64,000 nt of DNA from an uncultured Latescibacterota bacterium (GTDB lineage: Bacteria > Latescibacterota > UBA2968), in NCBI GenBank assembly GCA_951812755.1, contig OX638329.1:2155339-2219338 (forward strand), in the 5' to 3' direction. The notes beneath the pieces were generated by a model. It was not told where the DNA came from and searched no databases. It saw nothing but the letters and a program-made list of their open reading frames with translations. How positions within the stretch are numbered: position 1 is the first letter of the stretch; the number at the start of each line of letters is the position of its first letter. The position numbers and the translations under genes were made by a program. Positions 1 through 64,000 of the stretch are shown here, piece after piece.

Positions 1-48
1 AAAGTGGATACATTCTTCCCGCGCACAACGGCGTATATGGATGGGTAA
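1..48 (+). CDS. 3' end of an unidentified upstream gene (partial)
   Basis: Frame 1 is open from the window edge to a TAA at 46-48, giving a 15-residue C-terminal tail (KVDTFFPRTTAYMDG). The stop lies 19 bases before the preferred start of the next gene, a spacing normal for an operon. The fragment is too short to assign a family, and it may be chance. Confidence 0.3.
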   Translation, partial: KVDTFFPRTTAYMDG

Positions 49-67
49 ATCTGAAAAGGAGATCGAC

Positions 68-967
68 ATGGACAGCAACGGAACCGTAACACCTTATATC
101 ATCGACAAAAATCTGGGCAGCCCAATGGACGACTACTCAGATGCATTGCCAAAGAAAAACGGCGACGGATTAGACATCATCGAACCGACCACAGAGCAGA
201 AGTACCGGTTTGACAAAGACGGGTGGTTATTGGTCCCCGGCGTACTGAGCGAACAGGACATCAAAGAAATGCGGGAATTTTGTATTCAACTGCACTTCGA
301 CCCCCAATCGCTCCCCGAGCACGAACGCACCCCGCTGGCAGGTCCTACACAGAAATTGATAGACCATCCTCTGGTAGTCGGCATGATGAATGAATTTATG
401 GCCAATCCCCGTCTATCAAGCCCCAACTGTTATGGATTCAGCCTGGCCGCCAATGGACTCTGGTATAGAACCGCCCCCACCCGACGCAATGAAGGCAAAA
501 GAGAAGCCCGTCAATTCAGCCCACACAATGGCAATGGCCTATATCGCCTGCCCGGCGACGCACACTATTACAACGCCTTCCCCGGCAAAGCCAACAGCCC
601 GCATACCCGCGTGGTTTGGGAATTGAACCCCGTCAAACACAAACAGGGCGGCACACTCCTCGTAACGGGCAGCCACAAAGCTGTGTACACCGCACCCGAC
701 GAAATCCAGGACCCCGATTCCGGCATCTGGACGACCTATTCATGTCCGGCAGGCTCAGTCCTATTTTTTGCAGAGGCAACCACACACAGCGCGTATCCGT
801 GGATCAATGAAAAAAACGACCGCATCGCCATTGCCAACCTCTACAACTTCGTGGATGGCGGTCACGCCAGACTATTGCGACCCGACCCCCGCATCCTGAA
901 CGCCATGCCCCCAATTCGCCAGACCCTGTTCAGAGAGCGATTTGCCGGACAAAATGTCGTTAAGTGA
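68..967 (+). CDS. Phytanoyl-CoA dioxygenase (PhyH) family protein, divergent
   Basis: This 299-residue protein resembles Fe(II)/2-oxoglutarate oxygenases of the PhyH family, which hydroxylate small organic substrates. The start at 68 is chosen over an ATG at 41 because AAGGAG at 56-61 is well spaced from it. The middle of the protein has the GGTLLVTGSH segment typical of the family, and further on a distal His region (FFAEATTHSAYPW). The usual proximal His-x-Asp iron motif is not evident: the likely position reads HNGNG. Iron binding may therefore be altered. It is followed by a sulfatase, the first of several such pairs in the window. The family assignment is good and the substrate is unknown. 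Confidence 0.75.
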   Translation: MDSNGTVTPYIIDKNLGSPMDDYSDALPKKNGDGLDIIEPTTEQKYRFDKDGWLLVPGVLSEQDIKEMREFCIQLHFDPQSLPEHERTPLAGPTQKLIDHPLVVGMMNEFMANPRLSSPNCYGFSLAANGLWYRTAPTRRNEGKREARQFSPHNGNGLYRLPGDAHYYNAFPGKANSPHTRVVWELNPVKHKQGGTLLVTGSHKAVYTAPDEIQDPDSGIWTTYSCPAGSVLFFAEATTHSAYPWINEKNDRIAIANLYNFVDGGHARLLRPDPRILNAMPPIRQTLFRERFAGQNVVK

Positions 968-1023
968 GACGAGAGACGCAAGAGGACCTCACACAAAGAC
1001 ACAAAGACACAAAGATACAAGAA
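964..1023 (+). repeat. Dispersed intergenic repeat, ACACAAAG family, copy 1
   Basis: Right after the stop codon of the preceding gene comes a purine-rich GTGAGACGAGAGACG stretch, then tandem ACACAAAG units at about 990-1020. The same arrangement recurs at 9929-9991 and 20928-21044, always just downstream of a stop codon and in the same orientation. It is open in frame with the next gene but is not thought to be coding. Confidence 0.8.
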
Positions 1024-1029
1024 TGCATT

Positions 1030-2418
1030 ATGGACCAGAACCGACCAAATATCCTGTTCATAATGACCGATGAGCAGCGATTTGACCATCTGGGACGTGT
1101 AAACCCCTCGGTAAAAACACCGCATATAGACGCCCTGGCCGATGACGGCGTTCTATTCAGCCGGGCATATACGCCCAATCCGTCGTGTGTACCTGCGCGG
1201 GCGGGAATATTCACGGGAAAATATCCGCACCAGTGCGCGGCACCCACCTTTATCACCTATTTGCCAAAACATGAAAAGACATTCATGAGTTATTTGCAGG
1301 AAGCGGGGTATTACACCGCAGTAATTGGCAAACAACACTTTGGCGAATCGGAAATTGAACGGGGTTATAACTACGAAGACATTATAGACAGCCACAGCCC
1401 CGCACCTCAGAACCCAAACCGCAACTCCTATAATCAGTGGTTATGGGACTCTGGATTTAAGCACCGCAGTGAATTGATACAGGGAAATTCCGACATCAGA
1501 AGATATTCGGAATGGAAAGCAGAGCCAAAATACCACGTCGATCACTACGTGGGCGACCGGGGTCGCGAATGGATTGAAAGCGGAATGCCCGAAGACCACC
1601 CCTGGTTTTGCTGGATCTCATTTCCAGGTCCCCACGGTCCCATTGACTGTGGCAATTTACCCCAGGCTGACCTGTACGACCCGGCAGAAATTGACATGCC
1701 AGAAACGGATTTTGAAATGCTGGCACAAAAGCCACCGCACAACTCACTTCGAGGCGGACCCGAGCGCCAACAGCCCTTTACAAACGATGAGATTCGCAAA
1801 CTTCGACACGCTTATTACGCAAACGTAACACTCATAGATGAAAAAATTGGTGCTATCGTAAAGGGATTAAAAAACAGCGGCACATATAGCAACACCCTCA
1901 TATTCTTCACCAGCGACCACGGCGATTTCATGGGCGACTTCCAGCTAATGGCCAAAGGCCAAAACATCATGGAAGTCCTCATGCGCATACCCTTTATAAT
2001 CAAACCCCCCAAAGGCGGTGTACGCGGAAAAGTGGAATCGTCTCTAATCTCGGCAATTGATATTGCAGCCACCTGTTTAACAGTCGCCGGCGCAGACGTG
2101 CCCGAACACATGGCTTCACGCGATCTGTCGCATTATTGGTCCTATGCAGAAGACCTGGATGACCGGGACGATTTGTACATGGAAGCGGCGGGCATTCGGT
2201 GTTTGCGCACCCGACGCTGGAAAATAGGGCATTATTGGAACAAACCCTATGGTGAACTCTACGACCTGAAAAACGACCCGTGGGAAAAGGAAAATCTGTG
2301 GGATTGCGAAGAACTAACAGAATTAAAATCCAAATTGCAAAAACGGTTATTGGATAAACTGATCGAATTGAGCCCGCGGTCTTATATCGCGTGGAACCAC
2401 GGCGCACCTGAATTATGA
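1030..2418 (+). CDS. Sulfatase (alkaline phosphatase superfamily)
   Basis: This 462-residue protein hydrolyses sulfate esters, by family. It starts with the family signature NRPNILFIMTDEQ, which supplies metal-binding Asp residues. The activation motif C53-V-P-A-R is the Cys-type site that a formylglycine-generating enzyme oxidises. Further family marks are GKQHFGE and FTSDHGDFMGD. The in-frame upstream extension from 964 lies inside a dispersed repeat, so ATG 1030 is preferred although its ribosome site is weak. There is no signal peptide, so it is probably cytoplasmic unless exported otherwise. Its stop lies 11 bases before the next gene. The substrate is unknown; the neighbouring fucosidase and other sulfatases suggest sulfated carbohydrate. 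Confidence 0.9.
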   Translation: MDQNRPNILFIMTDEQRFDHLGRVNPSVKTPHIDALADDGVLFSRAYTPNPSCVPARAGIFTGKYPHQCAAPTFITYLPKHEKTFMSYLQEAGYYTAVIGKQHFGESEIERGYNYEDIIDSHSPAPQNPNRNSYNQWLWDSGFKHRSELIQGNSDIRRYSEWKAEPKYHVDHYVGDRGREWIESGMPEDHPWFCWISFPGPHGPIDCGNLPQADLYDPAEIDMPETDFEMLAQKPPHNSLRGGPERQQPFTNDEIRKLRHAYYANVTLIDEKIGAIVKGLKNSGTYSNTLIFFTSDHGDFMGDFQLMAKGQNIMEVLMRIPFIIKPPKGGVRGKVESSLISAIDIAATCLTVAGADVPEHMASRDLSHYWSYAEDLDDRDDLYMEAAGIRCLRTRRWKIGHYWNKPYGELYDLKNDPWEKENLWDCEELTELKSKLQKRLLDKLIELSPRSYIAWNHGAPEL

Positions 2419-2429
2419 GGGATCACGTA

Positions 2430-3458
2430 ATGAACGGATTTCGGATTGGAATTGTAGGATGTGGTGGAATAGCACATCGGCATATTGCGGGATATCAAAA
2501 AGTCGCGCACGACCTGGGAGAGGTCGTCGCAGGATGTGATATAGACAAAGAGCAACTAAATGGATATTGTGACCAATACGACATACCCAATCGCTTTACA
2601 AATGCGGCAGAAATGATCGCATCGGGAGAAGTCGATGTCATCAGCCTATTAACACCACCTGCTGTGCGCCACGACGTGATCTTCCCCGCAATTGAAAAAG
2701 GTATCCATCTCCTCGTCGAAAAACCATTTGGCGAGACATTAAGCGATGCGGTATCCTTTGTCGAAGCCGCAGAAAAAGCAGGCGTAACCCTGGCGGTAAA
2801 CCACCAATTGGGATTCATGGAAGACGTCGTCGCAATGCGCGATAGCGTCAATTCAGGTGATATTGGCGACATACGTTATATATCACACGACGAATTAAAA
2901 AATCGGACGCGAGTGCGCGGGTGGCGAAGCCGGGAACAACGCCTGGAAATCAGTATCTTTAGCATTCACCTCATCGATCGCATCCGCACATTAGCGGGCA
3001 GCCCTCCCCAAAGCGTATCAGCCGTAACCCGCCATTGGAATCCAGATGTCAAAGGCGAAACCTTTACCAGTCTGACAGTACAATTTGAAAATGGCGTCGT
3101 CGGCACCATGATATCCAATTGGCATTCCATGACCCTGTCAGAATGTCGATTGCGCGTAGATGGCACAAAAGGATCGGTGCTATCCGTCAAAAAAGTCGTA
3201 CTTGACGACGCAGCCACATTGCACATCCATCCCCTGAACGGAAAAAAGGAAACACGCAAATTCAATCGCGAAGGAGCATTCACACACGCAATGGGTGAAA
3301 GCATGAATCATTTAATGGATTCAGCGCGGCGCGGCGCAGAACCCATGCACAGTGGGCGAGGAAATTTATACACCATGCAAATTGTCGATGCGGCCTATTT
3401 GTCGGCACAACGCGGCGGACAAATGGTAGAAGTGGTAGAAATACTGCAAAATCAATAA
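2430..3458 (+). CDS. Gfo/Idh/MocA family oxidoreductase
   Basis: This 342-residue NAD(P)-dependent dehydrogenase belongs to the glucose-fructose oxidoreductase/inositol dehydrogenase family. The N-terminal Rossmann motif is GIVGCGGIAHRH. EKP at about residue 95 (LLVEKPFGE) holds the conserved catalytic Lys, and NHQLGF follows. A C-terminal alpha/beta substrate domain completes the family length. ATG 2430 is chosen over one overlapping the sulfatase stop because GAGG at 2417-2420 is well placed. It is probably co-transcribed with the sulfatase and may oxidise the freed sugar or polyol. The substrate cannot be read from the sequence. Confidence 0.88.
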   Translation: MNGFRIGIVGCGGIAHRHIAGYQKVAHDLGEVVAGCDIDKEQLNGYCDQYDIPNRFTNAAEMIASGEVDVISLLTPPAVRHDVIFPAIEKGIHLLVEKPFGETLSDAVSFVEAAEKAGVTLAVNHQLGFMEDVVAMRDSVNSGDIGDIRYISHDELKNRTRVRGWRSREQRLEISIFSIHLIDRIRTLAGSPPQSVSAVTRHWNPDVKGETFTSLTVQFENGVVGTMISNWHSMTLSECRLRVDGTKGSVLSVKKVVLDDAATLHIHPLNGKKETRKFNREGAFTHAMGESMNHLMDSARRGAEPMHSGRGNLYTMQIVDAAYLSAQRGGQMVEVVEILQNQ

Positions 3459-3489
3459 CTGATTTACGATAGGCAGAATATAATGTGCC

Positions 3490-3609
3490 TGTCATTTTGA
3501 GCCTTTCGACTTCGCTCAAGATAAACTCCGCGCAGCGGAGTCGAAAAATCTACTACCAACGCAGGTGGAAAAGATGCTTCGGCTCCGTTCCACTCCGCTC
3601 AGCATGACA
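3490..3609. repeat. Dispersed inverted-repeat element (TGTCAT...GAGC type)
   Basis: The ends TGTCATTTTGAGC (3490-3502) and GCTCAGCATGACA (3597-3609) are near-perfect inverted repeats. Between them lie TTCGACTTCGCTCAAG and a small hairpin CTCCGCGCAGCGGAG. It has no coding capacity, is about 120 bases long and fills most of the gap before the next PhyH gene. Similar intergenic palindromes are common in many environmental bacteria. Confidence 0.75.
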
Positions 3610-3655
3610 AAAACCCAGACCTGCGTAACATCAGTCAATAATTGGAGGAACAGCA

Positions 3656-4453
3656 ATGACCGATTGCCCCACAACCCCTGAAGACATCGCGCAATACCAA
3701 AAAAGAGGATTCATCAGCTACCCCAACTTCTTCACTCCCGAAGACCTCCGGGAACTGGCAGACGCACTGGACCACGCCGTAGAAATCAACCGCGCCAGAA
3801 TCAAAGGCGCAGAAAACGCGGGACGGGGCAGACCCGAGTACGAACTCGTATTTAACCAAATGGTCAACCTCTGGACCGACTATGCAGGCGCGCGAAAAAT
3901 CGCCCTGAACAAACGCCTCGCAGAATCTGCTCGCCGACTATCACAAGCCAAAAAGATCCGCATCTATCACGACCACGCACTCATAAAACCACCCGGCGTC
4001 AAAAGCCGGGAAACCAACTGGCACCAGGACTTCCCGTACTGGTCTGGCATGGACCGCCCGGGCGCACTCTCAGCCTGGATCGCCATAGACGACGTTTACG
4101 TTCAAAACGGCTGCATGCACTTCGTCCCCGGAAGCCACAAATTCGGCAAACAAGAAAGCGTGAGCCTGACCATTCAGGGCGAAAGCATCGTCGAAAAAAT
4201 GAAAGAACGCGGACACAAAGTCGCCGAACCGGAAACCATAGAACTGCCAGCCGGCGGTGTCACCTTCCACCACGGATGCAACTTCCACTATGCGGGACCA
4301 AACCTCAGCGACAAACCCCGCCGCGCATTCGCCATCATCTACATCCCCGACTACGTCCTCTTCACCGGCAAAAATGATGCAGCGGGCGCGCAAGACGAAA
4401 TGGAAATCGGCAAACCCTGGGATCACCCCCTGCATCCCGTAATCACCGGATAA
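3656..4453 (+). CDS. Phytanoyl-CoA dioxygenase family protein
   Basis: This 265-residue PhyH-family Fe(II)/2-oxoglutarate oxygenase has clear ligands. The proximal motif is H-Q-D in NWHQDFPYW, the distal His lies in NFHYAGPN, and a following Arg (DKPRRAF) can bind 2-oxoglutarate. GCMHFVPGSHKFG is the characteristic turn. The start is supported by GGAGG eleven bases upstream. Its stop is 11 bases from the next PhyH gene, and a sulfatase overlaps that one, so the three form an operon. The substrate is unknown. Confidence 0.9.
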   Translation: MTDCPTTPEDIAQYQKRGFISYPNFFTPEDLRELADALDHAVEINRARIKGAENAGRGRPEYELVFNQMVNLWTDYAGARKIALNKRLAESARRLSQAKKIRIYHDHALIKPPGVKSRETNWHQDFPYWSGMDRPGALSAWIAIDDVYVQNGCMHFVPGSHKFGKQESVSLTIQGESIVEKMKERGHKVAEPETIELPAGGVTFHHGCNFHYAGPNLSDKPRRAFAIIYIPDYVLFTGKNDAAGAQDEMEIGKPWDHPLHPVITG

Positions 4454-4464
4454 GGAGATCAAAA

Positions 4465-5427
4465 ATGTTGACCCCTGAACAATGTAAATCATACCAGCGC
4501 GATGGCTATCTCTTAGTCCCCAATCTCTTCTCAAAAGAACAATTGGCACCCGCGCTCGAAGTCGCAGAACAAAATGCTTATGGCAAATCTCACGAAGAAC
4601 TCAACGCCGAAATAGATGCCCATCCCGAAATTGCAGAAACACTCATCAGACCAAAGGGACGTCGCAATATGGGCGGACCCCGAGCAGAATTCCACGACAT
4701 CCCAACGGGTATCGACGCCATTGACCGCACCCTTGAACACGAACCATTTTTAGACGCCCTATCCCAACTCTTAGACACACCCGACATGCACTATCACCAC
4801 GGCTTTGTCTATACCCGCAGCGGACGCTTAGACCGGGGAACCCCAAGAGAACCCTGGCAGGGCTTCCACATCGACTGGGCAAAACCCCTGCTACCCCCGC
4901 ACCCGGAATGGCAACGCTACGGCCATATTCAAGCCTGGGTTTATCTGACCGACAGCGACGCAGATTGCGCCCCGGTCCGCGTATTGCCCGGCGCACACAG
5001 CAAAATGAGCGAACTCATCCGCGACCCACTCGGCACAGAACACGCATCTTATCGCTTTGACGACATCCGCGAACTCCCCTTCAAATTCGAACCCGTCACC
5101 GCCACAGGAAAAACCGGAACCGTACTCTTTTACAGCTCGCACATGCCCCATTCAGCCCAGGCATTCGCCAACCCCAGAAAACAACGCGCCGTCCTCTTCT
5201 ACGCAGTGGGCCGCAGAGACACCAGCACCTGGACACTCACCGAAAAACGGGACATACAAGAACGCGGACGACTGCGCCCCTTCTTGACAAAAACCACAGC
5301 AAGAGTACGCAGCCTCTTTGGCTGGCCCAATCCCGGTGACGACTTCTACACGCCAGAAACGCTTCACCTCATCAAAAACGCCTATCCAGAAATGGATCTG
5401 AGTCCGTACAAGGAGCATCGCGCATGA
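4465..5427 (+). CDS. Phytanoyl-CoA dioxygenase family protein
   Basis: This 320-residue PhyH-family oxygenase has the iron-binding H-I-D in GFHIDWAKP, the VLPGAHSKM turn, and a distal His with Arg in [21 protein letters not shown] precedes the start. The last four bases (ATGA) overlap the start of the downstream sulfatase, so translation is probably coupled. It shares little close similarity with the PhyH gene before it beyond family motifs, so the pair does not look like a recent duplication. Confidence 0.9.
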
Positions 5428-7166
5428 CAGAACGCCCCAATGTAATCCTGATCTTAACCGACGATCAGGGATATGGGGACTTGAGTTGCACGGGCAATCC
5501 CGTATTGCAAACACCACACCTGGATCAATTATACGACCAGAGCGTGCGCTTGACCGACTATCACGTAGATGCCATGTGCTCGCCCACAAGAGCCGCGCTC
5601 ATGACCGGGCGATATGCCGCGCGCACCGGCGTATGGAGCACTCTGCGAGGTCGGTATATCATGCGCCGGGATGAAATCACCATCGCCGACGCATTTGCGG
5701 ACTCGGGCTATCGCACCGGCATCTTTGGCAAATGGCATCTGGGCGACAACTATCCCTATCGTCCTTTTGATCGGGGATTTCGGGAATCCCTGAGCTTTGG
5801 CGGCGGCGTAGTAGGAGAAATCCCCGACTACTGGGACAACGACAACTTCACCGCCACATATCTCCGAAACGGCGCACCCGAACAGCACTCCCGTTATTGC
5901 ACAGACGTATGGTTCAACGAAGCCATGCAATTTATGGAGACGGATGAAACCCCATTCTTCTGCTACATCTCCACCAACGCCCCCCACGGTCCATTCAACG
6001 TACACGAAAAATACAGCGCACCTTATTTGCAACAGGGCATACCGAAACAGCGCGCGCGATTTTACGGCATGATCGCAAACATCGACGAAAACATCGGACG
6101 CCTTCGCCAGTGGCTCGCAGATAATGACCTGACAGAAAACACCATACTGATCTTCATGGGAGACAACGGCACATCCATGGGAACCGGTATAACCGCGGAT
6201 GGATATCCAACAGATGGATATAACGCGGGCATGCGCGGGAAAAAAACGTGGGTCTATGACGGCGGCCATCGCAACGCGTGCTTTATACACTGGCCCGCCG
6301 GAAAACTGACAGGCGGTCGCGATATCCATCACCTAACCGCACACATCGACATAATGCCCACACTGATCGACCTCTGCGAACTGAACCCACCAGACGCGAA
6401 ATTCGACGGCATCAGCCTCACACCCCTGTTGAACAACGCCTATAGCAACTGGCCCGAGCGCACCCTATTCGTACACCAGCAGCAAATTGATCACCCGAAA
6501 AAATACAAAGACTTCGCCGCCATGACCGACCACTGGCGACTCGTACACACGGGAGTCTGGCGTGCTCCACAGTACGAACTATTTGATTACAAACGCGACC
6601 CCGAACAAAAGCGCGACATAGCAGAACACCACCCCGACATCGTACAAACACTACGCGAAAATTATGAAAATTGGTGGACTGACATCTCCCGGCGATTTGG
6701 CGAATACAGCGAAATCCCAATCGGATCAAATCGTGAAAACCCCACAACACTAACCGCGCACAGTTGGCACGGAAAAGAGGGAATTTACAGCCAGCGGCAT
6801 GTGCGCCAAAAAGCGCGAGACAACGGATTCTGGGCCATCGACATCGAACAAGAAGGCGAATACGAATTCGAACTTCGCCGCTGGCCCGTTGAAATCGACA
6901 CACCGATCTGTGCCGCACTACCAGGCAGAACAGACGTACCTTATGTAGATGATCTATTACCAGGAGAAGCACTCGCCATCAAAACGGCAAAATTACAAGT
7001 AGGCGACATCGTCCAACAAAAGACGGTAGATGAAAGCGATACCTGCGTTGTCTTTCATCTATCACTCAAAAAAGGCTCAACCCGTGTACAAACCTATTTT
7101 AACGATGGCATTGACGCGCCACCTGGAGCCTACTATGTTTATATAAAGAGAATCAGTCCCGCTTAG
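5424..7166 (+). CDS. Arylsulfatase-type sulfatase
   Basis: This 580-residue sulfatase has metal-site Asp residues in [10 protein letters not shown] and a Cys-type activation motif, C52-S-P-T-R, followed by [20 protein letters not shown] and [10 protein letters not shown] are further catalytic-site segments. The catalytic part ends near residue 420. The last 150 residues form a beta-rich extension ([12 protein letters not shown]) often seen on carbohydrate sulfatases. There is no signal peptide. It is translationally coupled to the PhyH gene upstream (ATGA overlap). A maturase that makes formylglycine is required but is not encoded in the window. Confidence 0.92.
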
Positions 7167-7230
7167 CCACCTGGGACTACACAATCACATCTCGCTTTTC
7201 AAGGTTTATATATCGAGAAAGGAGATCATA

Positions 7231-7488
7231 ATGCAGACCAGACTCACATTGCAGATGGATGATAAATTGGTTGCACTGGCCAAAGCACATGCAAAAAAAC
7301 GCGGAAAGTCGGTTTCAAAGCTCGTTGCAGACTATATCAAATTTTTGGATAGCCTGGAAAAGAGCAAACAGGAGCCGCCATCGAAAAAAAAATACGGGCC
7401 GATCACAGAATCTTTGAAGGGTGCATTGAAAGATGCAAAAGTAGATGAAGAGGACTATTATCGCTATCTTGAGGAAAAATATCGATAA
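7231..7488 (+). CDS. DUF6364-like ribbon-helix-helix antitoxin, orphan
   Basis: This 85-residue protein has the pattern TRLTLQMDDKLVALAKAHAK, a beta strand and helix typical of DUF6364/ribbon-helix-helix antitoxins, then a charged Lys/Glu-rich tail that would wrap a toxin. AAAGGAG supports the start. Such genes usually sit directly before a PIN-domain ribonuclease gene, but here the next gene is an arylsulfotransferase-like protein 26 bases downstream. Either the toxin was lost or the protein acts as a stand-alone regulator. The family call is by pattern only. Confidence 0.65.
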   Translation: MQTRLTLQMDDKLVALAKAHAKKRGKSVSKLVADYIKFLDSLEKSKQEPPSKKKYGPITESLKGALKDAKVDEEDYYRYLEEKYR

Positions 7489-7514
7489 GGATTGGATACA
7501 GGAGGAGTTTAGAA

Positions 7515-8780
7515 ATGGCATCACGCGTAACGGGAGTCCCTCGACCAGTTGGTATATCTGTGTACGACCCCGAGCGTAGCTGGAATGGCTATACGGTCTA
7601 TGCTGGCGGTGAAATAATCGACATGAACGGCAATTTGGTAAAGCATTTTGACTTGTCACAACTGGGCAAAGTAATGCCTGGGGGGCATATTCTCGGTGAC
7701 CGACGATACAACGGTCCCCGTATGGAACGGGGGCGCGAACTCGTTCAGCTGGATTGGGATGGAAATGAAGTTTGGCACTACAATAAAACTGAGCAAATCG
7801 AGATTGATAAGAAAAAAATCTGGTCCGCCAAGCAACACCACGACTTTGAACGCGAAGGCAACCCAACCGGGTATTATGCGCCGGGTTTAGATCCCATCAT
7901 AGAAGGCGGAAATACAATTGTGCTCGCAGCAAAAGAAGTTGAAAGGCCACATATCGCACCCGGAGTACTGCATGGCGATTGTATTTTAGAAGTAAACTGG
8001 GACGGCGACACCGTGTGGGAATGGCAGAGTGTGGATCACTTTGATGAAATGGACTTTAGCGAAGAAGCAAAAAATGCGATCTACCGGGGAGGGCGCGTCG
8101 GAGCAGACCCTTATGACTGGGTACACTCCAACAGCGTATCGTATTTGGGACCAAACAAATGGTATGATGCTGGCGATGAGCGATTTCATCCAGATAATTT
8201 TATCTGGGACGGACGACACACCAATACAATCGCAGTAATCAGCAAAAAGACGGGTAAAATCGCCTGGAAAGTTGGGCCGGACTATTCACTGACATCCGAA
8301 CTGCGGGCATTGGGCTGGATTATTGGATTACATCACGCACATATGATTCCAAAAGGCTTGCCCGGTGAAGGCAATATCCTGGTATTTGACAATGGCGGTG
8401 CTGCTGGATATGGCGCACCGAATCCAGGTGCTCCGAACGGAAGAATGAACGCGGTACGAGATTATTCTCGTGTGGTGGAATTCGATCCAGTAACCCTGGA
8501 GCTCGTATGGGAGTATTCCGCGCTCAAGGCAGATGGCGACCGGGTCCGCGCCTGCCGTTTTTATAGCCGCCCGTGGAGTTCTGCACAGCGCTTGCCCAAT
8601 GGCAATACACTGATTTGTGAAGGCGCAGGAGGTCGGCTTTTTGAAGTAACTCCCGAACTCGAAATTGTGTGGGAATTTATCAGCCCTCGCGAAACGTGTT
8701 ATCGCGCTTATCGCGTGCCATACGAGTGGATCCCGCAACTGGACAAACCAGAAGAAATAGCTATCGCAATTAAAGAATAA
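7515..8780 (+). CDS. Arylsulfotransferase (ASST)-like beta-propeller protein
   Basis: This 421-residue protein is made of repeated Trp-rich blades (VQLDWDGNEVWHY, LEVNWDGDTVWEW, GKIAWKVGPDY). It also has the HHAHMIPKG and LPNGNTLICEGAGG segments that characterise the arylsulfotransferase family, which moves sulfate between phenols without PAPS. Classical ASSTs are periplasmic and carry a signal peptide. None is present here, so cytoplasmic action or another reaction is possible. AGGAGG precedes the start. The gene is 10 bases from an enolase-superfamily gene and probably shares its transcript. Confidence 0.72.
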   Translation: MASRVTGVPRPVGISVYDPERSWNGYTVYAGGEIIDMNGNLVKHFDLSQLGKVMPGGHILGDRRYNGPRMERGRELVQLDWDGNEVWHYNKTEQIEIDKKKIWSAKQHHDFEREGNPTGYYAPGLDPIIEGGNTIVLAAKEVERPHIAPGVLHGDCILEVNWDGDTVWEWQSVDHFDEMDFSEEAKNAIYRGGRVGADPYDWVHSNSVSYLGPNKWYDAGDERFHPDNFIWDGRHTNTIAVISKKTGKIAWKVGPDYSLTSELRALGWIIGLHHAHMIPKGLPGEGNILVFDNGGAAGYGAPNPGAPNGRMNAVRDYSRVVEFDPVTLELVWEYSALKADGDRVRACRFYSRPWSSAQRLPNGNTLICEGAGGRLFEVTPELEIVWEFISPRETCYRAYRVPYEWIPQLDKPEEIAIAIKE

Positions 8781-8790
8781 AGGAGCATAA

Positions 8791-9927
8791 ATGAAAATCA
8801 CCGACCTGCATGTCATGCGCATGGGCACACCGGGACAGGGTGGAACAAACTGGACATTTGTAAAAATCGAAACAGACGCCGGCATATACGGATTGGGCGA
8901 AGCCAGTCTGCAATACAAGGACGAAGGATTAATAGCGGAATTTGGCGCATTCAAGCGATATTTAATCGGCAAAGACCCCTTTGAAATCGAGCGACTATGG
9001 ACCTCCCTCTATCGACGCGTCACCTGGTCTGGCGGACCCGTAACCACAAGTGCCATCAGTGCCATTGACCTCGCGCTATGGGATATCAAAGGCAAAGCAC
9101 TCGGCGTGCCCGTATATGAATTGCTCGGCGGCAAATCCCACGACAAAATACGCATGTACGCCAACGGCTGGCCCAGAAAGGGAAATACTCCCGAAGGCAT
9201 CTCCGAAGGCGTAAAACAGGTCGTAGATCAGGGCTATACAGCCTTAAAATTCTACCCCTTTAGCGGCGAACAAATCGCCAAAATCGACCGCATAGAACAC
9301 GGCGTCGCACTCGTCCAGGCCGCGCGAGAAGCCGCCGGACCGCAGGTCGAAATCGGCATTGACATACGTGCGCGGTTAAACATCTGGAGCGCGCGCCGGG
9401 TCGCACAAGCACTCGAACCATACAACATCGCATGGATGGAAGAACCCATCTTATGGGACAACCCCGAAGCCCTCGCACAATTTGCCCATGAAGTGCGCGT
9501 ACCCATTGCAACTGGCGAACAACTGTACACCCGCTGGGGATTCCGCTCACTATTAGAACTGAATGCCGTGGGCATAATCCAGCCGGACATCTGTCACGCG
9601 GGCGGCATCACCGAACTCAAAAAAATCGCGGCAATGGCCGAGACCTACTACGTAACAGTCGCACCACACAACTCCAATGGACCAATCTCCACCATCGCCA
9701 GTCTGCACCTGGACCTCTGCATACACAACAGCCTGATGCAGGAAATATTCCTATCCTCCATCGGCCACTACAACGAAGTCCTCACACAACCCATCGAAGT
9801 AATCGACGGCTATTGTGTCCCACCCGAAGGACCTGGCTGGGGTATAGACTTGAAAGCAGATGTCCTGGCAAAATATCCCCCCAAACCATTTACCCCCATT
9901 GAATCAGAACCTTATGTAGAATTTTGA
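8791..9927 (+). CDS. Mandelate racemase/muconate lactonizing enzyme family (enolase superfamily)
   Basis: This 378-residue enzyme follows the sugar-acid dehydratase layout. An N-terminal capping domain ends near residue 110 (YELLGGK), and a barrel follows. Metal ligands are visible as Asp in GIDIRARLN, Glu in WMEEPILW and Glu in ATGEQLY. QPDICHAGG and the catalytic-type His in VAPHNSNGP follow. Galactonate dehydratases have His two residues after the first Asp ligand; here that position is Arg (IDIR), so strict DgoD identity is doubtful. AAGGAG precedes the start. It is probably a dehydratase of an acid sugar in the glycan pathway. Confidence 0.85.
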   Translation: MKITDLHVMRMGTPGQGGTNWTFVKIETDAGIYGLGEASLQYKDEGLIAEFGAFKRYLIGKDPFEIERLWTSLYRRVTWSGGPVTTSAISAIDLALWDIKGKALGVPVYELLGGKSHDKIRMYANGWPRKGNTPEGISEGVKQVVDQGYTALKFYPFSGEQIAKIDRIEHGVALVQAAREAAGPQVEIGIDIRARLNIWSARRVAQALEPYNIAWMEEPILWDNPEALAQFAHEVRVPIATGEQLYTRWGFRSLLELNAVGIIQPDICHAGGITELKKIAAMAETYYVTVAPHNSNGPISTIASLHLDLCIHNSLMQEIFLSSIGHYNEVLTQPIEVIDGYCVPPEGPGWGIDLKADVLAKYPPKPFTPIESEPYVEF

Positions 9928-9928
9928 A

Positions 9929-9991
9929 AGGCGGTAAGAGGTAAGGGGTGAAAGTACCTCACACAAAGACACAAAGACACAAAGACACAAA
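9929..9991 (+). repeat. Dispersed intergenic repeat, ACACAAAG family, copy 2
   Basis: AGGCGGTAAGAGGTAAGG follows the upstream stop, then CCTCACACAAAGACACAAAG with three ACACAAAG units. It shares layout and orientation with the copies at 964-1023 and 20928-21044. Confidence 0.8.
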
Positions 9992-10059
9992 AGAAAGGCA
10001 CATGTTGGTTCTTGCGAAGATACAAGAGGTGAGAGCGGGCTGTCCCCCTATATCTTGTC

Positions 10060-10093
10060 TTTCATCTGCGTCTATCTGCGCCATCTGCGGATA
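10060..10093. repeat. Dispersed TCTGCGTCTATCTGCG-type short repeat
   Basis: The segment TCATCTGCGTCTATCTGCGC and the following CATCTGCGGAT form a tandem-like motif of the widespread ATCTGTGTTCATCTGTGG repeat class. Relatives occur at 57136-57146, 58466-58497 (opposite sense) and 62394-62426. It is non-coding and lies just before the fucosidase gene. Confidence 0.55.
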
Positions 10094-10119
10094 ATTTTAT
10101 TTTTTAATAAGGAGAAACC

Positions 10120-11529
10120 ATGGCAATACAACTACCCGAAGGACCTTTTGAACCGAATTGGGACTCACTCTCAAATTATCGCGTACCCGACTGGTATCAG
10201 AACGACAAATTTGGCATCTTCATTCACTGGGGTGTGTATGCGGTACCAGCTTATGGAAGCGAATGGTACCCCCGCAACATGTATCGACAAGGCGCCAAAG
10301 AATTCGCGCACCATGTAGCGACCTATGGCGAACACAGCAAATTTGGATACAAAGACTTCATCCCCATGTTCAAAGCGGAAAAATACGACCCCGACCACTG
10401 GGCAGACTTATTCCGCAAAGCCGGTGCCCGCTTTGTCGTCCCCGTAGCCGAGCACCACGATGGATTTGCCATGTACGACACCGACCTATCGGACTGGTGC
10501 GCGAGCAAAATGGGACCCAAACGCGATCTAATTGGCGAACTCGCCGAAGCCGTACGCAAACAATGGCTGATATTCGGCCTATCGACACACCGCGCAGAAC
10601 ACTGGTGGTTCATGGACGGCGGGATGCAATTTGATTCAGACGTACAGGACGGACAATACGCGGGCTTATACGGACCCGCGCAACCGAGAGACAGCCAGCC
10701 CAACGAAGAATTCTTAGACGACTGGCTCGCGCGCACCTGTGAACTCGTCGATAAATATCACCCGCAAATCGTGTGGTTTGACTGGTGGATACAAGAACCC
10801 GCTTTCGCGTCTTACGTACAGCGTTTTGCGGCCTATTATTACAACCGCGGCGCCGAATGGGATCGCGGCGTAGCGATCAATTACAAACACGGGACCTTTC
10901 CCCCAGAAGCCGCGGTTTACGACATTGAGCGCGGGCAATTAGACGACATCAATCCGCACTTCTGGCAAACCGACACTTGTGTGGCGAGAAAATCCTGGGG
11001 ATATATCGAAGATGAACGGGGATACAAGAGCGCCTCGCAACTAATCGGCGACCTGGTAGATATCGTGAGCAAAAACGGCGCACTCCTGCTCAACGTGGGA
11101 CCACGCGCCGATGGCACAATCCCCGAAGAAGAAGAGGCTCTCTTACTCGCAATCGGCAAATGGCTAAACGTAAACGGCGAAGCGATCTACGACTCGCGCC
11201 CCTGGAAAGTATTTGGCGAAGGTCCCACAGAAGTCGCAACAGGTTCATTCACCGACACAAAGCGGCAGATGTTTACCGAACGCGACATCCGCTTTACCAC
11301 GCGAGGAGATGTGCTCTACGCAACCGTATTGGCAATACCCGAAAAAGATGAAATAACGATCCAATCGCTCGGTTCTTCCCTGCGTCTGCTAACCAAACAA
11401 ATCGACAAAGTCGAACTATTGGGCGCAGGATCGTTAAAATGGTCGCAAACAATGCGCGGCTTAAAAGTCAAATTGCCCGCAGAAAAACCGTGCGAACACG
11501 CGCTCGTTCTAAAAATTACACCAAAATAG
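10120..11529 (+). CDS. Alpha-L-fucosidase, GH29 family
   Basis: This 469-residue glycoside hydrolase has hallmark GH29 segments. FGIFIHWGVYAVPAYGSEWYP lies near the N-terminus. AEHHDGFAMYDTDLSDWCA is the His-His-Asp site that binds fucose, and IVWFDWW holds the probable nucleophile Asp221. A C-terminal region with LLLNVGPRADGTIPEEE and a beta domain completes the family length. No signal peptide is seen. AAGGAG precedes the ATG. GH29 enzymes remove terminal alpha-fucose; with sulfatases on both sides, sulfated fucose-containing glycans are the likely food source, as an inference. Confidence 0.93.
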   Translation: MAIQLPEGPFEPNWDSLSNYRVPDWYQNDKFGIFIHWGVYAVPAYGSEWYPRNMYRQGAKEFAHHVATYGEHSKFGYKDFIPMFKAEKYDPDHWADLFRKAGARFVVPVAEHHDGFAMYDTDLSDWCASKMGPKRDLIGELAEAVRKQWLIFGLSTHRAEHWWFMDGGMQFDSDVQDGQYAGLYGPAQPRDSQPNEEFLDDWLARTCELVDKYHPQIVWFDWWIQEPAFASYVQRFAAYYYNRGAEWDRGVAINYKHGTFPPEAAVYDIERGQLDDINPHFWQTDTCVARKSWGYIEDERGYKSASQLIGDLVDIVSKNGALLLNVGPRADGTIPEEEEALLLAIGKWLNVNGEAIYDSRPWKVFGEGPTEVATGSFTDTKRQMFTERDIRFTTRGDVLYATVLAIPEKDEITIQSLGSSLRLLTKQIDKVELLGAGSLKWSQTMRGLKVKLPAEKPCEHALVLKITPK

Positions 11530-11550
11530 GGGCAAACCCCGTTAATTGAT

Positions 11551-11910
11551 CTAATGCGAAAGGGCGGCTTGTTGTGTGGGTTGGCTTGGTCTTGCGACGG
11601 CTTTGACCTCGAGTTGCAAGCCTGCCTGCTGCTGAAGGCAGTGGAGGACCGCAAAGAGCGTGTGCGTGTCGAGAGCGTCATTAGAGGAGAACATTTGCAT
11701 CAGGCTATCGGGCGATTTGGAGATCAGCTTACCCAACTTTTGAAAACCGATGGTCGCCATGATATAATCGTACAACATCGCCCGACCAGTGCCTACATCG
11801 CCCTGAAGCAGACATTCAACCATTACCTTTAGCAGTTCCTTGCGAAAATTTGGAGAGCGCTTTATGCGTGCGTGGAGTGTTATTCTGAAATCTCGCGTTA
11901 AAGGGCGCAT
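11551..11910 (-). CDS. HigA-like addiction module antidote protein
   Basis: This 119-residue protein begins LTRDFRITLHARIKRSPNFRKELL and continues with YIMATIGFQKLGKLISKSPDSLMQMF, a Cro/XRE-type helix-turn-helix typical of the COG3636 antidotes. It binds and neutralises the toxin and represses the operon. GGAGAC precedes the ATG. It follows the toxin gene by 13 bases, the toxin-first order usual for HigBA systems. The C-terminal 15 residues are Gln/Ala-rich and look extra. Confidence 0.85.
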   Translation of the reverse strand: MRPLTRDFRITLHARIKRSPNFRKELLKVMVECLLQGDVGTGRAMLYDYIMATIGFQKLGKLISKSPDSLMQMFSSNDALDTHTLFAVLHCLQQQAGLQLEVKAVARPSQPTQQAALSH

Positions 11911-11923
11911 GGTTTCAAGTCTC

Positions 11924-12244
11924 CTATCGTTTGCGGCGTTTGTATTCGCGCCAGAGTTGTCGGGCAGTTTCGATATCCCATTGCTGTCGCCGTTTGGTGC
12001 TACCGCCCAAAAGGATGATCAGCACATCGCCTTCTCTACCAAAATAAATCCGATAGCCAGGGCCGAAGTCTATTCGATATTCAAAGACCCCACCACCTAC
12101 ACTCTTTGCGTTGGAAAAATTGCCTTGCTCCATCCTGAACAGTGCTTCTGACACTCTGGCCGAGGCTTGATCATTGAGCCGATTGAACCATCGGGCGTAG
12201 GAGTTGCGTCCATTAGCGTCGATGTATTCTGCGCTTTCGATCAT
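11924..12244 (-). CDS. RelE/ParE-superfamily toxin, HigB-like
   Basis: This 106-residue protein has the family core FNRLNDQASARVSEALFRME, then GGGVFEYRIDFGPGYRIYFG and VLIILLGGSTKRRQQWDIETA. This is the addiction-module killer family, ribosome-dependent mRNA interferases. ATG 12244 is preferred to a TTG ten codons upstream. It is the first gene of a toxin-antitoxin operon that sits alone among + strand catabolic genes, consistent with independent acquisition. Confidence 0.87.
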   Translation of the reverse strand: MIESAEYIDANGRNSYARWFNRLNDQASARVSEALFRMEQGNFSNAKSVGGGVFEYRIDFGPGYRIYFGREGDVLIILLGGSTKRRQQWDIETARQLWREYKRRKR

Positions 12245-12369
12245 AAATGTTCCGGGCAGGATACGATTTGGCAAGAAGATGTAAGATAAAAATTAAGCAT
12301 GTGAATAAAGTGTTGCAAATAAAAAATTGAAGCCATTGTATATATATCTGATTGAGAGGAACTTATCCA

Positions 12370-13155
12370 ATGACATCCGATCACATACACTGGTCGTTTC
12401 AGTACGATGGCAGAAGTCAGACGCCGCATTTTGGCAAACAGTTGATAGAGATACTGAGCCAAACAGCGCCAACGTCTGAAAAAAAATACACCGTCCTCCC
12501 GAACTACTGGAAAGGTTATAAAGGCCGCGCGAGTGAAGAAGCTCCGCGCGATCTGACAATCGGCGAAGTAACAATCAACAAAGAGCGCGAGCCATCGCAA
12601 AACTGGCATTACACTATTCAATTTCTCAACACCACAAGCGGCGAAAATCTGCACCTCGACTTCTATTGTGCGGACGACGACCTCCGCACCCTGCGGGACA
12701 CCTGGCGCGTGACAGCGATCAATGGTGCAGGAGATAAATATCGCAAATTTACCTGCGAAGGACACATCGCATCACAGGAAGACCAGCAACGAGTCACACT
12801 CGTAGTCAACAACACAACCTTACCCATCGGTCACTTCAATAACACCCACCCCATCACCTGTAACTGGACACTATTTGACGTAATCCCAAACCTCGCACAC
12901 CAGCTAAAAGCGTCTGGCAAACAAATCTCCCTCGCCATATTGGAAGACCTCGAAAAAGTACGCACGCCCGTTCGCATTGGCTATATGGAAGACTGCACTT
13001 TACTACTCGACGACGGAACCCTGAAACTCTCCGGCTTCTTCGTCTATGGCGCGGGCATGCTACCCTCGTACTGGTGGCTGGACCAACAAGAACAGGTCAT
13101 CATCGCATCGACCACATTCCAGACCTTTGTGTTAGAAGGCCAGGTACATGACTAA
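12370..13155 (+). CDS. Uncharacterised protein
   Basis: This 261-residue protein has no recognised family. It is rich in beta-strand-like alternating stretches and aromatic residues (HIHWSFQYDGR, WHYTIQFLN, TCNWTLFDVIP). It has no signal peptide and no membrane segment. GAGAGGA precedes ATG 12370; a TTG at 12352 overlaps that site and is rejected. The composition suggests a soluble, lipocalin-like or beta-sandwich fold, which is inference only. It stands between the toxin-antitoxin pair and a sulfatase, and its relation to them is unknown. Confidence 0.7.
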   Translation: MTSDHIHWSFQYDGRSQTPHFGKQLIEILSQTAPTSEKKYTVLPNYWKGYKGRASEEAPRDLTIGEVTINKEREPSQNWHYTIQFLNTTSGENLHLDFYCADDDLRTLRDTWRVTAINGAGDKYRKFTCEGHIASQEDQQRVTLVVNNTTLPIGHFNNTHPITCNWTLFDVIPNLAHQLKASGKQISLAILEDLEKVRTPVRIGYMEDCTLLLDDGTLKLSGFFVYGAGMLPSYWWLDQQEQVIIASTTFQTFVLEGQVHD

Positions 13156-13248
13156 CAATAGAACGGATAGAGAGGCTACGCATATATGTAGATGAACTAC
13201 TATAACGATGTATTCGTCTATTCGTCTATTCGCTTCAGGAGACGCAGC

Positions 13249-14708
13249 ATGAGTGACCGACCAAATATCTTATTCATCAACACCGACCAGCACACCTGGG
13301 ATGTCATATCTGCATACGGCAACACACATGTAAAAACGCCACACATCGACCACCTGCACAACAACGGCATCTCATTTATGCGGTCATATAGCAGCGACCC
13401 GGTCTGCGCCCCTGCGCGGGCGAGTTGGATGACCGGGCGATACACCTCAGAAGCCGGCACCCCGTTCAACGGCGGCCATTTACACGAAAACATACCCGAC
13501 CTGGGCCAGATATTACAACAAAGCGACTACCGCGCAATCCACTGCGGCAAATGGCACGTAGATGGCCGAAATGTATATGACAGCTTCGACGTCCTCTACT
13601 ACGGCCAACAGCGAATCGGCGCAGGCGGCGGCGAATACTACGACGCGGCAATGCCCCATGCTGTCGTAGATTTCTTGACGGACTACGACAAAACCGACCC
13701 ATTTTATCTACAGGTCTGGTACGTCAACCCGCACGACATCTGCGAATACGGCCACAACTTTGAAACAAAAGAAATGCCCGACGCCGTACGCCGGGGCATG
13801 CTCACCGAAAAGGACTTACCCCCTCTCCCTGACAATTTTAACTACGACACCCGCGAAACCGTCTTACACCGCGTATGCAGGCGCATAGACGAATGCCTGA
13901 TACACTGGCCGATCTTGCGAGCCATGAAAACATGGGACGAACGCCAATGGCGAACATTTATCTGGCACCACCATCGCTTTGTAGAAAAAGTAGATGGTGA
14001 AATCGGCCTGATCTTAACCGCCCTTGAGCAAAGCGGCCTCGCGGACAACACCGTAATCATCTTCAGCGTAGATCACGGCGAAGCCTTTGGACAACACCAG
14101 ATGTTCCAGAAATTCTCCCTCTACGAAGCCAGCATCCGCGTACCCTTTATCGTCTCCTCACTCGGACACAATTTGAACATCCCCAAAGGCGCATTTGATC
14201 ACAGACACTTTGTCTCCGGTGTCGATCTCCTCCCCACCGTATGCGACTATGCCGGAATCAATCCCCCGAATATGCGCGGGGAATGAGCGTGCGACCCCTC
14301 GTCGAAGGGCGGGATGTGCCCTGGCGCGACTTTGGCTTTGTCGAAAGCAACTACTGGGGACGCGCACTGCTTTTTGATCGGTATAAATACGTCTGTGAGT
14401 ATATTCCCTACGGTAATAAAAAAGACCTGCTCCCACCCGGACCCGATCCCGAACGCATCGGCCTCGAGCAAATTTTTGATCTACAGAACGACCCCGGAGA
14501 AAAGCAAAATCTCGCCTACGACAAAAACAAACGCGCATTATTGATGCAATGCCGCGAGGCACTACTGAATTTTGAAGCGGGATTGGAACGGCGACAAATC
14601 ACACACGAACGACCCACCCGTCAAATCGGCAACTGGGGACAACGCATCCGGGCGCACTGGGATGCACATCCCGAATTGGAAGCCATGAGGATCCTCCCCG
14701 AAAATTAA
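13249..14708 (+). pseudogene. Sulfatase interrupted by a frameshift
   Basis: Two frames together encode one Cys-type sulfatase. The first part (13249-14286) has RPNILFINTDQHTWD, the activation motif C53-A-P-A-R and FSVDHGEAFGQHQ, and ends at a TGA after NPPNMRGE. The remainder (GMSVRPLVEGRDVPWRDFGF through to the stop at 14708) continues in another frame from about 14281. Removing two bases at GCGGGGAATG gives a family-like MRGMSVRPL junction; adding one G also restores the frame. AGGAGA precedes ATG 13249. This is either a real mutation or a homopolymer sequencing error. Everything else about the gene looks intact. Confidence 0.85.
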
Positions 14709-14728
14709 AACAGAAAGGACATCTCACC

Positions 14729-16282
14729 ATGAGCGACACGCCAGATTACACATCACTCGTACCGCACTACACATTTCCAAACACACTTGAAGAACAGCGC
14801 GAAGCCCTCGCCACAAATCCGCTATTGCAGCGGATGAATGAAGCGCGAAAAAGTTATGAAGGCGACCCCCACAGACCCATCTACCACTACGTAAACCCAG
14901 AACACACACTCAATGATCCCAATGGGATTTGTTTCTGGCAGGGGCGATGGCATCTGTTTTACCAGGCATATCCCCCCGAAGACCCGCGTCAGCACTGGGG
15001 ACACGCCATCAGCGACGACTTAATCCACTGGGAAGACTTGCCCTATGCGATATATCCCAATCCCGAACGCTGCTGTTTTTCCGGCTCAACACTCGTAGAA
15101 GACGACCGCGTCATCGCCATGTATCACGGCACCATGGTAGGCAACATGGTCGCCGTATCGAGTGATCCCCTGCTCTTGAACTGGGAAAAAGTAACCGGAC
15201 AGGCCGTAATTCCCATGCAAAACCCCGATGGCTCCACCCCGCCCTATCGGGTATTTGATCCATGCATCTGGAAAAAGGGAGATTTTTACTACTCCCTCTC
15301 GGGCGGCACCCTGCCCGGACCGGGTGGCAAACGCACGCGAGCGAACTTCTTGCTCCGCTCACCCGACCTGGCGAACTGGACGTATTTGCATCCATTTGTC
15401 GAAGACGACCTCTTCACACTCGTTGGCGACGACGGCGCCTGCCCCTATTTCTGGCCCATTGGCGATCGCCATATATTGCTCTTTTACAGCCACATGAGCG
15501 GGGGACAATATCTCCTGGGCGACTACGACAAAGAACGCGACAAATTTGTGGTGACAGCGCACGACAAATGCAATTTTGGACCTTATGGTCCCTGTGGCGT
15601 ACACGCGCCTTCGGCAACCCCGGATGGCAATGGCAATATCATAGCAATTTTCAACATGAACCCCGGCAAGCCAACAGAAAATTGGAACCAGATCATGACC
15701 TTGCCCCGCAAAATGACCCTCATCGGCGAAGAAGATATACGCATAGAACCAGCGGGCGACATAGAATCCCTGCGCCGCGATCACCAGCATGTAAGTCGCA
15801 TGACACTCGCTGCCAATACTGAAATCGTCCTCGACAATATCCAGGGCAATGCAATGGAGATCGTCGCTGAAATCGATACCAAAAACGCACCCATGGTCGA
15901 GATGGACGTATTGCGGTCACCCGACAAAGAAGAAGTCACGCGCATCATGTTCTTCAAAGACCGCGGATTCAGAAATCGAGAACTCAACACACAGAAGAGC
16001 CTGATCACAATTGACTCGTCGTGTTCCTCCATTTTACCCGACGTGCGCACCCGCGCGCCAGAAACCGGTTCGGTCTATATCGCGCCGGGTGAAACCCTGC
16101 AATTGCGCGTATTTGTCGATAAAAGCGTCGTAGAAGTATTCGTAAACGGCAAACAATGCGTGGCATTGCGCGTCTATCCCGGGCGCGAAGACAGCACTGG
16201 CGTCTCCCTGCGCTCACAGGGACAGGACAGCGAACTCCTGTCTCTCGACGCCTATCAGATGGAGAACATCTACACATCCTGA
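14729..16282 (+). CDS. Glycoside hydrolase family 32-like protein (beta-fructosidase fold)
   Basis: This 517-residue protein carries the GH32 nucleophile motif N-D-P-N-G with Asp63, followed by WHLFYQAYP, HWGHAISDDLIHWEDLP and CFSGSTLVEDD. The second conserved site reads VFDPCIW, keeping the stabilising Asp. The third, normally a Glu-Cys pair that supplies the acid/base, reads GACPYFWP, so the usual Glu is absent at that spot. The C-terminus is the family beta-sandwich (VDKSVVEVFVNGKQC). AAAGGAC precedes the start. The specificity may not be ordinary invertase, given the altered motif. Confidence 0.82.
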   Translation: MSDTPDYTSLVPHYTFPNTLEEQREALATNPLLQRMNEARKSYEGDPHRPIYHYVNPEHTLNDPNGICFWQGRWHLFYQAYPPEDPRQHWGHAISDDLIHWEDLPYAIYPNPERCCFSGSTLVEDDRVIAMYHGTMVGNMVAVSSDPLLLNWEKVTGQAVIPMQNPDGSTPPYRVFDPCIWKKGDFYYSLSGGTLPGPGGKRTRANFLLRSPDLANWTYLHPFVEDDLFTLVGDDGACPYFWPIGDRHILLFYSHMSGGQYLLGDYDKERDKFVVTAHDKCNFGPYGPCGVHAPSATPDGNGNIIAIFNMNPGKPTENWNQIMTLPRKMTLIGEEDIRIEPAGDIESLRRDHQHVSRMTLAANTEIVLDNIQGNAMEIVAEIDTKNAPMVEMDVLRSPDKEEVTRIMFFKDRGFRNRELNTQKSLITIDSSCSSILPDVRTRAPETGSVYIAPGETLQLRVFVDKSVVEVFVNGKQCVALRVYPGREDSTGVSLRSQGQDSELLSLDAYQMENIYTS

Positions 16283-16298
16283 CGGACATCCCATCTAT

Positions 16299-16340
16299 AA
16301 AAAAGCCCCCGGTGCCATTGAGGCGTTGGGGGCTTTTGTT
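16299..16340. terminator. Bidirectional rho-independent terminator
   Basis: AAAAGCCCCC and GGGGGCTTTT form a 10-bp stem with a 17-base loop. A-runs on one side and T-runs on the other make it usable from both strands. It sits between the convergent ends of the GH32-like gene and the AlbA_2/GHKL gene. Confidence 0.9.
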
Positions 16341-16357
16341 GTTATCCCGTGTCACCG

Positions 16358-17623
16358 CTATTCATTTTCATATCGCGCGGCATAAATCGTGAGCTTGGTC
16401 GCTTCTCCGATCTGTTCGAGCTTTGGACGACGCCCGGACAAACGCAGGCTATCTCTGACCAGATTCAAGAACCCTTCTCCTCTCGCTTCCATAAAGCTAC
16501 TGCCCGTCAGTGTGCTCTTGTAATCGCGCATAAAGCCCGCCAGAAGTTGATTGCGGCGAACGGGCTGACAGCCCGCGTACAAATTCTCAATAGTCAACGT
16601 GTTGTAAAGCGCGCCCGGATTCTGGAACTCAATTCGGTCGGGAAACATGCGAATGATAATCTGCGAACCCGAAATTTCGTAATCCCGATGCACGACCGCG
16701 TTCACGACCGCTTCCTGGAGAGCTGTGAGTACGTAACTCGGATAATCCCTTCGGCCATCTCCGTCCTTTCTGGAAACAGTCGGAACCAGAGGAGAAACCC
16801 GTAAATAGGCCATCACCTGGGCAATCTGTTCAGGCACTGGCCCTACGAATCGGTTACTATCCGCAGTATTGCCATCGGGCATATCGTGGGTATATACGGC
16901 CAAATCGATATAAGCACCGTATATATACCGCTCGGGCTGCTCTGCAAAAAGCAACACCCCGAGGTATGTCGGCGTCACACCCGAATCGAGCACAGCGGCG
17001 AGTTTGTGGGCGACGAGAGTGGATCCCCAGTCATCGGACCTGGACCAATCCGGGAAGCGGTCGCGGAAATATTTTTCCAGACGAACCTCGCTCAGATCAT
17101 TTAGGCTGCTGCCCAACAGTGGTCGTTCCTCTATCGGGCTGGCCAGACGACGCGCACTCAACAGACGCGCAAGTCGCTCCGGAGGAATGGATTGCCGGTG
17201 GCTGCCCAACCGTTGCAGATAGCGTCCATCGCTCGTTTGATGTATATCGAATTTCGACATGGGGATTTCAACAATCAAACAGAGTTTTGGTACGTCATCT
17301 TCTCCGGGAAAATATTCCCAGTCCAACGCCGGAACGATTATCGGTTTACAGTTATTCAGTGCCACATTGACTACGAATTGCTCCAGGAGATCGCGCTTTT
17401 CGGGTTCGATACCGACTGGCATGCGATCGCTGTCGCGCACACCCATCACAACCACGCCCCCCTTCGTATTCGCCATGCTGACGAATACCTCGGCGAGTCT
17501 GGATGCGGCGCGTCCTTCTTCTCTCGCAAAGGAAATCCTGTTTCCCCGAAACACAATCTCCTTTAATTCGAGTTCGGTATCTTCTCCTGCCCGAATAGAA
17601 GCCATGCGTTCTTGTTTATTCAT
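16358..17623 (-). CDS. AlbA_2 (Schlafen-type) and GHKL ATPase domain protein
   Basis: This 421-residue protein has an N-terminal AlbA_2/divergent AAA_4 nucleic-acid-binding domain (ELELKEIVF, FVSMANTKGGVVVMGV). A central region (ERLARLLSARR) follows, then a GHKL-type ATPase fold of the RecG-like HATPase_c_4 family with N-box LQEAVVNAVVHRDYEISG. Members are putative transcriptional regulators or defence-linked proteins with no settled function. ATG 17623 is preceded by AAGGAAC. It ends at a shared terminator with the GH32-like gene and starts 40 bases after a PhyH gene stop, so the two may be co-transcribed. Confidence 0.83.
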   Translation of the reverse strand: MNKQERMASIRAGEDTELELKEIVFRGNRISFAREEGRAASRLAEVFVSMANTKGGVVVMGVRDSDRMPVGIEPEKRDLLEQFVVNVALNNCKPIIVPALDWEYFPGEDDVPKLCLIVEIPMSKFDIHQTSDGRYLQRLGSHRQSIPPERLARLLSARRLASPIEERPLLGSSLNDLSEVRLEKYFRDRFPDWSRSDDWGSTLVAHKLAAVLDSGVTPTYLGVLLFAEQPERYIYGAYIDLAVYTHDMPDGNTADSNRFVGPVPEQIAQVMAYLRVSPLVPTVSRKDGDGRRDYPSYVLTALQEAVVNAVVHRDYEISGSQIIIRMFPDRIEFQNPGALYNTLTIENLYAGCQPVRRNQLLAGFMRDYKSTLTGSSFMEARGEGFLNLVRDSLRLSGRRPKLEQIGEATKLTIYAARYENE

Positions 17624-17662
17624 CGTCGTTTCGTTCCTTATGACGCAGTTGTTGCACAACCT

Positions 17663-18829
17663 TCACGACACAGTCTGGAAGCGTTCCCAAGCCTCGCCAG
17701 CCGCTGCAGCTTGCCGCTCCAACTCACCGCGCCAACCGATCACCTCACCGGCTTTGACGCGCTTAATATCAAATCCCGGATACCGGTCCTCGAGCGTATC
17801 CCCGAGTTTCGTTCTCTCCGCCCAGCGATCCCACGCCGTCTTCATCCATTCGTGTGGCAGTGCTTCTCGCACAGCGGGATCGAGTTGCCATGCATGTCGC
17901 ACATCGCTCACAGATGGCTCCTCGTCAGATGGTCCCGACCACTTCGACCAACCAATTGACAACGTATTGCGCTCGCGACCGGGAACCGTGTGTCCCGTAT
18001 GGATCGTCGTCCCATTGCGGATAAGCGCTTCCCCAGCCTTGAGCCGGATCGCCACCTGCCCCGGCAATGGGTCTTCGCCATTCCAACTCGGCGTATGCGG
18101 CACCCCCTGCTCCTTCACCGCCTTCGGCAAAAGCACATCGTGCTCAAACGGCGTACGCCACCGATTGTGGCTCCCCGGTATGAGTTCGTGACATTCATCA
18201 TCCGCCAATGCCAAAAACATACTCACGCCATTCCGCTCTTTAAGAGACTTCGCATTATTTGCGCGGATCTCTTCCCATCGCTTTTTCTCGACCTCCTCGG
18301 AATACGCCTCTGGATCTTTACCCCGCTCATCCCGCTGTGCAAAATAGCGCTCTCCCGTACCCCACCACGTCACATCCCGGTGCCAGCTGAGCTTATTCTC
18401 TTTCTGCCGGGGATTGCACCACAACAACAAACCGCCCAGCACCATATCTTCTGGCTCCAACCCGCCACACCACGAATGAACGAAATTCAGAAAATCTGGC
18501 GAACCGTGGAACTCCGCAAAACACGGCTCCCCAAAAGCCGGATGGATAAGCCCCCGAATCGCCCACGGTTCATCATTACCCGTGCGGTGTACATAGCCCT
18601 TCGAACAATCGATCTTGTCGTACCCATTCTCTGGCGCGCACGCCTCGGTCACGCGGCGCCCCGCCTCGCGGAGAACGGGAATCCATGGATTATCGGCAAA
18701 ATCGTTGATAATGACAAAACCGTGCTCCTCCAGATGCGCCAATCGCTCTGGCGTAGCCCCGGGAGCCGAAAGCTCCGGTTTGAAATCGGCAAAAGCCGGA
18801 GCGCGATAAACTGATTGAGAACTGGACAT
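17663..18829 (-). CDS. Phytanoyl-CoA dioxygenase family protein, long form
   Basis: This 388-residue PhyH-family oxygenase has iron ligands in LSWHRDVTWWG (H-R-D) and a distal His in TTIHTGHTVPGRERN with a nearby Arg. ECHELIPGSHNRW is the family turn. It is longer than its paralogues because of N-terminal and mid-protein insertions (a charged stretch near residues 185-215). The first ATG directly abuts AAAGGA, so the second in-frame ATG at 18829, six bases from that site, is preferred. Confidence 0.88.
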   Translation of the reverse strand: MSSSQSVYRAPAFADFKPELSAPGATPERLAHLEEHGFVIINDFADNPWIPVLREAGRRVTEACAPENGYDKIDCSKGYVHRTGNDEPWAIRGLIHPAFGEPCFAEFHGSPDFLNFVHSWCGGLEPEDMVLGGLLLWCNPRQKENKLSWHRDVTWWGTGERYFAQRDERGKDPEAYSEEVEKKRWEEIRANNAKSLKERNGVSMFLALADDECHELIPGSHNRWRTPFEHDVLLPKAVKEQGVPHTPSWNGEDPLPGQVAIRLKAGEALIRNGTTIHTGHTVPGRERNTLSIGWSKWSGPSDEEPSVSDVRHAWQLDPAVREALPHEWMKTAWDRWAERTKLGDTLEDRYPGFDIKRVKAGEVIGWRGELERQAAAAGEAWERFQTVS

Positions 18830-19242
18830 CTTCATTCCTTTCGCCCCGTGCCAGATCTATGGTCTCAGCACTGAAGGCATCGTAAAGGTGATAAATCTGC
18901 TTTCCCCACTTCCCATTTCCTCAAGCAAAAGAAATTTGGCATGAAACAAAAAATTTATCAAGAGTTATCAGCGGCCAGCAAAAACCTCCTGGATCGCGGC
19001 TAAAACCATGCCGCGATGACAATGGCATGGGAGCCTGCCCCGTAGTGCTTTTATACGGGGTCACGCCCCTGCTTAAAACATACAGGGGCAGGCTCTGCAA
19101 GCCTTAAGCAGGCGTCCAGGATGGGAGGTATTTTTAACTTTTGTCGTATTATATCGTCTAAGAAAGTAAAAATGTTGCTTTTTTTGGAAAGTGGTATAAT
19201 TTGGGGCGAAGTAAATTGAAACGCGAACACGAGGAGATCGCA
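18830..19242. other. 413-base gene-free divergent intergenic region
   Basis: The region separates two divergent PhyH genes, so it must hold promoters for both. It contains the palindromic repeat at 18989-19128. AT-rich sequence at 19136-19205 includes TTGTCGTATTATATCG and GTGGTATAAT, the latter a possible -10 element for the + strand gene. No gene is seen. Confidence 0.5.
18989..19128. repeat. Dispersed composite palindromic repeat (CTGGATCGCGGC family), copy 1
   Basis: It starts CTGGATCGCGGCTAAAACC followed by ATGCCGCGATGAC, an internal hairpin. A large stem GAGCCTGCCCCGTA with GGGGCAGGCTC (19031-19095) follows, and it ends AAGCAGGCGTCCAG. A second full-length copy lies at 57161-57298 and a degenerate one at 50046-50078. 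It is non-coding and MITE/REP-like. Confidence 0.82.
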
Positions 19243-20022
19243 ATGGAACTAACCGAAAGCCAAAAGCGCTTCTTTTTCGAAGAGGGCTATCTCAAAGTCT
19301 CGGGTGCCGTATCCCGCGCGATGGTAGATGCGGCGCGACAGGCGATTAACGCCGAAATAGGTAAAGGGAATACCAACCCATTTCCCGAAATTAACGCCAC
19401 ACCAGTCATTACGGATCTGTTCAACGAAACACCCGTGTTCTCTCTGCTCGAATCCGCATTGGGAGAAGGCAATTTGCAGCGCAGTCAGACAGGAAGTATC
19501 AAACTCAATTTTCCGCGCCCGCCAGGCAGTCTTCCAAAAGATACCTTGACGGAAAAAATTGGATGGGGCAGAAGTGGCGGGCACCTGGACGGCATTAAAG
19601 CCGTAGGCGACCGGCTGCGCGGGTTGCGCGAAGACGGGACATATCACCGGAATTTTACATCTTTTGCCGTAGTATATCTCGATGATGTCCCCGTTCCCAA
19701 TGGCGGCAACTTTACAGTATGGCCCAAATCGCATCACTTCTTTGAAAACTATTTCAAAGAACACGGGCATCAGATCCTGAATGACCACATGCCCCATGTC
19801 GAACTACCCGAAGGTCCGGTATTTGTAACTGGGGAAGCGGGAGACGTGATCTTTGCCCATCACGCCATGGTACATACCGGCTGCCCCAATACCTCGCCAG
19901 ACATTCGATATGCCGTGATCTTCAGGACCAAACACACACAAATCAATGAAATTGGAGTCGATGCATTCACCGATATATGGCGCGAATGGGATGGCGTGCG
20001 CGAGACCGTTGGCGTTGTATAA
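19243..20022 (+). CDS. Phytanoyl-CoA dioxygenase family protein
   Basis: This 259-residue PhyH-family oxygenase has iron motif H-L-D in [11 protein letters not shown], the turn [15 protein letters not shown], and a distal His with Arg in [24 protein letters not shown] precedes ATG 19243. An upstream in-frame TTG is rejected. It is followed 20 bases later by a dienelactone hydrolase family gene. The pairing suggests oxidation and hydrolysis of one small substrate, but this is inference. Confidence 0.9.
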
Positions 20023-20042
20023 TCACAGAAAGGAACTCTGTT

Positions 20043-20927
20043 ATGAAAACAGCAACTGACTTTAACCAGGAACTCCTCGACCTCTACGACGAGTATGTCC
20101 ACGGACAAACAGATCGGAGAGGCTTCTTGAACCGCGCTGCGAAATTCGCAGTTGGCGGCGTAACCGCTGCCGCTCTATTGGACAGTCTAAAGCCCAATTA
20201 CGCGCTTGCCCAGCAAATCGCCAAAGACGACGAGCGCATCACCGCCGAGTACATAGAATATCCGTCTCCAGAAGGACACGAAAAAACACGCGGATACCTC
20301 GTCGCGCCAGCACAGACAGAGGGCAAAGTACCCGGCGTCGTTGTCATCCACGAAAATCGCGGCTTAAATCCCTACGTAGAAGACGTTGCCCGGCGCGCGG
20401 CAACGGCTGGCTTTCTGGCTCTTGCCCCCGACGCGCTCGCGCCTCTGGGTGGCTATCCCGGCACAGATGACGAGGGGCGACTCATGCAGCGCGAAATAGA
20501 CCGCAACAAAATGACAGAAGACTTTATCGCCTCTGCGCGCTATTTACACACACACGAAAAATGCACCGGAAAAGTCGGCGTCGTAGGCTTCTGCTTTGGC
20601 GGTGGCATGTCGAACACCCTTGCCGTGCGCATCCCCGACATCATCTCCGCCGCAGTCCCCTTTTACGGCCGCCAACCCGCTGCCGAAGATGTGCCAAAAA
20701 TAAAAGGCGCCTTGCTCATCCACTATGCCGAACTGGACAGACGTATCAACCAGGGCTGGCCCGCTTATGAAGCCGCGCTCAAAGAAGCAGACGTGAATTA
20801 CACGGCTCATATATACGAAAACGTAAACCACGGATTTCACAACGACACAACGCCGCGCTATGACGAAGCCGCTGCAAAATTGGCATGGCAACGCACGATT
20901 GACTTTTTTAATGAGACGTTGAAGTAA
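20043..20927 (+). CDS. Dienelactone hydrolase family protein
   Basis: This 294-residue alpha/beta hydrolase has the nucleophile elbow GFCFGGG with Cys184, an Asp in YAELDRRIN and the catalytic His in NVNHGFHND, matching the Cys-His-Asp triad of dienelactone hydrolases. The N-terminus holds a twin-arginine-like stretch, [16 protein letters not shown], then a hydrophobic run and an Ala-x-Ala end, so Tat export is plausible. AAAGGAAC precedes the start. Other carboxylester or lactone substrates are possible. Confidence 0.88.
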
Positions 20928-21044
20928 AGCGGTAAGATGTGAGATGGACTCACACAAAGACACAAAGACACAAAGATACAAGACGTAAAGGTAAGACGAC
21001 CACCCAACCCCTCTCACGTCTTACGTCTCGCGTCTCACCGCCTT
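20928..21044 (+). repeat. Dispersed intergenic repeat, ACACAAAG family, copy 3 (most complete)
   Basis: After the upstream stop comes AGCGGTAAGATGTGAGATGG, then ACTCACACAAAGACACAAAG and further units. The far end reads TCTCGCGTCTCACCGCC, nearly complementary to the beginning. The copy therefore looks like an imperfect inverted-repeat element of about 117 bases. The other copies are at 964-1023 and 9929-9991. Confidence 0.8.
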
Positions 21045-21059
21045 TAACAAGGAATTTTC

Positions 21060-22691
21060 ATGAACGGCATTGAATATATCGCTCGCATATTGAAACAAGA
21101 AGGCGTCGAATGGATCTCCTGTTATCCCAGCAATCCCCTGATTGAGGCGGCAGCCAAAGAAAGCATTCGCCCAATTGCATTTCGCCACGAACGCGGGGCA
21201 GTAATGGCCGCAGACGGCTTTAGCCGCACCAGCAACCGACAGCGATTTGGCGTCGTGGCAATACAGGCACAGGCCGGTGCAGAAAACGCAATGGGTGGCA
21301 TTGCCCAGGCTTATGCCGACAACGTCCCAATCCTGGTCCTCCCAGGCGGCGTAAGACTCAATCAAATCGCGGTTCGTCCCAATTTTTCCGCAACACACAC
21401 GTATCGCGGATGGGTCAAACGCGTTGAAGCGATCTATCAACCAGAAGATGTTGGCACCGTAATGCGCCGCGCATTCCACGCACTTCGCAATGGCACTGCA
21501 GGTCCAGTCGTAGTCGAAATGACCTCCGATGTCTGTGCAGAGGAAGTACCTGTTGATGCACAAAATTATCACTCGCCAAAACGCGCGCAACAGGTGCCCT
21601 CGTCCGGGGACATCAAAGATGCCGTCACAGCACTGCTCACAGCAAAAAACCCCGTACTCTGGGCGGGACACGGGGTCGTATTTGCCGGTGCGACAGATGA
21701 ATTAAAAGAACTGGCCGATCTAACCGGCATACCCGTATTTTGCACCATGCCCGGCAAATCGGCCTTTGACGAACGCCATCCACTCGCCCTCGGCGCTGGC
21801 AGCGGCGCAACCACGGGACCCGTACACCACTGGCTTAAAAATTGCGACGTACTGCTCGCCCTCGGATCCAGTCTAACGCGCACGCCTTATGCACAGTCCG
21901 TCCCACCCGCCAGGGTACTCATCCAAAACACCGATAATCCAGATGACATCAACAAAGACGAAGCCGTAGATATCGGATTGATCGGCGATGTCAAACTCAC
22001 CCTGCAAGCGATCATTGAACAGGTAAAAGCGCAAATTGGCGAACCCAAGAATTCTGATCGCGTCGCCGCTGAGATCGCACAGGCCAAAAAAGAATGGCTC
22101 GACACATGGACACCCCTGCTGACCTCAAATGAAGAACCCCTCAACCCCTATCGCGTCATCAACGAAATCAACAACACCCTCGACCGCGAGAACAGCATTG
22201 TCACACACGATGCTGGCGCGCCCCGCGACTCAATCGTGCCATTTTATACCGCAACCACGCCCCACAGTTATATCGGCTGGGGCAAAACAACCCACCTGGG
22301 TTTTGGCATCCCGCTAATGATCGGCGCCAAGCTCGCTCATCCCGATAGATTCTGTCTCAACATGATGGGAGATGGCGCCTTCGGCATGTCCGGTCTGGAC
22401 CTTGAAACATCTGCTCGCGCAGGCATTCCCATTACAACCGTGCTTCTGAACAACGGGGGCATGGCGACATATCCAGGCGGATTTCCCGTGGCGCGCGAAC
22501 GCTATGGCGTTTCCAATATGCAGGGCAACTACGCCCAAATAGCCGAAGGCATGGGCGCTGTGGGCATCACCGTCAAAAAAGTGGGAGAAATGCGCCCTGC
22601 ATTACAAGAAGCTCAGCGATTAAATGCCGATGGCAAAACCGTGCTGATCGATGTGCATACCAGCATGGAGAGCAAACAATCGCGGTTTTAA
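21060..22691 (+). CDS. Thiamine diphosphate-dependent enzyme, acetolactate synthase-like
   Basis: This 543-residue protein has the three-domain layout of the acetolactate synthase/decarboxylase family. The N-terminal domain carries the catalytic Glu-type segment FRHERGAVMAADGF. The central domain holds GTAGPVVVEMTSDV and ends near residue 330. The C-terminal domain carries the ThDP/metal motif GDGAFGMSGLDLE, ending in NNGG. AAGGA precedes the start. It stands alone between a repeat and a terminator. Substrate unknown; 2-oxoacid condensation, decarboxylation or oxalyl-CoA type chemistry are options. Confidence 0.88.
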   Translation: MNGIEYIARILKQEGVEWISCYPSNPLIEAAAKESIRPIAFRHERGAVMAADGFSRTSNRQRFGVVAIQAQAGAENAMGGIAQAYADNVPILVLPGGVRLNQIAVRPNFSATHTYRGWVKRVEAIYQPEDVGTVMRRAFHALRNGTAGPVVVEMTSDVCAEEVPVDAQNYHSPKRAQQVPSSGDIKDAVTALLTAKNPVLWAGHGVVFAGATDELKELADLTGIPVFCTMPGKSAFDERHPLALGAGSGATTGPVHHWLKNCDVLLALGSSLTRTPYAQSVPPARVLIQNTDNPDDINKDEAVDIGLIGDVKLTLQAIIEQVKAQIGEPKNSDRVAAEIAQAKKEWLDTWTPLLTSNEEPLNPYRVINEINNTLDRENSIVTHDAGAPRDSIVPFYTATTPHSYIGWGKTTHLGFGIPLMIGAKLAHPDRFCLNMMGDGAFGMSGLDLETSARAGIPITTVLLNNGGMATYPGGFPVARERYGVSNMQGNYAQIAEGMGAVGITVKKVGEMRPALQEAQRLNADGKTVLIDVHTSMESKQSRF

Positions 22692-22715
22692 TCCCTGCCA
22701 AAAACATCAGACATA

Positions 22716-22753
22716 AACCAAAAACCACGCCCAAAAGACGTGGTTTTTTGGTT
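22716..22753 (+). terminator. Rho-independent terminator
   Basis: AACCAAAAACCACG pairs with CGTGGTTTTTTGGTT around a 9-base loop, giving a strong stem rich in A/T pairs at the base. It follows the ThDP-enzyme gene by about 25 bases. Confidence 0.82.
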
Positions 22754-22875
22754 AAGGATCTGGCAACACCTCTACATTGAACACAGCCTATCGACTCACA
22801 TGTTGTCCTGAATTTAAATCATCAATGGCTGCTTCCACCATTTTCCGAGCCACTTTGCAGCAAACATGAAGACCC

Positions 22876-25800
22876 CTACTTTTGATTTCTAAAAAAAAGT
22901 GCGGGGAGTATCAATAATACGCCAACAGAGGACAAACACAGTCCACCGACAGTACCTAGGGCAAAGGCGTGCCAGAGTGTGCCGTTTGGAAACCAGATTA
23001 AGAAGGGCAATAAACCGCCTATAGAAGTCGCGCCAGTGACCAGAATGGGACGAAGCCGGCTCAGACAAACCTCAAATATTGCCGACTGGGGAAGGGGGGC
23101 TTGATTCTTCATCGCTCTTTTTTGTAGCTGATAGAGCAAAATGATCGCGTTATTAACAGAAATTCCGATCAAGAACACCATTGCAAAATATCCACCCTGT
23201 GTAAATACGCCGTCAAAAACGAAAAACACAAGAAAAAGCCCAATAAAAGCCATGGGCACAGTCCAGAGAATAATAAAAGGTTGGCGAAATGATTCATATA
23301 GTGCGGCCAAAATCATATAAATGAGAATGGCACTCAGAAGAACTGCGCCCCACAATGTTCCCTCATCATCAAAAAAATCGAATCCCCCCCTATTAAAACC
23401 ATATCCCAGAGGTAAAACCATTGCGTCTTGTATCTCCATGATAATTCGACCGCCATAGCGGCGTAGTCCTGCGTAGTCACTGGTCACCAAACGCGAGTAG
23501 GCTTGATTTCTTCTGTTAATAACAGGTAGTGTCGGGCGTTTTTCAATCTGTGCAATATCTCCTACTTTCAATACCCGTTCTGCGGCCTGTGTTTGTTTGT
23601 TCAGGTCAGAAATCGTGTGAACGCGATCTTCTAAAAGATAATCTATATATACTGGAATATCCTTCTTTTGTCCCGCTATAGCAGATCGATACATGCCGTC
23701 CGATAGGGTTAAACTGGAAATCTGGCTGAACATAGTACCAACGTCTTCACGCGTTTTCCACAACTGCTCTCTATCTGGTATTGCGACAACATTCCATGCC
23801 GGTTTTCTGCCAAATGATGCTTGATCTATCGAAATATTAGAAAAACGTCTGTGTTTAGAGATTTCCACAGCTAATTCTTGCGCTATTTCTTTTACTTTTA
23901 AATAATTATAACCACTTACAGAAGTGACAAGGTTTGAGATGTCAGCCCCTCTCAGATTTCGAAATCCCGGACCATATCCTTGAACTGAGCATTCTATACC
24001 GCCAAGCGAAACAGCCACCTGCTCAAATACCTGTTGTAGCTCGATCAATAAATCATCTGGATCCTGCCAGCGCGCCATTTTAACTTTCAAAAGGGCTTCA
24101 TAATTATTTGCAACTCGCGTTTCATAATAAATATCCAAAGAGAATTTGTCCAAATGAATCTCAAATGCAGACACGACTTGTAAAAGATATTTGACCTCTG
24201 TATAACGAGGCATTTTAATATCGACAGTTACATAACTATCTTCTAATTTTACACGCCCCCCCACAGAACCAACAATGGGAACATGGCGATAAAATAAATA
24301 ATGGCTTCCTCCCAATACCTTGTCGATATAAGGTCTTGCATTCAAGTATGTCTCACTTGCGAAGATTGCGTCGTATAATTCAGCGAACCGCGATTTAACT
24401 ATCTGTATAGTAGATGATTCTCTCCCACGCTCTTTGCTTTGAATATTAAATGTCATATTGTCTGGCAAAAGCCACAGCGGTATTCCAAACAACCACACCA
24501 TCGCAACTATAGCAAATCGTCGATAGTGAATCGTTTTATTCAATAGCCACCAATATGTAGCCTGCCACCCATCTCGTTTTTCGGATTCTGTCTCATCAGA
24601 AATGACCCCTTGCGGATGATTTTTTTTAGATCGGAAAATAAAGTGGTGTGTAGCGACATAAACCAGTGTAAAAGCAGACAAAGTCGAGGCCCCAAGAGCG
24701 CTTGATACAACAATGGCAAAGGGTATCAGATAAAGCTTTGTCTGAGCCGATAGAATGACCAGAGGTAAAAATGCGCCAAGCGTCGTAAGCGTAGATGCGA
24801 ATATGGGCATTCTAACACTTCGAATGCCACTCTCTTCTAATTCACCAGTGTTGCGAGTCGCATGATCTTTTTGCAACCTGTCAATAACCACAATGGCGTT
24901 GTCCGCCATGATGCCCAATGCAATGCCAAGCCCTATCAACGTCACGCTGTTCACACTGATTTTGCAAAAGAACATCACAATAAACGTCAAACATAGAGAA
25001 AATATTAAAGAGACAAATACAATGATAACGGCTGCCATAGACCGAAATGCAACAAGCAAAATCAAGAATAGACACCCGGCGGAAAAAACCACACTTTTAA
25101 GTAAAACCGAAATATCTTCTTTTAGATCCTGACTTCTGTCTTGAATGACATCGATATTGACATCAGACGGTAAAGCACTTTCTTTTTTGAAATTCTCCAA
25201 TTTTTTGTGAATATCGTTGGCAAGGGCCAGGATATTAGACCCCGGTTCGCGCGTGATTTCCATGACGACAAAGTCGCGCCCATTGATTCGAAAAAATGTT
25301 TCGGGATCGTCATAATCGTATTTTATGGTCGCTATATCACCGAGCAAAACAGTCAGATCGCCTGCTGAAATCGGCAATTTGGAAAGCGCGGAGACAGGGT
25401 GTGTATCCAAAGATTCCAATTTGACCCAGAATGTCTGGTCATTATTAGATATTTTTCCAAGATAAATTTCTTTGTTAAACGCAGAAATTTGTCTATATAT
25501 CTCCTGGAGATTCAAGCCCAAAGAATTCATCACTGCTCGCGAAACTTGAATCCTCAAGACTTTCTGTGCCCCTCCAGTGATGCTAATTTCACCAACTCCA
25601 TCCATACCGATAAGCCCGGGCCTCAAAACTTCTTCTGAAATTTTGCGAAGTTGATCAAGGCTTTTGGATCCTGTTATTCTCAGACGCATAAAACCAATTG
25701 TATCGCGAAATTCTCGGGGAATATAAGGTCGAATTTTAGGGGGTTTAATCTCTTCGGGAAGTTGCTCATAGAAACGAGCCAATTTGTCTTTTAACTCCAG

Positions 25801-26115
25801 ACGCACGAATGTTGGGTTGGCTGTTCTTAAAAGCTCTATCGTCAACTGTGCATAGCCAAAACCTGAACTGGAACTGACACTCTTAACGCCGGGGATGCTG
25901 ACAGCGATCGCTTCAAGAGGCGTTGTTAATTGTGACTCTATCGATTCCGGGGAAGCCCCTGTCCATGACGCAGAAAGACTCATCCGGGGATATTCCAGAG
26001 CAGGCAGTAGTTCAATGGGCAATTGCAAGACAGCGATCAGGCCAATTGAAATGACCGCGATCGTAAACATGGCGACCGCTATGGGTCGCTTTTGTAATTT
26101 ATCGGTAAATGTCAT
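22876..26115 (-). CDS. RND efflux permease (HAE1/AcrB type), second of a pair
   Basis: This 1079-residue inner-membrane proton-driven efflux permease has an N-terminal TM1 (RPIAVAMFTIAVISIGLIAV) and a large periplasmic domain. The TM4 relay region reads LGIALGIMADNAIVVIDR, with one Asp. A second half mirrors the first and ends with TMs near AFALGTVGGLCLSSVGVLL. Its ATG overlaps the stop of the upstream permease (ATGA), so translation is coupled. Two different RND subunits beside one adaptor suggest a heteromeric pump like MdtBC, an inference. No outer-membrane channel gene is present. Confidence 0.92.
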   Translation of the reverse strand: MTFTDKLQKRPIAVAMFTIAVISIGLIAVLQLPIELLPALEYPRMSLSASWTGASPESIESQLTTPLEAIAVSIPGVKSVSSSSGFGYAQLTIELLRTANPTFVRLELKDKLARFYEQLPEEIKPPKIRPYIPREFRDTIGFMRLRITGSKSLDQLRKISEEVLRPGLIGMDGVGEISITGGAQKVLRIQVSRAVMNSLGLNLQEIYRQISAFNKEIYLGKISNNDQTFWVKLESLDTHPVSALSKLPISAGDLTVLLGDIATIKYDYDDPETFFRINGRDFVVMEITREPGSNILALANDIHKKLENFKKESALPSDVNIDVIQDRSQDLKEDISVLLKSVVFSAGCLFLILLVAFRSMAAVIIVFVSLIFSLCLTFIVMFFCKISVNSVTLIGLGIALGIMADNAIVVIDRLQKDHATRNTGELEESGIRSVRMPIFASTLTTLGAFLPLVILSAQTKLYLIPFAIVVSSALGASTLSAFTLVYVATHHFIFRSKKNHPQGVISDETESEKRDGWQATYWWLLNKTIHYRRFAIVAMVWLFGIPLWLLPDNMTFNIQSKERGRESSTIQIVKSRFAELYDAIFASETYLNARPYIDKVLGGSHYLFYRHVPIVGSVGGRVKLEDSYVTVDIKMPRYTEVKYLLQVVSAFEIHLDKFSLDIYYETRVANNYEALLKVKMARWQDPDDLLIELQQVFEQVAVSLGGIECSVQGYGPGFRNLRGADISNLVTSVSGYNYLKVKEIAQELAVEISKHRRFSNISIDQASFGRKPAWNVVAIPDREQLWKTREDVGTMFSQISSLTLSDGMYRSAIAGQKKDIPVYIDYLLEDRVHTISDLNKQTQAAERVLKVGDIAQIEKRPTLPVINRRNQAYSRLVTSDYAGLRRYGGRIIMEIQDAMVLPLGYGFNRGGFDFFDDEGTLWGAVLLSAILIYMILAALYESFRQPFIILWTVPMAFIGLFLVFFVFDGVFTQGGYFAMVFLIGISVNNAIILLYQLQKRAMKNQAPLPQSAIFEVCLSRLRPILVTGATSIGGLLPFLIWFPNGTLWHAFALGTVGGLCLSSVGVLLILPALFFRNQK

Positions 26116-29100
26116 CGGTTTTTACGCACCACTATGCCATACAAGGCAGGCACAGCAAATAAAATCAAAAAGGTTGACAACCCCATCCCCCCAATAATCG
26201 TCCACGCAAGCGGATGCCACAACTCAGCACCTACTCCTTTGCTAAGAGCCATGGGAACCAATCCCAAAATTGTTGTCACTGTCGTCATAACAATAGGTCG
26301 CAGACGTTTTTGTCCGGCTTCTTGAATTGCGACCAGCAGAGTTGCGCCTTCTTTATACCGCTTATCAATAAAATCGATTTTAACAATAGAATCATTTACT
26401 ACGATGCCCACCAGCACCACAATGCCAATTAAAGACATAATATTTAGAGATTGTCCTGTGACCAGAAGAATAAAAACGACACCTGCCAGTGCAAGTGGAA
26501 CTGCAGTGAGAATAACAAATGGCAAACGCAGAGACTCAAAATGGGACGCAATGACCATAAAAACGAGTGCAATCGACAGGGCAATAATGACGATTAAATT
26601 ATCCAGCGACTCCGCGATGAAGGTATTTTGTCCCGCGATTTCAACATCATATCCTTCGGGTATTTCCAATTGGTTGAGATACGCCTGTAATTTCTGAGAA
26701 ATCTCGACGGGATCTTTTCCCCGAACATCCGCCAAAATTGCCACAACTCTCGTGCCCTTTTCATGTCGAATTTCGGCATATCCCACGCCTTCTTTCACGC
26801 GAATAAACTCCCGCATGGGCAGCATAGTACCAGATGAATGCGGTATTTCAGCATTCAAGAGGTCGGACAATTGCACCTGTACATCTCGTTTTATTGTCAC
26901 TTCGAGAGGTGTCTTACCACCAAAGGCTTCAATCTGACTCGCCTCAACCCCGCGCAAGTAAGCACTCAAAAAATCAATGATCTGCTGTGATGTAATACCA
27001 TAGTGGGCGGTTCGGTCTCGGTCGATGTAAATGTGGTATTCGGGATTTCCAAGTTTCGGAACGACCCGAATGAAATCGAGTGAGGGCCAGGTGGTCAGTG
27101 TCGCTGCAATATTCTGTGCGATAGATTCGCATTTTTTCAGGTCGGGTCCGAAGAAACGCATTTGAACCTCATCTGAAGATAACTGAAAAAGCGTTACAAA
27201 AGAAGACTGGGGTTCTTGAATTTCGATATCGCAATTGGGATAGTTCTTTGCGACCTCCTGAACGCTTTGAATAAATAGGTCAAAAGAATAGCCCTCCTTG
27301 AATCGCACTTCAATTTTTGCAGTTTCTACGGATAACTCATCGCGTTGTGTTGACAAAACCGCATGTACAATACCCACTTGAGAAAAGACGTCTTTGACTC
27401 CCGGATGATTGAGAAATAAACTTTCTACTTTACTGGCAATATGGCGCGTGGCGAGCAGGTCTGTTCCCTGGGGCAGAGAAAGTTTAATTGTGATGCCTTG
27501 TTGGTCAACCGATGGCACAAGCTCTTTCTCAAGCCCCAAATACAGATAGGCAGAGAGTCCCAATAGGCATCCATAAATGCAGATTACAAAGACGCGATGT
27601 TGAATCACCCACCGCAACCGCGCTTCATACCAGCGGGCAAATGCATTAAATACGGCCTGAAATGCGTCAAAAAGAAGATTAAAAACAAAAAAAATAGGCC
27701 GCGTAACAGGGCCATGTAAGAAACCGCGTATTATAGCCTCTGACCTGTGATCAGAAGGCGTTTGCTCCATGTCGCTGAGTCGAGAAATCAACATGGGAAG
27801 CAGGGTTAAAGATACCAATAGGGAAATTAAAAGTACACAGGTCACAGCCATTGACAGATCAAAAAAGAGTTCTCCTGCCAATCCTTTTACAAAAATCAGG
27901 GGAAAGAAAACGGATACAGTGGTCAGCGTTGATGCTGTGACCGCAAGACTGATTTCACGACTTCCAGAAATTGCAGCCGCCATAAGCGGCGTGCCGCTTT
28001 CCCGGTGTCTTTGAATATTTTCCAAAACAACGATGGAGTTATCGACGATCAATCCCGTACCCAATGCCAAGCCGCCTAAGGAAATAACATTAAAATTTAT
28101 GTCCAGAAGGAACAGGAGAATGAATGTCGCAGTAATCGCTATCGGGATGGCGACACCGACCATCGCGGGAATTTTCCCGCCTCTTAAAAACAGAAACAGA
28201 ACACCGAAGGCACAGCAGGCCCCTAAAAAGAGGGCCATTAAGACATTGTTAATGGCCTGCTCAATAAAAAATCCTTGATCTGAAATAACCCCTACCTTAA
28301 AGCCAGGAAACTCGCGCTGTATTTGGCCCAATATTCGATGCACTTCTCGACAGCTCAAGACAGTGTTGCTACTGCCCTCTTTTAAGATGGACAACGCGAC
28401 AATCTCTCGTCCATTCCAATTTGTAAAACCAGATCTTTCTCGATAGGTGCTCAAAACAGATGCCACATCGGAAAGAGCAATCACTGCCCCATTGGATCTA
28501 TGTCCAACGATGGTTTTTTGAATATCCTCTACGTCTTGAAATTGCCCAATGGCTCTGAATGAATATCGGAAGAGTCCTTTTCGAATTGTGCCTGCAGACT
28601 GCTGTGTCCAGTTGTTGCGGTCAAGTGCTTGAGTGACCTGATTCAATGTAATGCCCATACTATTGAGGCGGTTTATATCGACAATAACCCTTATTTCGCG
28701 TTCAAGTCCGCCTAAAATAACGGCTTGTGCAATGCCATTGATTTGCTCCAACCTGCGTTTGGCAATAAATGTGACAAAATTTTTGAGCTCCATTAACGCT
28801 TCAGTTGCATCGCGCTGATTCTTTGGATTTTCAAGGCGACCAGAAGTGACAACCAATGTCATGATAGGATCGGCAGCCGGATCAAACCGCAATAGATTTG
28901 GTCGCCCTGCGGATTCCGGAAGTGCGTAAGACAAATCATCGAGTTTCTCCCGCACTTCCAGAAGCACTTGATCCATCTGCGTGCCCCAATAAAACTCAAG
29001 CGTAACAAGGGAGATGTCCGATTTCGATACCGATTGTATGTTTCTAACTGCCTTGAGTGTCGCAAACTGAGATTCGATTTGTTGCGTGATTTGGGTCTCA

Positions 29101-29276
29101 ACTTCCTCGGGCGCAGCCCCTGAAAATCTCGTTTCGATCACCAGACGGGGAATCGCAATATCGGGAAGCAGTTCCACGCTTAAATGGGAAAATCCAAAAG
29201 CCCCCAAAAGACAAAATGCGACAAAAAACATGAAAGTCGCAACGGGTCTTTTGACTGATAGTTCGGATATATGCAT
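26112..29276 (-). CDS. RND efflux permease (HAE1/AcrB type), first of a pair
   Basis: This 1054-residue RND permease has an N-terminal TM (SVKRPVATFMFFVAFCLLG), a porter segment (ETRFSGAAPEEVETQIT) and the TM4 relay GLIVDNSIVVLENIQRH. The second half contains LIGIVVLVGIVVNDSIVKID and GQKRLRPIVMTTVTTILGL. It follows the periplasmic adaptor gene by 24 bases and overlaps the second permease by four. It is probably the proton-translocating partner in a two-permease pump that removes a product, toxic compound or lipid. Confidence 0.93.
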   Translation of the reverse strand: MHISELSVKRPVATFMFFVAFCLLGAFGFSHLSVELLPDIAIPRLVIETRFSGAAPEEVETQITQQIESQFATLKAVRNIQSVSKSDISLVTLEFYWGTQMDQVLLEVREKLDDLSYALPESAGRPNLLRFDPAADPIMTLVVTSGRLENPKNQRDATEALMELKNFVTFIAKRRLEQINGIAQAVILGGLEREIRVIVDINRLNSMGITLNQVTQALDRNNWTQQSAGTIRKGLFRYSFRAIGQFQDVEDIQKTIVGHRSNGAVIALSDVASVLSTYRERSGFTNWNGREIVALSILKEGSSNTVLSCREVHRILGQIQREFPGFKVGVISDQGFFIEQAINNVLMALFLGACCAFGVLFLFLRGGKIPAMVGVAIPIAITATFILLFLLDINFNVISLGGLALGTGLIVDNSIVVLENIQRHRESGTPLMAAAISGSREISLAVTASTLTTVSVFFPLIFVKGLAGELFFDLSMAVTCVLLISLLVSLTLLPMLISRLSDMEQTPSDHRSEAIIRGFLHGPVTRPIFFVFNLLFDAFQAVFNAFARWYEARLRWVIQHRVFVICIYGCLLGLSAYLYLGLEKELVPSVDQQGITIKLSLPQGTDLLATRHIASKVESLFLNHPGVKDVFSQVGIVHAVLSTQRDELSVETAKIEVRFKEGYSFDLFIQSVQEVAKNYPNCDIEIQEPQSSFVTLFQLSSDEVQMRFFGPDLKKCESIAQNIAATLTTWPSLDFIRVVPKLGNPEYHIYIDRDRTAHYGITSQQIIDFLSAYLRGVEASQIEAFGGKTPLEVTIKRDVQVQLSDLLNAEIPHSSGTMLPMREFIRVKEGVGYAEIRHEKGTRVVAILADVRGKDPVEISQKLQAYLNQLEIPEGYDVEIAGQNTFIAESLDNLIVIIALSIALVFMVIASHFESLRLPFVILTAVPLALAGVVFILLVTGQSLNIMSLIGIVVLVGIVVNDSIVKIDFIDKRYKEGATLLVAIQEAGQKRLRPIVMTTVTTILGLVPMALSKGVGAELWHPLAWTIIGGMGLSTFLILFAVPALYGIVVRKNR

Positions 29277-29300
29277 CGTCTGTCCAGAATCTCTTGAATT

Positions 29301-30545
29301 TTACGGATCAATCGTCTTGACAACCGCAACAGGTGTATCGTGCGCGAGGTTATAATGCCCAGATACGATCACGGAATCTCCTTCTTGAACACCCTTTAAG
29401 ATCTCCGTATAGATCTCATTTTTTAGATCGCTCGCGATGTATCGCCATTTTGCCAATCCATTTTCGACAACAAAAACGACATCTCTCTCATCTCGGTTTA
29501 AGATGGCATCGGTTCTTACGACCAACCTGTGATTGTAAACGCGAGCCGCAATTTGAGCATTGGCAAACATGCCGGGTTTAAGCCTGAAATTGGGATTGTC
29601 GATTAAAATACGTACCTCACAAGTACCTGTTTCGGGATCGACCATAGAGCGAATTACATCGACTGTTCCCGTATAAACCGTATCGGGATACGCAACAAAA
29701 ATCACCTGAGCAGGTGATCCCACATTGATATGGCGCATCTCACTCTCTAACACGCGAGAGTTGACAACCACTTGATCTAAGTCAATCAGTCGCAGGACTT
29801 CCTCACCGTTTTTGATCCAACTTCCCGAAGAGAGCTTCAAATCCACAATATGCCCGTCAAAAGGGGCATAGAGCCTTGTTTGCTCAAGGGTTAATCTGGC
29901 GCGCTCTAAATTGGTCCAAGCAGTAATCAAACCCACTCGTCCAGCGGTCAACCAGAGTCGGTTGTATTTGGTCGATTTATCGGTAAGCCTTATATCCGTC
30001 TTTCGATTTTTTGTTTGCCCATCCACTTTTTTTAATTCTTCAGCCATAGAGGCCAAAAAGCGTTCTTCAGCCTGCCCTAAAATGTTTTCGCGCTCTGAAG
30101 AATCAAATCCCAGTTCAATGGCATATTGCGACAATTTTGACGTGTAGCGGTTTTGGGCATCGATGAATGCTTGCCTTTGTTCTTCTGAATTTAAGGCCAA
30201 TAAGAGCTGATCTTGTTCCACAAGCATATTTTCTCGAATTGGCAATTCAGTAATCTGTCCACCCTGTTGCGAGATCATCGACATTTCTTGCAATGCCTCA
30301 GTATAACCCGTCGCACGGACGTGTTGTATCAATTTTTGTTTTTTTGCGATTGCCACCTCAACCGGCACAGGTTCTATGTCTATCTGAACTTTGCGCGTTT
30401 CAACGGATGTCGCGACCAGTGTGCTTTCGTCTGCGCTCTGGGGAATCGCGGTGTTTTCAGCCTTGAGACCGAATTCAAGGAAATAGAGACCGATGCCAAA
30501 AGCTCCGACAATGAGCCATATCCATTTTTTGTTTTTTTGATTCAT
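29301..30545 (-). CDS. RND/HlyD-type periplasmic adaptor subunit
   Basis: This 414-residue membrane-fusion protein has an N-terminal membrane anchor (KWIWLIVGAFGIGLYFLEFG) and a coiled-coil hairpin between residues 100 and 190. Lipoyl-like halves include YAPFDGHIVDLKLSSGSWIKNGE, and the beta-barrel has FRLKPGMFANAQIAARVYNH. ATG 30545 is preferred over an upstream codon nine residues earlier because the hydrophobic anchor then begins at residue 8. It would bridge the RND permeases to an outer-membrane channel encoded elsewhere. Confidence 0.88.
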   Translation of the reverse strand: MNQKNKKWIWLIVGAFGIGLYFLEFGLKAENTAIPQSADESTLVATSVETRKVQIDIEPVPVEVAIAKKQKLIQHVRATGYTEALQEMSMISQQGGQITELPIRENMLVEQDQLLLALNSEEQRQAFIDAQNRYTSKLSQYAIELGFDSSERENILGQAEERFLASMAEELKKVDGQTKNRKTDIRLTDKSTKYNRLWLTAGRVGLITAWTNLERARLTLEQTRLYAPFDGHIVDLKLSSGSWIKNGEEVLRLIDLDQVVVNSRVLESEMRHINVGSPAQVIFVAYPDTVYTGTVDVIRSMVDPETGTCEVRILIDNPNFRLKPGMFANAQIAARVYNHRLVVRTDAILNRDERDVVFVVENGLAKWRYIASDLKNEIYTEILKGVQEGDSVIVSGHYNLAHDTPVAVVKTIDP

Positions 30546-30674
30546 AATTTTGAGTCCATTACCCACCATCAAGAGATGTCAAAATAGTTGGTTTCAGACA
30601 ATATCAAGCAAAAAATCCCTTGAAACAAGGGATTTAATACAGCATTAATCTTTTGCTAATATCGAAATCAGACA

Positions 30675-32450
30675 TCAATTTTCCAATAGGGCGAGACGTT
30701 CAGGGGATTTTGCCTCTCCCAATTCACGGTTTGGCTTATCGACGCTATGCTGGTCTTGAAACAGCCGCCAGCAAACGCCGCGTTTTTGCATCAGTTCCTC
30801 AGGGGTTCCCTGTTCTGCGATTTTGCCATCTGACAGGCAAATCACTTCCTCGACCTTTTGTATCGTGGACCAGCGATGGCTGACCACGAGAATCGTCTTG
30901 TCTCGATAATGTGAACGCAACAAGTCATATATAACGCCTTCGCTCTCGGAATCGAGTGCTGAGGTCGCCTCATCGAGCAGTAGAATATCACCCTTTTTTA
31001 GCAATAAACGGGCAAGTGCGATGCGTTGCTGTTGACCGCCAGATATTTTCGTTCCCTGGTCACCAACAGGAGTATCCAGGCTGAGATTTTCAAAACTCAT
31101 AGCATTGAAAACACTTTCAACCGACTCAGCACTAATTTCCGAATTGCCATAAGAAATATTGGTCCGGATGCTGTCGTGGTAGAGCAAGGGTGCTTGTGTG
31201 CCATAAGCTATATGGTTTCTCAGGTCATGTATATCCATGTCCTGAATATTAACACCGTCAATGGCGACACGGCCATTCTGTGGCTGGACAAATCCACACA
31301 GCAAATGGAGCAATGTCGTTTTACCACATCCGCTTGGTCCGATCAATGCGTAAGACTTTCCTTTCACTAATTCCAGATTCAAATTCTCAACAATTTTTTC
31401 CTTTTCATAAGCGTAGTGAACATCCTCAAACCGAATGCGATTTTGAAGCGCAAAGGGCTGGGCCTGGGGATTAGACTTTGAAGATGCCGCGGGAATTTCC
31501 ATCAGGTCTAATATGCGACGCATGGAAACGGTGGTTCGTACATAGTTGACGTACAGGCCGTTTAAGCTCTGAATCGGCGAAAATATGCGGGAAAAATACT
31601 GGAGAAAGGCAAAAAGACTCCCCAAACTCATGGTGCCCATTATAACTTGATACCCCCCAATGAGTAAGATCGACGCAGGGACCGCGGCGCGAACTCCGCC
31701 AGATATCGTACCCATGGAAGCAGAATAAAAGACATTTCTCAAATTTAGGCCCATCAGTGTAGATAGCCTCTTGTCTAAGATATTCTTTTCAATCCCATAT
31801 CCATTGTGAGACTGAATCAGTAAAACGCGGCTCAATCGCTCGACAAAGAAACTGAGCAACTCAGACCGCTCCTTTTGGCGTTCTTCTGTGACATTTTTAA
31901 TTTTGGGACGAAAGTAAATCAGGTTGGCAATAAAGATAGGGGCTGCAATCAAACACAGGAGGAAGAGTTTGACATTCAAATAGGCCATAATTGTCGATAG
32001 CCCCAATAGCATCAGGCAACTGTGTAAAAAATTGAATGCACTTGAGGTTAGAAAGTTTTTGATGATACTGATGTCGTTGTTGATCCTGTGTACCAGATCA
32101 CCCGTCTTTGTTTTTTGATGAAATTCAAAAGGGACATAGAGGAGGTGTTCAAAAATTGTACTCCGCATGTCATTGACGACCCGGTTATTGATCCAGTTAT
32201 ACACATAGTACGATACAAACGACAGGATCAAATTGAGACCCGTGATCCCCAGCAATATGCCGACCAGCGTCACCAAATACTCATAATCTTGTGTTGGCAG
32301 TGCTTCATCAACAATAATTTTAAAAACATAAGGGAACACAAGCGATGTTGCGATCCCTACCAGCATAAAGGCGAGGACAATCAGGCCATAAGGCCAGTAG
32401 GGAATGACAAATTTCAAAAAGAATGCGATCATGTCTTTGTTTTTTTTCAT
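30675..32450 (-). CDS. ABC exporter, fused permease and ATPase
   Basis: This 591-residue half-transporter has six N-terminal TM segments starting at residue 9 and an ATPase domain with Walker A GPSGCGKTTLL, Q-loop CGFVQPQNG, signature ISGGQQQRIALARLLL, Walker B DILLLDEATSALDSESEG and H-loop VVSHRWSTIQ. It dimerises to export lipids, drugs or peptides. There is no C39 peptidase domain at the N-terminus, so leader removal, if it exports a peptide, must happen elsewhere. It lies between a thiol-redox gene set and the RND operon, consistent with a role in secretion. Confidence 0.92.
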   Translation of the reverse strand: MKKNKDMIAFFLKFVIPYWPYGLIVLAFMLVGIATSLVFPYVFKIIVDEALPTQDYEYLVTLVGILLGITGLNLILSFVSYYVYNWINNRVVNDMRSTIFEHLLYVPFEFHQKTKTGDLVHRINNDISIIKNFLTSSAFNFLHSCLMLLGLSTIMAYLNVKLFLLCLIAAPIFIANLIYFRPKIKNVTEERQKERSELLSFFVERLSRVLLIQSHNGYGIEKNILDKRLSTLMGLNLRNVFYSASMGTISGGVRAAVPASILLIGGYQVIMGTMSLGSLFAFLQYFSRIFSPIQSLNGLYVNYVRTTVSMRRILDLMEIPAASSKSNPQAQPFALQNRIRFEDVHYAYEKEKIVENLNLELVKGKSYALIGPSGCGKTTLLHLLCGFVQPQNGRVAIDGVNIQDMDIHDLRNHIAYGTQAPLLYHDSIRTNISYGNSEISAESVESVFNAMSFENLSLDTPVGDQGTKISGGQQQRIALARLLLKKGDILLLDEATSALDSESEGVIYDLLRSHYRDKTILVVSHRWSTIQKVEEVICLSDGKIAEQGTPEELMQKRGVCWRLFQDQHSVDKPNRELGEAKSPERLALLEN

Positions 32451-32566
32451 TCTTGCTTTCCACCAAATGTTGAGAATGAGTAATTATCCAGCCACAAAAG
32501 GCACAAGCGGGGTACAACTGGCAATAGCCAGTTCCAAATCACAAAAGGAAGCTATGATCATTGCAC

Positions 32567-33055
32567 CTAATCGTGAAAGGATGCTGTAGGAGCGGCATCC
32601 CTGCCGCGATCACTTAGACTCTGCCAATACTCATCGAGAGAAAATGGAATCTTCTGTTTCCAAAAGAGCACCAGAGCAAACGAGAGCAGCAACACATCCT
32701 GCAATAAAACCCATTCCATAGAAGCGCGTTCAGTGCCAAAGCCAAAGCATCCGCAGGACATATTTACGCCCTGATAAATTTTAGTGCCTAATGCACTGGC
32801 AAAGGCAATAAGCAGTCCCGAAGCGATGAGCGTGCTCGCGTGCGTCCAAAATCCCACGATCAAACACAGGCCGATGACGCATTCGAGATAGGGCACCAAT
32901 ATTGTGACGGGAAGAATCAGAAACTCGGGCAGCAGATTATACGCCCGCACGGCATAAGAGAATAACTCGAGGTCCGGTATTTTAACGACGCCAGCCCATA
33001 AAAATACGCCTCCCAAAATGAGGCGCATCATGACTTGTATGAAAGAGAAGAACAT
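32567..33055 (-). CDS. MauE/DoxX-like redox-associated membrane protein
   Basis: This 162-residue membrane protein has four hydrophobic segments, with GGVFLWAGVVKI in the first and a C-G-C motif in NMSCGCFGFGTE between the third and fourth. That matches the MauE/DoxX group linked to periplasmic disulfide chemistry. Its ATG shares one base with the rhodanese stop (TAATG). The last residues (DRGRDAAPTAS) are encoded by a REP-like palindrome at 32584-32612, so the tail may be a late addition. Confidence 0.82.
   Translation of the reverse strand: MFFSFIQVMMRLILGGVFLWAGVVKIPDLELFSYAVRAYNLLPEFLILPVTILVPYLECVIGLCLIVGFWTHASTLIASGLLIAFASALGTKIYQGVNMSCGCFGFGTERASMEWVLLQDVLLLSFALVLFWKQKIPFSLDEYWQSLSDRGRDAAPTASFHD
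32584..32612. repeat. REP-like palindrome inside a coding tail
   Basis: TGTAGGAGCGGCATCCC followed by TGCCGCGATCA is typical of short bacterial palindromes, and the core GCGGCA/TGCCGC is self-complementary. It overlaps the 3' end of the MauE-like gene and is related to the GGATCGCGGC repeats of this window. Confidence 0.6.
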
Positions 33056-33501
33056 TACTGATCTTTCTCAACTGCAATGGGAAACTTCGCTTTCTCCCAG
33101 GCGGGAAAGCCTTCTATGAATACGTACACGTTTCTATGATCGCCCAGGTAGTCTTTTGTCCATTCTGCAATTTTCAAACTGCTCTGACAAGTCGCTCCAG
33201 AGCAATACACAATCATGGTGGCACTTAGTGGGATATTTAACAAAACAATTTTCTGTTTTTCAAAATTTGAGATAGACAGATTGATGGCTCCCGGTATGTG
33301 ACCTATAGCGTATTCCCGATGAGACCGCGCATCGAGAAATACCACGCCCTGTTGGTCAAAAAACCATCTTGCTGCTTGTAGGGAAATGGGCGGAATATCT
33401 TTGGAATGAAACAGGTGATCCGTATTCTGAAAGCTGAGGCTTCCAATACTGAGGAGAGACGAAAAGGCGACCAATATGCCCATTTTTAGGAAATTACGCA
33501 T
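33055..33501 (-). CDS. Secreted rhodanese-like protein
   Basis: This 148-residue protein has an N-terminal signal or anchor (FLKMGILVAFSSLLSIGSLS) and a rhodanese domain. FLDARSHREYAIGHIPGAINLS precedes the active-site loop YCSGATCQSS with a Cys at the catalytic position. ATG 33501 with AAAGGG upstream is preferred to a TTG that overlaps the preceding stop. It probably handles sulfane sulfur or acts as a periplasmic thiol carrier with the neighbouring thioredoxin-like and MauE proteins. Confidence 0.85.
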   Translation of the reverse strand: MRNFLKMGILVAFSSLLSIGSLSFQNTDHLFHSKDIPPISLQAARWFFDQQGVVFLDARSHREYAIGHIPGAINLSISNFEKQKIVLLNIPLSATMIVYCSGATCQSSLKIAEWTKDYLGDHRNVYVFIEGFPAWEKAKFPIAVEKDQ

Positions 33502-33539
33502 AGTCCCTTTTGGTGTCTTCTTTGGATTTGCATAGTATT

Positions 33540-34238
33540 TCAAGATTCATCATAGTCCAGATTTACCATCTTGCCTTTGAGCTTGAGCCAGGCCGCCACT
33601 TTTTTCTTAAAACTTTCTGGCCCAACGCGATCGCCAACCATTCCGAGGTGTGCGTATATAATTTTGCGCGTTCGTTTTTCATAAAAGAGCAAGGTCGGTG
33701 TATGTATAATATTCAGATGCTCGAATAGCGAAGGCTCATTTTCGTCGTGATAAATAGGCTGTTTCCACAGACCGCCAAGTTCTCTTTTAATTTTTTCTTG
33801 CGTCGTCTGTGGGGTAATTTTGGCTATGGCGACCACATCGAGATGTTCTGAATTGTGGGTGTAAAACTTTTGCCATAAGTCCAACTCGGTCTCCAAACAG
33901 GATGAACAATCATTTTTCGTAAAAAGAATCGCAACAGCGTAATCCGTTTTTTCCTGGGGATTTCTTCCGGCTGTTGAATCGCGGGTCACGATTTTTAAAG
34001 CAGTTTCTGACAATTTCATCGTTTCCAGCGTTCTGTGGTGCATGCCCAGATTCTTAACATAATTATACCTTTCTACAATAGGTGAATACTCTGTAAGCAA
34101 TGCCTTGCTTTTGCGATATTCGACAAACAAGATAACTGTCATGATTGCCCAGCCCACGAGAATCAGGCTTCCCAAACTGATCATTATCTTTTTGGGTATC
34201 GGCAATTTTAAGGGGCTGTAATTTGTGGTTTTGTCCAT
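33540..34238 (-). CDS. Membrane-anchored thioredoxin-like protein
   Basis: This 232-residue protein has a TM anchor at residues 18-37 (ISLGSLILVGWAIMTVILFV). A thioredoxin-like fold follows with active site DCSSC and the cis-Pro region HTPTLLFYE. It is probably periplasmic and reduces or isomerises disulfides. ATG 34238 has AAAGAG upstream; the longer in-frame extension lacks support. It lies in a tight run with rhodanese and MauE genes and just downstream of a Cys-rich peptide locus, which suggests it works on the peptide's cysteines (inference). Confidence 0.83.
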   Translation of the reverse strand: MDKTTNYSPLKLPIPKKIMISLGSLILVGWAIMTVILFVEYRKSKALLTEYSPIVERYNYVKNLGMHHRTLETMKLSETALKIVTRDSTAGRNPQEKTDYAVAILFTKNDCSSCLETELDLWQKFYTHNSEHLDVVAIAKITPQTTQEKIKRELGGLWKQPIYHDENEPSLFEHLNIIHTPTLLFYEKRTRKIIYAHLGMVGDRVGPESFKKKVAAWLKLKGKMVNLDYDES

Positions 34239-34309
34239 AAATCGCTCTTTCAAAATAGATTCAAACTGAAGTTCTATCGTAATGTCCAATATATCGCAAC
34301 GATTCCTGA

Positions 34310-34400
34310 ATCTATGGTCTTGTGGTTGCTGAGACAAACCTTATGAATATCATTTTCTGCCACACATATCTATTTTGTACACTCAAATGTATTTTTATTG
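34310..34400 (-). repeat. Decayed duplicate of regulator 3' end, copy B
   Basis: ACAAACCTTATGAATATCAT, then TTCTGCCACACATATCTATT and TTGTACACTCAAA, matches 36706-36764 with only scattered differences. The match covers the last codons and stop of the AraC-type gene plus its 3' flank. Confidence 0.75.
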
Positions 34401-34576
34401 CTCCAATGCAGGAACCGACAAGGTCGATTTCGTCTCGACGTGTGCGGGAGGATGCTTCCCGTTTTATACTTTAACGGGATGACGTCTTTACTGACGTTGT
34501 ACGTGTGCAGGCGTGACATTAGATTTGGATTGAGAAGCTTAAATCCTGTGTGCCTGAATGTTGGTATGAATATTAA

Positions 34577-34613
34577 AACAGGACAACACACGATAGAAGT
34601 GCATTGTCCTGTT
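34577..34613 (-). terminator. Hairpin, possible terminator (copy B)
   Basis: AACAGGACAACACAC pairs with GTGCATTGTCCTGTT, a 15-base arm stem with two mismatches. The same hairpin follows the Cys-rich peptide gene at 36223-36259. It lacks a long T-run, so it may be an mRNA-stabilising or attenuator structure. Confidence 0.55.
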
Positions 34614-34892
34614 GGCTAATTCTAAATAATATGTAACAGCCTGCGAGATTGCTTGACATCTCAATCAAGCGCAACCAATCATTTTATTTTTTGAGTCATC
34701 CATTATTCTCTAGACTATCCTCTTATTGTCAGAATCTGGATGTTCAGGATGCCTTTATTCCCCTTATCCTACAATCCCCACATTCTTCCAAACCTACCGA
34801 GCCTTATCCTGCTTATCCGCTCATCTTGTCCATCACTGGACAGAGCCACTCCAGTGCAGGCTCTGATTCAGACGGTTTTTGGATTCGAGATC

Positions 34893-36092
34893 CTATTTCC
34901 TTGAGCTTTCTTCCACAAGGCGATACTTCCCAATAACGTAGTTATCAGGCGCATCGTTTTCGATACAATAGATCGCACCAGCAGAATCCATATCCATTCT
35001 GACATACGTTGGCTGTTCTTCGCGGTCCGGAAATCGCATATCGGATAGGATATTTTGTCCTGAATCATAGTCAAAGAGATTTAAGAAATAGGAGCGTTCC
35101 GGTGGTCCTCCTCGAAGTGTTACTTGTTGCTGTAAAACGAGCAAGATTGAATGCGCTTCGTCAAATAGGACATCCGATATAGAAGTTTCTACACGGGGAT
35201 TTTTCCGAAGTTTCCTAATCCTATCCCGAATGCTTGCAGCGGTTGGTCTTTGCTGTTGACCAATATTCCCTTTTTTTTCTCTAAATTTGGGTTTGGTAAG
35301 AGCCGTTCTCACATCAATGGTTTTCTTGATGGCTTGACGACCCTGATAGGCAACCACAATAGGCGTATTTCCTCTCCAAAGATATGTTATGTTAGGAATA
35401 GCAACACGGAATTGGGCAAACGAAAACTCGTACTCGCGCAACAGTCTTTCAAGTTTATCACCCACGACCTCTTGATTGTACGGTGCAAAATAAGAAAGCA
35501 CATTGCCAAGCGTGTCAAACTCACATATTGTCCAAGGATAACTATTTTCTTGTATTTGTTTTTTTGGTGCTTCAGATGATTTATGGCAAAGCAACAGGGT
35601 CCTATCCGACGTAATGCTTATAGAGTTTCCCGAAGGAGCGGACGCTTTGGTGTGGGCTCCATAGGAGTTTAAAAAGGCACCTGAACTATCAAACAGTGTA
35701 ATGCGACGTCTGGCTTGGTCAAAACACGCAATTAAACCATCTCTTACATCCATGGTATATAACTGACGAAACTCACCCGGTCCGCCGCCCTGTCGTCCAA
35801 TGATGCGAATGAATTGGCCTTCTGACGTAAAGACCATGATTCTTTTTTGACTGGTATCCATCAGATAAATACGATCCTGGTCAATGCGAAGGCTTTTGTT
35901 CACGCCAATAGGCACATCAGGATCTTCAACGAGTAGAATTTCTGAGATCTTTTGTAGCGCGAATTTCTTGTCCTGATTAGATGGCTTCGTTTGAATGTCG
36001 GCTTTAGGCACCTCGGCCACAGCAGGGGCTTGCTCAGACTGACAGCCCACCGCCAACGCACAGATCAAAACACAGACTGTCCATTTTGTCAT
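34893..36092 (-). CDS. 6-bladed beta-propeller lipoprotein
   Basis: This 399-residue protein has a lipoprotein signal (TKWTVCVLICALAVGC) with lipobox LAVGC, so it would be anchored to a membrane. Propeller-blade motifs follow: DRIYLMDTSQKRIMVFTSEG, then GQFIRIIGRQGGGPGEF and RRRITLFDSSGAF. GGAG upstream favours ATG 36092. Similar 6-bladed propeller lipoproteins sit beside Cys-rich small peptides, thiol-redox genes and ABC exporters in Bacteroidetes. Here too it lies between a Cys-rich peptide gene and such genes. Its role could be peptide binding or immunity. Confidence 0.82.
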   Translation of the reverse strand: MTKWTVCVLICALAVGCQSEQAPAVAEVPKADIQTKPSNQDKKFALQKISEILLVEDPDVPIGVNKSLRIDQDRIYLMDTSQKRIMVFTSEGQFIRIIGRQGGGPGEFRQLYTMDVRDGLIACFDQARRRITLFDSSGAFLNSYGAHTKASAPSGNSISITSDRTLLLCHKSSEAPKKQIQENSYPWTICEFDTLGNVLSYFAPYNQEVVGDKLERLLREYEFSFAQFRVAIPNITYLWRGNTPIVVAYQGRQAIKKTIDVRTALTKPKFREKKGNIGQQQRPTAASIRDRIRKLRKNPRVETSISDVLFDEAHSILLVLQQQVTLRGGPPERSYFLNLFDYDSGQNILSDMRFPDREEQPTYVRMDMDSAGAIYCIENDAPDNYVIGKYRLVEESSRK

Positions 36093-36222
36093 TTTACGCT
36101 CCATTATGAAATTTCTCGTGAGCCTTTGTAGTAAGGAATACAAGTATTGCAATATTGCCTCAAAATAACGAATAATCAACCAAAATATAGCGGGAGGGGA
36201 TCGCCATCGATGATTAATATTG

Positions 36223-36259
36223 AACAGGACAACACACTTTTTGAATGCGTTGTCCTGTT
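36223..36259 (-). terminator. Hairpin after the Cys-rich peptide gene (copy A)
   Basis: AACAGGACAACAC and GCGTTGTCCTGTT form a 13-base-arm stem with one mismatch around an 11-base loop. It lies 60 bases after the peptide stop and before the propeller gene, and is near-identical to the hairpin at 34577-34613. It could dampen read-through so that the peptide is made in excess. Confidence 0.6.
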
Positions 36260-36318
36260 GTCTAATTCCAATGAATGGTATTCCGTGAAGTTGATTCAGC
36301 AATTTCCACTATGAATCA

Positions 36319-36546
36319 CTAACACCATTGGTCAGTGCCATCAGACTCCAAGAGACAATCTCCTGCTCCGTGTTCGTGCCAACAATCGCTATTATCATGG
36401 CAATAGGCATCAGTAGTCCAATGAGAAGACCACCTGGGATTACCATAAAGGTCATCATCTTCACTTTGCGCATCCGGAGCTTCATAATCATACGCGAGAA
36501 CAGCATTTGCAGCTTCGCGTTGGGGTTTGTGCAACGTGATCTTCAT
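36319..36546 (-). CDS. Small Cys-rich peptide, candidate natural-product precursor
   Basis: This 75-residue peptide has an excellent ribosome site (AAAAGGAGA) before ATG 36546. The N-terminal half is leader-like (MKITLHKPQREAANAVLAYD) and then acidic (SEDDDLYGN). The C-terminal half is rich in Cys, His, Trp and Asp, with Cys at 49, 55, 64 and the very last residue 75 (YCHDNSDCWHEHGAGDC, then a tail ending QWC). No signal peptide is seen. It is flanked by an AraC-type regulator and by redox and export genes, with a subtilase one gene further upstream. A disulfide- or otherwise modified secreted peptide is the best guess; a small metal-binding protein is the alternative. Confidence 0.75.
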   Translation of the reverse strand: MKITLHKPQREAANAVLAYDYEAPDAQSEDDDLYGNPRWSSHWTTDAYCHDNSDCWHEHGAGDCLLESDGTDQWC

Positions 36547-36651
36547 CTGAGATCTCCTTTTATTGTGTTTCAAGAACCCACGTGGATGGCGGCTGTATAG
36601 TCAGCAAAATGCCTTGACTAAACAATCACGCAGTTCCTTGTGATTAACAAC

Positions 36652-36672
36652 CTCGATGCACTCTGCATCGTA
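36652..36672. promoter_or_regulatory. Short perfect palindrome upstream of the peptide gene
   Basis: CGATGCA and TGCATCG are separated by CTC, a compact inverted repeat about 110 bases before the Cys-rich peptide start. It could be an operator for the adjacent AraC-type regulator, or a hairpin ending that regulator's transcript. No T-run follows it. Confidence 0.4.
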
Positions 36673-36705
36673 ACTTGATCTAAAGATATGGCCTTGTGAT
36701 TGCGA

Positions 36706-36764
36706 CGACAAACCTTACGAGTATCATTTTCTGCCACCCGTATCTATTTTGCACACTTAAACAC
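36706..36764 (-). repeat. Regulator 3' end and flank, copy A of the duplicate
   Basis: ACAAACCTTACGAGTATCAT followed by TTCTGCCACCCGTATCTATT is the intact counterpart of the segment at 34310-34400. It spans the stop codon of the AraC-type gene. Confidence 0.75.
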
Positions 36765-37598
36765 ATCTTTTGCTGCAAAACCGGTCACAGAGCTGTTGTC
36801 GTATCGGAAGATTCTCTTTTGTAATGAATTGGGGCGCATCAGGTGTTGAGAGGAATTTAATTTCATAGAATGATCAGACAAATTGTATGCCAACCAATCT
36901 GTCTTTTCTAAGGATTTTCGATACTGATCTGGAGACATATTTGTAAACTTAAAAAAGACTCTGATCAGGTGGTTGCTGTTTGTAAATCCACATTTGTCGG
37001 CAATTTCGTAAACCCGGTCTTTGGTGTCGGCAAGATGGCGTTTGGCTTCTTCCACACGATAAAAGGATAAATACTTGTGAAAGGACATCCCGATATGTTC
37101 GCGGAACAACCGCGTCGCATAGCTCGATGAAATCCCGAAATGATCGCACAATGTGCTCAATTTCAAGGATGGGTTTGTGAACTGGTCTCTCAAAAAACCA
37201 TCTAATTTTGAAGCCCAAACAGAGTGGGATTTTCTTCTTAAACCTGTGATCATCTGGAGTTTCTCTAAAAAGAACGAAATATTTTCTCCGTTTAGAGTAT
37301 AGTAATCAGCCCCCAAATACATGGCGTCAACAGCCAGAGTCGTATTATCCTCGCCCCAAATAATCAGTTTCGATCTCTTCGCTAATTTCCTGATCTGAGC
37401 GACTTGCCCAATACTATCGAGTAAATCCGTTGAAATACAGAGGACCGAGGGTCTCATTTCCTTCAAACAATCCCAAAGCCTGTTCTTGTTATCTATGAGT
37501 TCGATTATTTCGGCTTCAAAATTTTTCTCAATTGCAGAACGCATTTCTGATAGAAAAACAGAATCGGCACAGGCCAGAACGATTGATTGACGTGGCAT
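36744..37598 (-). CDS. AraC-family regulator with a degenerate receiver-like N-terminus
   Basis: This 284-residue protein has an N-terminal alpha/beta region like a response-regulator receiver, but without the acidic pair (ACADS) and with no clear phospho-Asp (CISTDLLDS). The AraC DNA-binding domain (residues 130-230) has two helix-turn-helix units: SLKLSTLCDHFGISSSYATR and YEIADKCGFTNSNHLIRVF. The C-terminal 50 residues are unusual and unassigned. It lies between the subtilase fusion and the Cys-rich peptide gene, whose promoter it probably controls. It is a paralogue of the regulator at 42250. Confidence 0.82.
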   Translation of the reverse strand: MPRQSIVLACADSVFLSEMRSAIEKNFEAEIIELIDNKNRLWDCLKEMRPSVLCISTDLLDSIGQVAQIRKLAKRSKLIIWGEDNTTLAVDAMYLGADYYTLNGENISFFLEKLQMITGLRRKSHSVWASKLDGFLRDQFTNPSLKLSTLCDHFGISSSYATRLFREHIGMSFHKYLSFYRVEEAKRHLADTKDRVYEIADKCGFTNSNHLIRVFFKFTNMSPDQYRKSLEKTDWLAYNLSDHSMKLNSSQHLMRPNSLQKRIFRYDNSSVTGFAAKDVFKCAK

Positions 37599-37617
37599 TC
37601 ATCCCTCCCCAATGCTG

Positions 37618-39471
37618 CTATTTTGAAAAATAGTCCACGATGATTTTGAATAACCGCTCTTGATCTCTGTCAGATAAAATTTGTATTGCTGGCAAGTTGA
37701 AAGACTCTGTTAGCCGTTTGAGATGCGAATTTATTTCTTCTTGTGATAGCTCACTCGTCGTCACAAGGCTTCTGCCATAAGCTGTGCGGACATGCTTTTC
37801 TTTGTCTCCCATGGCGAGAGCCAGAGTCGGTGCTTTGCTTATGGCGCGTACGCCATCTATCGTGTCCTGGATGTATTCATCGGTATCAATGCTGTTGACC
37901 ACGAGAACACACGCATCTGGTTTGACACCGAGGAGAAAAGCAAGTGAAGATAGAGAATGTGTATTGTGATCATATACGTCATAAGGTATGGTGCCGGACT
38001 GCGAACCCGTGATGATAATCTCGGGTTGCTTGTGGTGATTGATTTCGCGCATCTTGAAATCCAAAAACGGAACATAAGATTGCTGGGGCATTTTGAGTGT
38101 TGATCCATATCCCATAGGAAAGGCAAAATCCATTCCGAACAATTCCGAGTGGTGTTCAGTCCCTATCTGAGCCACTTTGTAATCGGCCTTTAAGAATGAC
38201 CGACGCAAAGCCATCTGCAACGTAAATTTGCCCTGTTGAGAACTCGTACCCATCACAGCGACTATAGGCGCATCCACATTGGGGTAAAGATCATACGCCT
38301 CTTGGGAAGCAACGATTTCGTCAAAACCAATATGTGGAAATACGATAGATCGGTTGTCCTGTTCAGCCAATTGATATAAGTCTCGATAACGGTCCGGATT
38401 TACTGCCTGAAAACTGAAAATATTTAGACCTACTTCCAATGCCATCTCGATCAGTTCTTTCAGTAAATCCCGCTGTTGTATCCGCATTAACTGATCCACA
38501 TAGCCTAAAATAAGTGTATCTCCTTCGCGCAATGCCTCAGACAAATTGGGTTGAATACGCAGCCCGCACGGTTGTTCCCCTATGACCACGCCCGCATCTT
38601 TTCCGACCAATCCCTTTGCTACTGGATCGGCCACAGCAACAATCTCAAATGGCAGCATGTCGCGGTAGCGCACCAGAGAATGCATCTCTTTATTGTAGGG
38701 ATATAAGACCGCCCTTTTTACCCAACTGTAATCTTTGTCAAGAGATCTCTGCCTCCGTAGGGACCGAACAACCTGCGAATCAGATGGTGTTTTCTCTGCA
38801 TTCTCAATGAGAATTTGCCGGATGTCAGATAACGATCGCCCGGGATTTTCCTGAAGTAATCGCCCTACAATCCCTGTAATATGGGGTGCTGCGAAGCTGG
38901 TTCCATCGCTGATGATTTCCTTGCCATCCAACCAGCAAAGCCTCTGTTTATTTCCCCTTGCAACAAATTCAATAGCCTGAGCATCTTGGTAAAGGTAGGT
39001 ATCTGGATGGTAGATATCCCCTCCTCCAACACCTATGACCTCGGGGAAAACAGCCGGATAGCATTCAAGACCCGCATTGTGCTCGGCAGCAACAACGATC
39101 ACCCCGGCTTTAAATGCTCGAAAGCACACATCTCGAATCCGCTCTTTATAGGATACATCTGTCGAACCCAGGCTCAGATTCAAAACATCCATTTTATTCT
39201 CAATAGCCCACTCAATCGCCGCAATTAAAACATCACCATGAGCAGAGAGCGACGGATCAAAAATCCGAATGCTGTACAAATTAGCATCGGGAGCCTTCTT
39301 CCGAATAATGCCTGCACAGGCAGTTCCGTGACCCGCACAATCTTCATAGTCACCAGAATGAATAATATTTCCCTTTTCATCCAGTGACAAATTTACACCA
39401 CCGGCAACCGTTCCTATACCAGGGTGAGAACTTTCAATACCACTATCAACAACAGCGATTTTTACACTCAT
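37618..39471 (-). CDS. Subtilase (S8) fused to a DUF1611-like Rossmann/P-loop module
   Basis: This 617-residue fusion begins with a subtilisin-like peptidase (residues 1-240) whose triad is visible: Asp in AVVDSGIESSHPG, His in CAGHGTACAG and Ser in DGTSFAAPHITG. It has no signal peptide or prodomain, as in intracellular subtilases. Residues 265-400 are Rossmann-like (DPVAKGLVGKDAGVV). Residues 410-617 form a P-loop domain with GTSSQQGKFTLQ, resembling the C-terminal part of DUF1611 proteins such as DgcN, which acts on D-glutamate. In this locus it could trim a peptide leader while the second module drives an ATP-dependent step. That role is inference. Confidence 0.85.
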   Translation of the reverse strand: MSVKIAVVDSGIESSHPGIGTVAGGVNLSLDEKGNIIHSGDYEDCAGHGTACAGIIRKKAPDANLYSIRIFDPSLSAHGDVLIAAIEWAIENKMDVLNLSLGSTDVSYKERIRDVCFRAFKAGVIVVAAEHNAGLECYPAVFPEVIGVGGGDIYHPDTYLYQDAQAIEFVARGNKQRLCWLDGKEIISDGTSFAAPHITGIVGRLLQENPGRSLSDIRQILIENAEKTPSDSQVVRSLRRQRSLDKDYSWVKRAVLYPYNKEMHSLVRYRDMLPFEIVAVADPVAKGLVGKDAGVVIGEQPCGLRIQPNLSEALREGDTLILGYVDQLMRIQQRDLLKELIEMALEVGLNIFSFQAVNPDRYRDLYQLAEQDNRSIVFPHIGFDEIVASQEAYDLYPNVDAPIVAVMGTSSQQGKFTLQMALRRSFLKADYKVAQIGTEHHSELFGMDFAFPMGYGSTLKMPQQSYVPFLDFKMREINHHKQPEIIITGSQSGTIPYDVYDHNTHSLSSLAFLLGVKPDACVLVVNSIDTDEYIQDTIDGVRAISKAPTLALAMGDKEKHVRTAYGRSLVTTSELSQEEINSHLKRLTESFNLPAIQILSDRDQERLFKIIVDYFSK

Positions 39472-39502
39472 GGCAATCTTCTTTCGATAAGCAAGGACGC
39501 AG

Positions 39503-40549
39503 TTATAGACCTTTTGGGGTTGGTCTTATCCCGGAATGCTTTTTCTGAATCCAATCTACAAACTTCTCGGAGATTGCGAGAAAGCGATTTTCTATGAGAT
39601 CGTTCACACTCGTCAGTTCCCTGGCGGTTTCCCGCATAATGCTGAGTTTAGGGTTTTCCTCCAAAACTTCCAGATATTGTTTATACTTTTCAGAATTTTT
39701 ATAGTAATTCTCTTCTCGCACGACCCTTTTCACAAATTTAATAAAATCATCAGCAAATTTGTAATGATAGAGAACCACGCTAATATCTGCAATCAATGCC
39801 GATTTGACCTTGTGAGAGGAATACCACATTGGCTTAATTTTGCCATCACAGAAGATCAAAGGGGTTTTTGTCAATCTGTCATAAGTATTGAAGAGTGTAT
39901 CGCGGATTCCGCCTCGATAATCCGCGATCCGAGGGTTGGTAATTTTGTTATGTGGGCAAAATTCCTCAAAATTTAGGTTTTGAATTCCAGTAATATCGTA
40001 ATAGCGGTATATGTTTTTTAGGTCTTCATCCGCATTAGCCATTTCGTCTAACCGTCCATCTGAAAACATGTCTAACATATAAGCCACAACCGCTGTAAAG
40101 GTGTTGGCATTTAAGTACTCGACAAACTCACCCAAAGTTAAAATGTCAGAAAAAGGAAAGTCGAATAATTCATCTATGTCCGCACAGAGAGACCATCTGT
40201 GCTCACCGAAACGTCTGATAAGAAACTGTTTCATCAGAAACTTATAATTCTTGAAAGGCAATGTTGTCTGTAACACTGTAATATTCTCATAGGGCTTCGC
40301 GATCTCAATGGTATCGTCTATGGAGTTATTGTCGAGCAATACAATATGTTTAAATCCCATCGCAAGATAATGCTCCATAAAAGACTGAATATATACTCTT
40401 CCATCCCGGACGACACAGAGCGCAATTAACTCATTCCTGTCGTATTGGACTTCCTTAGGGCCGTATATATGTTTAACATTTCCCAAGAGGTCTCCCATTT
40501 TTTCAGGGCCGTACACATTGGGATCAGCGGTGTCAATGTACTTTTCCAT
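39503..40549 (-). CDS. Glycosyltransferase family 2/92-type protein
   Basis: This 348-residue protein has the GT-A pattern of the Glyco_tranf_2_4 group. LIALCVVRDGRVYIQSFMEHYLAMGF is followed by IVLLDNNSIDDTIEIA and the metal-binding ADIDELFDFP motif. A C-terminal region with HYKFADDFIKFVKR completes it. ATG 40549 is preferred to a GTG nine codons upstream, though the ribosome site is weak for both. It has no membrane segment. Placed between the subtilase fusion and a protein of BtrH/C39-like look, it may glycosylate the product or a surface polymer. Confidence 0.8.
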   Translation of the reverse strand: MEKYIDTADPNVYGPEKMGDLLGNVKHIYGPKEVQYDRNELIALCVVRDGRVYIQSFMEHYLAMGFKHIVLLDNNSIDDTIEIAKPYENITVLQTTLPFKNYKFLMKQFLIRRFGEHRWSLCADIDELFDFPFSDILTLGEFVEYLNANTFTAVVAYMLDMFSDGRLDEMANADEDLKNIYRYYDITGIQNLNFEEFCPHNKITNPRIADYRGGIRDTLFNTYDRLTKTPLIFCDGKIKPMWYSSHKVKSALIADISVVLYHYKFADDFIKFVKRVVREENYYKNSEKYKQYLEVLEENPKLSIMRETARELTSVNDLIENRFLAISEKFVDWIQKKHSGIRPTPKGL

Positions 40550-40589
40550 CCTGTGTATTCTTTCTTTTTTAGGCACAATTTCATCTCGG

Positions 40590-41615
40590 TCAGCGACAAA
40601 CTGCCTCGAGTTTGTTCAACAAATCCTGAAGCAGACCGCGTTCCTCTTCGGCGAGAGCATCCAAATGCGAACACATGCGGCGGATGAGGTCCGGGTTGCG
40701 CGTCTTTCTAAATTTGAGCAACATCATGCGGATCATTCCGGCCTTGCGCGCCAATTCATCATATTGAACCGAGAGCCCCTCTTCGAGCTTTATATAGCCA
40801 TGCGTTTCCATGTATTTGAGTCTTTCAACCATGCATTTTTTGTGCTCCCACAGGATGTGTACTGGACGAATGTCAGAAGAGAATGGTGGCGACAAAAAAG
40901 ACGCAAGAAAATGCTTCAAGCACTCATAAGTCGCCAGGCCATAAGCTCCGTCTGTGGGATTTGCAAGCATGCGAAAGCGTTCGGATGTATTGCGCGAAGA
41001 GAGGAAGTCCTCGAGGTGTTCGCACACCAGGCGGATGTCAAAATCGTATTGGGCATGCGGGTCATATTTGAATAACCGCAATCCATCTGGATCGTAATGA
41101 CCTGTCAGGTTGGCATGCAAAACCGCCTGTTCCAACTCGGAAAACGCGATGGGATAGGCGGCGTAATCTCCCTGTTTGTTGTAACCGATGCCGATAAAGG
41201 TCTGCTTATCATAGCCGTAGATGAGGGTTTCGTGAATAAACTGTCTTTTGCGATACGCAGGACTGTCGGGCAGGAAATATTCATCTACGGCCAATCGGAC
41301 GTAATAGCCTTTGTCAATACAGGCGATGATGAATGGCACAATATCTGTCGGAGATTTGAAGACCAGGTCTCTGTTCAAAATCTGAACTTTTAAATAGGGA
41401 GAAATGGTAAATCGTTGATCGGGGCTGCGATAGAAATTGAACTTTACTGTTCTGCTGTGCCTGCTATCTAGGAGACTGTTCGGACAGTGGAGCTGGATGT
41501 AATGGCTATACAACCATGGCAGATACGTCGTCGAGTGGGCGAGGATAGTGAGTGGATAGGCGTGATGTAAATAGCCAATGATGGGCGGCGTAGCAATGGG
41601 CAATATGTTTTTCAT
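40590..41615 (-). CDS. Uncharacterised protein, possible BtrH/C39-like fold
   Basis: This 341-residue soluble protein has an N-terminal half reminiscent of the BtrH N-terminal/papain-like group found in antibiotic clusters. Segments are GYLHHAYPLTILA, a central YYVRLAVDEYFLPDSPAYRKR and HETLIYGYDKQTFIGIGYNKQG. The nucleophilic Cys expected in BtrH is not obvious. The C-terminal half (150 residues) is helical and Arg/Leu-rich. An acyl carrier protein gene lies 174 bases upstream. In butirosin synthesis, BtrH moves an acyl group from carrier BtrI to its target, so an analogous acyl transfer is possible. The call is tentative. Confidence 0.5.
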   Translation of the reverse strand: MKNILPIATPPIIGYLHHAYPLTILAHSTTYLPWLYSHYIQLHCPNSLLDSRHSRTVKFNFYRSPDQRFTISPYLKVQILNRDLVFKSPTDIVPFIIACIDKGYYVRLAVDEYFLPDSPAYRKRQFIHETLIYGYDKQTFIGIGYNKQGDYAAYPIAFSELEQAVLHANLTGHYDPDGLRLFKYDPHAQYDFDIRLVCEHLEDFLSSRNTSERFRMLANPTDGAYGLATYECLKHFLASFLSPPFSSDIRPVHILWEHKKCMVERLKYMETHGYIKLEEGLSVQYDELARKAGMIRMMLLKFRKTRNPDLIRRMCSHLDALAEEERGLLQDLLNKLEAVCR

Positions 41616-41789
41616 AGTTTGTCTAAAGTCCTCTGATCAGATCACGGGTTGTAGCAGGTATTAAGAAAGTCACCGTTCAGATTTCCGATATTAAGGCCCG
41701 GAGGTCGGGACTTTGAAGACAGGAGTCAGATGATATGTTTGAACCTAATAGCCCGGTTCAGCCCGTGCCGCCCAGACGTTTTTGTTCAT

Positions 41790-42035
41790 TCAGGATATTT
41801 TGGATTTGATGAACTCAGCAATGCTGTTTACGGTCTCAAAAACATCCATGATTAACTCTTCATCAGATATTTCGATCCCAAAAGCCTTTTCAAGGCCAAC
41901 GATCACTTCCATCAGTGCCATAGAGTTCCCACCTAATCCTTCACCAAATAACAGATCATTATTGTCCATTTCATCTGGCGCAATACTGAGCTCCAGTGAA
42001 TCAATAATTACTTTTTTTACCTTTTCTTTAATCAT
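41790..42035 (-). CDS. Acyl carrier protein
   Basis: This 81-residue protein has the four-helix carrier pattern. The phosphopantetheine site is G-G-N-S with Ser38 (GEGLGGNSMALMEVIVGLE), and an acidic helix follows (GIEISDEELIMDVFETVNSI). GGAAGAG precedes the ATG. It is not in a fatty-acid operon: no ketosynthase, malonyl transferase or fabG is near. It heads the gene run containing the BtrH/C39-like protein, glycosyltransferase and subtilase fusion. It probably carries an acyl or aminoacyl group for that pathway. Confidence 0.88.
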   Translation of the reverse strand: MIKEKVKKVIIDSLELSIAPDEMDNNDLLFGEGLGGNSMALMEVIVGLEKAFGIEISDEELIMDVFETVNSIAEFIKSKIS

Positions 42036-42249
42036 TTAAGCTCTTCCAATATTATCGAAATCTGCGTCAGGCAAGTTCAATGGCTTGGGCTTGGGTCGAG
42101 ATAGTGTTTGCAGCAGTACCGACAAAAACTCCGCTGGACACTTGACGAGGGCTGTCGGTGGCTTTTTTGTGATGTAAATGATAATATGATTGCCCTTGTA
42201 GTTTCAAGCCCGAAAGTTTGTCCTAACCTGCAAAAATTTGTTCCAGTCG

Positions 42250-42930
42250 CTACTTTTTTCGATATGTGGTCGGACTAACCCCATACGTCTCTTTGAAAAC
42301 CTTGCTAAAAGTCGATAAAGATGTAAACCCACACAGGTAAGCAATTTCTGAAAGAGTATGTGATGTGTCCTTCAACGCTTCCTCTGCCTTTGTTAGGCGT
42401 ACATTCCGAAGGCACATCCTGAACGGCATTCCCAGGTGCTTCTTAAACAATTTATGTCCATAGCTTTCCGAGAACCTGAAATAGCGCATGACCTCTTCAA
42501 ATCTCAGCTTTGGATTGCTGTAATTCGCCTCCAAAAATGATTCCAACCAGGTCTTCCAAATATCTTGCGAAGGCATATATTTTTTCACTCTCGCCAAAAA
42601 CACATCTTTCTCTATAGGTTTATCAAATACACTCACTGCGCCGGCCTTGATCACCTCCGCGCCCAATTCCATGTTTCCCAAATCTGTCATGATCAGCATA
42701 ACCGTTTGAATTTTCTTCTCCTTCACACGCTTCAACAGAGTAAGCCCATCCATACCCTCTATACCCATCTCGACGACGGCAAGGCCGACTTCCTCTTTTC
42801 TTAAAATTTCAAAACCTTCTATCCCATTTCTCGCGGTGAATATCTCATAAGGTTCATCTCTCAAGAATCCTACAAGCTCTGATATTACAAGTGGTGCATC
42901 ATCTACAATCAAAATTTGCTGCTTGTCCAT
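42250..42930 (-). CDS. Response-regulator/AraC protein with Glu at the phosphorylation site
   Basis: This 226-residue protein has a receiver domain with an intact acidic pair (LIVDDAP), the conserved Thr (MLIMTD) and the conserved Lys (FDKPIEKD). The phospho-accepting Asp, however, is Glu54 in AVVEMGIEGMDG. Glu there mimics phosphorylation, so the protein may be permanently active. The C-terminal AraC domain has KLRFEEVMRYFRFSESYGHK and LSEIAYLCGFTSLSTFSKVF, ending in SPTTYRKK. No sensor kinase gene is nearby. It faces the ACP-led gene run and is a likely regulator of it. Confidence 0.9.
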   Translation of the reverse strand: MDKQQILIVDDAPLVISELVGFLRDEPYEIFTARNGIEGFEILRKEEVGLAVVEMGIEGMDGLTLLKRVKEKKIQTVMLIMTDLGNMELGAEVIKAGAVSVFDKPIEKDVFLARVKKYMPSQDIWKTWLESFLEANYSNPKLRFEEVMRYFRFSESYGHKLFKKHLGMPFRMCLRNVRLTKAEEALKDTSHTLSEIAYLCGFTSLSTFSKVFKETYGVSPTTYRKK

Positions 42931-43252
42931 TGACCCTCCTGTAGCAATGAATTGTGTTTACGGTTCACTATAGATATAAGTATTTTACTTAATAATTTAT
43001 ATTAATAATAATTACAAAACCCTAAAAAACTGATCAAACTGACGGAAGCTGGTCACAGCATCTCTACAACTTCGACAAAAAATAAACGCACTTGAGCAGT
43101 CAGCAGCGAAGCCCTAACAGAAAAAGCCCAACAGTTTAGCGGGAGACCGTTAGGCTCCAAATTGAAATGTGATTTTCTATGTTCGTGCGGTTTGGCAAAT
43201 CAGATTTGATCATGTTGCCACAATAGACAAGTCAGATTGATCAAGTGGCTCC
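42931..43252. other. 322-base gene-free region
   Basis: It begins with an AT-rich block (42965-43020) that may carry the promoter of the regulator at 42250. It contains a terminator at 43120-43156 for the - strand gene at 43253. No gene is seen. It marks the boundary between the biosynthesis locus and the accessory island. Confidence 0.5.
43120..43156 (-). terminator. Rho-independent terminator
   Basis: On the - strand AGCCTAACGGT and ACTGTTGGGCT form an imperfect 11-bp stem followed by TTTTTCTG. It lies about 100 bases after the stop of the PD-(D/E)XK-like gene. Confidence 0.7.
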
Positions 43253-44164
43253 CTAAGGAGCATCGAATGTAATTCCGATTGCCGCCGAAATTGGACCCGA
43301 GCGTCGATTGAAGACAGTAAACAGTCCTTCATCATTTCTACCTTGGGCGATATATCCTTCTTCACACGTAACAAAAAGATGTGCAACAAAATGTTCTAAA
43401 CGCCATCCAACTTCAGGTTCTGTCGCATTGTACGGTTCTGGAAGCCCGATCTGCAGGTCTCCATAACATGGCACGCGCGGGAAAACAAAACTTCGGAGTG
43501 CTTGTCTAACCGACTCTGATCTGACGATACGACAACCAACTGTGTTTGGGCCTCGGGGGTTCCTTGTAGTAGTTCGTGGAACATTGTAGGAAGAGGGGAC
43601 GCGTAGTGGATGATAGAACATATAGTGGACAGGAATTCCTGTGCTATTTTCATATTCCTCTATGCGTTCATACTGATCGTCACCCTTCCGTAGGGCCTTA
43701 TATTCACTTGTTTGTTTGAATCTAAACTTCCGTGGCTCCGAGACAGCGAGATGGGTTTCCTCTGACTCGAATAGACGTCCAAATCCTCTGAGATAGTCTA
43801 AAGACTGATCCTCATCAAAGTCCACTTCCGTGGGATAAAGTCGCTTGGACTGGAGAAGCGCGACCTTGCTTCGGACGAGTTGCCCCGCGTGCCGAAACAT
43901 CACCAAAAAGCCGATATCGGCAATTTCCCAAGATCCAAAGTGCCGTCCACCTCCGAGATAATGCGTGTCAAGCCGAACTGTCCATCCAGAATCGAGCCTT
44001 ACGGGGACCGAATGGTTCGAAAGTTGTTCAATGAAAGTCATGTCCAGAGAAGTTTCATGAATATTTGGCATTTTAGAGATTTTTCTTGATACGGCAAGGT
44101 TACAGGCTTTAAAAATATTCTCTAAAAATAACAGAACATCGTCAGGTAGATAGATTCGATTCAA
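43253..44164 (-). CDS. Uncharacterised protein with PD-(D/E)XK-nuclease-like pattern
   Basis: This 303-residue protein has an N-terminal pattern that fits a PD-(D/E)XK core. Glu37 lies in HETSLDMTFIE, Asp83 in WEIADIGFLVMF, and Gln105-x-Lys107 in ALLQSKRLYP, as in Mrr-type nucleases, which use Gln before Lys. The second half (YMFYHPLRVPSSYN, HFVAHLFVTCEEG) is unassigned. There is no signal or membrane segment. It is followed by a terminator and preceded by a KTSC-like small gene and a patatin. A nuclease effector in a defence island is possible, by pattern only. Confidence 0.6.
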   Translation of the reverse strand: MNRIYLPDDVLLFLENIFKACNLAVSRKISKMPNIHETSLDMTFIEQLSNHSVPVRLDSGWTVRLDTHYLGGGRHFGSWEIADIGFLVMFRHAGQLVRSKVALLQSKRLYPTEVDFDEDQSLDYLRGFGRLFESEETHLAVSEPRKFRFKQTSEYKALRKGDDQYERIEEYENSTGIPVHYMFYHPLRVPSSYNVPRTTTRNPRGPNTVGCRIVRSESVRQALRSFVFPRVPCYGDLQIGLPEPYNATEPEVGWRLEHFVAHLFVTCEEGYIAQGRNDEGLFTVFNRRSGPISAAIGITFDAP

Positions 44165-44305
44165 TTTAGGCTCCTCAAAGTCAATGCATTCCGTCCGGGC
44201 AGGCCGCAGGCCATCCTCTCACGTCATTTCCTGACCGAATGGCCTCACACCTGAAGACCCAACTGGTCTCGGATGCTCTGGATTTTGATATATCAAATTT
44301 TGTTC

Positions 44306-44533
44306 TCAGCGGAGCTTCCTGGCGTATCTTTTTCTAACACGATGATTGATGAAACTGTTCAGACCCTCGCCAGCAATAGCCAATCGCTTCATGCGCTCAA
44401 TATTAGCCCTACCCGCACTCTGATACGTATAGAGATAAACAGATCTATCACTAAACTTCACCGTGATTGAGGTAGGTCCTATCTCGTAGGCCACGACTCC
44501 AGAATCGCCGCCTCTGTTTCTATAGCGTTCCAT
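44306..44533 (-). CDS. KTSC-like small protein
   Basis: This 75-residue protein has the pattern VVAYEIGPTSITVKFSDRSV, then YLYTYQSAG and LNSFINHRVRKRYARKL, which resembles the KTSC domain (a small beta domain with a C-terminal basic helix). ATG 44533 follows the patatin stop by 11 bases with GAGG upstream. A start at 44569 overlapping the patatin gene is possible. KTSC proteins are often linked to phosphatases or nucleic-acid enzymes, but the function is unknown. Confidence 0.65.
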   Translation of the reverse strand: MERYRNRGGDSGVVAYEIGPTSITVKFSDRSVYLYTYQSAGRANIERMKRLAIAGEGLNSFINHRVRKRYARKLR

Positions 44534-44543
44534 ATATTCATCC

Positions 44544-46337
44544 TCATCGCCGATCCTCTGAAGAGGCATCGTTTGTGGTCCAGTGAATGGTGTGGTCCTT
44601 ATCGGTCAGTGACTGATAGTCCTTGTGATCCCATCGCCTGACCATCCGTCGCATCGCCACGTACGTCAGAAACGCAACAACATAAAGCCAGAAAAAAATC
44701 CAGACTATGTCCGTTAGCACTTGGGTGTCCAAAGGGAAGCTACAATTCTCGACGACTTTCTCTAAAACCCACTGTAACCAGTCGGGTATTACAAAGGATA
44801 ACCATCTCTCGACCTGCGAGGTGAAAGCGCGGAGCAACTTCAAAAAGTTCTGAACGGCCCCCACCCCCCAGCCCCAACCATCAAGCAACAATAACAGGGC
44901 AGACCCAAAGATCCCCAATGATTTCTTGGGATGCTTTCGCCACGAACGACATAAGAACACACGACCGCTCCCAGCTTTCAACACATCCTTTACGCGCTTT
45001 CGATGCTTGGTTTCGCTGACGCACTGCTCGGCAGCCTGGTCTGAACTTGGCCGGTCAAGAAAGAGAGGAGGTTGTGCCAACTCTGGTACATCACCGGTCT
45101 TGTTGCCGATGACCGCCTTCAACCTTTCACAATACTTTTGGATCTGCGCGTCAATGAGAGTATAGCCGTGATACATCAAGACTTCCCGTTCGATAAAACC
45201 AAACTGGTCCAGATCAGTTCGGATCCCACCCAACGCGGGAATGTACTCGGAAGGTACGCGCGGCGTGTTGGGCCTGTCCTTGAGGTTTAAAAACAAATGC
45301 ACAAACGCAAATTCGCGACTGCTGCGGTTGTTTCTCTGCCACAAACGGAGGAGCTTAAGCATTTTTCTCCGAAGCTGGAACTGAAAAATGGAAAAGGTTC
45401 GGCCCATAACGGCGAAGGCCCGATTTCCTTGTCGATGAACTGGCTCCATCTGTCCGGAGGCATCACTGACGAGCAGGACATCGAAATCGTCACAGTCTGA
45501 CTCCGCGTTTTTCTCACAGTCACAATCTGGTGTGTCATTCTTGTCGTCATCCAATAAGCGATCAACGCTGATCAGAGCATCTATTCCCTGGTTGTCTGCG
45601 ACGCCTCCATCTACAAGCTTGTCTCCCCATATTGTCGTAGGGGGAAACAGGCCAGGTACTCCGGAAGATGCTCCTACAACCCTCGATAACTTCAACGTAT
45701 TCTGATTTACACGATGAAGCTCTTGCAGGCGGGATACCGGATCTCGGCTGAACCCTATTTGCTCACCTGTAAGCAACGATGTCGTGTTCAGTACAACCTC
45801 CGGTCCAGCGAAGAAAAGAGGGATCTTCTCTTCTTCGGAACGTGCATCGTTGTCGCGCAAAGTGACTGAGGGCAAATGATCCAGCGTTTCGTCGTGATAA
45901 AACCACTTGTCGTATTCTTTCTGCATTATGTCAGAGCGAGAACAAGAGGGCCACAAGCTCTTGAGAAAGAGAATTGGATGGTAGAATGGACCGAACACCA
46001 TCGCCCTTGACCGCAGGTTGTGGTCAAGAGCCTTGAAAAAGCAGTCGGCGATTTCCTCGAATATCTGAAGCCGGACCTCGTCGAGTTGGTCAGGATTATC
46101 TGCCAACTCTTCTCTGCGCTGACGCAGACGCTTCTCCATCTCGATTACGTAATAGGCTGCTATGATTGAGCCACCCGAGACAGCAGAGATCGTATGGACG
46201 TACTTCATGATCCCGAGTTCTTCGAGTCGGCGAATCACTCCCAGGTGGAAGATCGAAGCCCGAAACCCGCCGCCAGAAAGAGCAAGACCAATCCGGGTGG
46301 GTTTCAAAGTGGCCTCATCCTTTAATGTGTCGTTCAT
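44544..46337 (-). CDS. Patatin-like phospholipase with C-terminal membrane segments
   Basis: This protein of about 597 residues has a patatin domain with oxyanion loop GLALSGGGFRASIFHLGV, nucleophile Ser in SAVSGGSIIAAY and catalytic Asp in KLVDGGVADNQG. A Cys-containing insert lies near residue 280. The C-terminus has two hydrophobic segments (LGIFGSALLLLLDGW and DIVWIFFWLYVVAFLTYVAM), so it sits in the membrane whose lipids it would cleave. GAAGGA supports ATG 46337; another ATG is 17 codons upstream. Patatins are known effectors in anti-phage systems, but no nucleotide cyclase is found here. Confidence 0.85.
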   Translation of the reverse strand: MNDTLKDEATLKPTRIGLALSGGGFRASIFHLGVIRRLEELGIMKYVHTISAVSGGSIIAAYYVIEMEKRLRQRREELADNPDQLDEVRLQIFEEIADCFFKALDHNLRSRAMVFGPFYHPILFLKSLWPSCSRSDIMQKEYDKWFYHDETLDHLPSVTLRDNDARSEEEKIPLFFAGPEVVLNTTSLLTGEQIGFSRDPVSRLQELHRVNQNTLKLSRVVGASSGVPGLFPPTTIWGDKLVDGGVADNQGIDALISVDRLLDDDKNDTPDCDCEKNAESDCDDFDVLLVSDASGQMEPVHRQGNRAFAVMGRTFSIFQFQLRRKMLKLLRLWQRNNRSSREFAFVHLFLNLKDRPNTPRVPSEYIPALGGIRTDLDQFGFIEREVLMYHGYTLIDAQIQKYCERLKAVIGNKTGDVPELAQPPLFLDRPSSDQAAEQCVSETKHRKRVKDVLKAGSGRVFLCRSWRKHPKKSLGIFGSALLLLLDGWGWGVGAVQNFLKLLRAFTSQVERWLSFVIPDWLQWVLEKVVENCSFPLDTQVLTDIVWIFFWLYVVAFLTYVAMRRMVRRWDHKDYQSLTDKDHTIHWTTNDASSEDRR

Positions 46338-46493
46338 ACTGATCCATCCTTCACTGTAATGATGGACTTGCTTCGTTTTGGTAGACATTATACCGCTTAA
46401 GAGAAAGAAGGTTTAAAATGCCACCAACCTTTCCTCAACGAGTTCAATCAAATCGTTATTCGCAACCGGGAATTACTGCCCTTAATTTGAAAA

Positions 46494-47393
46494 TTAAGAG
46501 TCTCGAAAAAACGTATTGACGATTGTCATATAACAAGCATTCTGTTTTCTTTTTTGAGCGTCTGGTGTAAGTGTAGAATTTCGGCTCGTGAACTCCTGGA
46601 TACGCTCAGGCGTCACCCCATAGATGTTGCGAATGGTATTGAACAGACCAATCAGATCTGTTTCACAGTTAGTTGCTTTAACCAGTGCTCTCAAATAAAT
46701 ATCATCAACATGCGATAATGCCTTTACAATTCGGGAGCGCGTTTCGCTGACAATTTGAACGTCTAATAGTCTGGCAGGCGCATCCCAACACGGTGTCACA
46801 GATTTGATCTTACGCAGCACGGCCAGGTGGTGGTCTTCTCGGATGGTCTCCACCGTAAAACTACCGGGATAAACTGATAACCAATTCTCGACAATTTGCT
46901 TCTCATAAGACCTTCTGAAATCGTCCACAATGACCAGACCACCTATCCTGAGCTGATCATAAACCTGGTAGAGGCATGCCTCTCGACCCCGTAGGGTATA
47001 GACAGGCGGACCATCAATAATTATGCAATCCATCTCTTCTTGACCATCCCAAAACACCCCATCTTCATAAGTCAAAAATTCCGCATCTCCATAAGATTCA
47101 AGTGTAATCGGACGATATTTGATCGATAGATTGCGCTTGTCCCAGAATGATCGCATCAGACTCGTGGTCTCTGCATAACTCCGCCAGTTTCCTTCCACAG
47201 ACAAAACCTGCGCTTCAAAAAATGCCATTGCCAGACGGATAGAACTCGGACCACTTCCAAACTCGAGAATCCTTTCTACTGGAGACATCTGAAAAAACAA
47301 GGTCTCTATTCTCTCAAACGCCGTTTCACCAATGCTCCAGCCTGTGTCCAGATTAAGCCGATCCGGCATTTTGCAGTCTGAAATTTTATGCAT
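46494..47393 (-). CDS. SAM-dependent methyltransferase-like protein
   Basis: This 299-residue protein has a class I methyltransferase core. Motif I is ILEFGSGPSSIRLA, the acidic loop is VLSVEGNW, motif II is CIIIDGPPVYTLRGRE, and post-motif LRIGGLVIVDDFRRS follows. The C-terminal 90 residues are helical and unassigned. It is transcribed alone with about 100 bases on either side. It could modify a small molecule or glycan, like other Methyltransf_24-type proteins. The substrate is unknown. Confidence 0.75.
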   Translation of the reverse strand: MHKISDCKMPDRLNLDTGWSIGETAFERIETLFFQMSPVERILEFGSGPSSIRLAMAFFEAQVLSVEGNWRSYAETTSLMRSFWDKRNLSIKYRPITLESYGDAEFLTYEDGVFWDGQEEMDCIIIDGPPVYTLRGREACLYQVYDQLRIGGLVIVDDFRRSYEKQIVENWLSVYPGSFTVETIREDHHLAVLRKIKSVTPCWDAPARLLDVQIVSETRSRIVKALSHVDDIYLRALVKATNCETDLIGLFNTIRNIYGVTPERIQEFTSRNSTLTPDAQKRKQNACYMTIVNTFFRDS

Positions 47394-47495
47394 TTCTCAC
47401 TTCTCTGCGTAAGGCGCGTAGTAACCGGACAATCCCTTGCTGTTTGCCGCTATTTCTCTATTACTTAAAACGTTTAAAATACAGCATATCCCGCT

Positions 47496-48260
47496 TCAAT
47501 TAATCTGCCACAAAAGGTTTCCATCGTTTCGCGTTGTAAGAACCTTTCGTATTTGGCCCTTGAACCATCCGCCTATAGCGTGTTGTCCGTATATACCAGC
47601 CATTTTTTGAGTGTCATACTGAACCGGACCATCAGACATAACCACGAACTGTGGGCTACAGTAATTGAACACTTCCTTACAATACCCGCTCTCTCGGCCA
47701 TGATGCGAAGCAACAAAAATGTTGACACGTAATGTACGGACCTGGGAATTCTTGAGCAGTTCAAGCCAGCCAGGCCGTTCAAGGTCACCCGGAAGAAGAA
47801 AAGAAACATCTCCAACGTGCAAAAAATTGAGCAAACTCAGGTTGTTGGTGTCTGTAAACGAAGGATAATTGTTATGAAATGTCTGCACCCGGATCCCTGG
47901 TGGCTCAAGCTGATCGCTGGATACTAATCCTGTGTAACTGTCATTCATTGCGAGTAGTTCATCCATAGCCTGGCTGATCGGCGGTGTCTTCAGCTTGAGA
48001 AGTTGAGCAGAATTGATGCTAGAATTACGAGTTAGCATCTCAATCTTGAAATACCGCCGCAACATTGGCAAGTCTGCGATGTGATCCTCGTCGTAGTTTG
48101 TCACAAAGAGCCGACGGATGACTTTTATGCCTTGTGCTCCAAGATATCTAGATGGCCGACATATCGAGGAGTAACCACAGTCAAAAAGAAAAACACTACC
48201 ATCCCTCGCTACGGCGTAAGCGGCAAATCCATGTTCTACATTTAGAATTTTGAACTTCAT
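47496..48260 (-). CDS. ComEC/Rec2-type metallo-beta-lactamase-fold protein, second of a pair
   Basis: This 254-residue protein has the metallo-beta-lactamase fold of the ComEC group. Its first metal motif is N-Y-D-E-D-H (usual form H-x-D-x-D-H), followed by LPGDLERPG, ASHHGRESG and a C-terminal VLTTRNDGNLLW. The first His of the motif is replaced by Asn, so metal site 1 may be weakened. ATG 48260 shares one base with the preceding stop (TGATG), which shows translational coupling with the first protein of the pair. Confidence 0.82.
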   Translation of the reverse strand: MKFKILNVEHGFAAYAVARDGSVFLFDCGYSSICRPSRYLGAQGIKVIRRLFVTNYDEDHIADLPMLRRYFKIEMLTRNSSINSAQLLKLKTPPISQAMDELLAMNDSYTGLVSSDQLEPPGIRVQTFHNNYPSFTDTNNLSLLNFLHVGDVSFLLPGDLERPGWLELLKNSQVRTLRVNIFVASHHGRESGYCKEVFNYCSPQFVVMSDGPVQYDTQKMAGIYGQHAIGGWFKGQIRKVLTTRNDGNLLWQIN

Positions 48261-49261
48261 CAGATCAAATCTTCCGTGATAGAACCAACATACCACGCCT
48301 TGAAGGTATTGCTATAAAAGGTGGCCGAGTTCACTTTTCTGGCAAAGTTTTCGTATGTTACATAGAGTGCCATCGGTGTTTCGCTCGCATCAACAACCAT
48401 ACAATTCGCCTGATTATTGGTGATGTAAGAGAGGCCTCGGTTTCGCCATGCAGAGTAAGCCAAGTGTTCGGAACGCGCATTCCCGAAGAATGTCAGGGTT
48501 GGGTTGAGTGTGTCAAGGAACTCATAAGAACGTCCAGAATCACGACCGTGGTGAGGCGCAATCAGTAGATCAATATTATCCACATCGTCCCGATAATTTT
48601 CGAGGATGTGCTCCCATGTGTCGTCGTGCGAGTCGCCGCCGAAGATAATACGGTTACCACCTGTTTTATAAAGAATGACATAAGAGCAATCATTGTAATC
48701 CTGATCCGTCTCGTTCGCGGAATCTATGAGTTCCTGAGTTGGAGCAAGGATTTGAAGGCCATCGCCACCAAAAGAGCCACCATCCTCCATGTTCCAATAT
48801 TGTCCCTTCGCGCCAGCTAACAACGCTAGTCGTCTTGGGGCGCTATCTGGTTTCGTATCCCGCAAATTCTTGTAGAATAGCCAGTCATCCTCGTTATATG
48901 GCGAGTTCTCCCATGAAGAGTCATCCATCTCCTTCATATTATCTGTATCCCAAAAATTGATTGGGCTAAACTCGTCAAATAATGCCTCGATTCCATCCAT
49001 ATGATCCATGTCGGGGTGTGTCTGGATGTACCGGAAAATGCTGTCGATACTGTGATCCTGCAAGTAACTGATGGGATTGACCGGATGTCTCTTCTGCTGA
49101 AAATTTCCCCTGATACGTCCCAACAGCGCCTCAGCCAATTTTTCAGTCTGCTCGTCCGGTGGTTTTGCATTGCAGACATCAATCACCGTTACACGATCGG
49201 AATTGTGGCTAATAACCGAGCAGTCGCCTTGCTTAACGTTCAGGAAGTGAATTGTCGCCAT
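48260..49261 (-). CDS. ComEC/Rec2-type metallo-beta-lactamase-fold protein, first of a pair
   Basis: This 333-residue protein has canonical motifs: H-P-D-M-D-H in QTHPDMDHMDG, IIFGGDSHDDTW and IAPHHGRDSG. It is soluble and has no signal. GGAGGT just before ATG 49261 lies inside the 3' end of the membrane-protein gene, so the two overlap by 29 bases. The family includes nucleases and phosphodiesterases. In a pair with a membrane protein it may degrade nucleic acid or a nucleotide signal. Confidence 0.85.
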   Translation of the reverse strand: MATIHFLNVKQGDCSVISHNSDRVTVIDVCNAKPPDEQTEKLAEALLGRIRGNFQQKRHPVNPISYLQDHSIDSIFRYIQTHPDMDHMDGIEALFDEFSPINFWDTDNMKEMDDSSWENSPYNEDDWLFYKNLRDTKPDSAPRRLALLAGAKGQYWNMEDGGSFGGDGLQILAPTQELIDSANETDQDYNDCSYVILYKTGGNRIIFGGDSHDDTWEHILENYRDDVDNIDLLIAPHHGRDSGRSYEFLDTLNPTLTFFGNARSEHLAYSAWRNRGLSYITNNQANCMVVDASETPMALYVTYENFARKVNSATFYSNTFKAWYVGSITEDLI

Positions 49262-49979
49262 CCTCTACCTCCAAGTCCAAAGCAGCTTCCAAGAGAAAGC
49301 GAGCATAACGATCAGCAGTGATCCTAACAGCTTCCTCTGAAAACCACTTAATCCAAACTATAATCAATCCGAGATTAATAAATCCAGGAACGATGATTGA
49401 ACCCGATAATTTTCCTGTACTCCAATCCTCAAACACCATTATTAGACAGAAGACGAAAGACAAAGCGGCGAACGTTAGACCATAGGGTTTTAAGGCAAAT
49501 ATGTTTCGCTTGAACCCATAGTCTCTTAGTTCTTCAAAAACTCGGGGGAAACATTTTTTGTTGCGTGTTCGACGGCGGAGTTCATCGATGCAAGATTCAT
49601 AGTAAACATCGGCTGCTCGTGCATCCTGTTCCTGCTCATTCTGGGAGGGGACATGAAGTCCAAGACCACGGAGCTTGTTGTGGATGCGGTCACGGGTGTT
49701 CTTGTTAAATTCACTATTGTAATGCCTGAGAAAACGCGTTGTTGGTGGCCCTCCCCATTTATCCCACAAAGCACTTTGAAGCTTTCTTCCTTTGTCTCCT
49801 CCTATTTGCCTGCATAAGTAGGAAAGAGGTAAAAAAACAAGGGTCGTAGCCCCTCCAAATTTCCAATCGTATCCCTCCGGCAAAATAGGAAACAGAGCCA
49901 ACGCAACCGGCACAATAGTTATATAAATCGGAAAAGCCCGAGCGTAGATGCTGTAAGAATCGAGTTTAAATCCTGTCAT
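49233..49979 (-). CDS. Uncharacterised membrane protein
   Basis: This 248-residue protein has hydrophobic segments near residues 12-32 (AFPIYITIVPVALALF), 40-56, 160-180 and 190-212 (PGFINLGLIIVWIKWF). A charged cytoplasmic loop between the second and third holds CRQIGGDKGRKLQSALWDKW. AGGAGA precedes the ATG. It is the first gene of a compact operon with two metallo-beta-lactamase-fold proteins. A membrane effector paired with nuclease-like partners is one reading, but no family is recognised. Confidence 0.7.
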   Translation of the reverse strand: MTGFKLDSYSIYARAFPIYITIVPVALALFPILPEGYDWKFGGATTLVFLPLSYLCRQIGGDKGRKLQSALWDKWGGPPTTRFLRHYNSEFNKNTRDRIHNKLRGLGLHVPSQNEQEQDARAADVYYESCIDELRRRTRNKKCFPRVFEELRDYGFKRNIFALKPYGLTFAALSFVFCLIMVFEDWSTGKLSGSIIVPGFINLGLIIVWIKWFSEEAVRITADRYARFLLEAALDLEVEDGDNSLPER

Positions 49980-50045
49980 AACTTTCTCCTGATAGTTCGC
50001 CCGTCTTACACATTTACACCAAGCACTTGAAAATATAAACTCTTT

Positions 50046-50078
50046 GTGGATTGCGGCTCAAAGCCATGCCGTAATGAC
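50046..50078. repeat. Degenerate copy of the GGATCGCGGC palindromic repeat
   Basis: TGGATTGCGGCTCAAAGCCA and TGCCGTAATGACG match the opening of the repeats at 18989 and 57161 with a few changes. A second inverted pair (ATCATGCC...GGCATGAT, 50080-50113) follows. Confidence 0.6.
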
Positions 50079-50132
50079 GATCATGCCGCCTCGCGCTATA
50101 CCGTAGGCATGATAGATAACCTTCACCAACGG

Positions 50133-50366
50133 TTAATAGCCATCATGCTCAAATGCATACACATACCAGACGGCATATTCTGGTCCTGCGCCTCCAGGAG
50201 AAGCTTCGCAACCCCACAATCTAGCGAGGCGAGTCTCTTCCTGCTGAGCTTTCGTCTTAGAATTATACTGACCAACAATCCTCCAGTTTCTGAGGGAGCG
50301 GTACCTAGATTGCCAATATCGCTTTCGCTCCTCAGGGTCCGTAGTAATTCCAACTCTACAGGCCAT
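50133..50366 (-). CDS. Small GIY-YIG-like protein in the RiPP operon
   Basis: This 77-residue protein starts CRVGITTDPEERKRYWQSRY and contains RNWRIVGQYNSKTKAQQEET and YAVWYVYAFEH. It resembles compact GIY-YIG-type domains that pair a strand, an Arg-bearing helix and a Glu. AGGAGA precedes the ATG, and it starts 15 bases after the maturase stop, so it is the third gene of that operon. An overlapping alternative frame is less well supported. Its role in peptide maturation, if any, is unknown. Confidence 0.6.
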   Translation of the reverse strand: MACRVGITTDPEERKRYWQSRYRSLRNWRIVGQYNSKTKAQQEETRLARLWGCEASPGGAGPEYAVWYVYAFEHDGY

Positions 50367-50380
50367 ATTCTCTCCTTGAT

Positions 50381-51817
50381 TTATGATGTCACTTCCAGAT
50401 CATAACGCCGCTGCAACAAAGACGCATCTGCTTCTGCAATTTCCATACACATTTCCATCGCCAGTTCATAGCGATAGCGCGTCTGCTCACAATAAACCGG
50501 ATTTGGAGACATCGGATCATCCGTTGTCGTTCGCGCCTCCCAAAGACACCCGCCACCACACAAGTTGCGTGCCCAGCACGTTTTGCACTCAGGCCGATTA
50601 TTGACATTGAACTGCGTGTCAAAATACTGCTGCTTTTCGCGGTCAATACCCGCAAACACATCACCCATCTTAAACTCGGGCGCATCAGCCAAACTCGAGC
50701 AAAAATAGATCGACCCATCTGCTGTAACAGCCAAATACTGCTTGCCACCGAGACACCCGTGACAGGATTTTTTGCGCGTCAGCAACTTTTGAATCCTCGG
50801 ATCAAACTCTTCATCTTCACCCTCTTCACTATTTAGAATAGCTTTGAGCGCACGCCTACTCCGCTTGTAAATTTGCTGCTTCAAAACGGGTATGTGTTCT
50901 TCTCCAATCGCATAAGGCGCATCCGGTGAAACAACAGCCGGACTAACAAGCGCGTTTTCAGTACCCAGAGAACGCAACGCATCGGCAATCTGGTCCTCGT
51001 CCAGGTCATAAGCTGTCATAACAGCCTGCAAATACACGCGCTCAGGTGCCTCAGCAGTCAATTTCTTTACATTCTTTGCCACAACATCATAAGTACCTGA
51101 ACCATTGTGAAACTTGCGAATGCGATCCTGTGTCTTACGCCCCCCATCCAGGCTGACTTTGATCTGAAACTTTTCATCAACCAAAAACTGCTTCATCTCG
51201 TCGGTCAACAAGGTGCCATTGGTCACAATGCCAAAACCAACCTGCACACCCAATCGCGCTCCCAGGGATTTGGCAAACGGCACCAGCTTCTGCATCAGCG
51301 GAAAATTCAGAAGCGGTTCCCCGCCAAAAAAATCAATCTGGCACCGTCCGAACACCTGAGCCTCGGAGATGATCCAGCGTATCGCTTGCTCGGCAACGTC
51401 TGGTTGCATCAACATTGCCTTACCGCCATAATCCCCGCCGTGGGCAAAGCAATAAGCGCACTGAATATTGCACGTATGGGAAACGTGCAAGGACACCTGC
51501 AAACGATCTGTCTGCGATACGCCACAGGCTGCCACCCCTTCTGTCTTCGGCACATTGGATACCACAGGTAGAGCACCATCCGAAATCAAATCCACCTGAG
51601 CCAATTCCTCGATAGCCTCGACAACTTCCTCTGCCTCGTATTGATCAGCCAACACCTGAACAACCTGAGAAACAGACATCCCCTCACAACACGCTAAAAT
51701 CGCCTGGAAAAGGGTATCCAGTGTAAAAAACAGACCGGTCTCAACCTGATAGACAATCGGCTGTTTTTGCTCTTCAGTTTGAAAAAGATGCATGTCGCAT
51801 TTCTGAATACATAGCAT
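50381..51817 (-). CDS. Radical SAM/SPASM peptide maturase with a PqqD-like N-terminus
   Basis: This 478-residue enzyme begins with a winged-helix, PqqD-like peptide-recognition region (IVYQVETGLFFTLDTLFQAI to LAQVDLISD, residues 15-80). The radical SAM core has its cluster motif in HTCNIQCAYCFAHG and continues with FFGGEPLLNF and VSLDGGRKTQDRIR. The C-terminal SPASM domain holds Cys in CHGCLGG, FCSSLA and CKTCWARNLCGGGC. GAGGAG supports ATG 51817. Such enzymes install carbon- or sulfur-linked crosslinks in a precursor peptide. The candidate substrate is encoded immediately upstream. Confidence 0.93.
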   Translation of the reverse strand: MLCIQKCDMHLFQTEEQKQPIVYQVETGLFFTLDTLFQAILACCEGMSVSQVVQVLADQYEAEEVVEAIEELAQVDLISDGALPVVSNVPKTEGVAACGVSQTDRLQVSLHVSHTCNIQCAYCFAHGGDYGGKAMLMQPDVAEQAIRWIISEAQVFGRCQIDFFGGEPLLNFPLMQKLVPFAKSLGARLGVQVGFGIVTNGTLLTDEMKQFLVDEKFQIKVSLDGGRKTQDRIRKFHNGSGTYDVVAKNVKKLTAEAPERVYLQAVMTAYDLDEDQIADALRSLGTENALVSPAVVSPDAPYAIGEEHIPVLKQQIYKRSRRALKAILNSEEGEDEEFDPRIQKLLTRKKSCHGCLGGKQYLAVTADGSIYFCSSLADAPEFKMGDVFAGIDREKQQYFDTQFNVNNRPECKTCWARNLCGGGCLWEARTTTDDPMSPNPVYCEQTRYRYELAMEMCMEIAEADASLLQRRYDLEVTS

Positions 51818-51840
51818 AAACGCACTCCTCAGAATCAAAA

Positions 51841-52029
51841 TCACTTATCCTGCTCATCAGCCTGATCAAAATCGTCCCAATCGTCATCATCGGGAAAAGG
51901 CACGAGAGGAACAGCAAAAGAATAGGGATCACAGAGCATTTCAAAACTATTCACAGTCTGATACGTACGAATATCACCTTCAGTACCCATCGTTCCATTG
52001 ATCAAAGTCAACTTGCGTCGGGTCGTCAT
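51841..52029 (-). CDS. Candidate RiPP precursor peptide
   Basis: This 62-residue peptide has a strong ribosome site (AAGGAGGA) before ATG 52029. The leader is basic then polar (MTTRRKLTLINGTMGTEGDI). The core-like part has a single Cys33 with aromatic and Pro residues (EMLCDPYSFAVPLVPFP), and the tail is Asp-rich (DDDDWDDFDQADEQDK). It ends 24 bases before the maturase start and is driven by a sigma-54-type promoter. The single Cys would suit a thioether crosslink. The product is not similar to one I recognise. Confidence 0.8.
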   Translation of the reverse strand: MTTRRKLTLINGTMGTEGDIRTYQTVNSFEMLCDPYSFAVPLVPFPDDDDWDDFDQADEQDK

Positions 52030-52083
52030 GTTATCCTCCTTCAATATAAAGATTTAAAATGCTGTCACTATCTGTCCTCTATA

Positions 52084-52101
52084 CTGCAAGATCCGTGCCA
52101 A
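52084..52101 (-). promoter_or_regulatory. Sigma-54 (-24/-12) promoter
   Basis: The - strand reads TTGGCACGGATCTTGCAG, an exact match to the TGGCACG-N4-TTGCW consensus with correct spacing of the GG and GC elements. It places transcription start near 52074, giving a leader of about 45 bases before the precursor gene. Confidence 0.92.
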
Positions 52102-52118
52102 AAATCGCTTCAAAACAA

Positions 52119-52148
52119 AAAAAGCACTTGAAAATTCTCAAGTGCTTA
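52119..52148 (-). terminator. Rho-independent terminator upstream of the sigma-54 promoter
   Basis: AAGCACTTGA and TCAAGTGCTT form a perfect 10-bp stem. On the - strand it is followed by a run of T. It would stop read-through from the activator gene, so the peptide operon depends on its own promoter. Confidence 0.85.
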
Positions 52149-52210
52149 AAAAAAAGGAGATAAAATTTAAAAATTATTTGTGTTGCAAATACCGCATTCA
52201 GACATAAGTG

Positions 52211-52329
52211 TAAACACCAGTATACACTTAGAACCGCTTATTTAAATAAAATATCCATAAATTATTGATTTGTATAAACATACTACAAACCATAAACACC
52301 AAGATACACTATAAACACCAGGATACACC
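52211..52329. promoter_or_regulatory. Three 18-bp direct repeats, probable activator binding sites
   Basis: TAAACACCAGTATACACT (52211-52228), TAAACACCAAGATACACT (52293-52310) and TAAACACCAGGATACACC (52312-52329) are near-identical. The last two are 19 bases apart. They lie 110-245 bases upstream of the sigma-54 promoter, the usual place of enhancer sites. The first sits in a wider palindrome AAGTGTA...TACACTT. Confidence 0.82.
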
Positions 52330-52339
52330 TGTTCAACGT

Positions 52340-53986
52340 CTATCTCAACCCCAAACGATTGATCTTTTTATGCAGGCCAACGCGCGTCATTCCCAGTTCT
52401 CTGGCGGCCTGGGTAATATTGCCCTCGTATTTCTCGAGTGTGTCTCGAATCAATTGTTTTTCATACTCCTGAACACGATCCTGTAAATACCCCTGAAATT
52501 CGACAGAGACATCTGACACCGCGTGCCCGGCAGCTATTGAAAACAAATCGGGCGTAATATCCCCCTCTTCTTCTGCCAATGCAACCGCAAGTTGAATCTT
52601 ATTTTCCAACTCGCGCACATTGCCAGGCCATTTGTAACTTGTAAGCACCTTGATAGCCCCCACTGTCAGCCCCCCAACCGACTTGTTCGCCTCTTCTTTT
52701 GCCCGAATGAGCAAATGTTCGGCCAATAACGACACATCTTCCAGACGTTCTCGCAAAGGCGGCATATCGACCTGAATCACATGCAACCGATAATACAAAT
52801 CTTCGCGGAAAGAACCTTTTTCAACTTCCTTTTTTAAGTCTCGATTGGTCGCCGCAATAATGCGTACATCCACTGCGCGATCCTTTGTTTCTCCCACACA
52901 CCGAATCTCCCCTTCTTGCAACACCCGCAACAAACTCCTTTGCAACTCTGGCGGAGCATCGGCGATTTCATCGAGAAGAACCGTGCCCCCATTGGCAGCC
53001 TCAAAAATCCCCTTATGATCTTCAGTCGCGCCAGTAAAAGCGCCTTTTTTGTGCCCAAACAACTCACTCTGCAACAACTCTGGTGAAAGTGCGGCACAAT
53101 TTTGCGAGAAAAATCGCTGGTTTTTGCGTCTGCTATTGTAGTGTATGGCACGCGCAGCCAATTCTTTGCCCGTACCTGTTTCACCCTGCACAAGCACGGG
53201 AATATCGCTCTTTGCAGCAATTTCTATAAGCCGGTAGATCGCCTGCATCGCATCACTCTGGCCGACCAGATCATCAAGTCGGTACCGCCTTTTCACCTCC
53301 TGCTGCCAATATTGTGCTTTCTCCTCCAATTGTTCGTACATCCTCGCATTGACCAGTGCCACCCCCACCAGATTCGCAAATGCCTGCAAAAACGTCTGAT
53401 CGTCTCCGGAAAATGCGTTGCCCATGCCGCGATGATCCACATATAGCGCACCGATAACACCTTCCTTAAAATGAAATAGGGGCACACATAATACAGACCG
53501 AATGTTGTAGTCTATCACGCTTTGATATTGATTTAGCCTGTTGTCTGTCTGGGCATCCAGGCTCAAAACGGGTTCATTTGTCTCGATAACCCGACGAATA
53601 GTACTCCCACTCAGTGCTTCTGCATCATCCGATTCTATATTGTGATGACGGGCCACATCGACCACAAAGCCTTTTTGGGTCTCATTTTTAATCGCAACAA
53701 TCACTCGCTCTGCTGGATAGACAGCCAATAAATTACCCAAAATCCGGTCCAATATCACCTTGACATCGCGCTCTGTGGTCAATTCCCTGCTCACATCGTA
53801 AAGCAAGCGCAAGCGATCAACAGACAGCGTATCGACTGAAATCTCAGAACTAAGTGCGGCACCTGCTTGCGCGATAGCAGGCAAGTCCTCGTTGCGAGAA
53901 TATTCATCCAATTGATTTAATAAGTAGTCATTCAAGAGTTTTTTAGTATAATGGGAGTCTGAAAAATGGCTATATTCAAGAGCCAT
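52340..53986 (-). CDS. Sigma-54-dependent activator (GAF-AAA-Fis), 3' half of a gene split by an IS
   Basis: The 548-residue reading frame has a GAF domain (residues 60-215, GALYVDHRGMGNAF). An AAA+ domain follows with Walker A GETGTGKELAAR, the sigma-54 contact loop GAFTGA and DEIADAPPELQ. The Fis-type helix-turn-helix reads GNITQAARELGMTRVGLHKK. The first 21 residues (MALEYSHFSDSHYTK and on) are encoded by the end of the inserted IS630 element; native sequence begins at 53922. Before insertion it was one gene with the kinase at 55084. It lies just upstream of the RiPP operon with its sigma-54 promoter, so it is the presumed activator. Confidence 0.92.
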   Translation of the reverse strand: MALEYSHFSDSHYTKKLLNDYLLNQLDEYSRNEDLPAIAQAGAALSSEISVDTLSVDRLRLLYDVSRELTTERDVKVILDRILGNLLAVYPAERVIVAIKNETQKGFVVDVARHHNIESDDAEALSGSTIRRVIETNEPVLSLDAQTDNRLNQYQSVIDYNIRSVLCVPLFHFKEGVIGALYVDHRGMGNAFSGDDQTFLQAFANLVGVALVNARMYEQLEEKAQYWQQEVKRRYRLDDLVGQSDAMQAIYRLIEIAAKSDIPVLVQGETGTGKELAARAIHYNSRRKNQRFFSQNCAALSPELLQSELFGHKKGAFTGATEDHKGIFEAANGGTVLLDEIADAPPELQRSLLRVLQEGEIRCVGETKDRAVDVRIIAATNRDLKKEVEKGSFREDLYYRLHVIQVDMPPLRERLEDVSLLAEHLLIRAKEEANKSVGGLTVGAIKVLTSYKWPGNVRELENKIQLAVALAEEEGDITPDLFSIAAGHAVSDVSVEFQGYLQDRVQEYEKQLIRDTLEKYEGNITQAARELGMTRVGLHKKINRLGLR

Positions 53987-55092
53987 AGCTCCCTGTCTGC
54001 GCCCTTCAGGGGTAAAGACTTATCCACTCTTATTGATGAGGTCGTTATGAAAGTTGCCACGAAATTTGTCTCTGCGTTGACGCCTGAAGAGATGAGGCAC
54101 TTGCAGCATCTTCTCGACACAGCGGTCGCCAAACGGGTTCGCAGACGTGCCCACAGTATTTTGTTAAGTTCACAAGGTCAAAGCATAGATGAGATTGCCC
54201 GCATTTACCGCGTGCATCGAGACACGGTATCTGCTTGGATCGATAGATGGACCACATCTGGGCTATCAGGCTTGTATGATCAGCCTCGCAGTGGCGGTCC
54301 TCCCAAGCTGAATGAGCAAGAACAAGCCGTTGCCCAGGCCCTCATTCAGGCACATCCGCAAGCTCCCAAGACAGTCTTGGGACTCTTAGCGGAAAAGACC
54401 GGGAAAACCATCAGCAGTTCCAGCCTGCGGCGGATTGCCAAACGAAGCGGTTTACGTTGGAAACGCGTGCGAAAATCTGTGAAATCCAAGCGAGATGAAC
54501 AGGCGTTTCGCACCGCGCAGCAAGAGCTTGAAACATTAAAAAAAACATCGCGTTAAAGCCATTGACCTCTTCTACTTTGATGAGGCTGGCTTTTCGCTTG
54601 ATCCGGCCATTGCTTATGCCTGGCAACCTGTGGGGCAAACGCTGGAAATTCCGGCCGCAAAAGGCAAGCGTCTCAATGTCTTAGGATTTTTCAATCTCGA
54701 CAATGATCTGATCTCCTTTTGTGCGGCAGGCTGTGTCAATACCGACCTTGTGATTGGATGCTTTGATGCGTTTAGTCAAACGCTGAAGCGAAAAACCATC
54801 GTTGTCCTTGATAATGCGTCCATCCATCGGTCAGCGGCCTTTCAGACACAGGTGCCGATTTGGGAGGCGAAAGGGCTCTTTCTTTACTTTTTACCCGCGT
54901 ATGCGCCAGAATTGAATCTCATCGAAATCCTGTGGCGTTTGATCAAGTATTCTTGGCTCCCCTTTTCGGCTTATGTGAGTTTCGATGCCCTCAGCAAGGC
55001 TGTTGCTGATATTCTCGTGCAGGTGGGCACGCAATATCAAATTGCTTTTCAGTAACGTCTTCATTATACCATAAAACTCATGGTTAGATACT
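53923..55092 (+). mobile_element. IS630-family insertion sequence, 1170 bases
   Basis: Imperfect terminal inverted repeats of about 33 bases begin AAGTAGTCATTCAAGAGTTT at the left and, read inward, AAGTATCTAACCATGAGTTT at the right, both running into GTATAATG. The element is flanked by TA on each side (53921-53922 and 55093-55094), the target duplication of IS630/Tc1-type elements. It carries a two-frame transposase and splits a regulator gene. Confidence 0.9.
54047..55055 (+). pseudogene. IS630-type transposase in two frames
   Basis: The first frame (54047-54556) encodes the DNA-binding part: SIDEIARIYRVHRDTVSAWIDRW and YDQPRSGGPPKLNEQEQ. The second holds the DDE catalytic part with DLFYFDEAGFS, VLDNASIHRS and LPAYAPELNLIEILWRLIKY, ending at 55055. 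The frames meet at a run of eight A (54538-54545); seven A would make one continuous protein. Slippage on the A-run, as reported for several IS families, could produce the fusion. Otherwise it is an inactivating insertion or a sequencing error. Confidence 0.88.
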
Positions 55093-57105
55093 TAGCATCT
55101 GTGTTTTCTCCAAAAAATAAGACATCTCCATCTCTTCAAACGACTGTTTTGCCGCTTCGAGATACTCCGTAGCTCTTGTCGTATCATCACGATCGAGATA
55201 AAACTCTCCTGCCATCAGCAGCGCACGCGCCCAGGGATCGCCTTTAGATTCTCTACGACATTCAATAGCCTGCTCAAAAGCCTCCAAAAGCCCTTCTGCA
55301 ATCAAGTCGTCCAGTACATCTAACAGTTCCAACTCATCACCACGCCAAACCGCAACCAATAATTCAAAAGAAAAATCACTCAGAAAAACACAGGCGTATT
55401 TCAGCACCCGCTGTTGCACATCAGACAGGGTAGTTATGCGCCTGTACAAAACCTCTGAAAAATCATCAGACAACAGGGTTTCGGGAAATTCTCCCCACTG
55501 CCAATGGCCGGATACATCTTGCTGAACCACATCGGCATTCACCAGTGCCCTCACAGCCTCAACGACAAACAGGGGTTGCCCACCTGTTTCTCTGAACAGA
55601 GTTTGCAATGCATCGGACGGTATAGATCGCTCACCCAGCATTGACGCCGCTAAATATCCCGACTCTTCTTGTGATAGATTCTTCAACTGAATCTGAGTCG
55701 CCCTAGCCAGTTCATTACTGTGTATAAAATTCTCAATCTCCTCTGCAAGAGGTTCCAGATTAGACCATCGGCAAGTCAGGCATAACAAAAACGGACACGG
55801 TTCTGGATCGCGCAACACATACTGCAAAAATTCCAATGACAATTCATCAAGCCATTGAATATCTTCCAAACACAGCACAATGGGCTTTTGCTGTCGCAGA
55901 CGCTTTAACAACTGCAACCAACGCTCCATAACAGAAAACTTATCCGTCTCTTCTGGATCCGGCATCCTCCCCATCAAATTCGTCATCCCCTGAAAAGCAT
56001 CGATCAACGCACCGTATATTTGTCCACCCTCTTCCCGCCCTGCACTTTTCAAACACAGAAAATTATAGACCCGAGCATCGCCCAATAGTTCTTCAATTAG
56101 TCTCGATTTACCCACGCCAGACTCACCAGAAATTAAAACTACGCGCTGCTCACCAACCAGTACATCCTTTAACATCGTGCGCAACGTCTTCATTTCGGAT
56201 TCGCGTCCGACAAATTGCGGCCGCATGACTTTTATGGGCACATCGCGCTGCTCGTCATCGGGTAGCACAAACCCCGATGGTAAGGCACGCACTACCTCCT
56301 CTGCTGACTGATAACGATCAACAGGCTCCTTTGCCAGCAACTTCAACACAATTTGTTGCGTCTCTTCGGGAACAGCAATATTGACTTCGCCTATTGGTGG
56401 TGGCATCTCTCGAATATGCTTTAGAATAACAGATACCGGGTTTTGTCCAGAAAAGGGCGGTGCGCCCGTGAGCATCTCATATAAAATTATACCCAATGAG
56501 TACAAATCTGACCGATGATCCACCCACAATCCCTTACCCTGCTCTGGCGACATATACTCGGCCGTACCAATCGCCGCGCCCGTCTGCGTAATGGAGGCAC
56601 TATGCAGATGTCTGAGTTTCGCCAGTCCCAGATCCAGGATGGTGGTCTCAATCCCCTCATCTGTTTCCAATACTATAATATTGGATGGCTTGAGATCGCG
56701 ATGCACCATCCCCTGCGCGTGGACATAAGTCAACCCCTCGGCGATTTGTTGTATCAAGTCAAAAAGGTGAGACGCCCGAAATTGCTCTAACAGTGCACGA
56801 TCAGAAATTATCTTTTCCAATGTCTTTCCGGGCAAATATTCCATTGTAAAATAGGGACGCTCCTCGGCAAAGCCCCAGGTGTATGTGCGTACCAGGCGCG
56901 GGTGCTGAAGTCTGCTCAACACTTGAAATTCTCTGTGAAAACGGCGGCGCACAGCCTGCTCATCCATCATTTCATTCAAAATTTTAAGCGCGTAAACCCG
57001 GTCTTGCTCCAAGTCCAAAACCCGATAAACTTCGCCCATGCCCCCGGTTCCCAGGTGCGCCTGGATTTGATATTTGTTGTCGAGAATGGTGCCGGTTTTA
57101 AACAT
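55084..57105 (-). CDS. Ser/Thr protein kinase with AAA ATPase domain, 5' half of a gene split by an IS
   Basis: The 673-residue reading frame has a Hanks-type kinase domain (residues 8-270) with glycine loop GTGGMGEVY, ALKIL, catalytic HRDLKPSN and DLGLAK. A PknK-like AAA ATPase follows with SGESGVGKSRL and CLEDIQWLDELS. The start of a repeat-rich region (ALLMAGEFYLDRDD) ends abruptly. The last residues after QML (codons SI and the stop) come from the IS630 end. Excision of the IS leaving one TA joins it in frame to the GAF-sigma54 half. ATG 57105 is preferred to a GTG inside a repeat. Confidence 0.92.
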   Translation of the reverse strand: MFKTGTILDNKYQIQAHLGTGGMGEVYRVLDLEQDRVYALKILNEMMDEQAVRRRFHREFQVLSRLQHPRLVRTYTWGFAEERPYFTMEYLPGKTLEKIISDRALLEQFRASHLFDLIQQIAEGLTYVHAQGMVHRDLKPSNIIVLETDEGIETTILDLGLAKLRHLHSASITQTGAAIGTAEYMSPEQGKGLWVDHRSDLYSLGIILYEMLTGAPPFSGQNPVSVILKHIREMPPPIGEVNIAVPEETQQIVLKLLAKEPVDRYQSAEEVVRALPSGFVLPDDEQRDVPIKVMRPQFVGRESEMKTLRTMLKDVLVGEQRVVLISGESGVGKSRLIEELLGDARVYNFLCLKSAGREEGGQIYGALIDAFQGMTNLMGRMPDPEETDKFSVMERWLQLLKRLRQQKPIVLCLEDIQWLDELSLEFLQYVLRDPEPCPFLLCLTCRWSNLEPLAEEIENFIHSNELARATQIQLKNLSQEESGYLAASMLGERSIPSDALQTLFRETGGQPLFVVEAVRALVNADVVQQDVSGHWQWGEFPETLLSDDFSEVLYRRITTLSDVQQRVLKYACVFLSDFSFELLVAVWRGDELELLDVLDDLIAEGLLEAFEQAIECRRESKGDPWARALLMAGEFYLDRDDTTRATEYLEAAKQSFEEMEMSYFLEKTQMLSI

Positions 57106-57420
57106 ACGCGTTATTCTTTGCAGGTATAGAAATGCAACCACAGATGAAAAAGCAAAAACACTGGATCGCGGCTAAAACCATGCCGCGATGACACACGGGA
57201 CGGCACGGGTACCGTCCCCTACCACACCATACCGCGATAACGGGTACTATTTATCGTCACGCCTGCATGCTTTAAGCAGGCGTCCAGTCTGGGAGGTCGG
57301 GAAAAGGATTTCCCTCCTACTTGACTGGATTGCTGGCGTTGTGCTGCGTGATGACGGGTGCAACTCGCCAAACTATAATTAGAAATAATTATATTATATC
57401 AAATTTAAATTTAACAATCG
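57106..57420. other. 315-base gene-free region upstream of the kinase gene
   Basis: It contains a short AACCACAGATG repeat (57136-57146), the composite palindrome at 57161-57298 and an AT-rich block (57375-57420). No gene is seen. The promoter of the kinase-activator gene must lie within or beyond these repeats. Confidence 0.5.
57161..57298. repeat. Dispersed composite palindromic repeat (CTGGATCGCGGC family), copy 2
   Basis: CTGGATCGCGGCTAAAACCA and TGCCGCGATGAC are identical to the copy at 18989. A different internal hairpin (GGGACGGCACGGGTACCGTCCC) follows, and the element ends AAGCAGGCGTCCAG and TGGGAGGT, again matching the first copy. The ends are conserved and the middle is variable. 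Confidence 0.85.
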
Positions 57421-58437
57421 TTATACTTCACTATAATGCGTACGATTCAGGATTTTTTCAACCTTTTTTTTCACCCGAGGCGCAGTCTGTTCTGTTGTAT
57501 TTTTTAGACCCATCAAAAAACGGTGTGCAGAGTCATCAAACGACAAGCGATGCTGCTCGACATGTCTTTCCAGCATATCCAGATCGCGCAACACCTCGTC
57601 CTGTAACACAGGCAGTGGCATCACCCACAAACGCCTCAACAGAGCCTTCATAATCAAAATCGGGTCATGTGGATCTTGAGCCAAACGACTGTAAAAAGCC
57701 CCCAGAGGCAACTCCCAATACAACTTCTGCACAATAAGCCCCAGATATTCCCGGTTCTTTTTGGCAATATCGCTCGCGGGAAAGCGATCAGAAGCCGAAC
57801 CCCGATCACCTTCATGCATGCGGCACCGAAGCGTGGGTTGTTTGATAATCCCAATTTTAAACCCAGCGCGTATAATGCGAATCCACATATCGTAATCTTG
57901 CCCGCGAATCAAACGCTCGTCAAAACAGCCGACCCTGTCATAACACATCCGATGGGCAACCACAGTTGGACTGCACAACTCAAACCGCCCAAACAAATAC
58001 ATCACCATATCGCATAAGGGTGGCATCCTCGCATCAAAAGATCGCACGGGCAAATCGCTTCTCTCCCCCTCCATGAATTCATAGCCCGTATAGACAAATT
58101 TCAAATCCGGATCTTCTGCAAACTGCGCCGCGTGCAATTCGAGCTTATTCGGCAACCCGATATCATCATCGTCCAAAATCCAAACATACTCACCCGTCAC
58201 GTATTTAAGCCCCAGATTCACAGCAGACGCCTTCCCGCCATTTGCCTTTTCCATATAGCAAATCCGATCTCCAAACCGCCTGATTACCTCTGCCGTATCA
58301 TCCGTTGAACCATCATTCACCACAATGAGTTCAAAGCCTCGATACGTCTGTTGCAAAACGCTCTCAACAGCCTCCACAACATAGTTCGCGCGATTATATG
58401 TTGGAATAATCACTGAAAATTTTGGATTTTGCGTCAA
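57421..58437 (-). CDS. Family 2 glycosyltransferase
   Basis: This 338-residue GT-A enzyme has FSVIIPTYNRANYVVEAVESVL, VVNDGSTDDTAEV, the donor/metal motif WILDDDDIGLP, and the acceptor region RLIRGQDYDMWIRIIRAGFK. A TTG at 58437 with AGAGGTG upstream is the probable start, because upstream in-frame codons fall in a dispersed repeat. It probably adds a sugar to a surface polysaccharide. It is a lone gene between two repeats, and its C-terminal 60 residues are helical. Confidence 0.87.
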   Translation of the reverse strand: MTQNPKFSVIIPTYNRANYVVEAVESVLQQTYRGFELIVVNDGSTDDTAEVIRRFGDRICYMEKANGGKASAVNLGLKYVTGEYVWILDDDDIGLPNKLELHAAQFAEDPDLKFVYTGYEFMEGERSDLPVRSFDARMPPLCDMVMYLFGRFELCSPTVVAHRMCYDRVGCFDERLIRGQDYDMWIRIIRAGFKIGIIKQPTLRCRMHEGDRGSASDRFPASDIAKKNREYLGLIVQKLYWELPLGAFYSRLAQDPHDPILIMKALLRRLWVMPLPVLQDEVLRDLDMLERHVEQHRLSFDDSAHRFLMGLKNTTEQTAPRVKKKVEKILNRTHYSEV

Positions 58438-58465
58438 ACTACACCTCTTGGGAAATGGGTAAAAG

Positions 58466-58497
58466 CAACCACAGATGGACACAGATACACACAGAGT
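58466..58497. repeat. Dispersed AACCACAGATGGACACAGAT repeat
   Basis: The sequence CAACCACAGATGGACACAGA then TACACACAGAG is a typical member of the common ACAGATG-type repeat class. Relatives occur at 57136-57146, 62394-62426 and 10060-10093 (other strand). Confidence 0.65.
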
Positions 58498-58647
58498 AAA
58501 AAGCTAACATGTGGCGATATGGACAACTTTTTTTTCTGATGCACTACATCCCAAAAAACAAAAGGCCGTAAGCACTGTTCATTTGCAGCAAACACTTACG
58601 ACCTTTGAAGAATAATATGGTGAAGCCACAATGGATAACCTGCTCCA

Positions 58648-59604
58648 TCAAACATCCATCACTTCCCTGACACCAGCAACAATATTATCCCGATCAGGAA
58701 ATACGTGATCTTCCAACTGGGGTGTGTATGGAATGGGCACATGGAGGGCGCAGACGCGCTTGACGGGCGCTTTCATCTTTGCAAATGTCTCTGCATCTTC
58801 GGTCGCCACAGCGGCTATCTCGGCTGAGGCACCCGCTGTGGGACCCGCTTCATCGGCAATAACCAGCCGCCCGGTCTTTTGCACAGCCGCGCGAATCGCA
58901 TCGCAATCGAGCGGAACCAATGTGCGCGGATCCAGTACCTCAACGGAAACCCCCTCCTTGTCCAGCACCTCCGCAGCCGCCAGCGCTTCGTGTACCAGCC
59001 AGGCCAGCGCGACAATGGTGATATCTGTACCCTCGCGTTTGATATCCGCTTTGCCCAGAGGCACCGTATAAGGCTCTTCGGGAACCTCGCCTGCAAAATC
59101 CATGAGGCGATTGGACTCAAAAGAGATAACGGGATTATCATCCCGAATAACAGTCTTCAGAAGCCCCTTCATATCATAAGGCGTTGAAGGCAATATCATC
59201 TTTAACCCCGCCAGATTCATAAACATCGAATACGGACTCTGCGAGTGCTGCGCCGCAACCCTCCTGCCGCCACCAACCGACGTGCGGAAAGTAATCGGGA
59301 ATTTCACCTGCCCCCCGAACATATAGTGGATTTTAGCTGCCTGATTCACAATCTGGTCCATCGCCACAAAAGAAAACGTAACCATACTCCAGTTGATAAT
59401 CGGCCGAAAGCCAGACCCCGCAGCACCAACAGCAATCCCGGTAAGCGCGCCTTCCGCAATGGGCGTGGCGCGCACGCGCTCAGACCCAAACTCTTCGACG
59501 AGCGCATCGGGCGCATCTGTTGACAGATGAAACGTCTTTGGATCGCGCCTCATTTCTTCTACAAGGGCTTCCATCCCGGCCTGTGCATAAGATATTTTTC
59601 GCAT
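58648..59604 (-). CDS. 2-oxoacid/acetoin dehydrogenase E1 component, beta subunit
   Basis: This 318-residue protein matches the E1-beta family. The N-terminal ThDP-side region is RATPIAEGALTGIAVGAA, with FRTSVGGGRRVAAQHSQS in the middle. The C-terminal domain has VEVLDPRTLVPLDCDAI and DEAGPTAG. It pairs with the alpha subunit gene 16 bases upstream to decarboxylate a 2-oxoacid or cleave acetoin. No E2 or E3 gene is in the window. GAGG precedes ATG 59604. Confidence 0.9.
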   Translation of the reverse strand: MRKISYAQAGMEALVEEMRRDPKTFHLSTDAPDALVEEFGSERVRATPIAEGALTGIAVGAAGSGFRPIINWSMVTFSFVAMDQIVNQAAKIHYMFGGQVKFPITFRTSVGGGRRVAAQHSQSPYSMFMNLAGLKMILPSTPYDMKGLLKTVIRDDNPVISFESNRLMDFAGEVPEEPYTVPLGKADIKREGTDITIVALAWLVHEALAAAEVLDKEGVSVEVLDPRTLVPLDCDAIRAAVQKTGRLVIADEAGPTAGASAEIAAVATEDAETFAKMKAPVKRVCALHVPIPYTPQLEDHVFPDRDNIVAGVREVMDV

Positions 59605-59620
59605 CGTATTATCCTCGAGA

Positions 59621-60586
59621 TCACTCGGCAAATACATCTTCGACAGCGGCTTCTAAATCTGGAAATGGACTCTCTATGGCAAATTGCACCGACTCTTCAA
59701 TCTCCGCGAGAATGTCTTCATCCATCTCTTGCCACGCCTCCTGTGTAATACAACCCTGATCCATAAGACCCGCGACAAACCGCTCAATCGGATCTCTCTC
59801 CTGCCATGCGCGGATCTCGCTCTGCGGTCTTGGATCAGCCCCACCAACCCTCTCCGTATGCCCACGCCAACGATAAGTCTTGCACTCAATCAGAGAAGGA
59901 CCCTCGCTATTGCGCGCGCGAGCAACAGCCTCCTGCGTCGCATCATAAACCTCCATCACATCATTCCCATCCACAACCACGCCCGGAATATCGTATCCCG
60001 CGGCACGCGCGGCAACATCTCTATGCGCCAGCGTACTCGCCGCCGAAGTACTCGCCGCATAGAGATTATTTTCGCAAACATAAATCATGGGCAACTTCCA
60101 CGCCGCAGCAATATTGATCGACTCGTGAAAAGGACCTGCATTTGATGCCCCATCGCCAAAAAACGAGACAGCAACGCGACCCTTGCCCTCGAGTTGCGCG
60201 GCCAGACCAGCACCCGTAACAATCGGTATGCCACCTGCAACAATGCCATTTGCACCCAGCATGCCAATGCTAAAATCGGCAATATGCATCGACCCCCCTT
60301 TGCCCTTGCAATACCCGGTCTCCCTCCCATAAAGCTCGGCCATCATGCGCTTCAAATCCGCACCCTTGGCAATACAATGCCCGTGTCCCCGATGCGTACT
60401 GATAATCTGATCGTCCGGATTGAGCGCGGCACAGACACCTGTGGCAACGGCTTCCTCGCCGATATAACAATGGACCACGCCGTAAATATCCCCCGCGCGA
60501 TAATCATCAGACGCGCGCTCTTCAAAGCGCCGGATCGTTTGCATAATCCGCAGCATCTCTCGTTGCTTCTCTTGTGTAAGAGCCAT
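59621..60586 (-). CDS. 2-oxoacid/acetoin dehydrogenase E1 component, alpha subunit
   Basis: This 321-residue E1-alpha has IMQTIRRFEERASDDYRAG, ISTHRGHGHCIAKGAD and the ThDP motif GDGASNAGPFHESINIAA, ending in ENNLYAAST. GKGGSMHIADF is the family segment before it. The overall length and motifs fit acetoin or pyruvate dehydrogenase equally. GGAG precedes ATG 60586. It follows a ThDP-dependent synthase-like gene by 13 bases, so the three ThDP-enzyme genes form an operon. Confidence 0.9.
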   Translation of the reverse strand: MALTQEKQREMLRIMQTIRRFEERASDDYRAGDIYGVVHCYIGEEAVATGVCAALNPDDQIISTHRGHGHCIAKGADLKRMMAELYGRETGYCKGKGGSMHIADFSIGMLGANGIVAGGIPIVTGAGLAAQLEGKGRVAVSFFGDGASNAGPFHESINIAAAWKLPMIYVCENNLYAASTSAASTLAHRDVAARAAGYDIPGVVVDGNDVMEVYDATQEAVARARNSEGPSLIECKTYRWRGHTERVGGADPRPQSEIRAWQERDPIERFVAGLMDQGCITQEAWQEMDEDILAEIEESVQFAIESPFPDLEAAVEDVFAE

Positions 60587-60599
60587 AAGATAATCTCCA

Positions 60600-62330
60600 C
60601 TATGCGGGCCTATCGCCCTTTTTAACCGGCGCTGTTCGGCTATCAACGCCCGGCAACATTTTTGATGGATCTCTCGTAACAATAACATCGATAACCGTAG
60701 GGATATCGCGACTGGCAATACCCTCGGCAAAAGCGTCTTGCAATGCCCCGGGATCATCCACGCGAATACCCTGACAACCGAGCGCGCGGGCTGTATCGGC
60801 GTAATCCGTCTCACTCAGATCACTCGACTGATAACGCCCCGCATACATATTGTGCTGGAGTGCTTTGACATAGCCCGAAGCCGCATTGTTCACAATAGCG
60901 AGCGTAAACCCAAGCTCAAGGCGCCGGGCTGTCTCCAGTTCGCCGAGCACCATATTGAACCCCGCATCCCCTGTAAGACCAACAACAGGAGTATCCCCCG
61001 CTGCGAGTTGCGCGCCCATCGTACCCGGCAGCCCGTAACCGATAGAAGCAAAACCGCGATTGGCAATATACGTGCGCCCAGACCGGGTTGAATCGTAGAG
61101 CAAGCCAGTCCAATGCGCGGCAAAACCACCATCTACAACCAGAATGCCATCTTCGGGCATCACATTTTGCAACTCGCGCACCACCCGCGCCATATTGACG
61201 GGTTTTTCGTCAGAAGCATAACGCGGCTCTGCTTCGGCTCGCCAGACCGCCATCCGTTCTGAGATCTCGGTCAAATATGCCGCACGCATCTGCTGCATCG
61301 CCACTTGATCAGAGGATAAACTATCCCGAAGATCGCGCAAGCCCTCAGCCGCATCGCCCCAGAGTGAGACTGCAGCAGGCGTCGTGCGCCCGATTTCTTC
61401 AGCCACAATATCGAGATGAATAAAAGGCACATCGCGCGGAATCAAATCATAGCGTTTCGTGGCGATCTCGCCCATCTTGCATCCAACCGACAGAATGCAA
61501 TCTGCAGACTCGATCAAATCATTGGCAATCCGCGACCAGCGTCCGAACAACCCCACGCTGAGCGGATGGATACAGGGAATCGCACCCTTGCCACTCAGCG
61601 TCTGCGCAACTGGAATACTAAAAGCCTCGGCAAAACTCTGCAGTTCGCAATACGCCCCAGAAAGATGGACACCACCACCAGCGAGAATAATCGGCCGCCG
61701 GGCATCGCGCAAACACTCTGCCGCTCGCGCAACCGCATCTCGCCCCGGGCGCGGGCGCTGTGCGGGAATACTCAGCGTTTCTGGATCCACAAAAAAATCC
61801 GATTTGGGATAATCATACTCCCCATGTGCAATATCCTCGGGAACATCGAGCACAACGGGTCCCGGCCGCCCGGATGTGGCAACAGCGTACGCGCGCCGCA
61901 CAAGCTCGGGAATGCGATTGCCGCTCTCAATCCGAATAAGCGCTTTAGCCGCTGGCGCCAGAATCTCCGTCTGACGCGCCTCCTGCGTCATATTCTTCCA
62001 CGAATGCTCGCGATTGCTATTGCCCACGACAACAATAAGCGGAACCCCCGCATTCAGAGACTCCACCAATCCCGTAACCAGATTCGTCGCCCCGGGACCG
62101 AGCGTACCATCGCATATACCGGGACGACCCGTGACGCGCGCCCAGGCATCCGCGGCAAAAATACCACAGCGCTCATCATTGATCAACGTATGTGAAAGTC
62201 CCAACTCGCGCACGGCATCGTAAAAGGGCAAAAGTTGAAACCCTCCCATGCCAAACATAGGCGCAGGATTGTGAAGACGAAACATCTCAGCGAGCGCCTG
62301 CCCGCCATTCATGTGTACGACTGAAGACAT
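60600..62330 (-). CDS. Thiamine diphosphate-dependent enzyme, acetolactate synthase-like
   Basis: This 576-residue ThDP enzyme has the three-domain layout. The N-terminal catalytic segment is INDERCGIFAADAWARVTG with GTLGPGATNLVTGL. The central domain has ILAGGGVHLSGAY. The C-terminal ThDP motif is GLTGDAGFNMVLGELETA, ending in NNAASG; the usual GDG is GDA. AAGGAAC precedes the ATG. It is only distantly related to the ThDP enzyme at 21060. Possible reactions include acetolactate synthesis or 2-oxoacid decarboxylation. It may feed the downstream E1 pair. Confidence 0.88.
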   Translation of the reverse strand: MSSVVHMNGGQALAEMFRLHNPAPMFGMGGFQLLPFYDAVRELGLSHTLINDERCGIFAADAWARVTGRPGICDGTLGPGATNLVTGLVESLNAGVPLIVVVGNSNREHSWKNMTQEARQTEILAPAAKALIRIESGNRIPELVRRAYAVATSGRPGPVVLDVPEDIAHGEYDYPKSDFFVDPETLSIPAQRPRPGRDAVARAAECLRDARRPIILAGGGVHLSGAYCELQSFAEAFSIPVAQTLSGKGAIPCIHPLSVGLFGRWSRIANDLIESADCILSVGCKMGEIATKRYDLIPRDVPFIHLDIVAEEIGRTTPAAVSLWGDAAEGLRDLRDSLSSDQVAMQQMRAAYLTEISERMAVWRAEAEPRYASDEKPVNMARVVRELQNVMPEDGILVVDGGFAAHWTGLLYDSTRSGRTYIANRGFASIGYGLPGTMGAQLAAGDTPVVGLTGDAGFNMVLGELETARRLELGFTLAIVNNAASGYVKALQHNMYAGRYQSSDLSETDYADTARALGCQGIRVDDPGALQDAFAEGIASRDIPTVIDVIVTRDPSKMLPGVDSRTAPVKKGDRPA

Positions 62331-62393
62331 AGAAGTTCCTTACAGAAAGGAGATTACAGTGTTTTGCACATATTCAGTGATGAGCAACAGCGT

Positions 62394-62426
62394 AACCATC
62401 CATGTTCATCCGTGTTCATCGGTGAG
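62394..62426. repeat. Dispersed ATGTTCATCCGTGTTCATC repeat
   Basis: ACCATCCATGTTCATCCGTG and TTCATCGGTGAG is a member of the widespread class of TTCATCTGTG-type tandem-like repeats and is the reverse sense of the copy at 58466-58497. It is non-coding and lies between two - strand genes. Confidence 0.6.
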
Positions 62427-62461
62427 ACAGCTCAAATTATTCGCTGTCTTCTTTTTGGTTT

Positions 62462-63253
62462 TTACAAACTAAGCCTTTCCCCAAACTCCGGAACCGTCAT
62501 CCCCGCTTTAACACCGCATCTTTCCGCCTGTAAATTGACATACGACAAAACACCGCTTTCCCATGCAGAAACCGCATCGCCAATACAAGCGGTCATCGCA
62601 TTCACTGTCCCCGCGGGAATACCAGCGCGATCCAGAACCTCAAGACGCCGAGTACCCGCCCGATCAATACCGACCCCCGCATCATTAAACACCGCGCCCC
62701 TCGCCTGCGCCGCGATACCATAATCGGGCCTGCCCGCAATCACCCCACCATGCGATCCCGTAATAATAAACGCACCTGCATCCTCAGGCGTAACAAGTGA
62801 TGCAGAATCACATGCAATCGTAAGAACAGGCACCTCTTGCAACACAGAGCGCGCTTCCTCGTAGCCCGGTATATCCCCTTCATAAGGCTTGCCATTACAC
62901 AAAACTTCAGCCGCCTCTCGACAAGACTGCCCTTGCTCACAGCCAAGCGCACGGGCTATCTCATTGCAAAAACTAATGCGCCCGCGCTCGAGCATATCTG
63001 CTCCATCTCCAATACGCGCAGACGTATGTGCAATCGCGGCAGCCGCGAGTCCGAGACCTTGCAAATAATCGAGCGACCCAATCCCCGCATTATCTTTCCC
63101 AACACCCGCATCGTTAAAAATAACGCCCCGAAGACCAGCCAATGCTGCGAGATACCCGCAAAACCGCCCCCCATGAGAAGCGGCAACAAGAACCGTTCCC
63201 CGCAACTGCGAACCGAGTTTTGTAATACTATCGGCAACCTGAATCGCGTCCAT
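62462..63253 (-). CDS. Uncharacterised protein with an internal duplication
   Basis: This 263-residue protein is built of two similar halves. The first has VLVAASHGGRFCGYLAALAG and GVIFNDAGVGKDNAG. The second has FIITGSHGGVIAGRPDYG and GAVFNDAGVGIDRAG. Each half continues with a helical segment ending in a Glu/Ala-rich stretch and a Cys-Gly pair (RALGCEQGQ, ERCGVKAG). SHGG and FNDAGVG are strictly kept in both, so they probably bind a ligand or catalyse. There is no signal or membrane segment. It is close to the ThDP genes, which may share its substrate. The family is not recognised. Confidence 0.75.
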   Translation of the reverse strand: MDAIQVADSITKLGSQLRGTVLVAASHGGRFCGYLAALAGLRGVIFNDAGVGKDNAGIGSLDYLQGLGLAAAAIAHTSARIGDGADMLERGRISFCNEIARALGCEQGQSCREAAEVLCNGKPYEGDIPGYEEARSVLQEVPVLTIACDSASLVTPEDAGAFIITGSHGGVIAGRPDYGIAAQARGAVFNDAGVGIDRAGTRRLEVLDRAGIPAGTVNAMTACIGDAVSAWESGVLSYVNLQAERCGVKAGMTVPEFGERLSL

Positions 63254-63395
63254 AATAGCCTCTAATTGTAACTATTGTATATATTTTTTTACTTTTTATG
63301 CGTATTTTTTATATTTTTAAATATATATAAAACAAATACTTAAAAAATTTATTGCGTCTAATTGCGTAATTTATTGCGTTTTTTGGCTTATTTTT
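63254..63395. other. AT-rich intergenic region with ATTGCGT repeats
   Basis: The stretch is extremely AT-rich. ATTGCGT occurs at 63351-63357, 63361-63367 and 63373-63379, and an inverted ACGCAAT lies at 63404-63410 just inside the next gene. These may be regulator sites. There is no gene. Confidence 0.5.
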
Positions 63396-64000
63396 TTATT
63401 TTGACGCAATTCCAGATGGCGGTCGCCCTGAATACCAGCGAGCAGCTCTAGTGGCTCCAACTCTATAGATGCGCCCCTCGCTCTTCAAACTCCTAAGCAA
63501 ACTCTGCAATTGATCACGCGAAAGTGCCGGTAGTACCTGCCTCAACTCCCGCAACGGACTCCCTTCTTTCCGATTATCTCGAATGTGTTTCAGCAACAAC
63601 TCCTTGTTCGTCTCCCGGTCCAATCCACGCTTGCGCGTATAAGTACCCGCCTTACCGATGTGCCGATAGAACCGTCGAGAAAGCATGAGCCGCACGCCAC
63701 GCCCGCGCCCCACGCGTTCGATGATCCCCTGTTCCAGCAGATGATCGACCCTTGATTGTAGGTCGTCCGGAACCGATTGGGCGAGAGGGAACCTGAAAGA
63801 CCAGAACCCGGCCATCTGGATGCTGAATCTCCTCGACATCAATGCGAAGCCGCACTCGGTCAATCAGACCGGCTTTTGTCCGTTCGAGATTGCTAAAAGC
63901 CTGGCTGCCAACCACTTTACGCGGCAGTTTATCCGTTACGCCCAGGATCATTCTTCCACCACCTTCATTGGCAAGGGCGACGCAGTAATTCACCAATTCT
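63396..64000 (-). pseudogene. Decayed AlbA_2-family ATP-binding protein gene (5' end beyond window)
   Basis: One frame (63996-63790) keeps the AlbA_2 N-terminal part (VNYCVALANEGGGRMILGVT, RVLVFQVPSRPIG). Another frame (63800-63396) keeps the C-terminal winged-helix part (LLEQGIIERVGRGRGV, YTRKRGLDRETNKELLLKHI, ELRQVLPALSRDQLQSLL). The GHKL ATPase region expected between them, as in the gene at 16358-17623, is missing, and the frame changes at about 63790. The gene therefore suffered an internal deletion with a frameshift. Confidence 0.8.

Follow-up and report, generated by a model that had tools for sequence, protein, structure and literature searches.

Two described peptide systems combine a TIGR04066 protein, a TIGR04069-type acyl carrier protein (ACP), a subtilase and ABC genes with a radical SAM enzyme: SacP23 from Paenibacillus polymyxa (PMC10731318) and a set of the same type in Roseburia intestinalis L1-82 (PMC4573289). 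The N-terminus of SacP23 is blocked, and its authors proposed an immunity function for the TIGR04066 protein (PMC10731318). In the literature that we searched, we found no other purified product of a cluster with TIGR04066 and an ACP, and no paper linking TIGR04066 to Latescibacterota. To our knowledge, TIGR04066 and TIGR04069 are "peptide maturation" database labels without a known reaction. Two further systems supply biochemical parallels. The protease QhpE removes the 28-aa leader of QhpC in the cytoplasm, ahead of ABC export (PMC7876137), while CcbD uses Cys-His-Glu to turn a carrier-bound acyl group into an amide, with Asp114 and His131 in its active site (PMC12945683). Latescibacterota that live in sponges have unexplored biosynthetic potential (PMC9426513).

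Here we describe a gene cluster in a 64,000-nucleotide stretch of DNA from an uncultured bacterium of the little-studied phylum Latescibacterota (contig OX638329.1), hereafter called the window. The window is part of a single-contig 6.53 Mb genome. We read the locus as a RiPP-type maturation and export cluster and give the full scheme proposed below a probability of roughly 0.6. That it is a RiPP system at all, whatever its steps, is highly probable.

Organization of the window cluster

The cluster occupies positions 42035 to 22876, read on the minus strand. It starts with a stand-alone ACP of 81 aa that carries its attachment site at Ser38 (41790..42035; PF00550, 4.4e-11), followed by a 341-aa protein with a probable BtrH/CcbD fold (40590..41615) and a GT2_4 glycosyltransferase with a DxD motif at 133 (39503..40576; PF13704, 2.7e-18). 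Then come a 617-aa fusion of a QhpE-like subtilase to a TIGR04066/DUF1611 P-loop half (37618..39471; PF00082, 2.5e-28; DUF1611, 8.7e-11), the AraC-type regulator AraC1 (36744..37598; HTH_18, 1e-22), the 75-aa precursor peptide (36319..36546) and a six-bladed beta-propeller (34893..36302; DUF5128, PF17170, 1.6e-13), which probably starts at a codon downstream of the listed TTG. A sequence-only reading of this DNA had placed the peptide, fusion, glycosyltransferase, BtrH/C39-like protein and ACP here as co-directional genes, and all were confirmed. It had also reported thiol-redox, ABC exporter and RND genes downstream. These are present on the same strand: a thioredoxin-like protein with a CSSC motif (33540..34337), a rhodanese-like protein (33055..33543; PF00581, 6.7e-15), a MauE/DoxX-like membrane protein with a CGC motif (32567..33055; BT_3928 family, 41 bits, under the cut-off), an ABC exporter with transmembrane and ATPase parts and without a C39 peptidase domain (30675..32450; PF00664, PF00005), an HlyD/RND adaptor (29301..30572; TIGR01730, 172 bits) and two RND permeases (22876..29276, one of them at 26112-29276).

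A second, receiver-AraC regulator, AraC2, is found at 42250..42930 on the minus strand (PF00072, PF12833). The two regulators had been thought to bracket the set; this is not the case, as AraC1 sits inside it, with the fusion on one side and the peptide on the other. Gaps measure 13-31 nt from BtrH through AraC1, 197 nt between AraC1 and the peptide, 16 nt between the peptide and the propeller (counted to the listed TTG start of the latter) and 24 nt between HlyD and RND. The HlyD-RND-RND block 3' of the cluster also occurs in L063, L065 and L068. Since it recurs in many genomes, the arrangement is well beyond chance.

One leader and many cores

The peptide starts at an ATG at 36546 with a ribosome site, AAAGGAG, directly upstream, and has Cys at positions 49, 55, 64 and 75, as expected for the 75-aa peptide with four Cys first reported. 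Its leader spans residues ~1-19 and ends in VLAY, and its core comprises residues ~20-75 with the four Cys; the ribosome site and start codon, the leader family and the divergence of the core support this assignment. No match to a known family, toxins included, was found for the peptide. We rejected its identification as a named toxin or a member of another known family on this ground and because the leader occurs almost exclusively alongside the fusion.

Leaders of the family have ~19-29 residues and the pattern M-x-L-x-K-[PR]...[hydrophobic]-x-[AG]-Y, with Lys7 and Tyr19 (window numbering) invariant among the homologues. We searched 60 genomes of relatives, all Candidatus Latescibacterota MAGs, and the window's own genome with a leader model. 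Of its 33 matches, 31 lie within ~10 kb of a fusion gene and the remaining two come from short contigs (3-4 kb); neither a lack of co-occurrence nor homologues in unrelated contexts, the findings named as speaking against a peptide system, was observed. The model was seeded from fusion loci, which makes this linkage partly circular, so the independent evidence consists of the near absence of matches elsewhere and of a cross-phylum comparison. For the latter, a model was made from four Bacillota CcpM-type precursors adjoining TIGR04066 and radical SAM genes. Among 10,634 ORFs, three Latescibacterota precursors ranked next after the model's own members (2.5e-4, 6.8e-4 and 1e-3). MQKLVKR-type leaders were found at 2.5e-4, and the KPQR type of the window was reached only via intermediates.

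Behind this one leader are about 20 different cores. They are Cys-rich in the window, L004, L005, L056 and L085, Gly/Ala-hydrophobic in L006, L008, L053 and L069, and acidic and Ser/Thr-rich in L007, L014 and L050. The sister cores share no common sequence. The expected conserved leader and variable core were thus borne out across the peptide homologues, while the description "Cys-rich" suits the window core and not the sister cores that follow the same leader.

The subtilase-TIGR04066 fusion

Both halves of the fusion resemble known peptide-maturation proteins at scores below the curated cut-offs. The subtilase half (~aa 3-226) reaches 147 bits with NF049966 (QhpE; cut-off 165), and the C-terminal half (aa 252-616) reaches 128 bits with TIGR04066 (cut-off 200) with the full model length aligned. 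The subtilisin triad (D9, H48 and S192) is intact, and a P-loop, GTSSQQGKFT, starts at residue 408. An alignment of 20 homologues showed these three residues and G408, G414, K415 and T417 to be invariant. There is no signal peptide, and the catalytic domain begins at residue 3, in agreement with the cytoplasmic subtilase and ATP-binding fusion first proposed. An AlphaFold model (pLDDT 86) was matched to the subtilisin fold by Foldseek.

The profile of the C-terminal half matched the DUF1611 structure 2g0t (E 4.2e-5), whereas the SacP23 paper reads the TIGR04066 family as either a subunit of an H+-ATPase or a protein for immunity; we rejected that reading in view of the structural match. The link of TIGR04066 to the N-acetyltransferase DgcN was marginal (15 bits), and a literature search on DUF1611/DgcN returned nothing relevant. 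A TIGR04066 search found the fusion in 34 of the 60 relatives, with up to six copies per genome and mostly as ORFs of ~620-690 aa. TIGR04066 occurred in five of 398 Bacillota genomes and was stand-alone, at 365-403 aa, in the six full-length cases; in L017 (Erysipelotrichaceae) it is also fused, with a radical SAM gene adjoining. A plasmid search gave only partial matches, in the subtilase region, and none at 80% query coverage.

The BtrH-like protein

The BtrH-like protein matches BtrH_N partially, at 23.3 bits against a Pfam gathering cut-off of 29.7. Foldseek, run on a low-confidence model (pLDDT 58), placed AziU3 at the top (3.4e-4) with CcbD adjacent, and the profile of a Cys-bearing sister group, BtrHc, found AziU3 at 3.7e-5. 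BtrHc proteins (L010, L013, L016 and L081) have Cys at the expected position, unlike the window clade: the window protein lacks the nucleophile, with no Cys at all before residue 44. It therefore cannot use the CcbD mechanism as known, and the missing Cys weakens a simple reading as a BtrH acyltransferase. D111 and H128 are retained, H128 being invariant and D111 nearly so in the alignment, and their spacing equals that of Asp114 and His131 in CcbD. The BtrH/C39-like label given to this protein earlier needs a small correction: the score is below the gathering threshold and the N-terminal Cys motif of the family is absent.

Gene co-occurrence across Latescibacterota

We compared the neighborhood of the window fusion with those of 43 further Latescibacterota fusion loci. 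An ACP gene lies within 2.5 kb of the fusion in 29 of these 44. Of the remaining 15, six break off a few bases from the fusion gene, an ACP lies 4-5 kb away in three, and L081 has an ACP-like ORF adjoining the fusion. BtrH-like genes were present at 13 of the 44 loci, and at some loci no precursor or BtrH-like gene was detectable. The co-occurrence anticipated from the window alone was therefore found, and the peptide-system reading holds, with fusion, ACP and BtrH-like genes linked and a precursor family built of leader and core. A glycosyltransferase of either kind (GT2 or GT28-type) is found in few fusion loci, whereas most have an ACP, so the ACP is nearer to the common core of the system than the glycosyltransferase. 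Most loci lack a glycosyltransferase, and we rejected it as an essential part.

The window ACP scores 31.6 bits with TIGR04069 (cut-off 70). We recognised no enzyme in the cluster that would load it. The ACP of L053 forms a fusion with a transglutaminase-like domain. Transglutaminase-like proteins have a thiol acyltransferase fold. A carrier protein accompanied by a papain- or transglutaminase-like protein or domain is the theme common to the loci.

Conserved and variable parts of the cassette

The cassettes of L004 and L005 are nearly identical to that of the window. Protein identity to the window is 93-94% for the fusion, 94-95% for the ACP, 93-96% for the rhodanese, 90-91% for MauE, 85-87% for the thioredoxin, 85-88% for AraC1 and 93% for the ABC exporter (L005). 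It falls to 71-72% for BtrH, 40-41% for the propeller and 27-37% for the core. At the DNA level, identity is 85-90% over the 197-nt region 5' of the peptide and 70-89% over the leader. Over the core it is 46-50%, which is the level of shuffled sequence (45.6%). The glycosyltransferase slot of L004, L005 and L008 is filled by a different, GT28-type enzyme. In addition, L005 has a second peptide-propeller pair, set apart by a transposase. From these identities and the replaced glycosyltransferase, the variable module consists of the peptide core and the propeller and, less strictly, of BtrH and the glycosyltransferase. The latter two co-vary with the core between the window and L004/L005, but in L008 a similar glycosyltransferase and BtrH go with a hydrophobic core, 6 kb away, that is unrelated. 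The link is therefore not strict, and we offer co-variation of these genes with the core as a suggestion.

Proposed maturation scheme and alternatives

In the scheme that we favor, the 75-aa precursor would be recognised via its ~19-residue leader ending in [AG]Y. Still in the cytoplasm, the glycosyltransferase would modify the core, which would also receive an acyl or aminoacyl group borne on the ACP. Because of its homology to QhpE, the subtilase half is expected to act in the cytoplasm and cut off the leader, the role that QhpE has on QhpC. The fused TIGR04066 P-loop half, the ACP and the BtrH/CcbD-fold protein would add a group, most likely capping the freed N-terminus. An acylation or capping role for the ACP is suggested by its tight link to the fusion, by the CcbD-, AziU3- and transglutaminase-like partners and by the blocked N-terminus of SacP23. 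The latter could instead come from the radical SAM chemistry of SacP23 or from cyclisation, and we give ACP-dependent capping an even chance. Export would be by the ABC exporter, which has no peptidase domain, together with the HlyD/RND pair, and outside the cytoplasm the thioredoxin, rhodanese and MauE proteins, which suggest handling of Cys oxidation, may set the state of the peptide Cys. Acylation, glycosylation and disulfide formation, all part of the model first put forward, are predicted, as are the order of the steps, the ACP cargo, the target of glycosylation and a presumed bioactivity of the product. A bolder version, which we advance tentatively and consider somewhat doubtful, is a distinct RiPP class across Latescibacterota with a shared leader and unrelated cores. 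Here the fusion would both cut the leader and cap the new N-terminus with the ACP and the Cys-less CcbD-fold protein, in one coupled step that replaces radical SAM chemistry.

The absence of a glycosyltransferase of these two kinds from most loci that have an ACP bears on another explanation, in which the product is a glycocin- or bacteriocin-like peptide with glycosylation as its sole core modification, and the ACP, BtrH-like and TIGR04066 proteins serve regulation, chaperoning or immunity. The invariant catalytic P-loop and triad also argue against it. It is nevertheless in line with the unrelated glycosyltransferases that fill the same slot in sister cassettes, with the resemblance of several sister cores to Gly/Ala-rich bacteriocins and with the immunity role proposed by the SacP23 authors (PMC10731318); overall, we consider it unlikely. 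An alternative modelled on quinohemoprotein amine dehydrogenase would make the peptide a small subunit of an enzyme or complex in the periplasm, where the propeller would be its partner. The QhpE-like protease, the AraC regulator and the Trp- and Cys-containing core fit this, as does the propeller gene directly 3' of the peptide, which diverges along with the core. Conversely, the cluster showed no haem genes of the qhpA/B type, and sister cores without a common sequence differ from a conserved catalytic subunit, which makes this the most improbable account.

The cluster might also be a plain relative of CcpM or sactipeptide systems in which a distant radical SAM enzyme makes thioethers and the ACP and BtrH-like proteins are accessory. 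Bacillota TIGR04066 clusters with a similar type of leader do have an adjoining radical SAM gene, and L081 unites radical SAM, fusion and BtrH-like genes. No TIGR04068 radical SAM maturase was found in the window cluster, but a SPASM enzyme is encoded 8 kb upstream (50381-51844; TIGR04068, 171 bits against a cut-off of 500). We rejected this enzyme as the missing maturase: at nine loci it is paired with a conserved precursor of its own, which has a different leader, and it is not syntenic in L004 or L005. L081 is moreover the only one of the 43 other Latescibacterota loci with a radical SAM gene nearby, and we consider this explanation quite unlikely.

As a natural variant that lacks the radical SAM enzyme and joins protease to TIGR04066 in a single protein, the locus allows the TIGR04066/TIGR04069 reaction to be tested in isolation. 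The family, with its single leader and many cores, is large and unmined, and a machine that takes unrelated cores behind one leader would be useful for peptide engineering.

Comparison with known systems

The closest relatives are the CcpM/CLI_3235 clusters (TIGR04065, TIGR04066, TIGR04068 and TIGR04069), which likewise have a TIGR04066-type protein, an ACP-like protein, a subtilase and an ABC exporter. In the Bacillota loci that we examined, the precursor is also short, and its leader (M-x-x-L-x-K...[VL]-x-A-Y) resembles the one described here in length and motif. In contrast, the window cluster lacks the radical SAM enzyme, has the subtilase and TIGR04066 fused, and adds a BtrH/CcbD-fold protein, a glycosyltransferase, a propeller, thiol-redox genes and RND genes. 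It is under every NCBIfam cut-off, and window-type cores are not uniformly Cys-rich. Because of the missing radical SAM enzyme and the failed curated cut-offs, we do not file it as a CcpM/CLI_3235 member; it is related to them by shared proteins and probably by the leader.

With the Qhp system the cluster shares a cytoplasmic subtilisin-like leader peptidase, an efflux ABC exporter and an AraC-type regulator, but it lacks QhpA/B/C/D/G, its protease is fused to a P-loop domain and it is linked to an ACP. BtrH (butirosin), CcbD/LmbD (lincosamides) and AziU3 (azinomycin) probably belong to the same carrier-protein-linked fold family, with conserved His and Asp, as the BtrH-like protein, whereas the window clade lacks the catalytic Cys and its likely acceptor is a peptide and not a sugar. 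DUF1611 proteins (PDB 2g0t; DgcN) have the same Rossmann-like and P-loop architecture; the window form differs in its attached protease and its association with peptide clusters. The sequence-only reading had found no described pathway with this gene set. A set of TIGR04066, TIGR04069-type ACP, subtilase and ABC genes is in fact published with a radical SAM enzyme, but the radical-SAM-free, fused form with BtrH-like and glycosyltransferase genes differs from it. What is new here is a radical-SAM-free relative of the known CcpM/CLI_3235 clusters in which protease and TIGR04066 are fused.

Related peptide loci

Locus L085 (genome G040, contig C42) encodes four precursors within a single 12 kb locus, and these share near-identical leaders (MKKLTKRNRKHNRK...GY) and differ in their Cys-rich cores. 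This locus is a natural combinatorial array. At positions 15166-15330 and 15377-16383 of L005, which carries nearly the same cassette as the window, we found an additional, shorter precursor with an unchanged leader, followed by an IS3-like transposase and then a second propeller. At L053, the ACP and a transglutaminase-like domain form one protein (3083-4435, minus strand) that adjoins a subtilase-TIGR04066 fusion.

A second copy of the system is found at about 6.337 Mb in the window's own genome (locus L066), and it looks decayed. There, the subtilase is continuous with the C-terminal portion of an ABC transporter (735 aa), BtrH is reduced to a C-terminal remnant and the ACP is absent. A leader-type peptide is still present.

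Neighboring genes in the window

A patatin-like phospholipase, two MBL-fold proteins and other, unassigned genes (43253-49979, minus strand) possibly represent a defence set. One of the MBL-fold proteins has a weak likeness to the 6A-MBL anti-phage protein.

A SPASM radical SAM maturase (50381-51844, minus strand) and a short precursor ORF just upstream (within 51841-52044, with an internal ATG start) are a RiPP pair of their own, separate from the main cluster. Nine loci have this pair, one of them (L136) being a second copy in the window's own genome. Its precursors are 59-64 aa long and follow the pattern MxTRRKLTL[IV]NG...C...VPxLxFPDDDDWDxFD, in which a single Cys is conserved and the tail is acidic. 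The maturase resembles SCIFF, QhpD and PapB maturases, with scores below the cut-offs.
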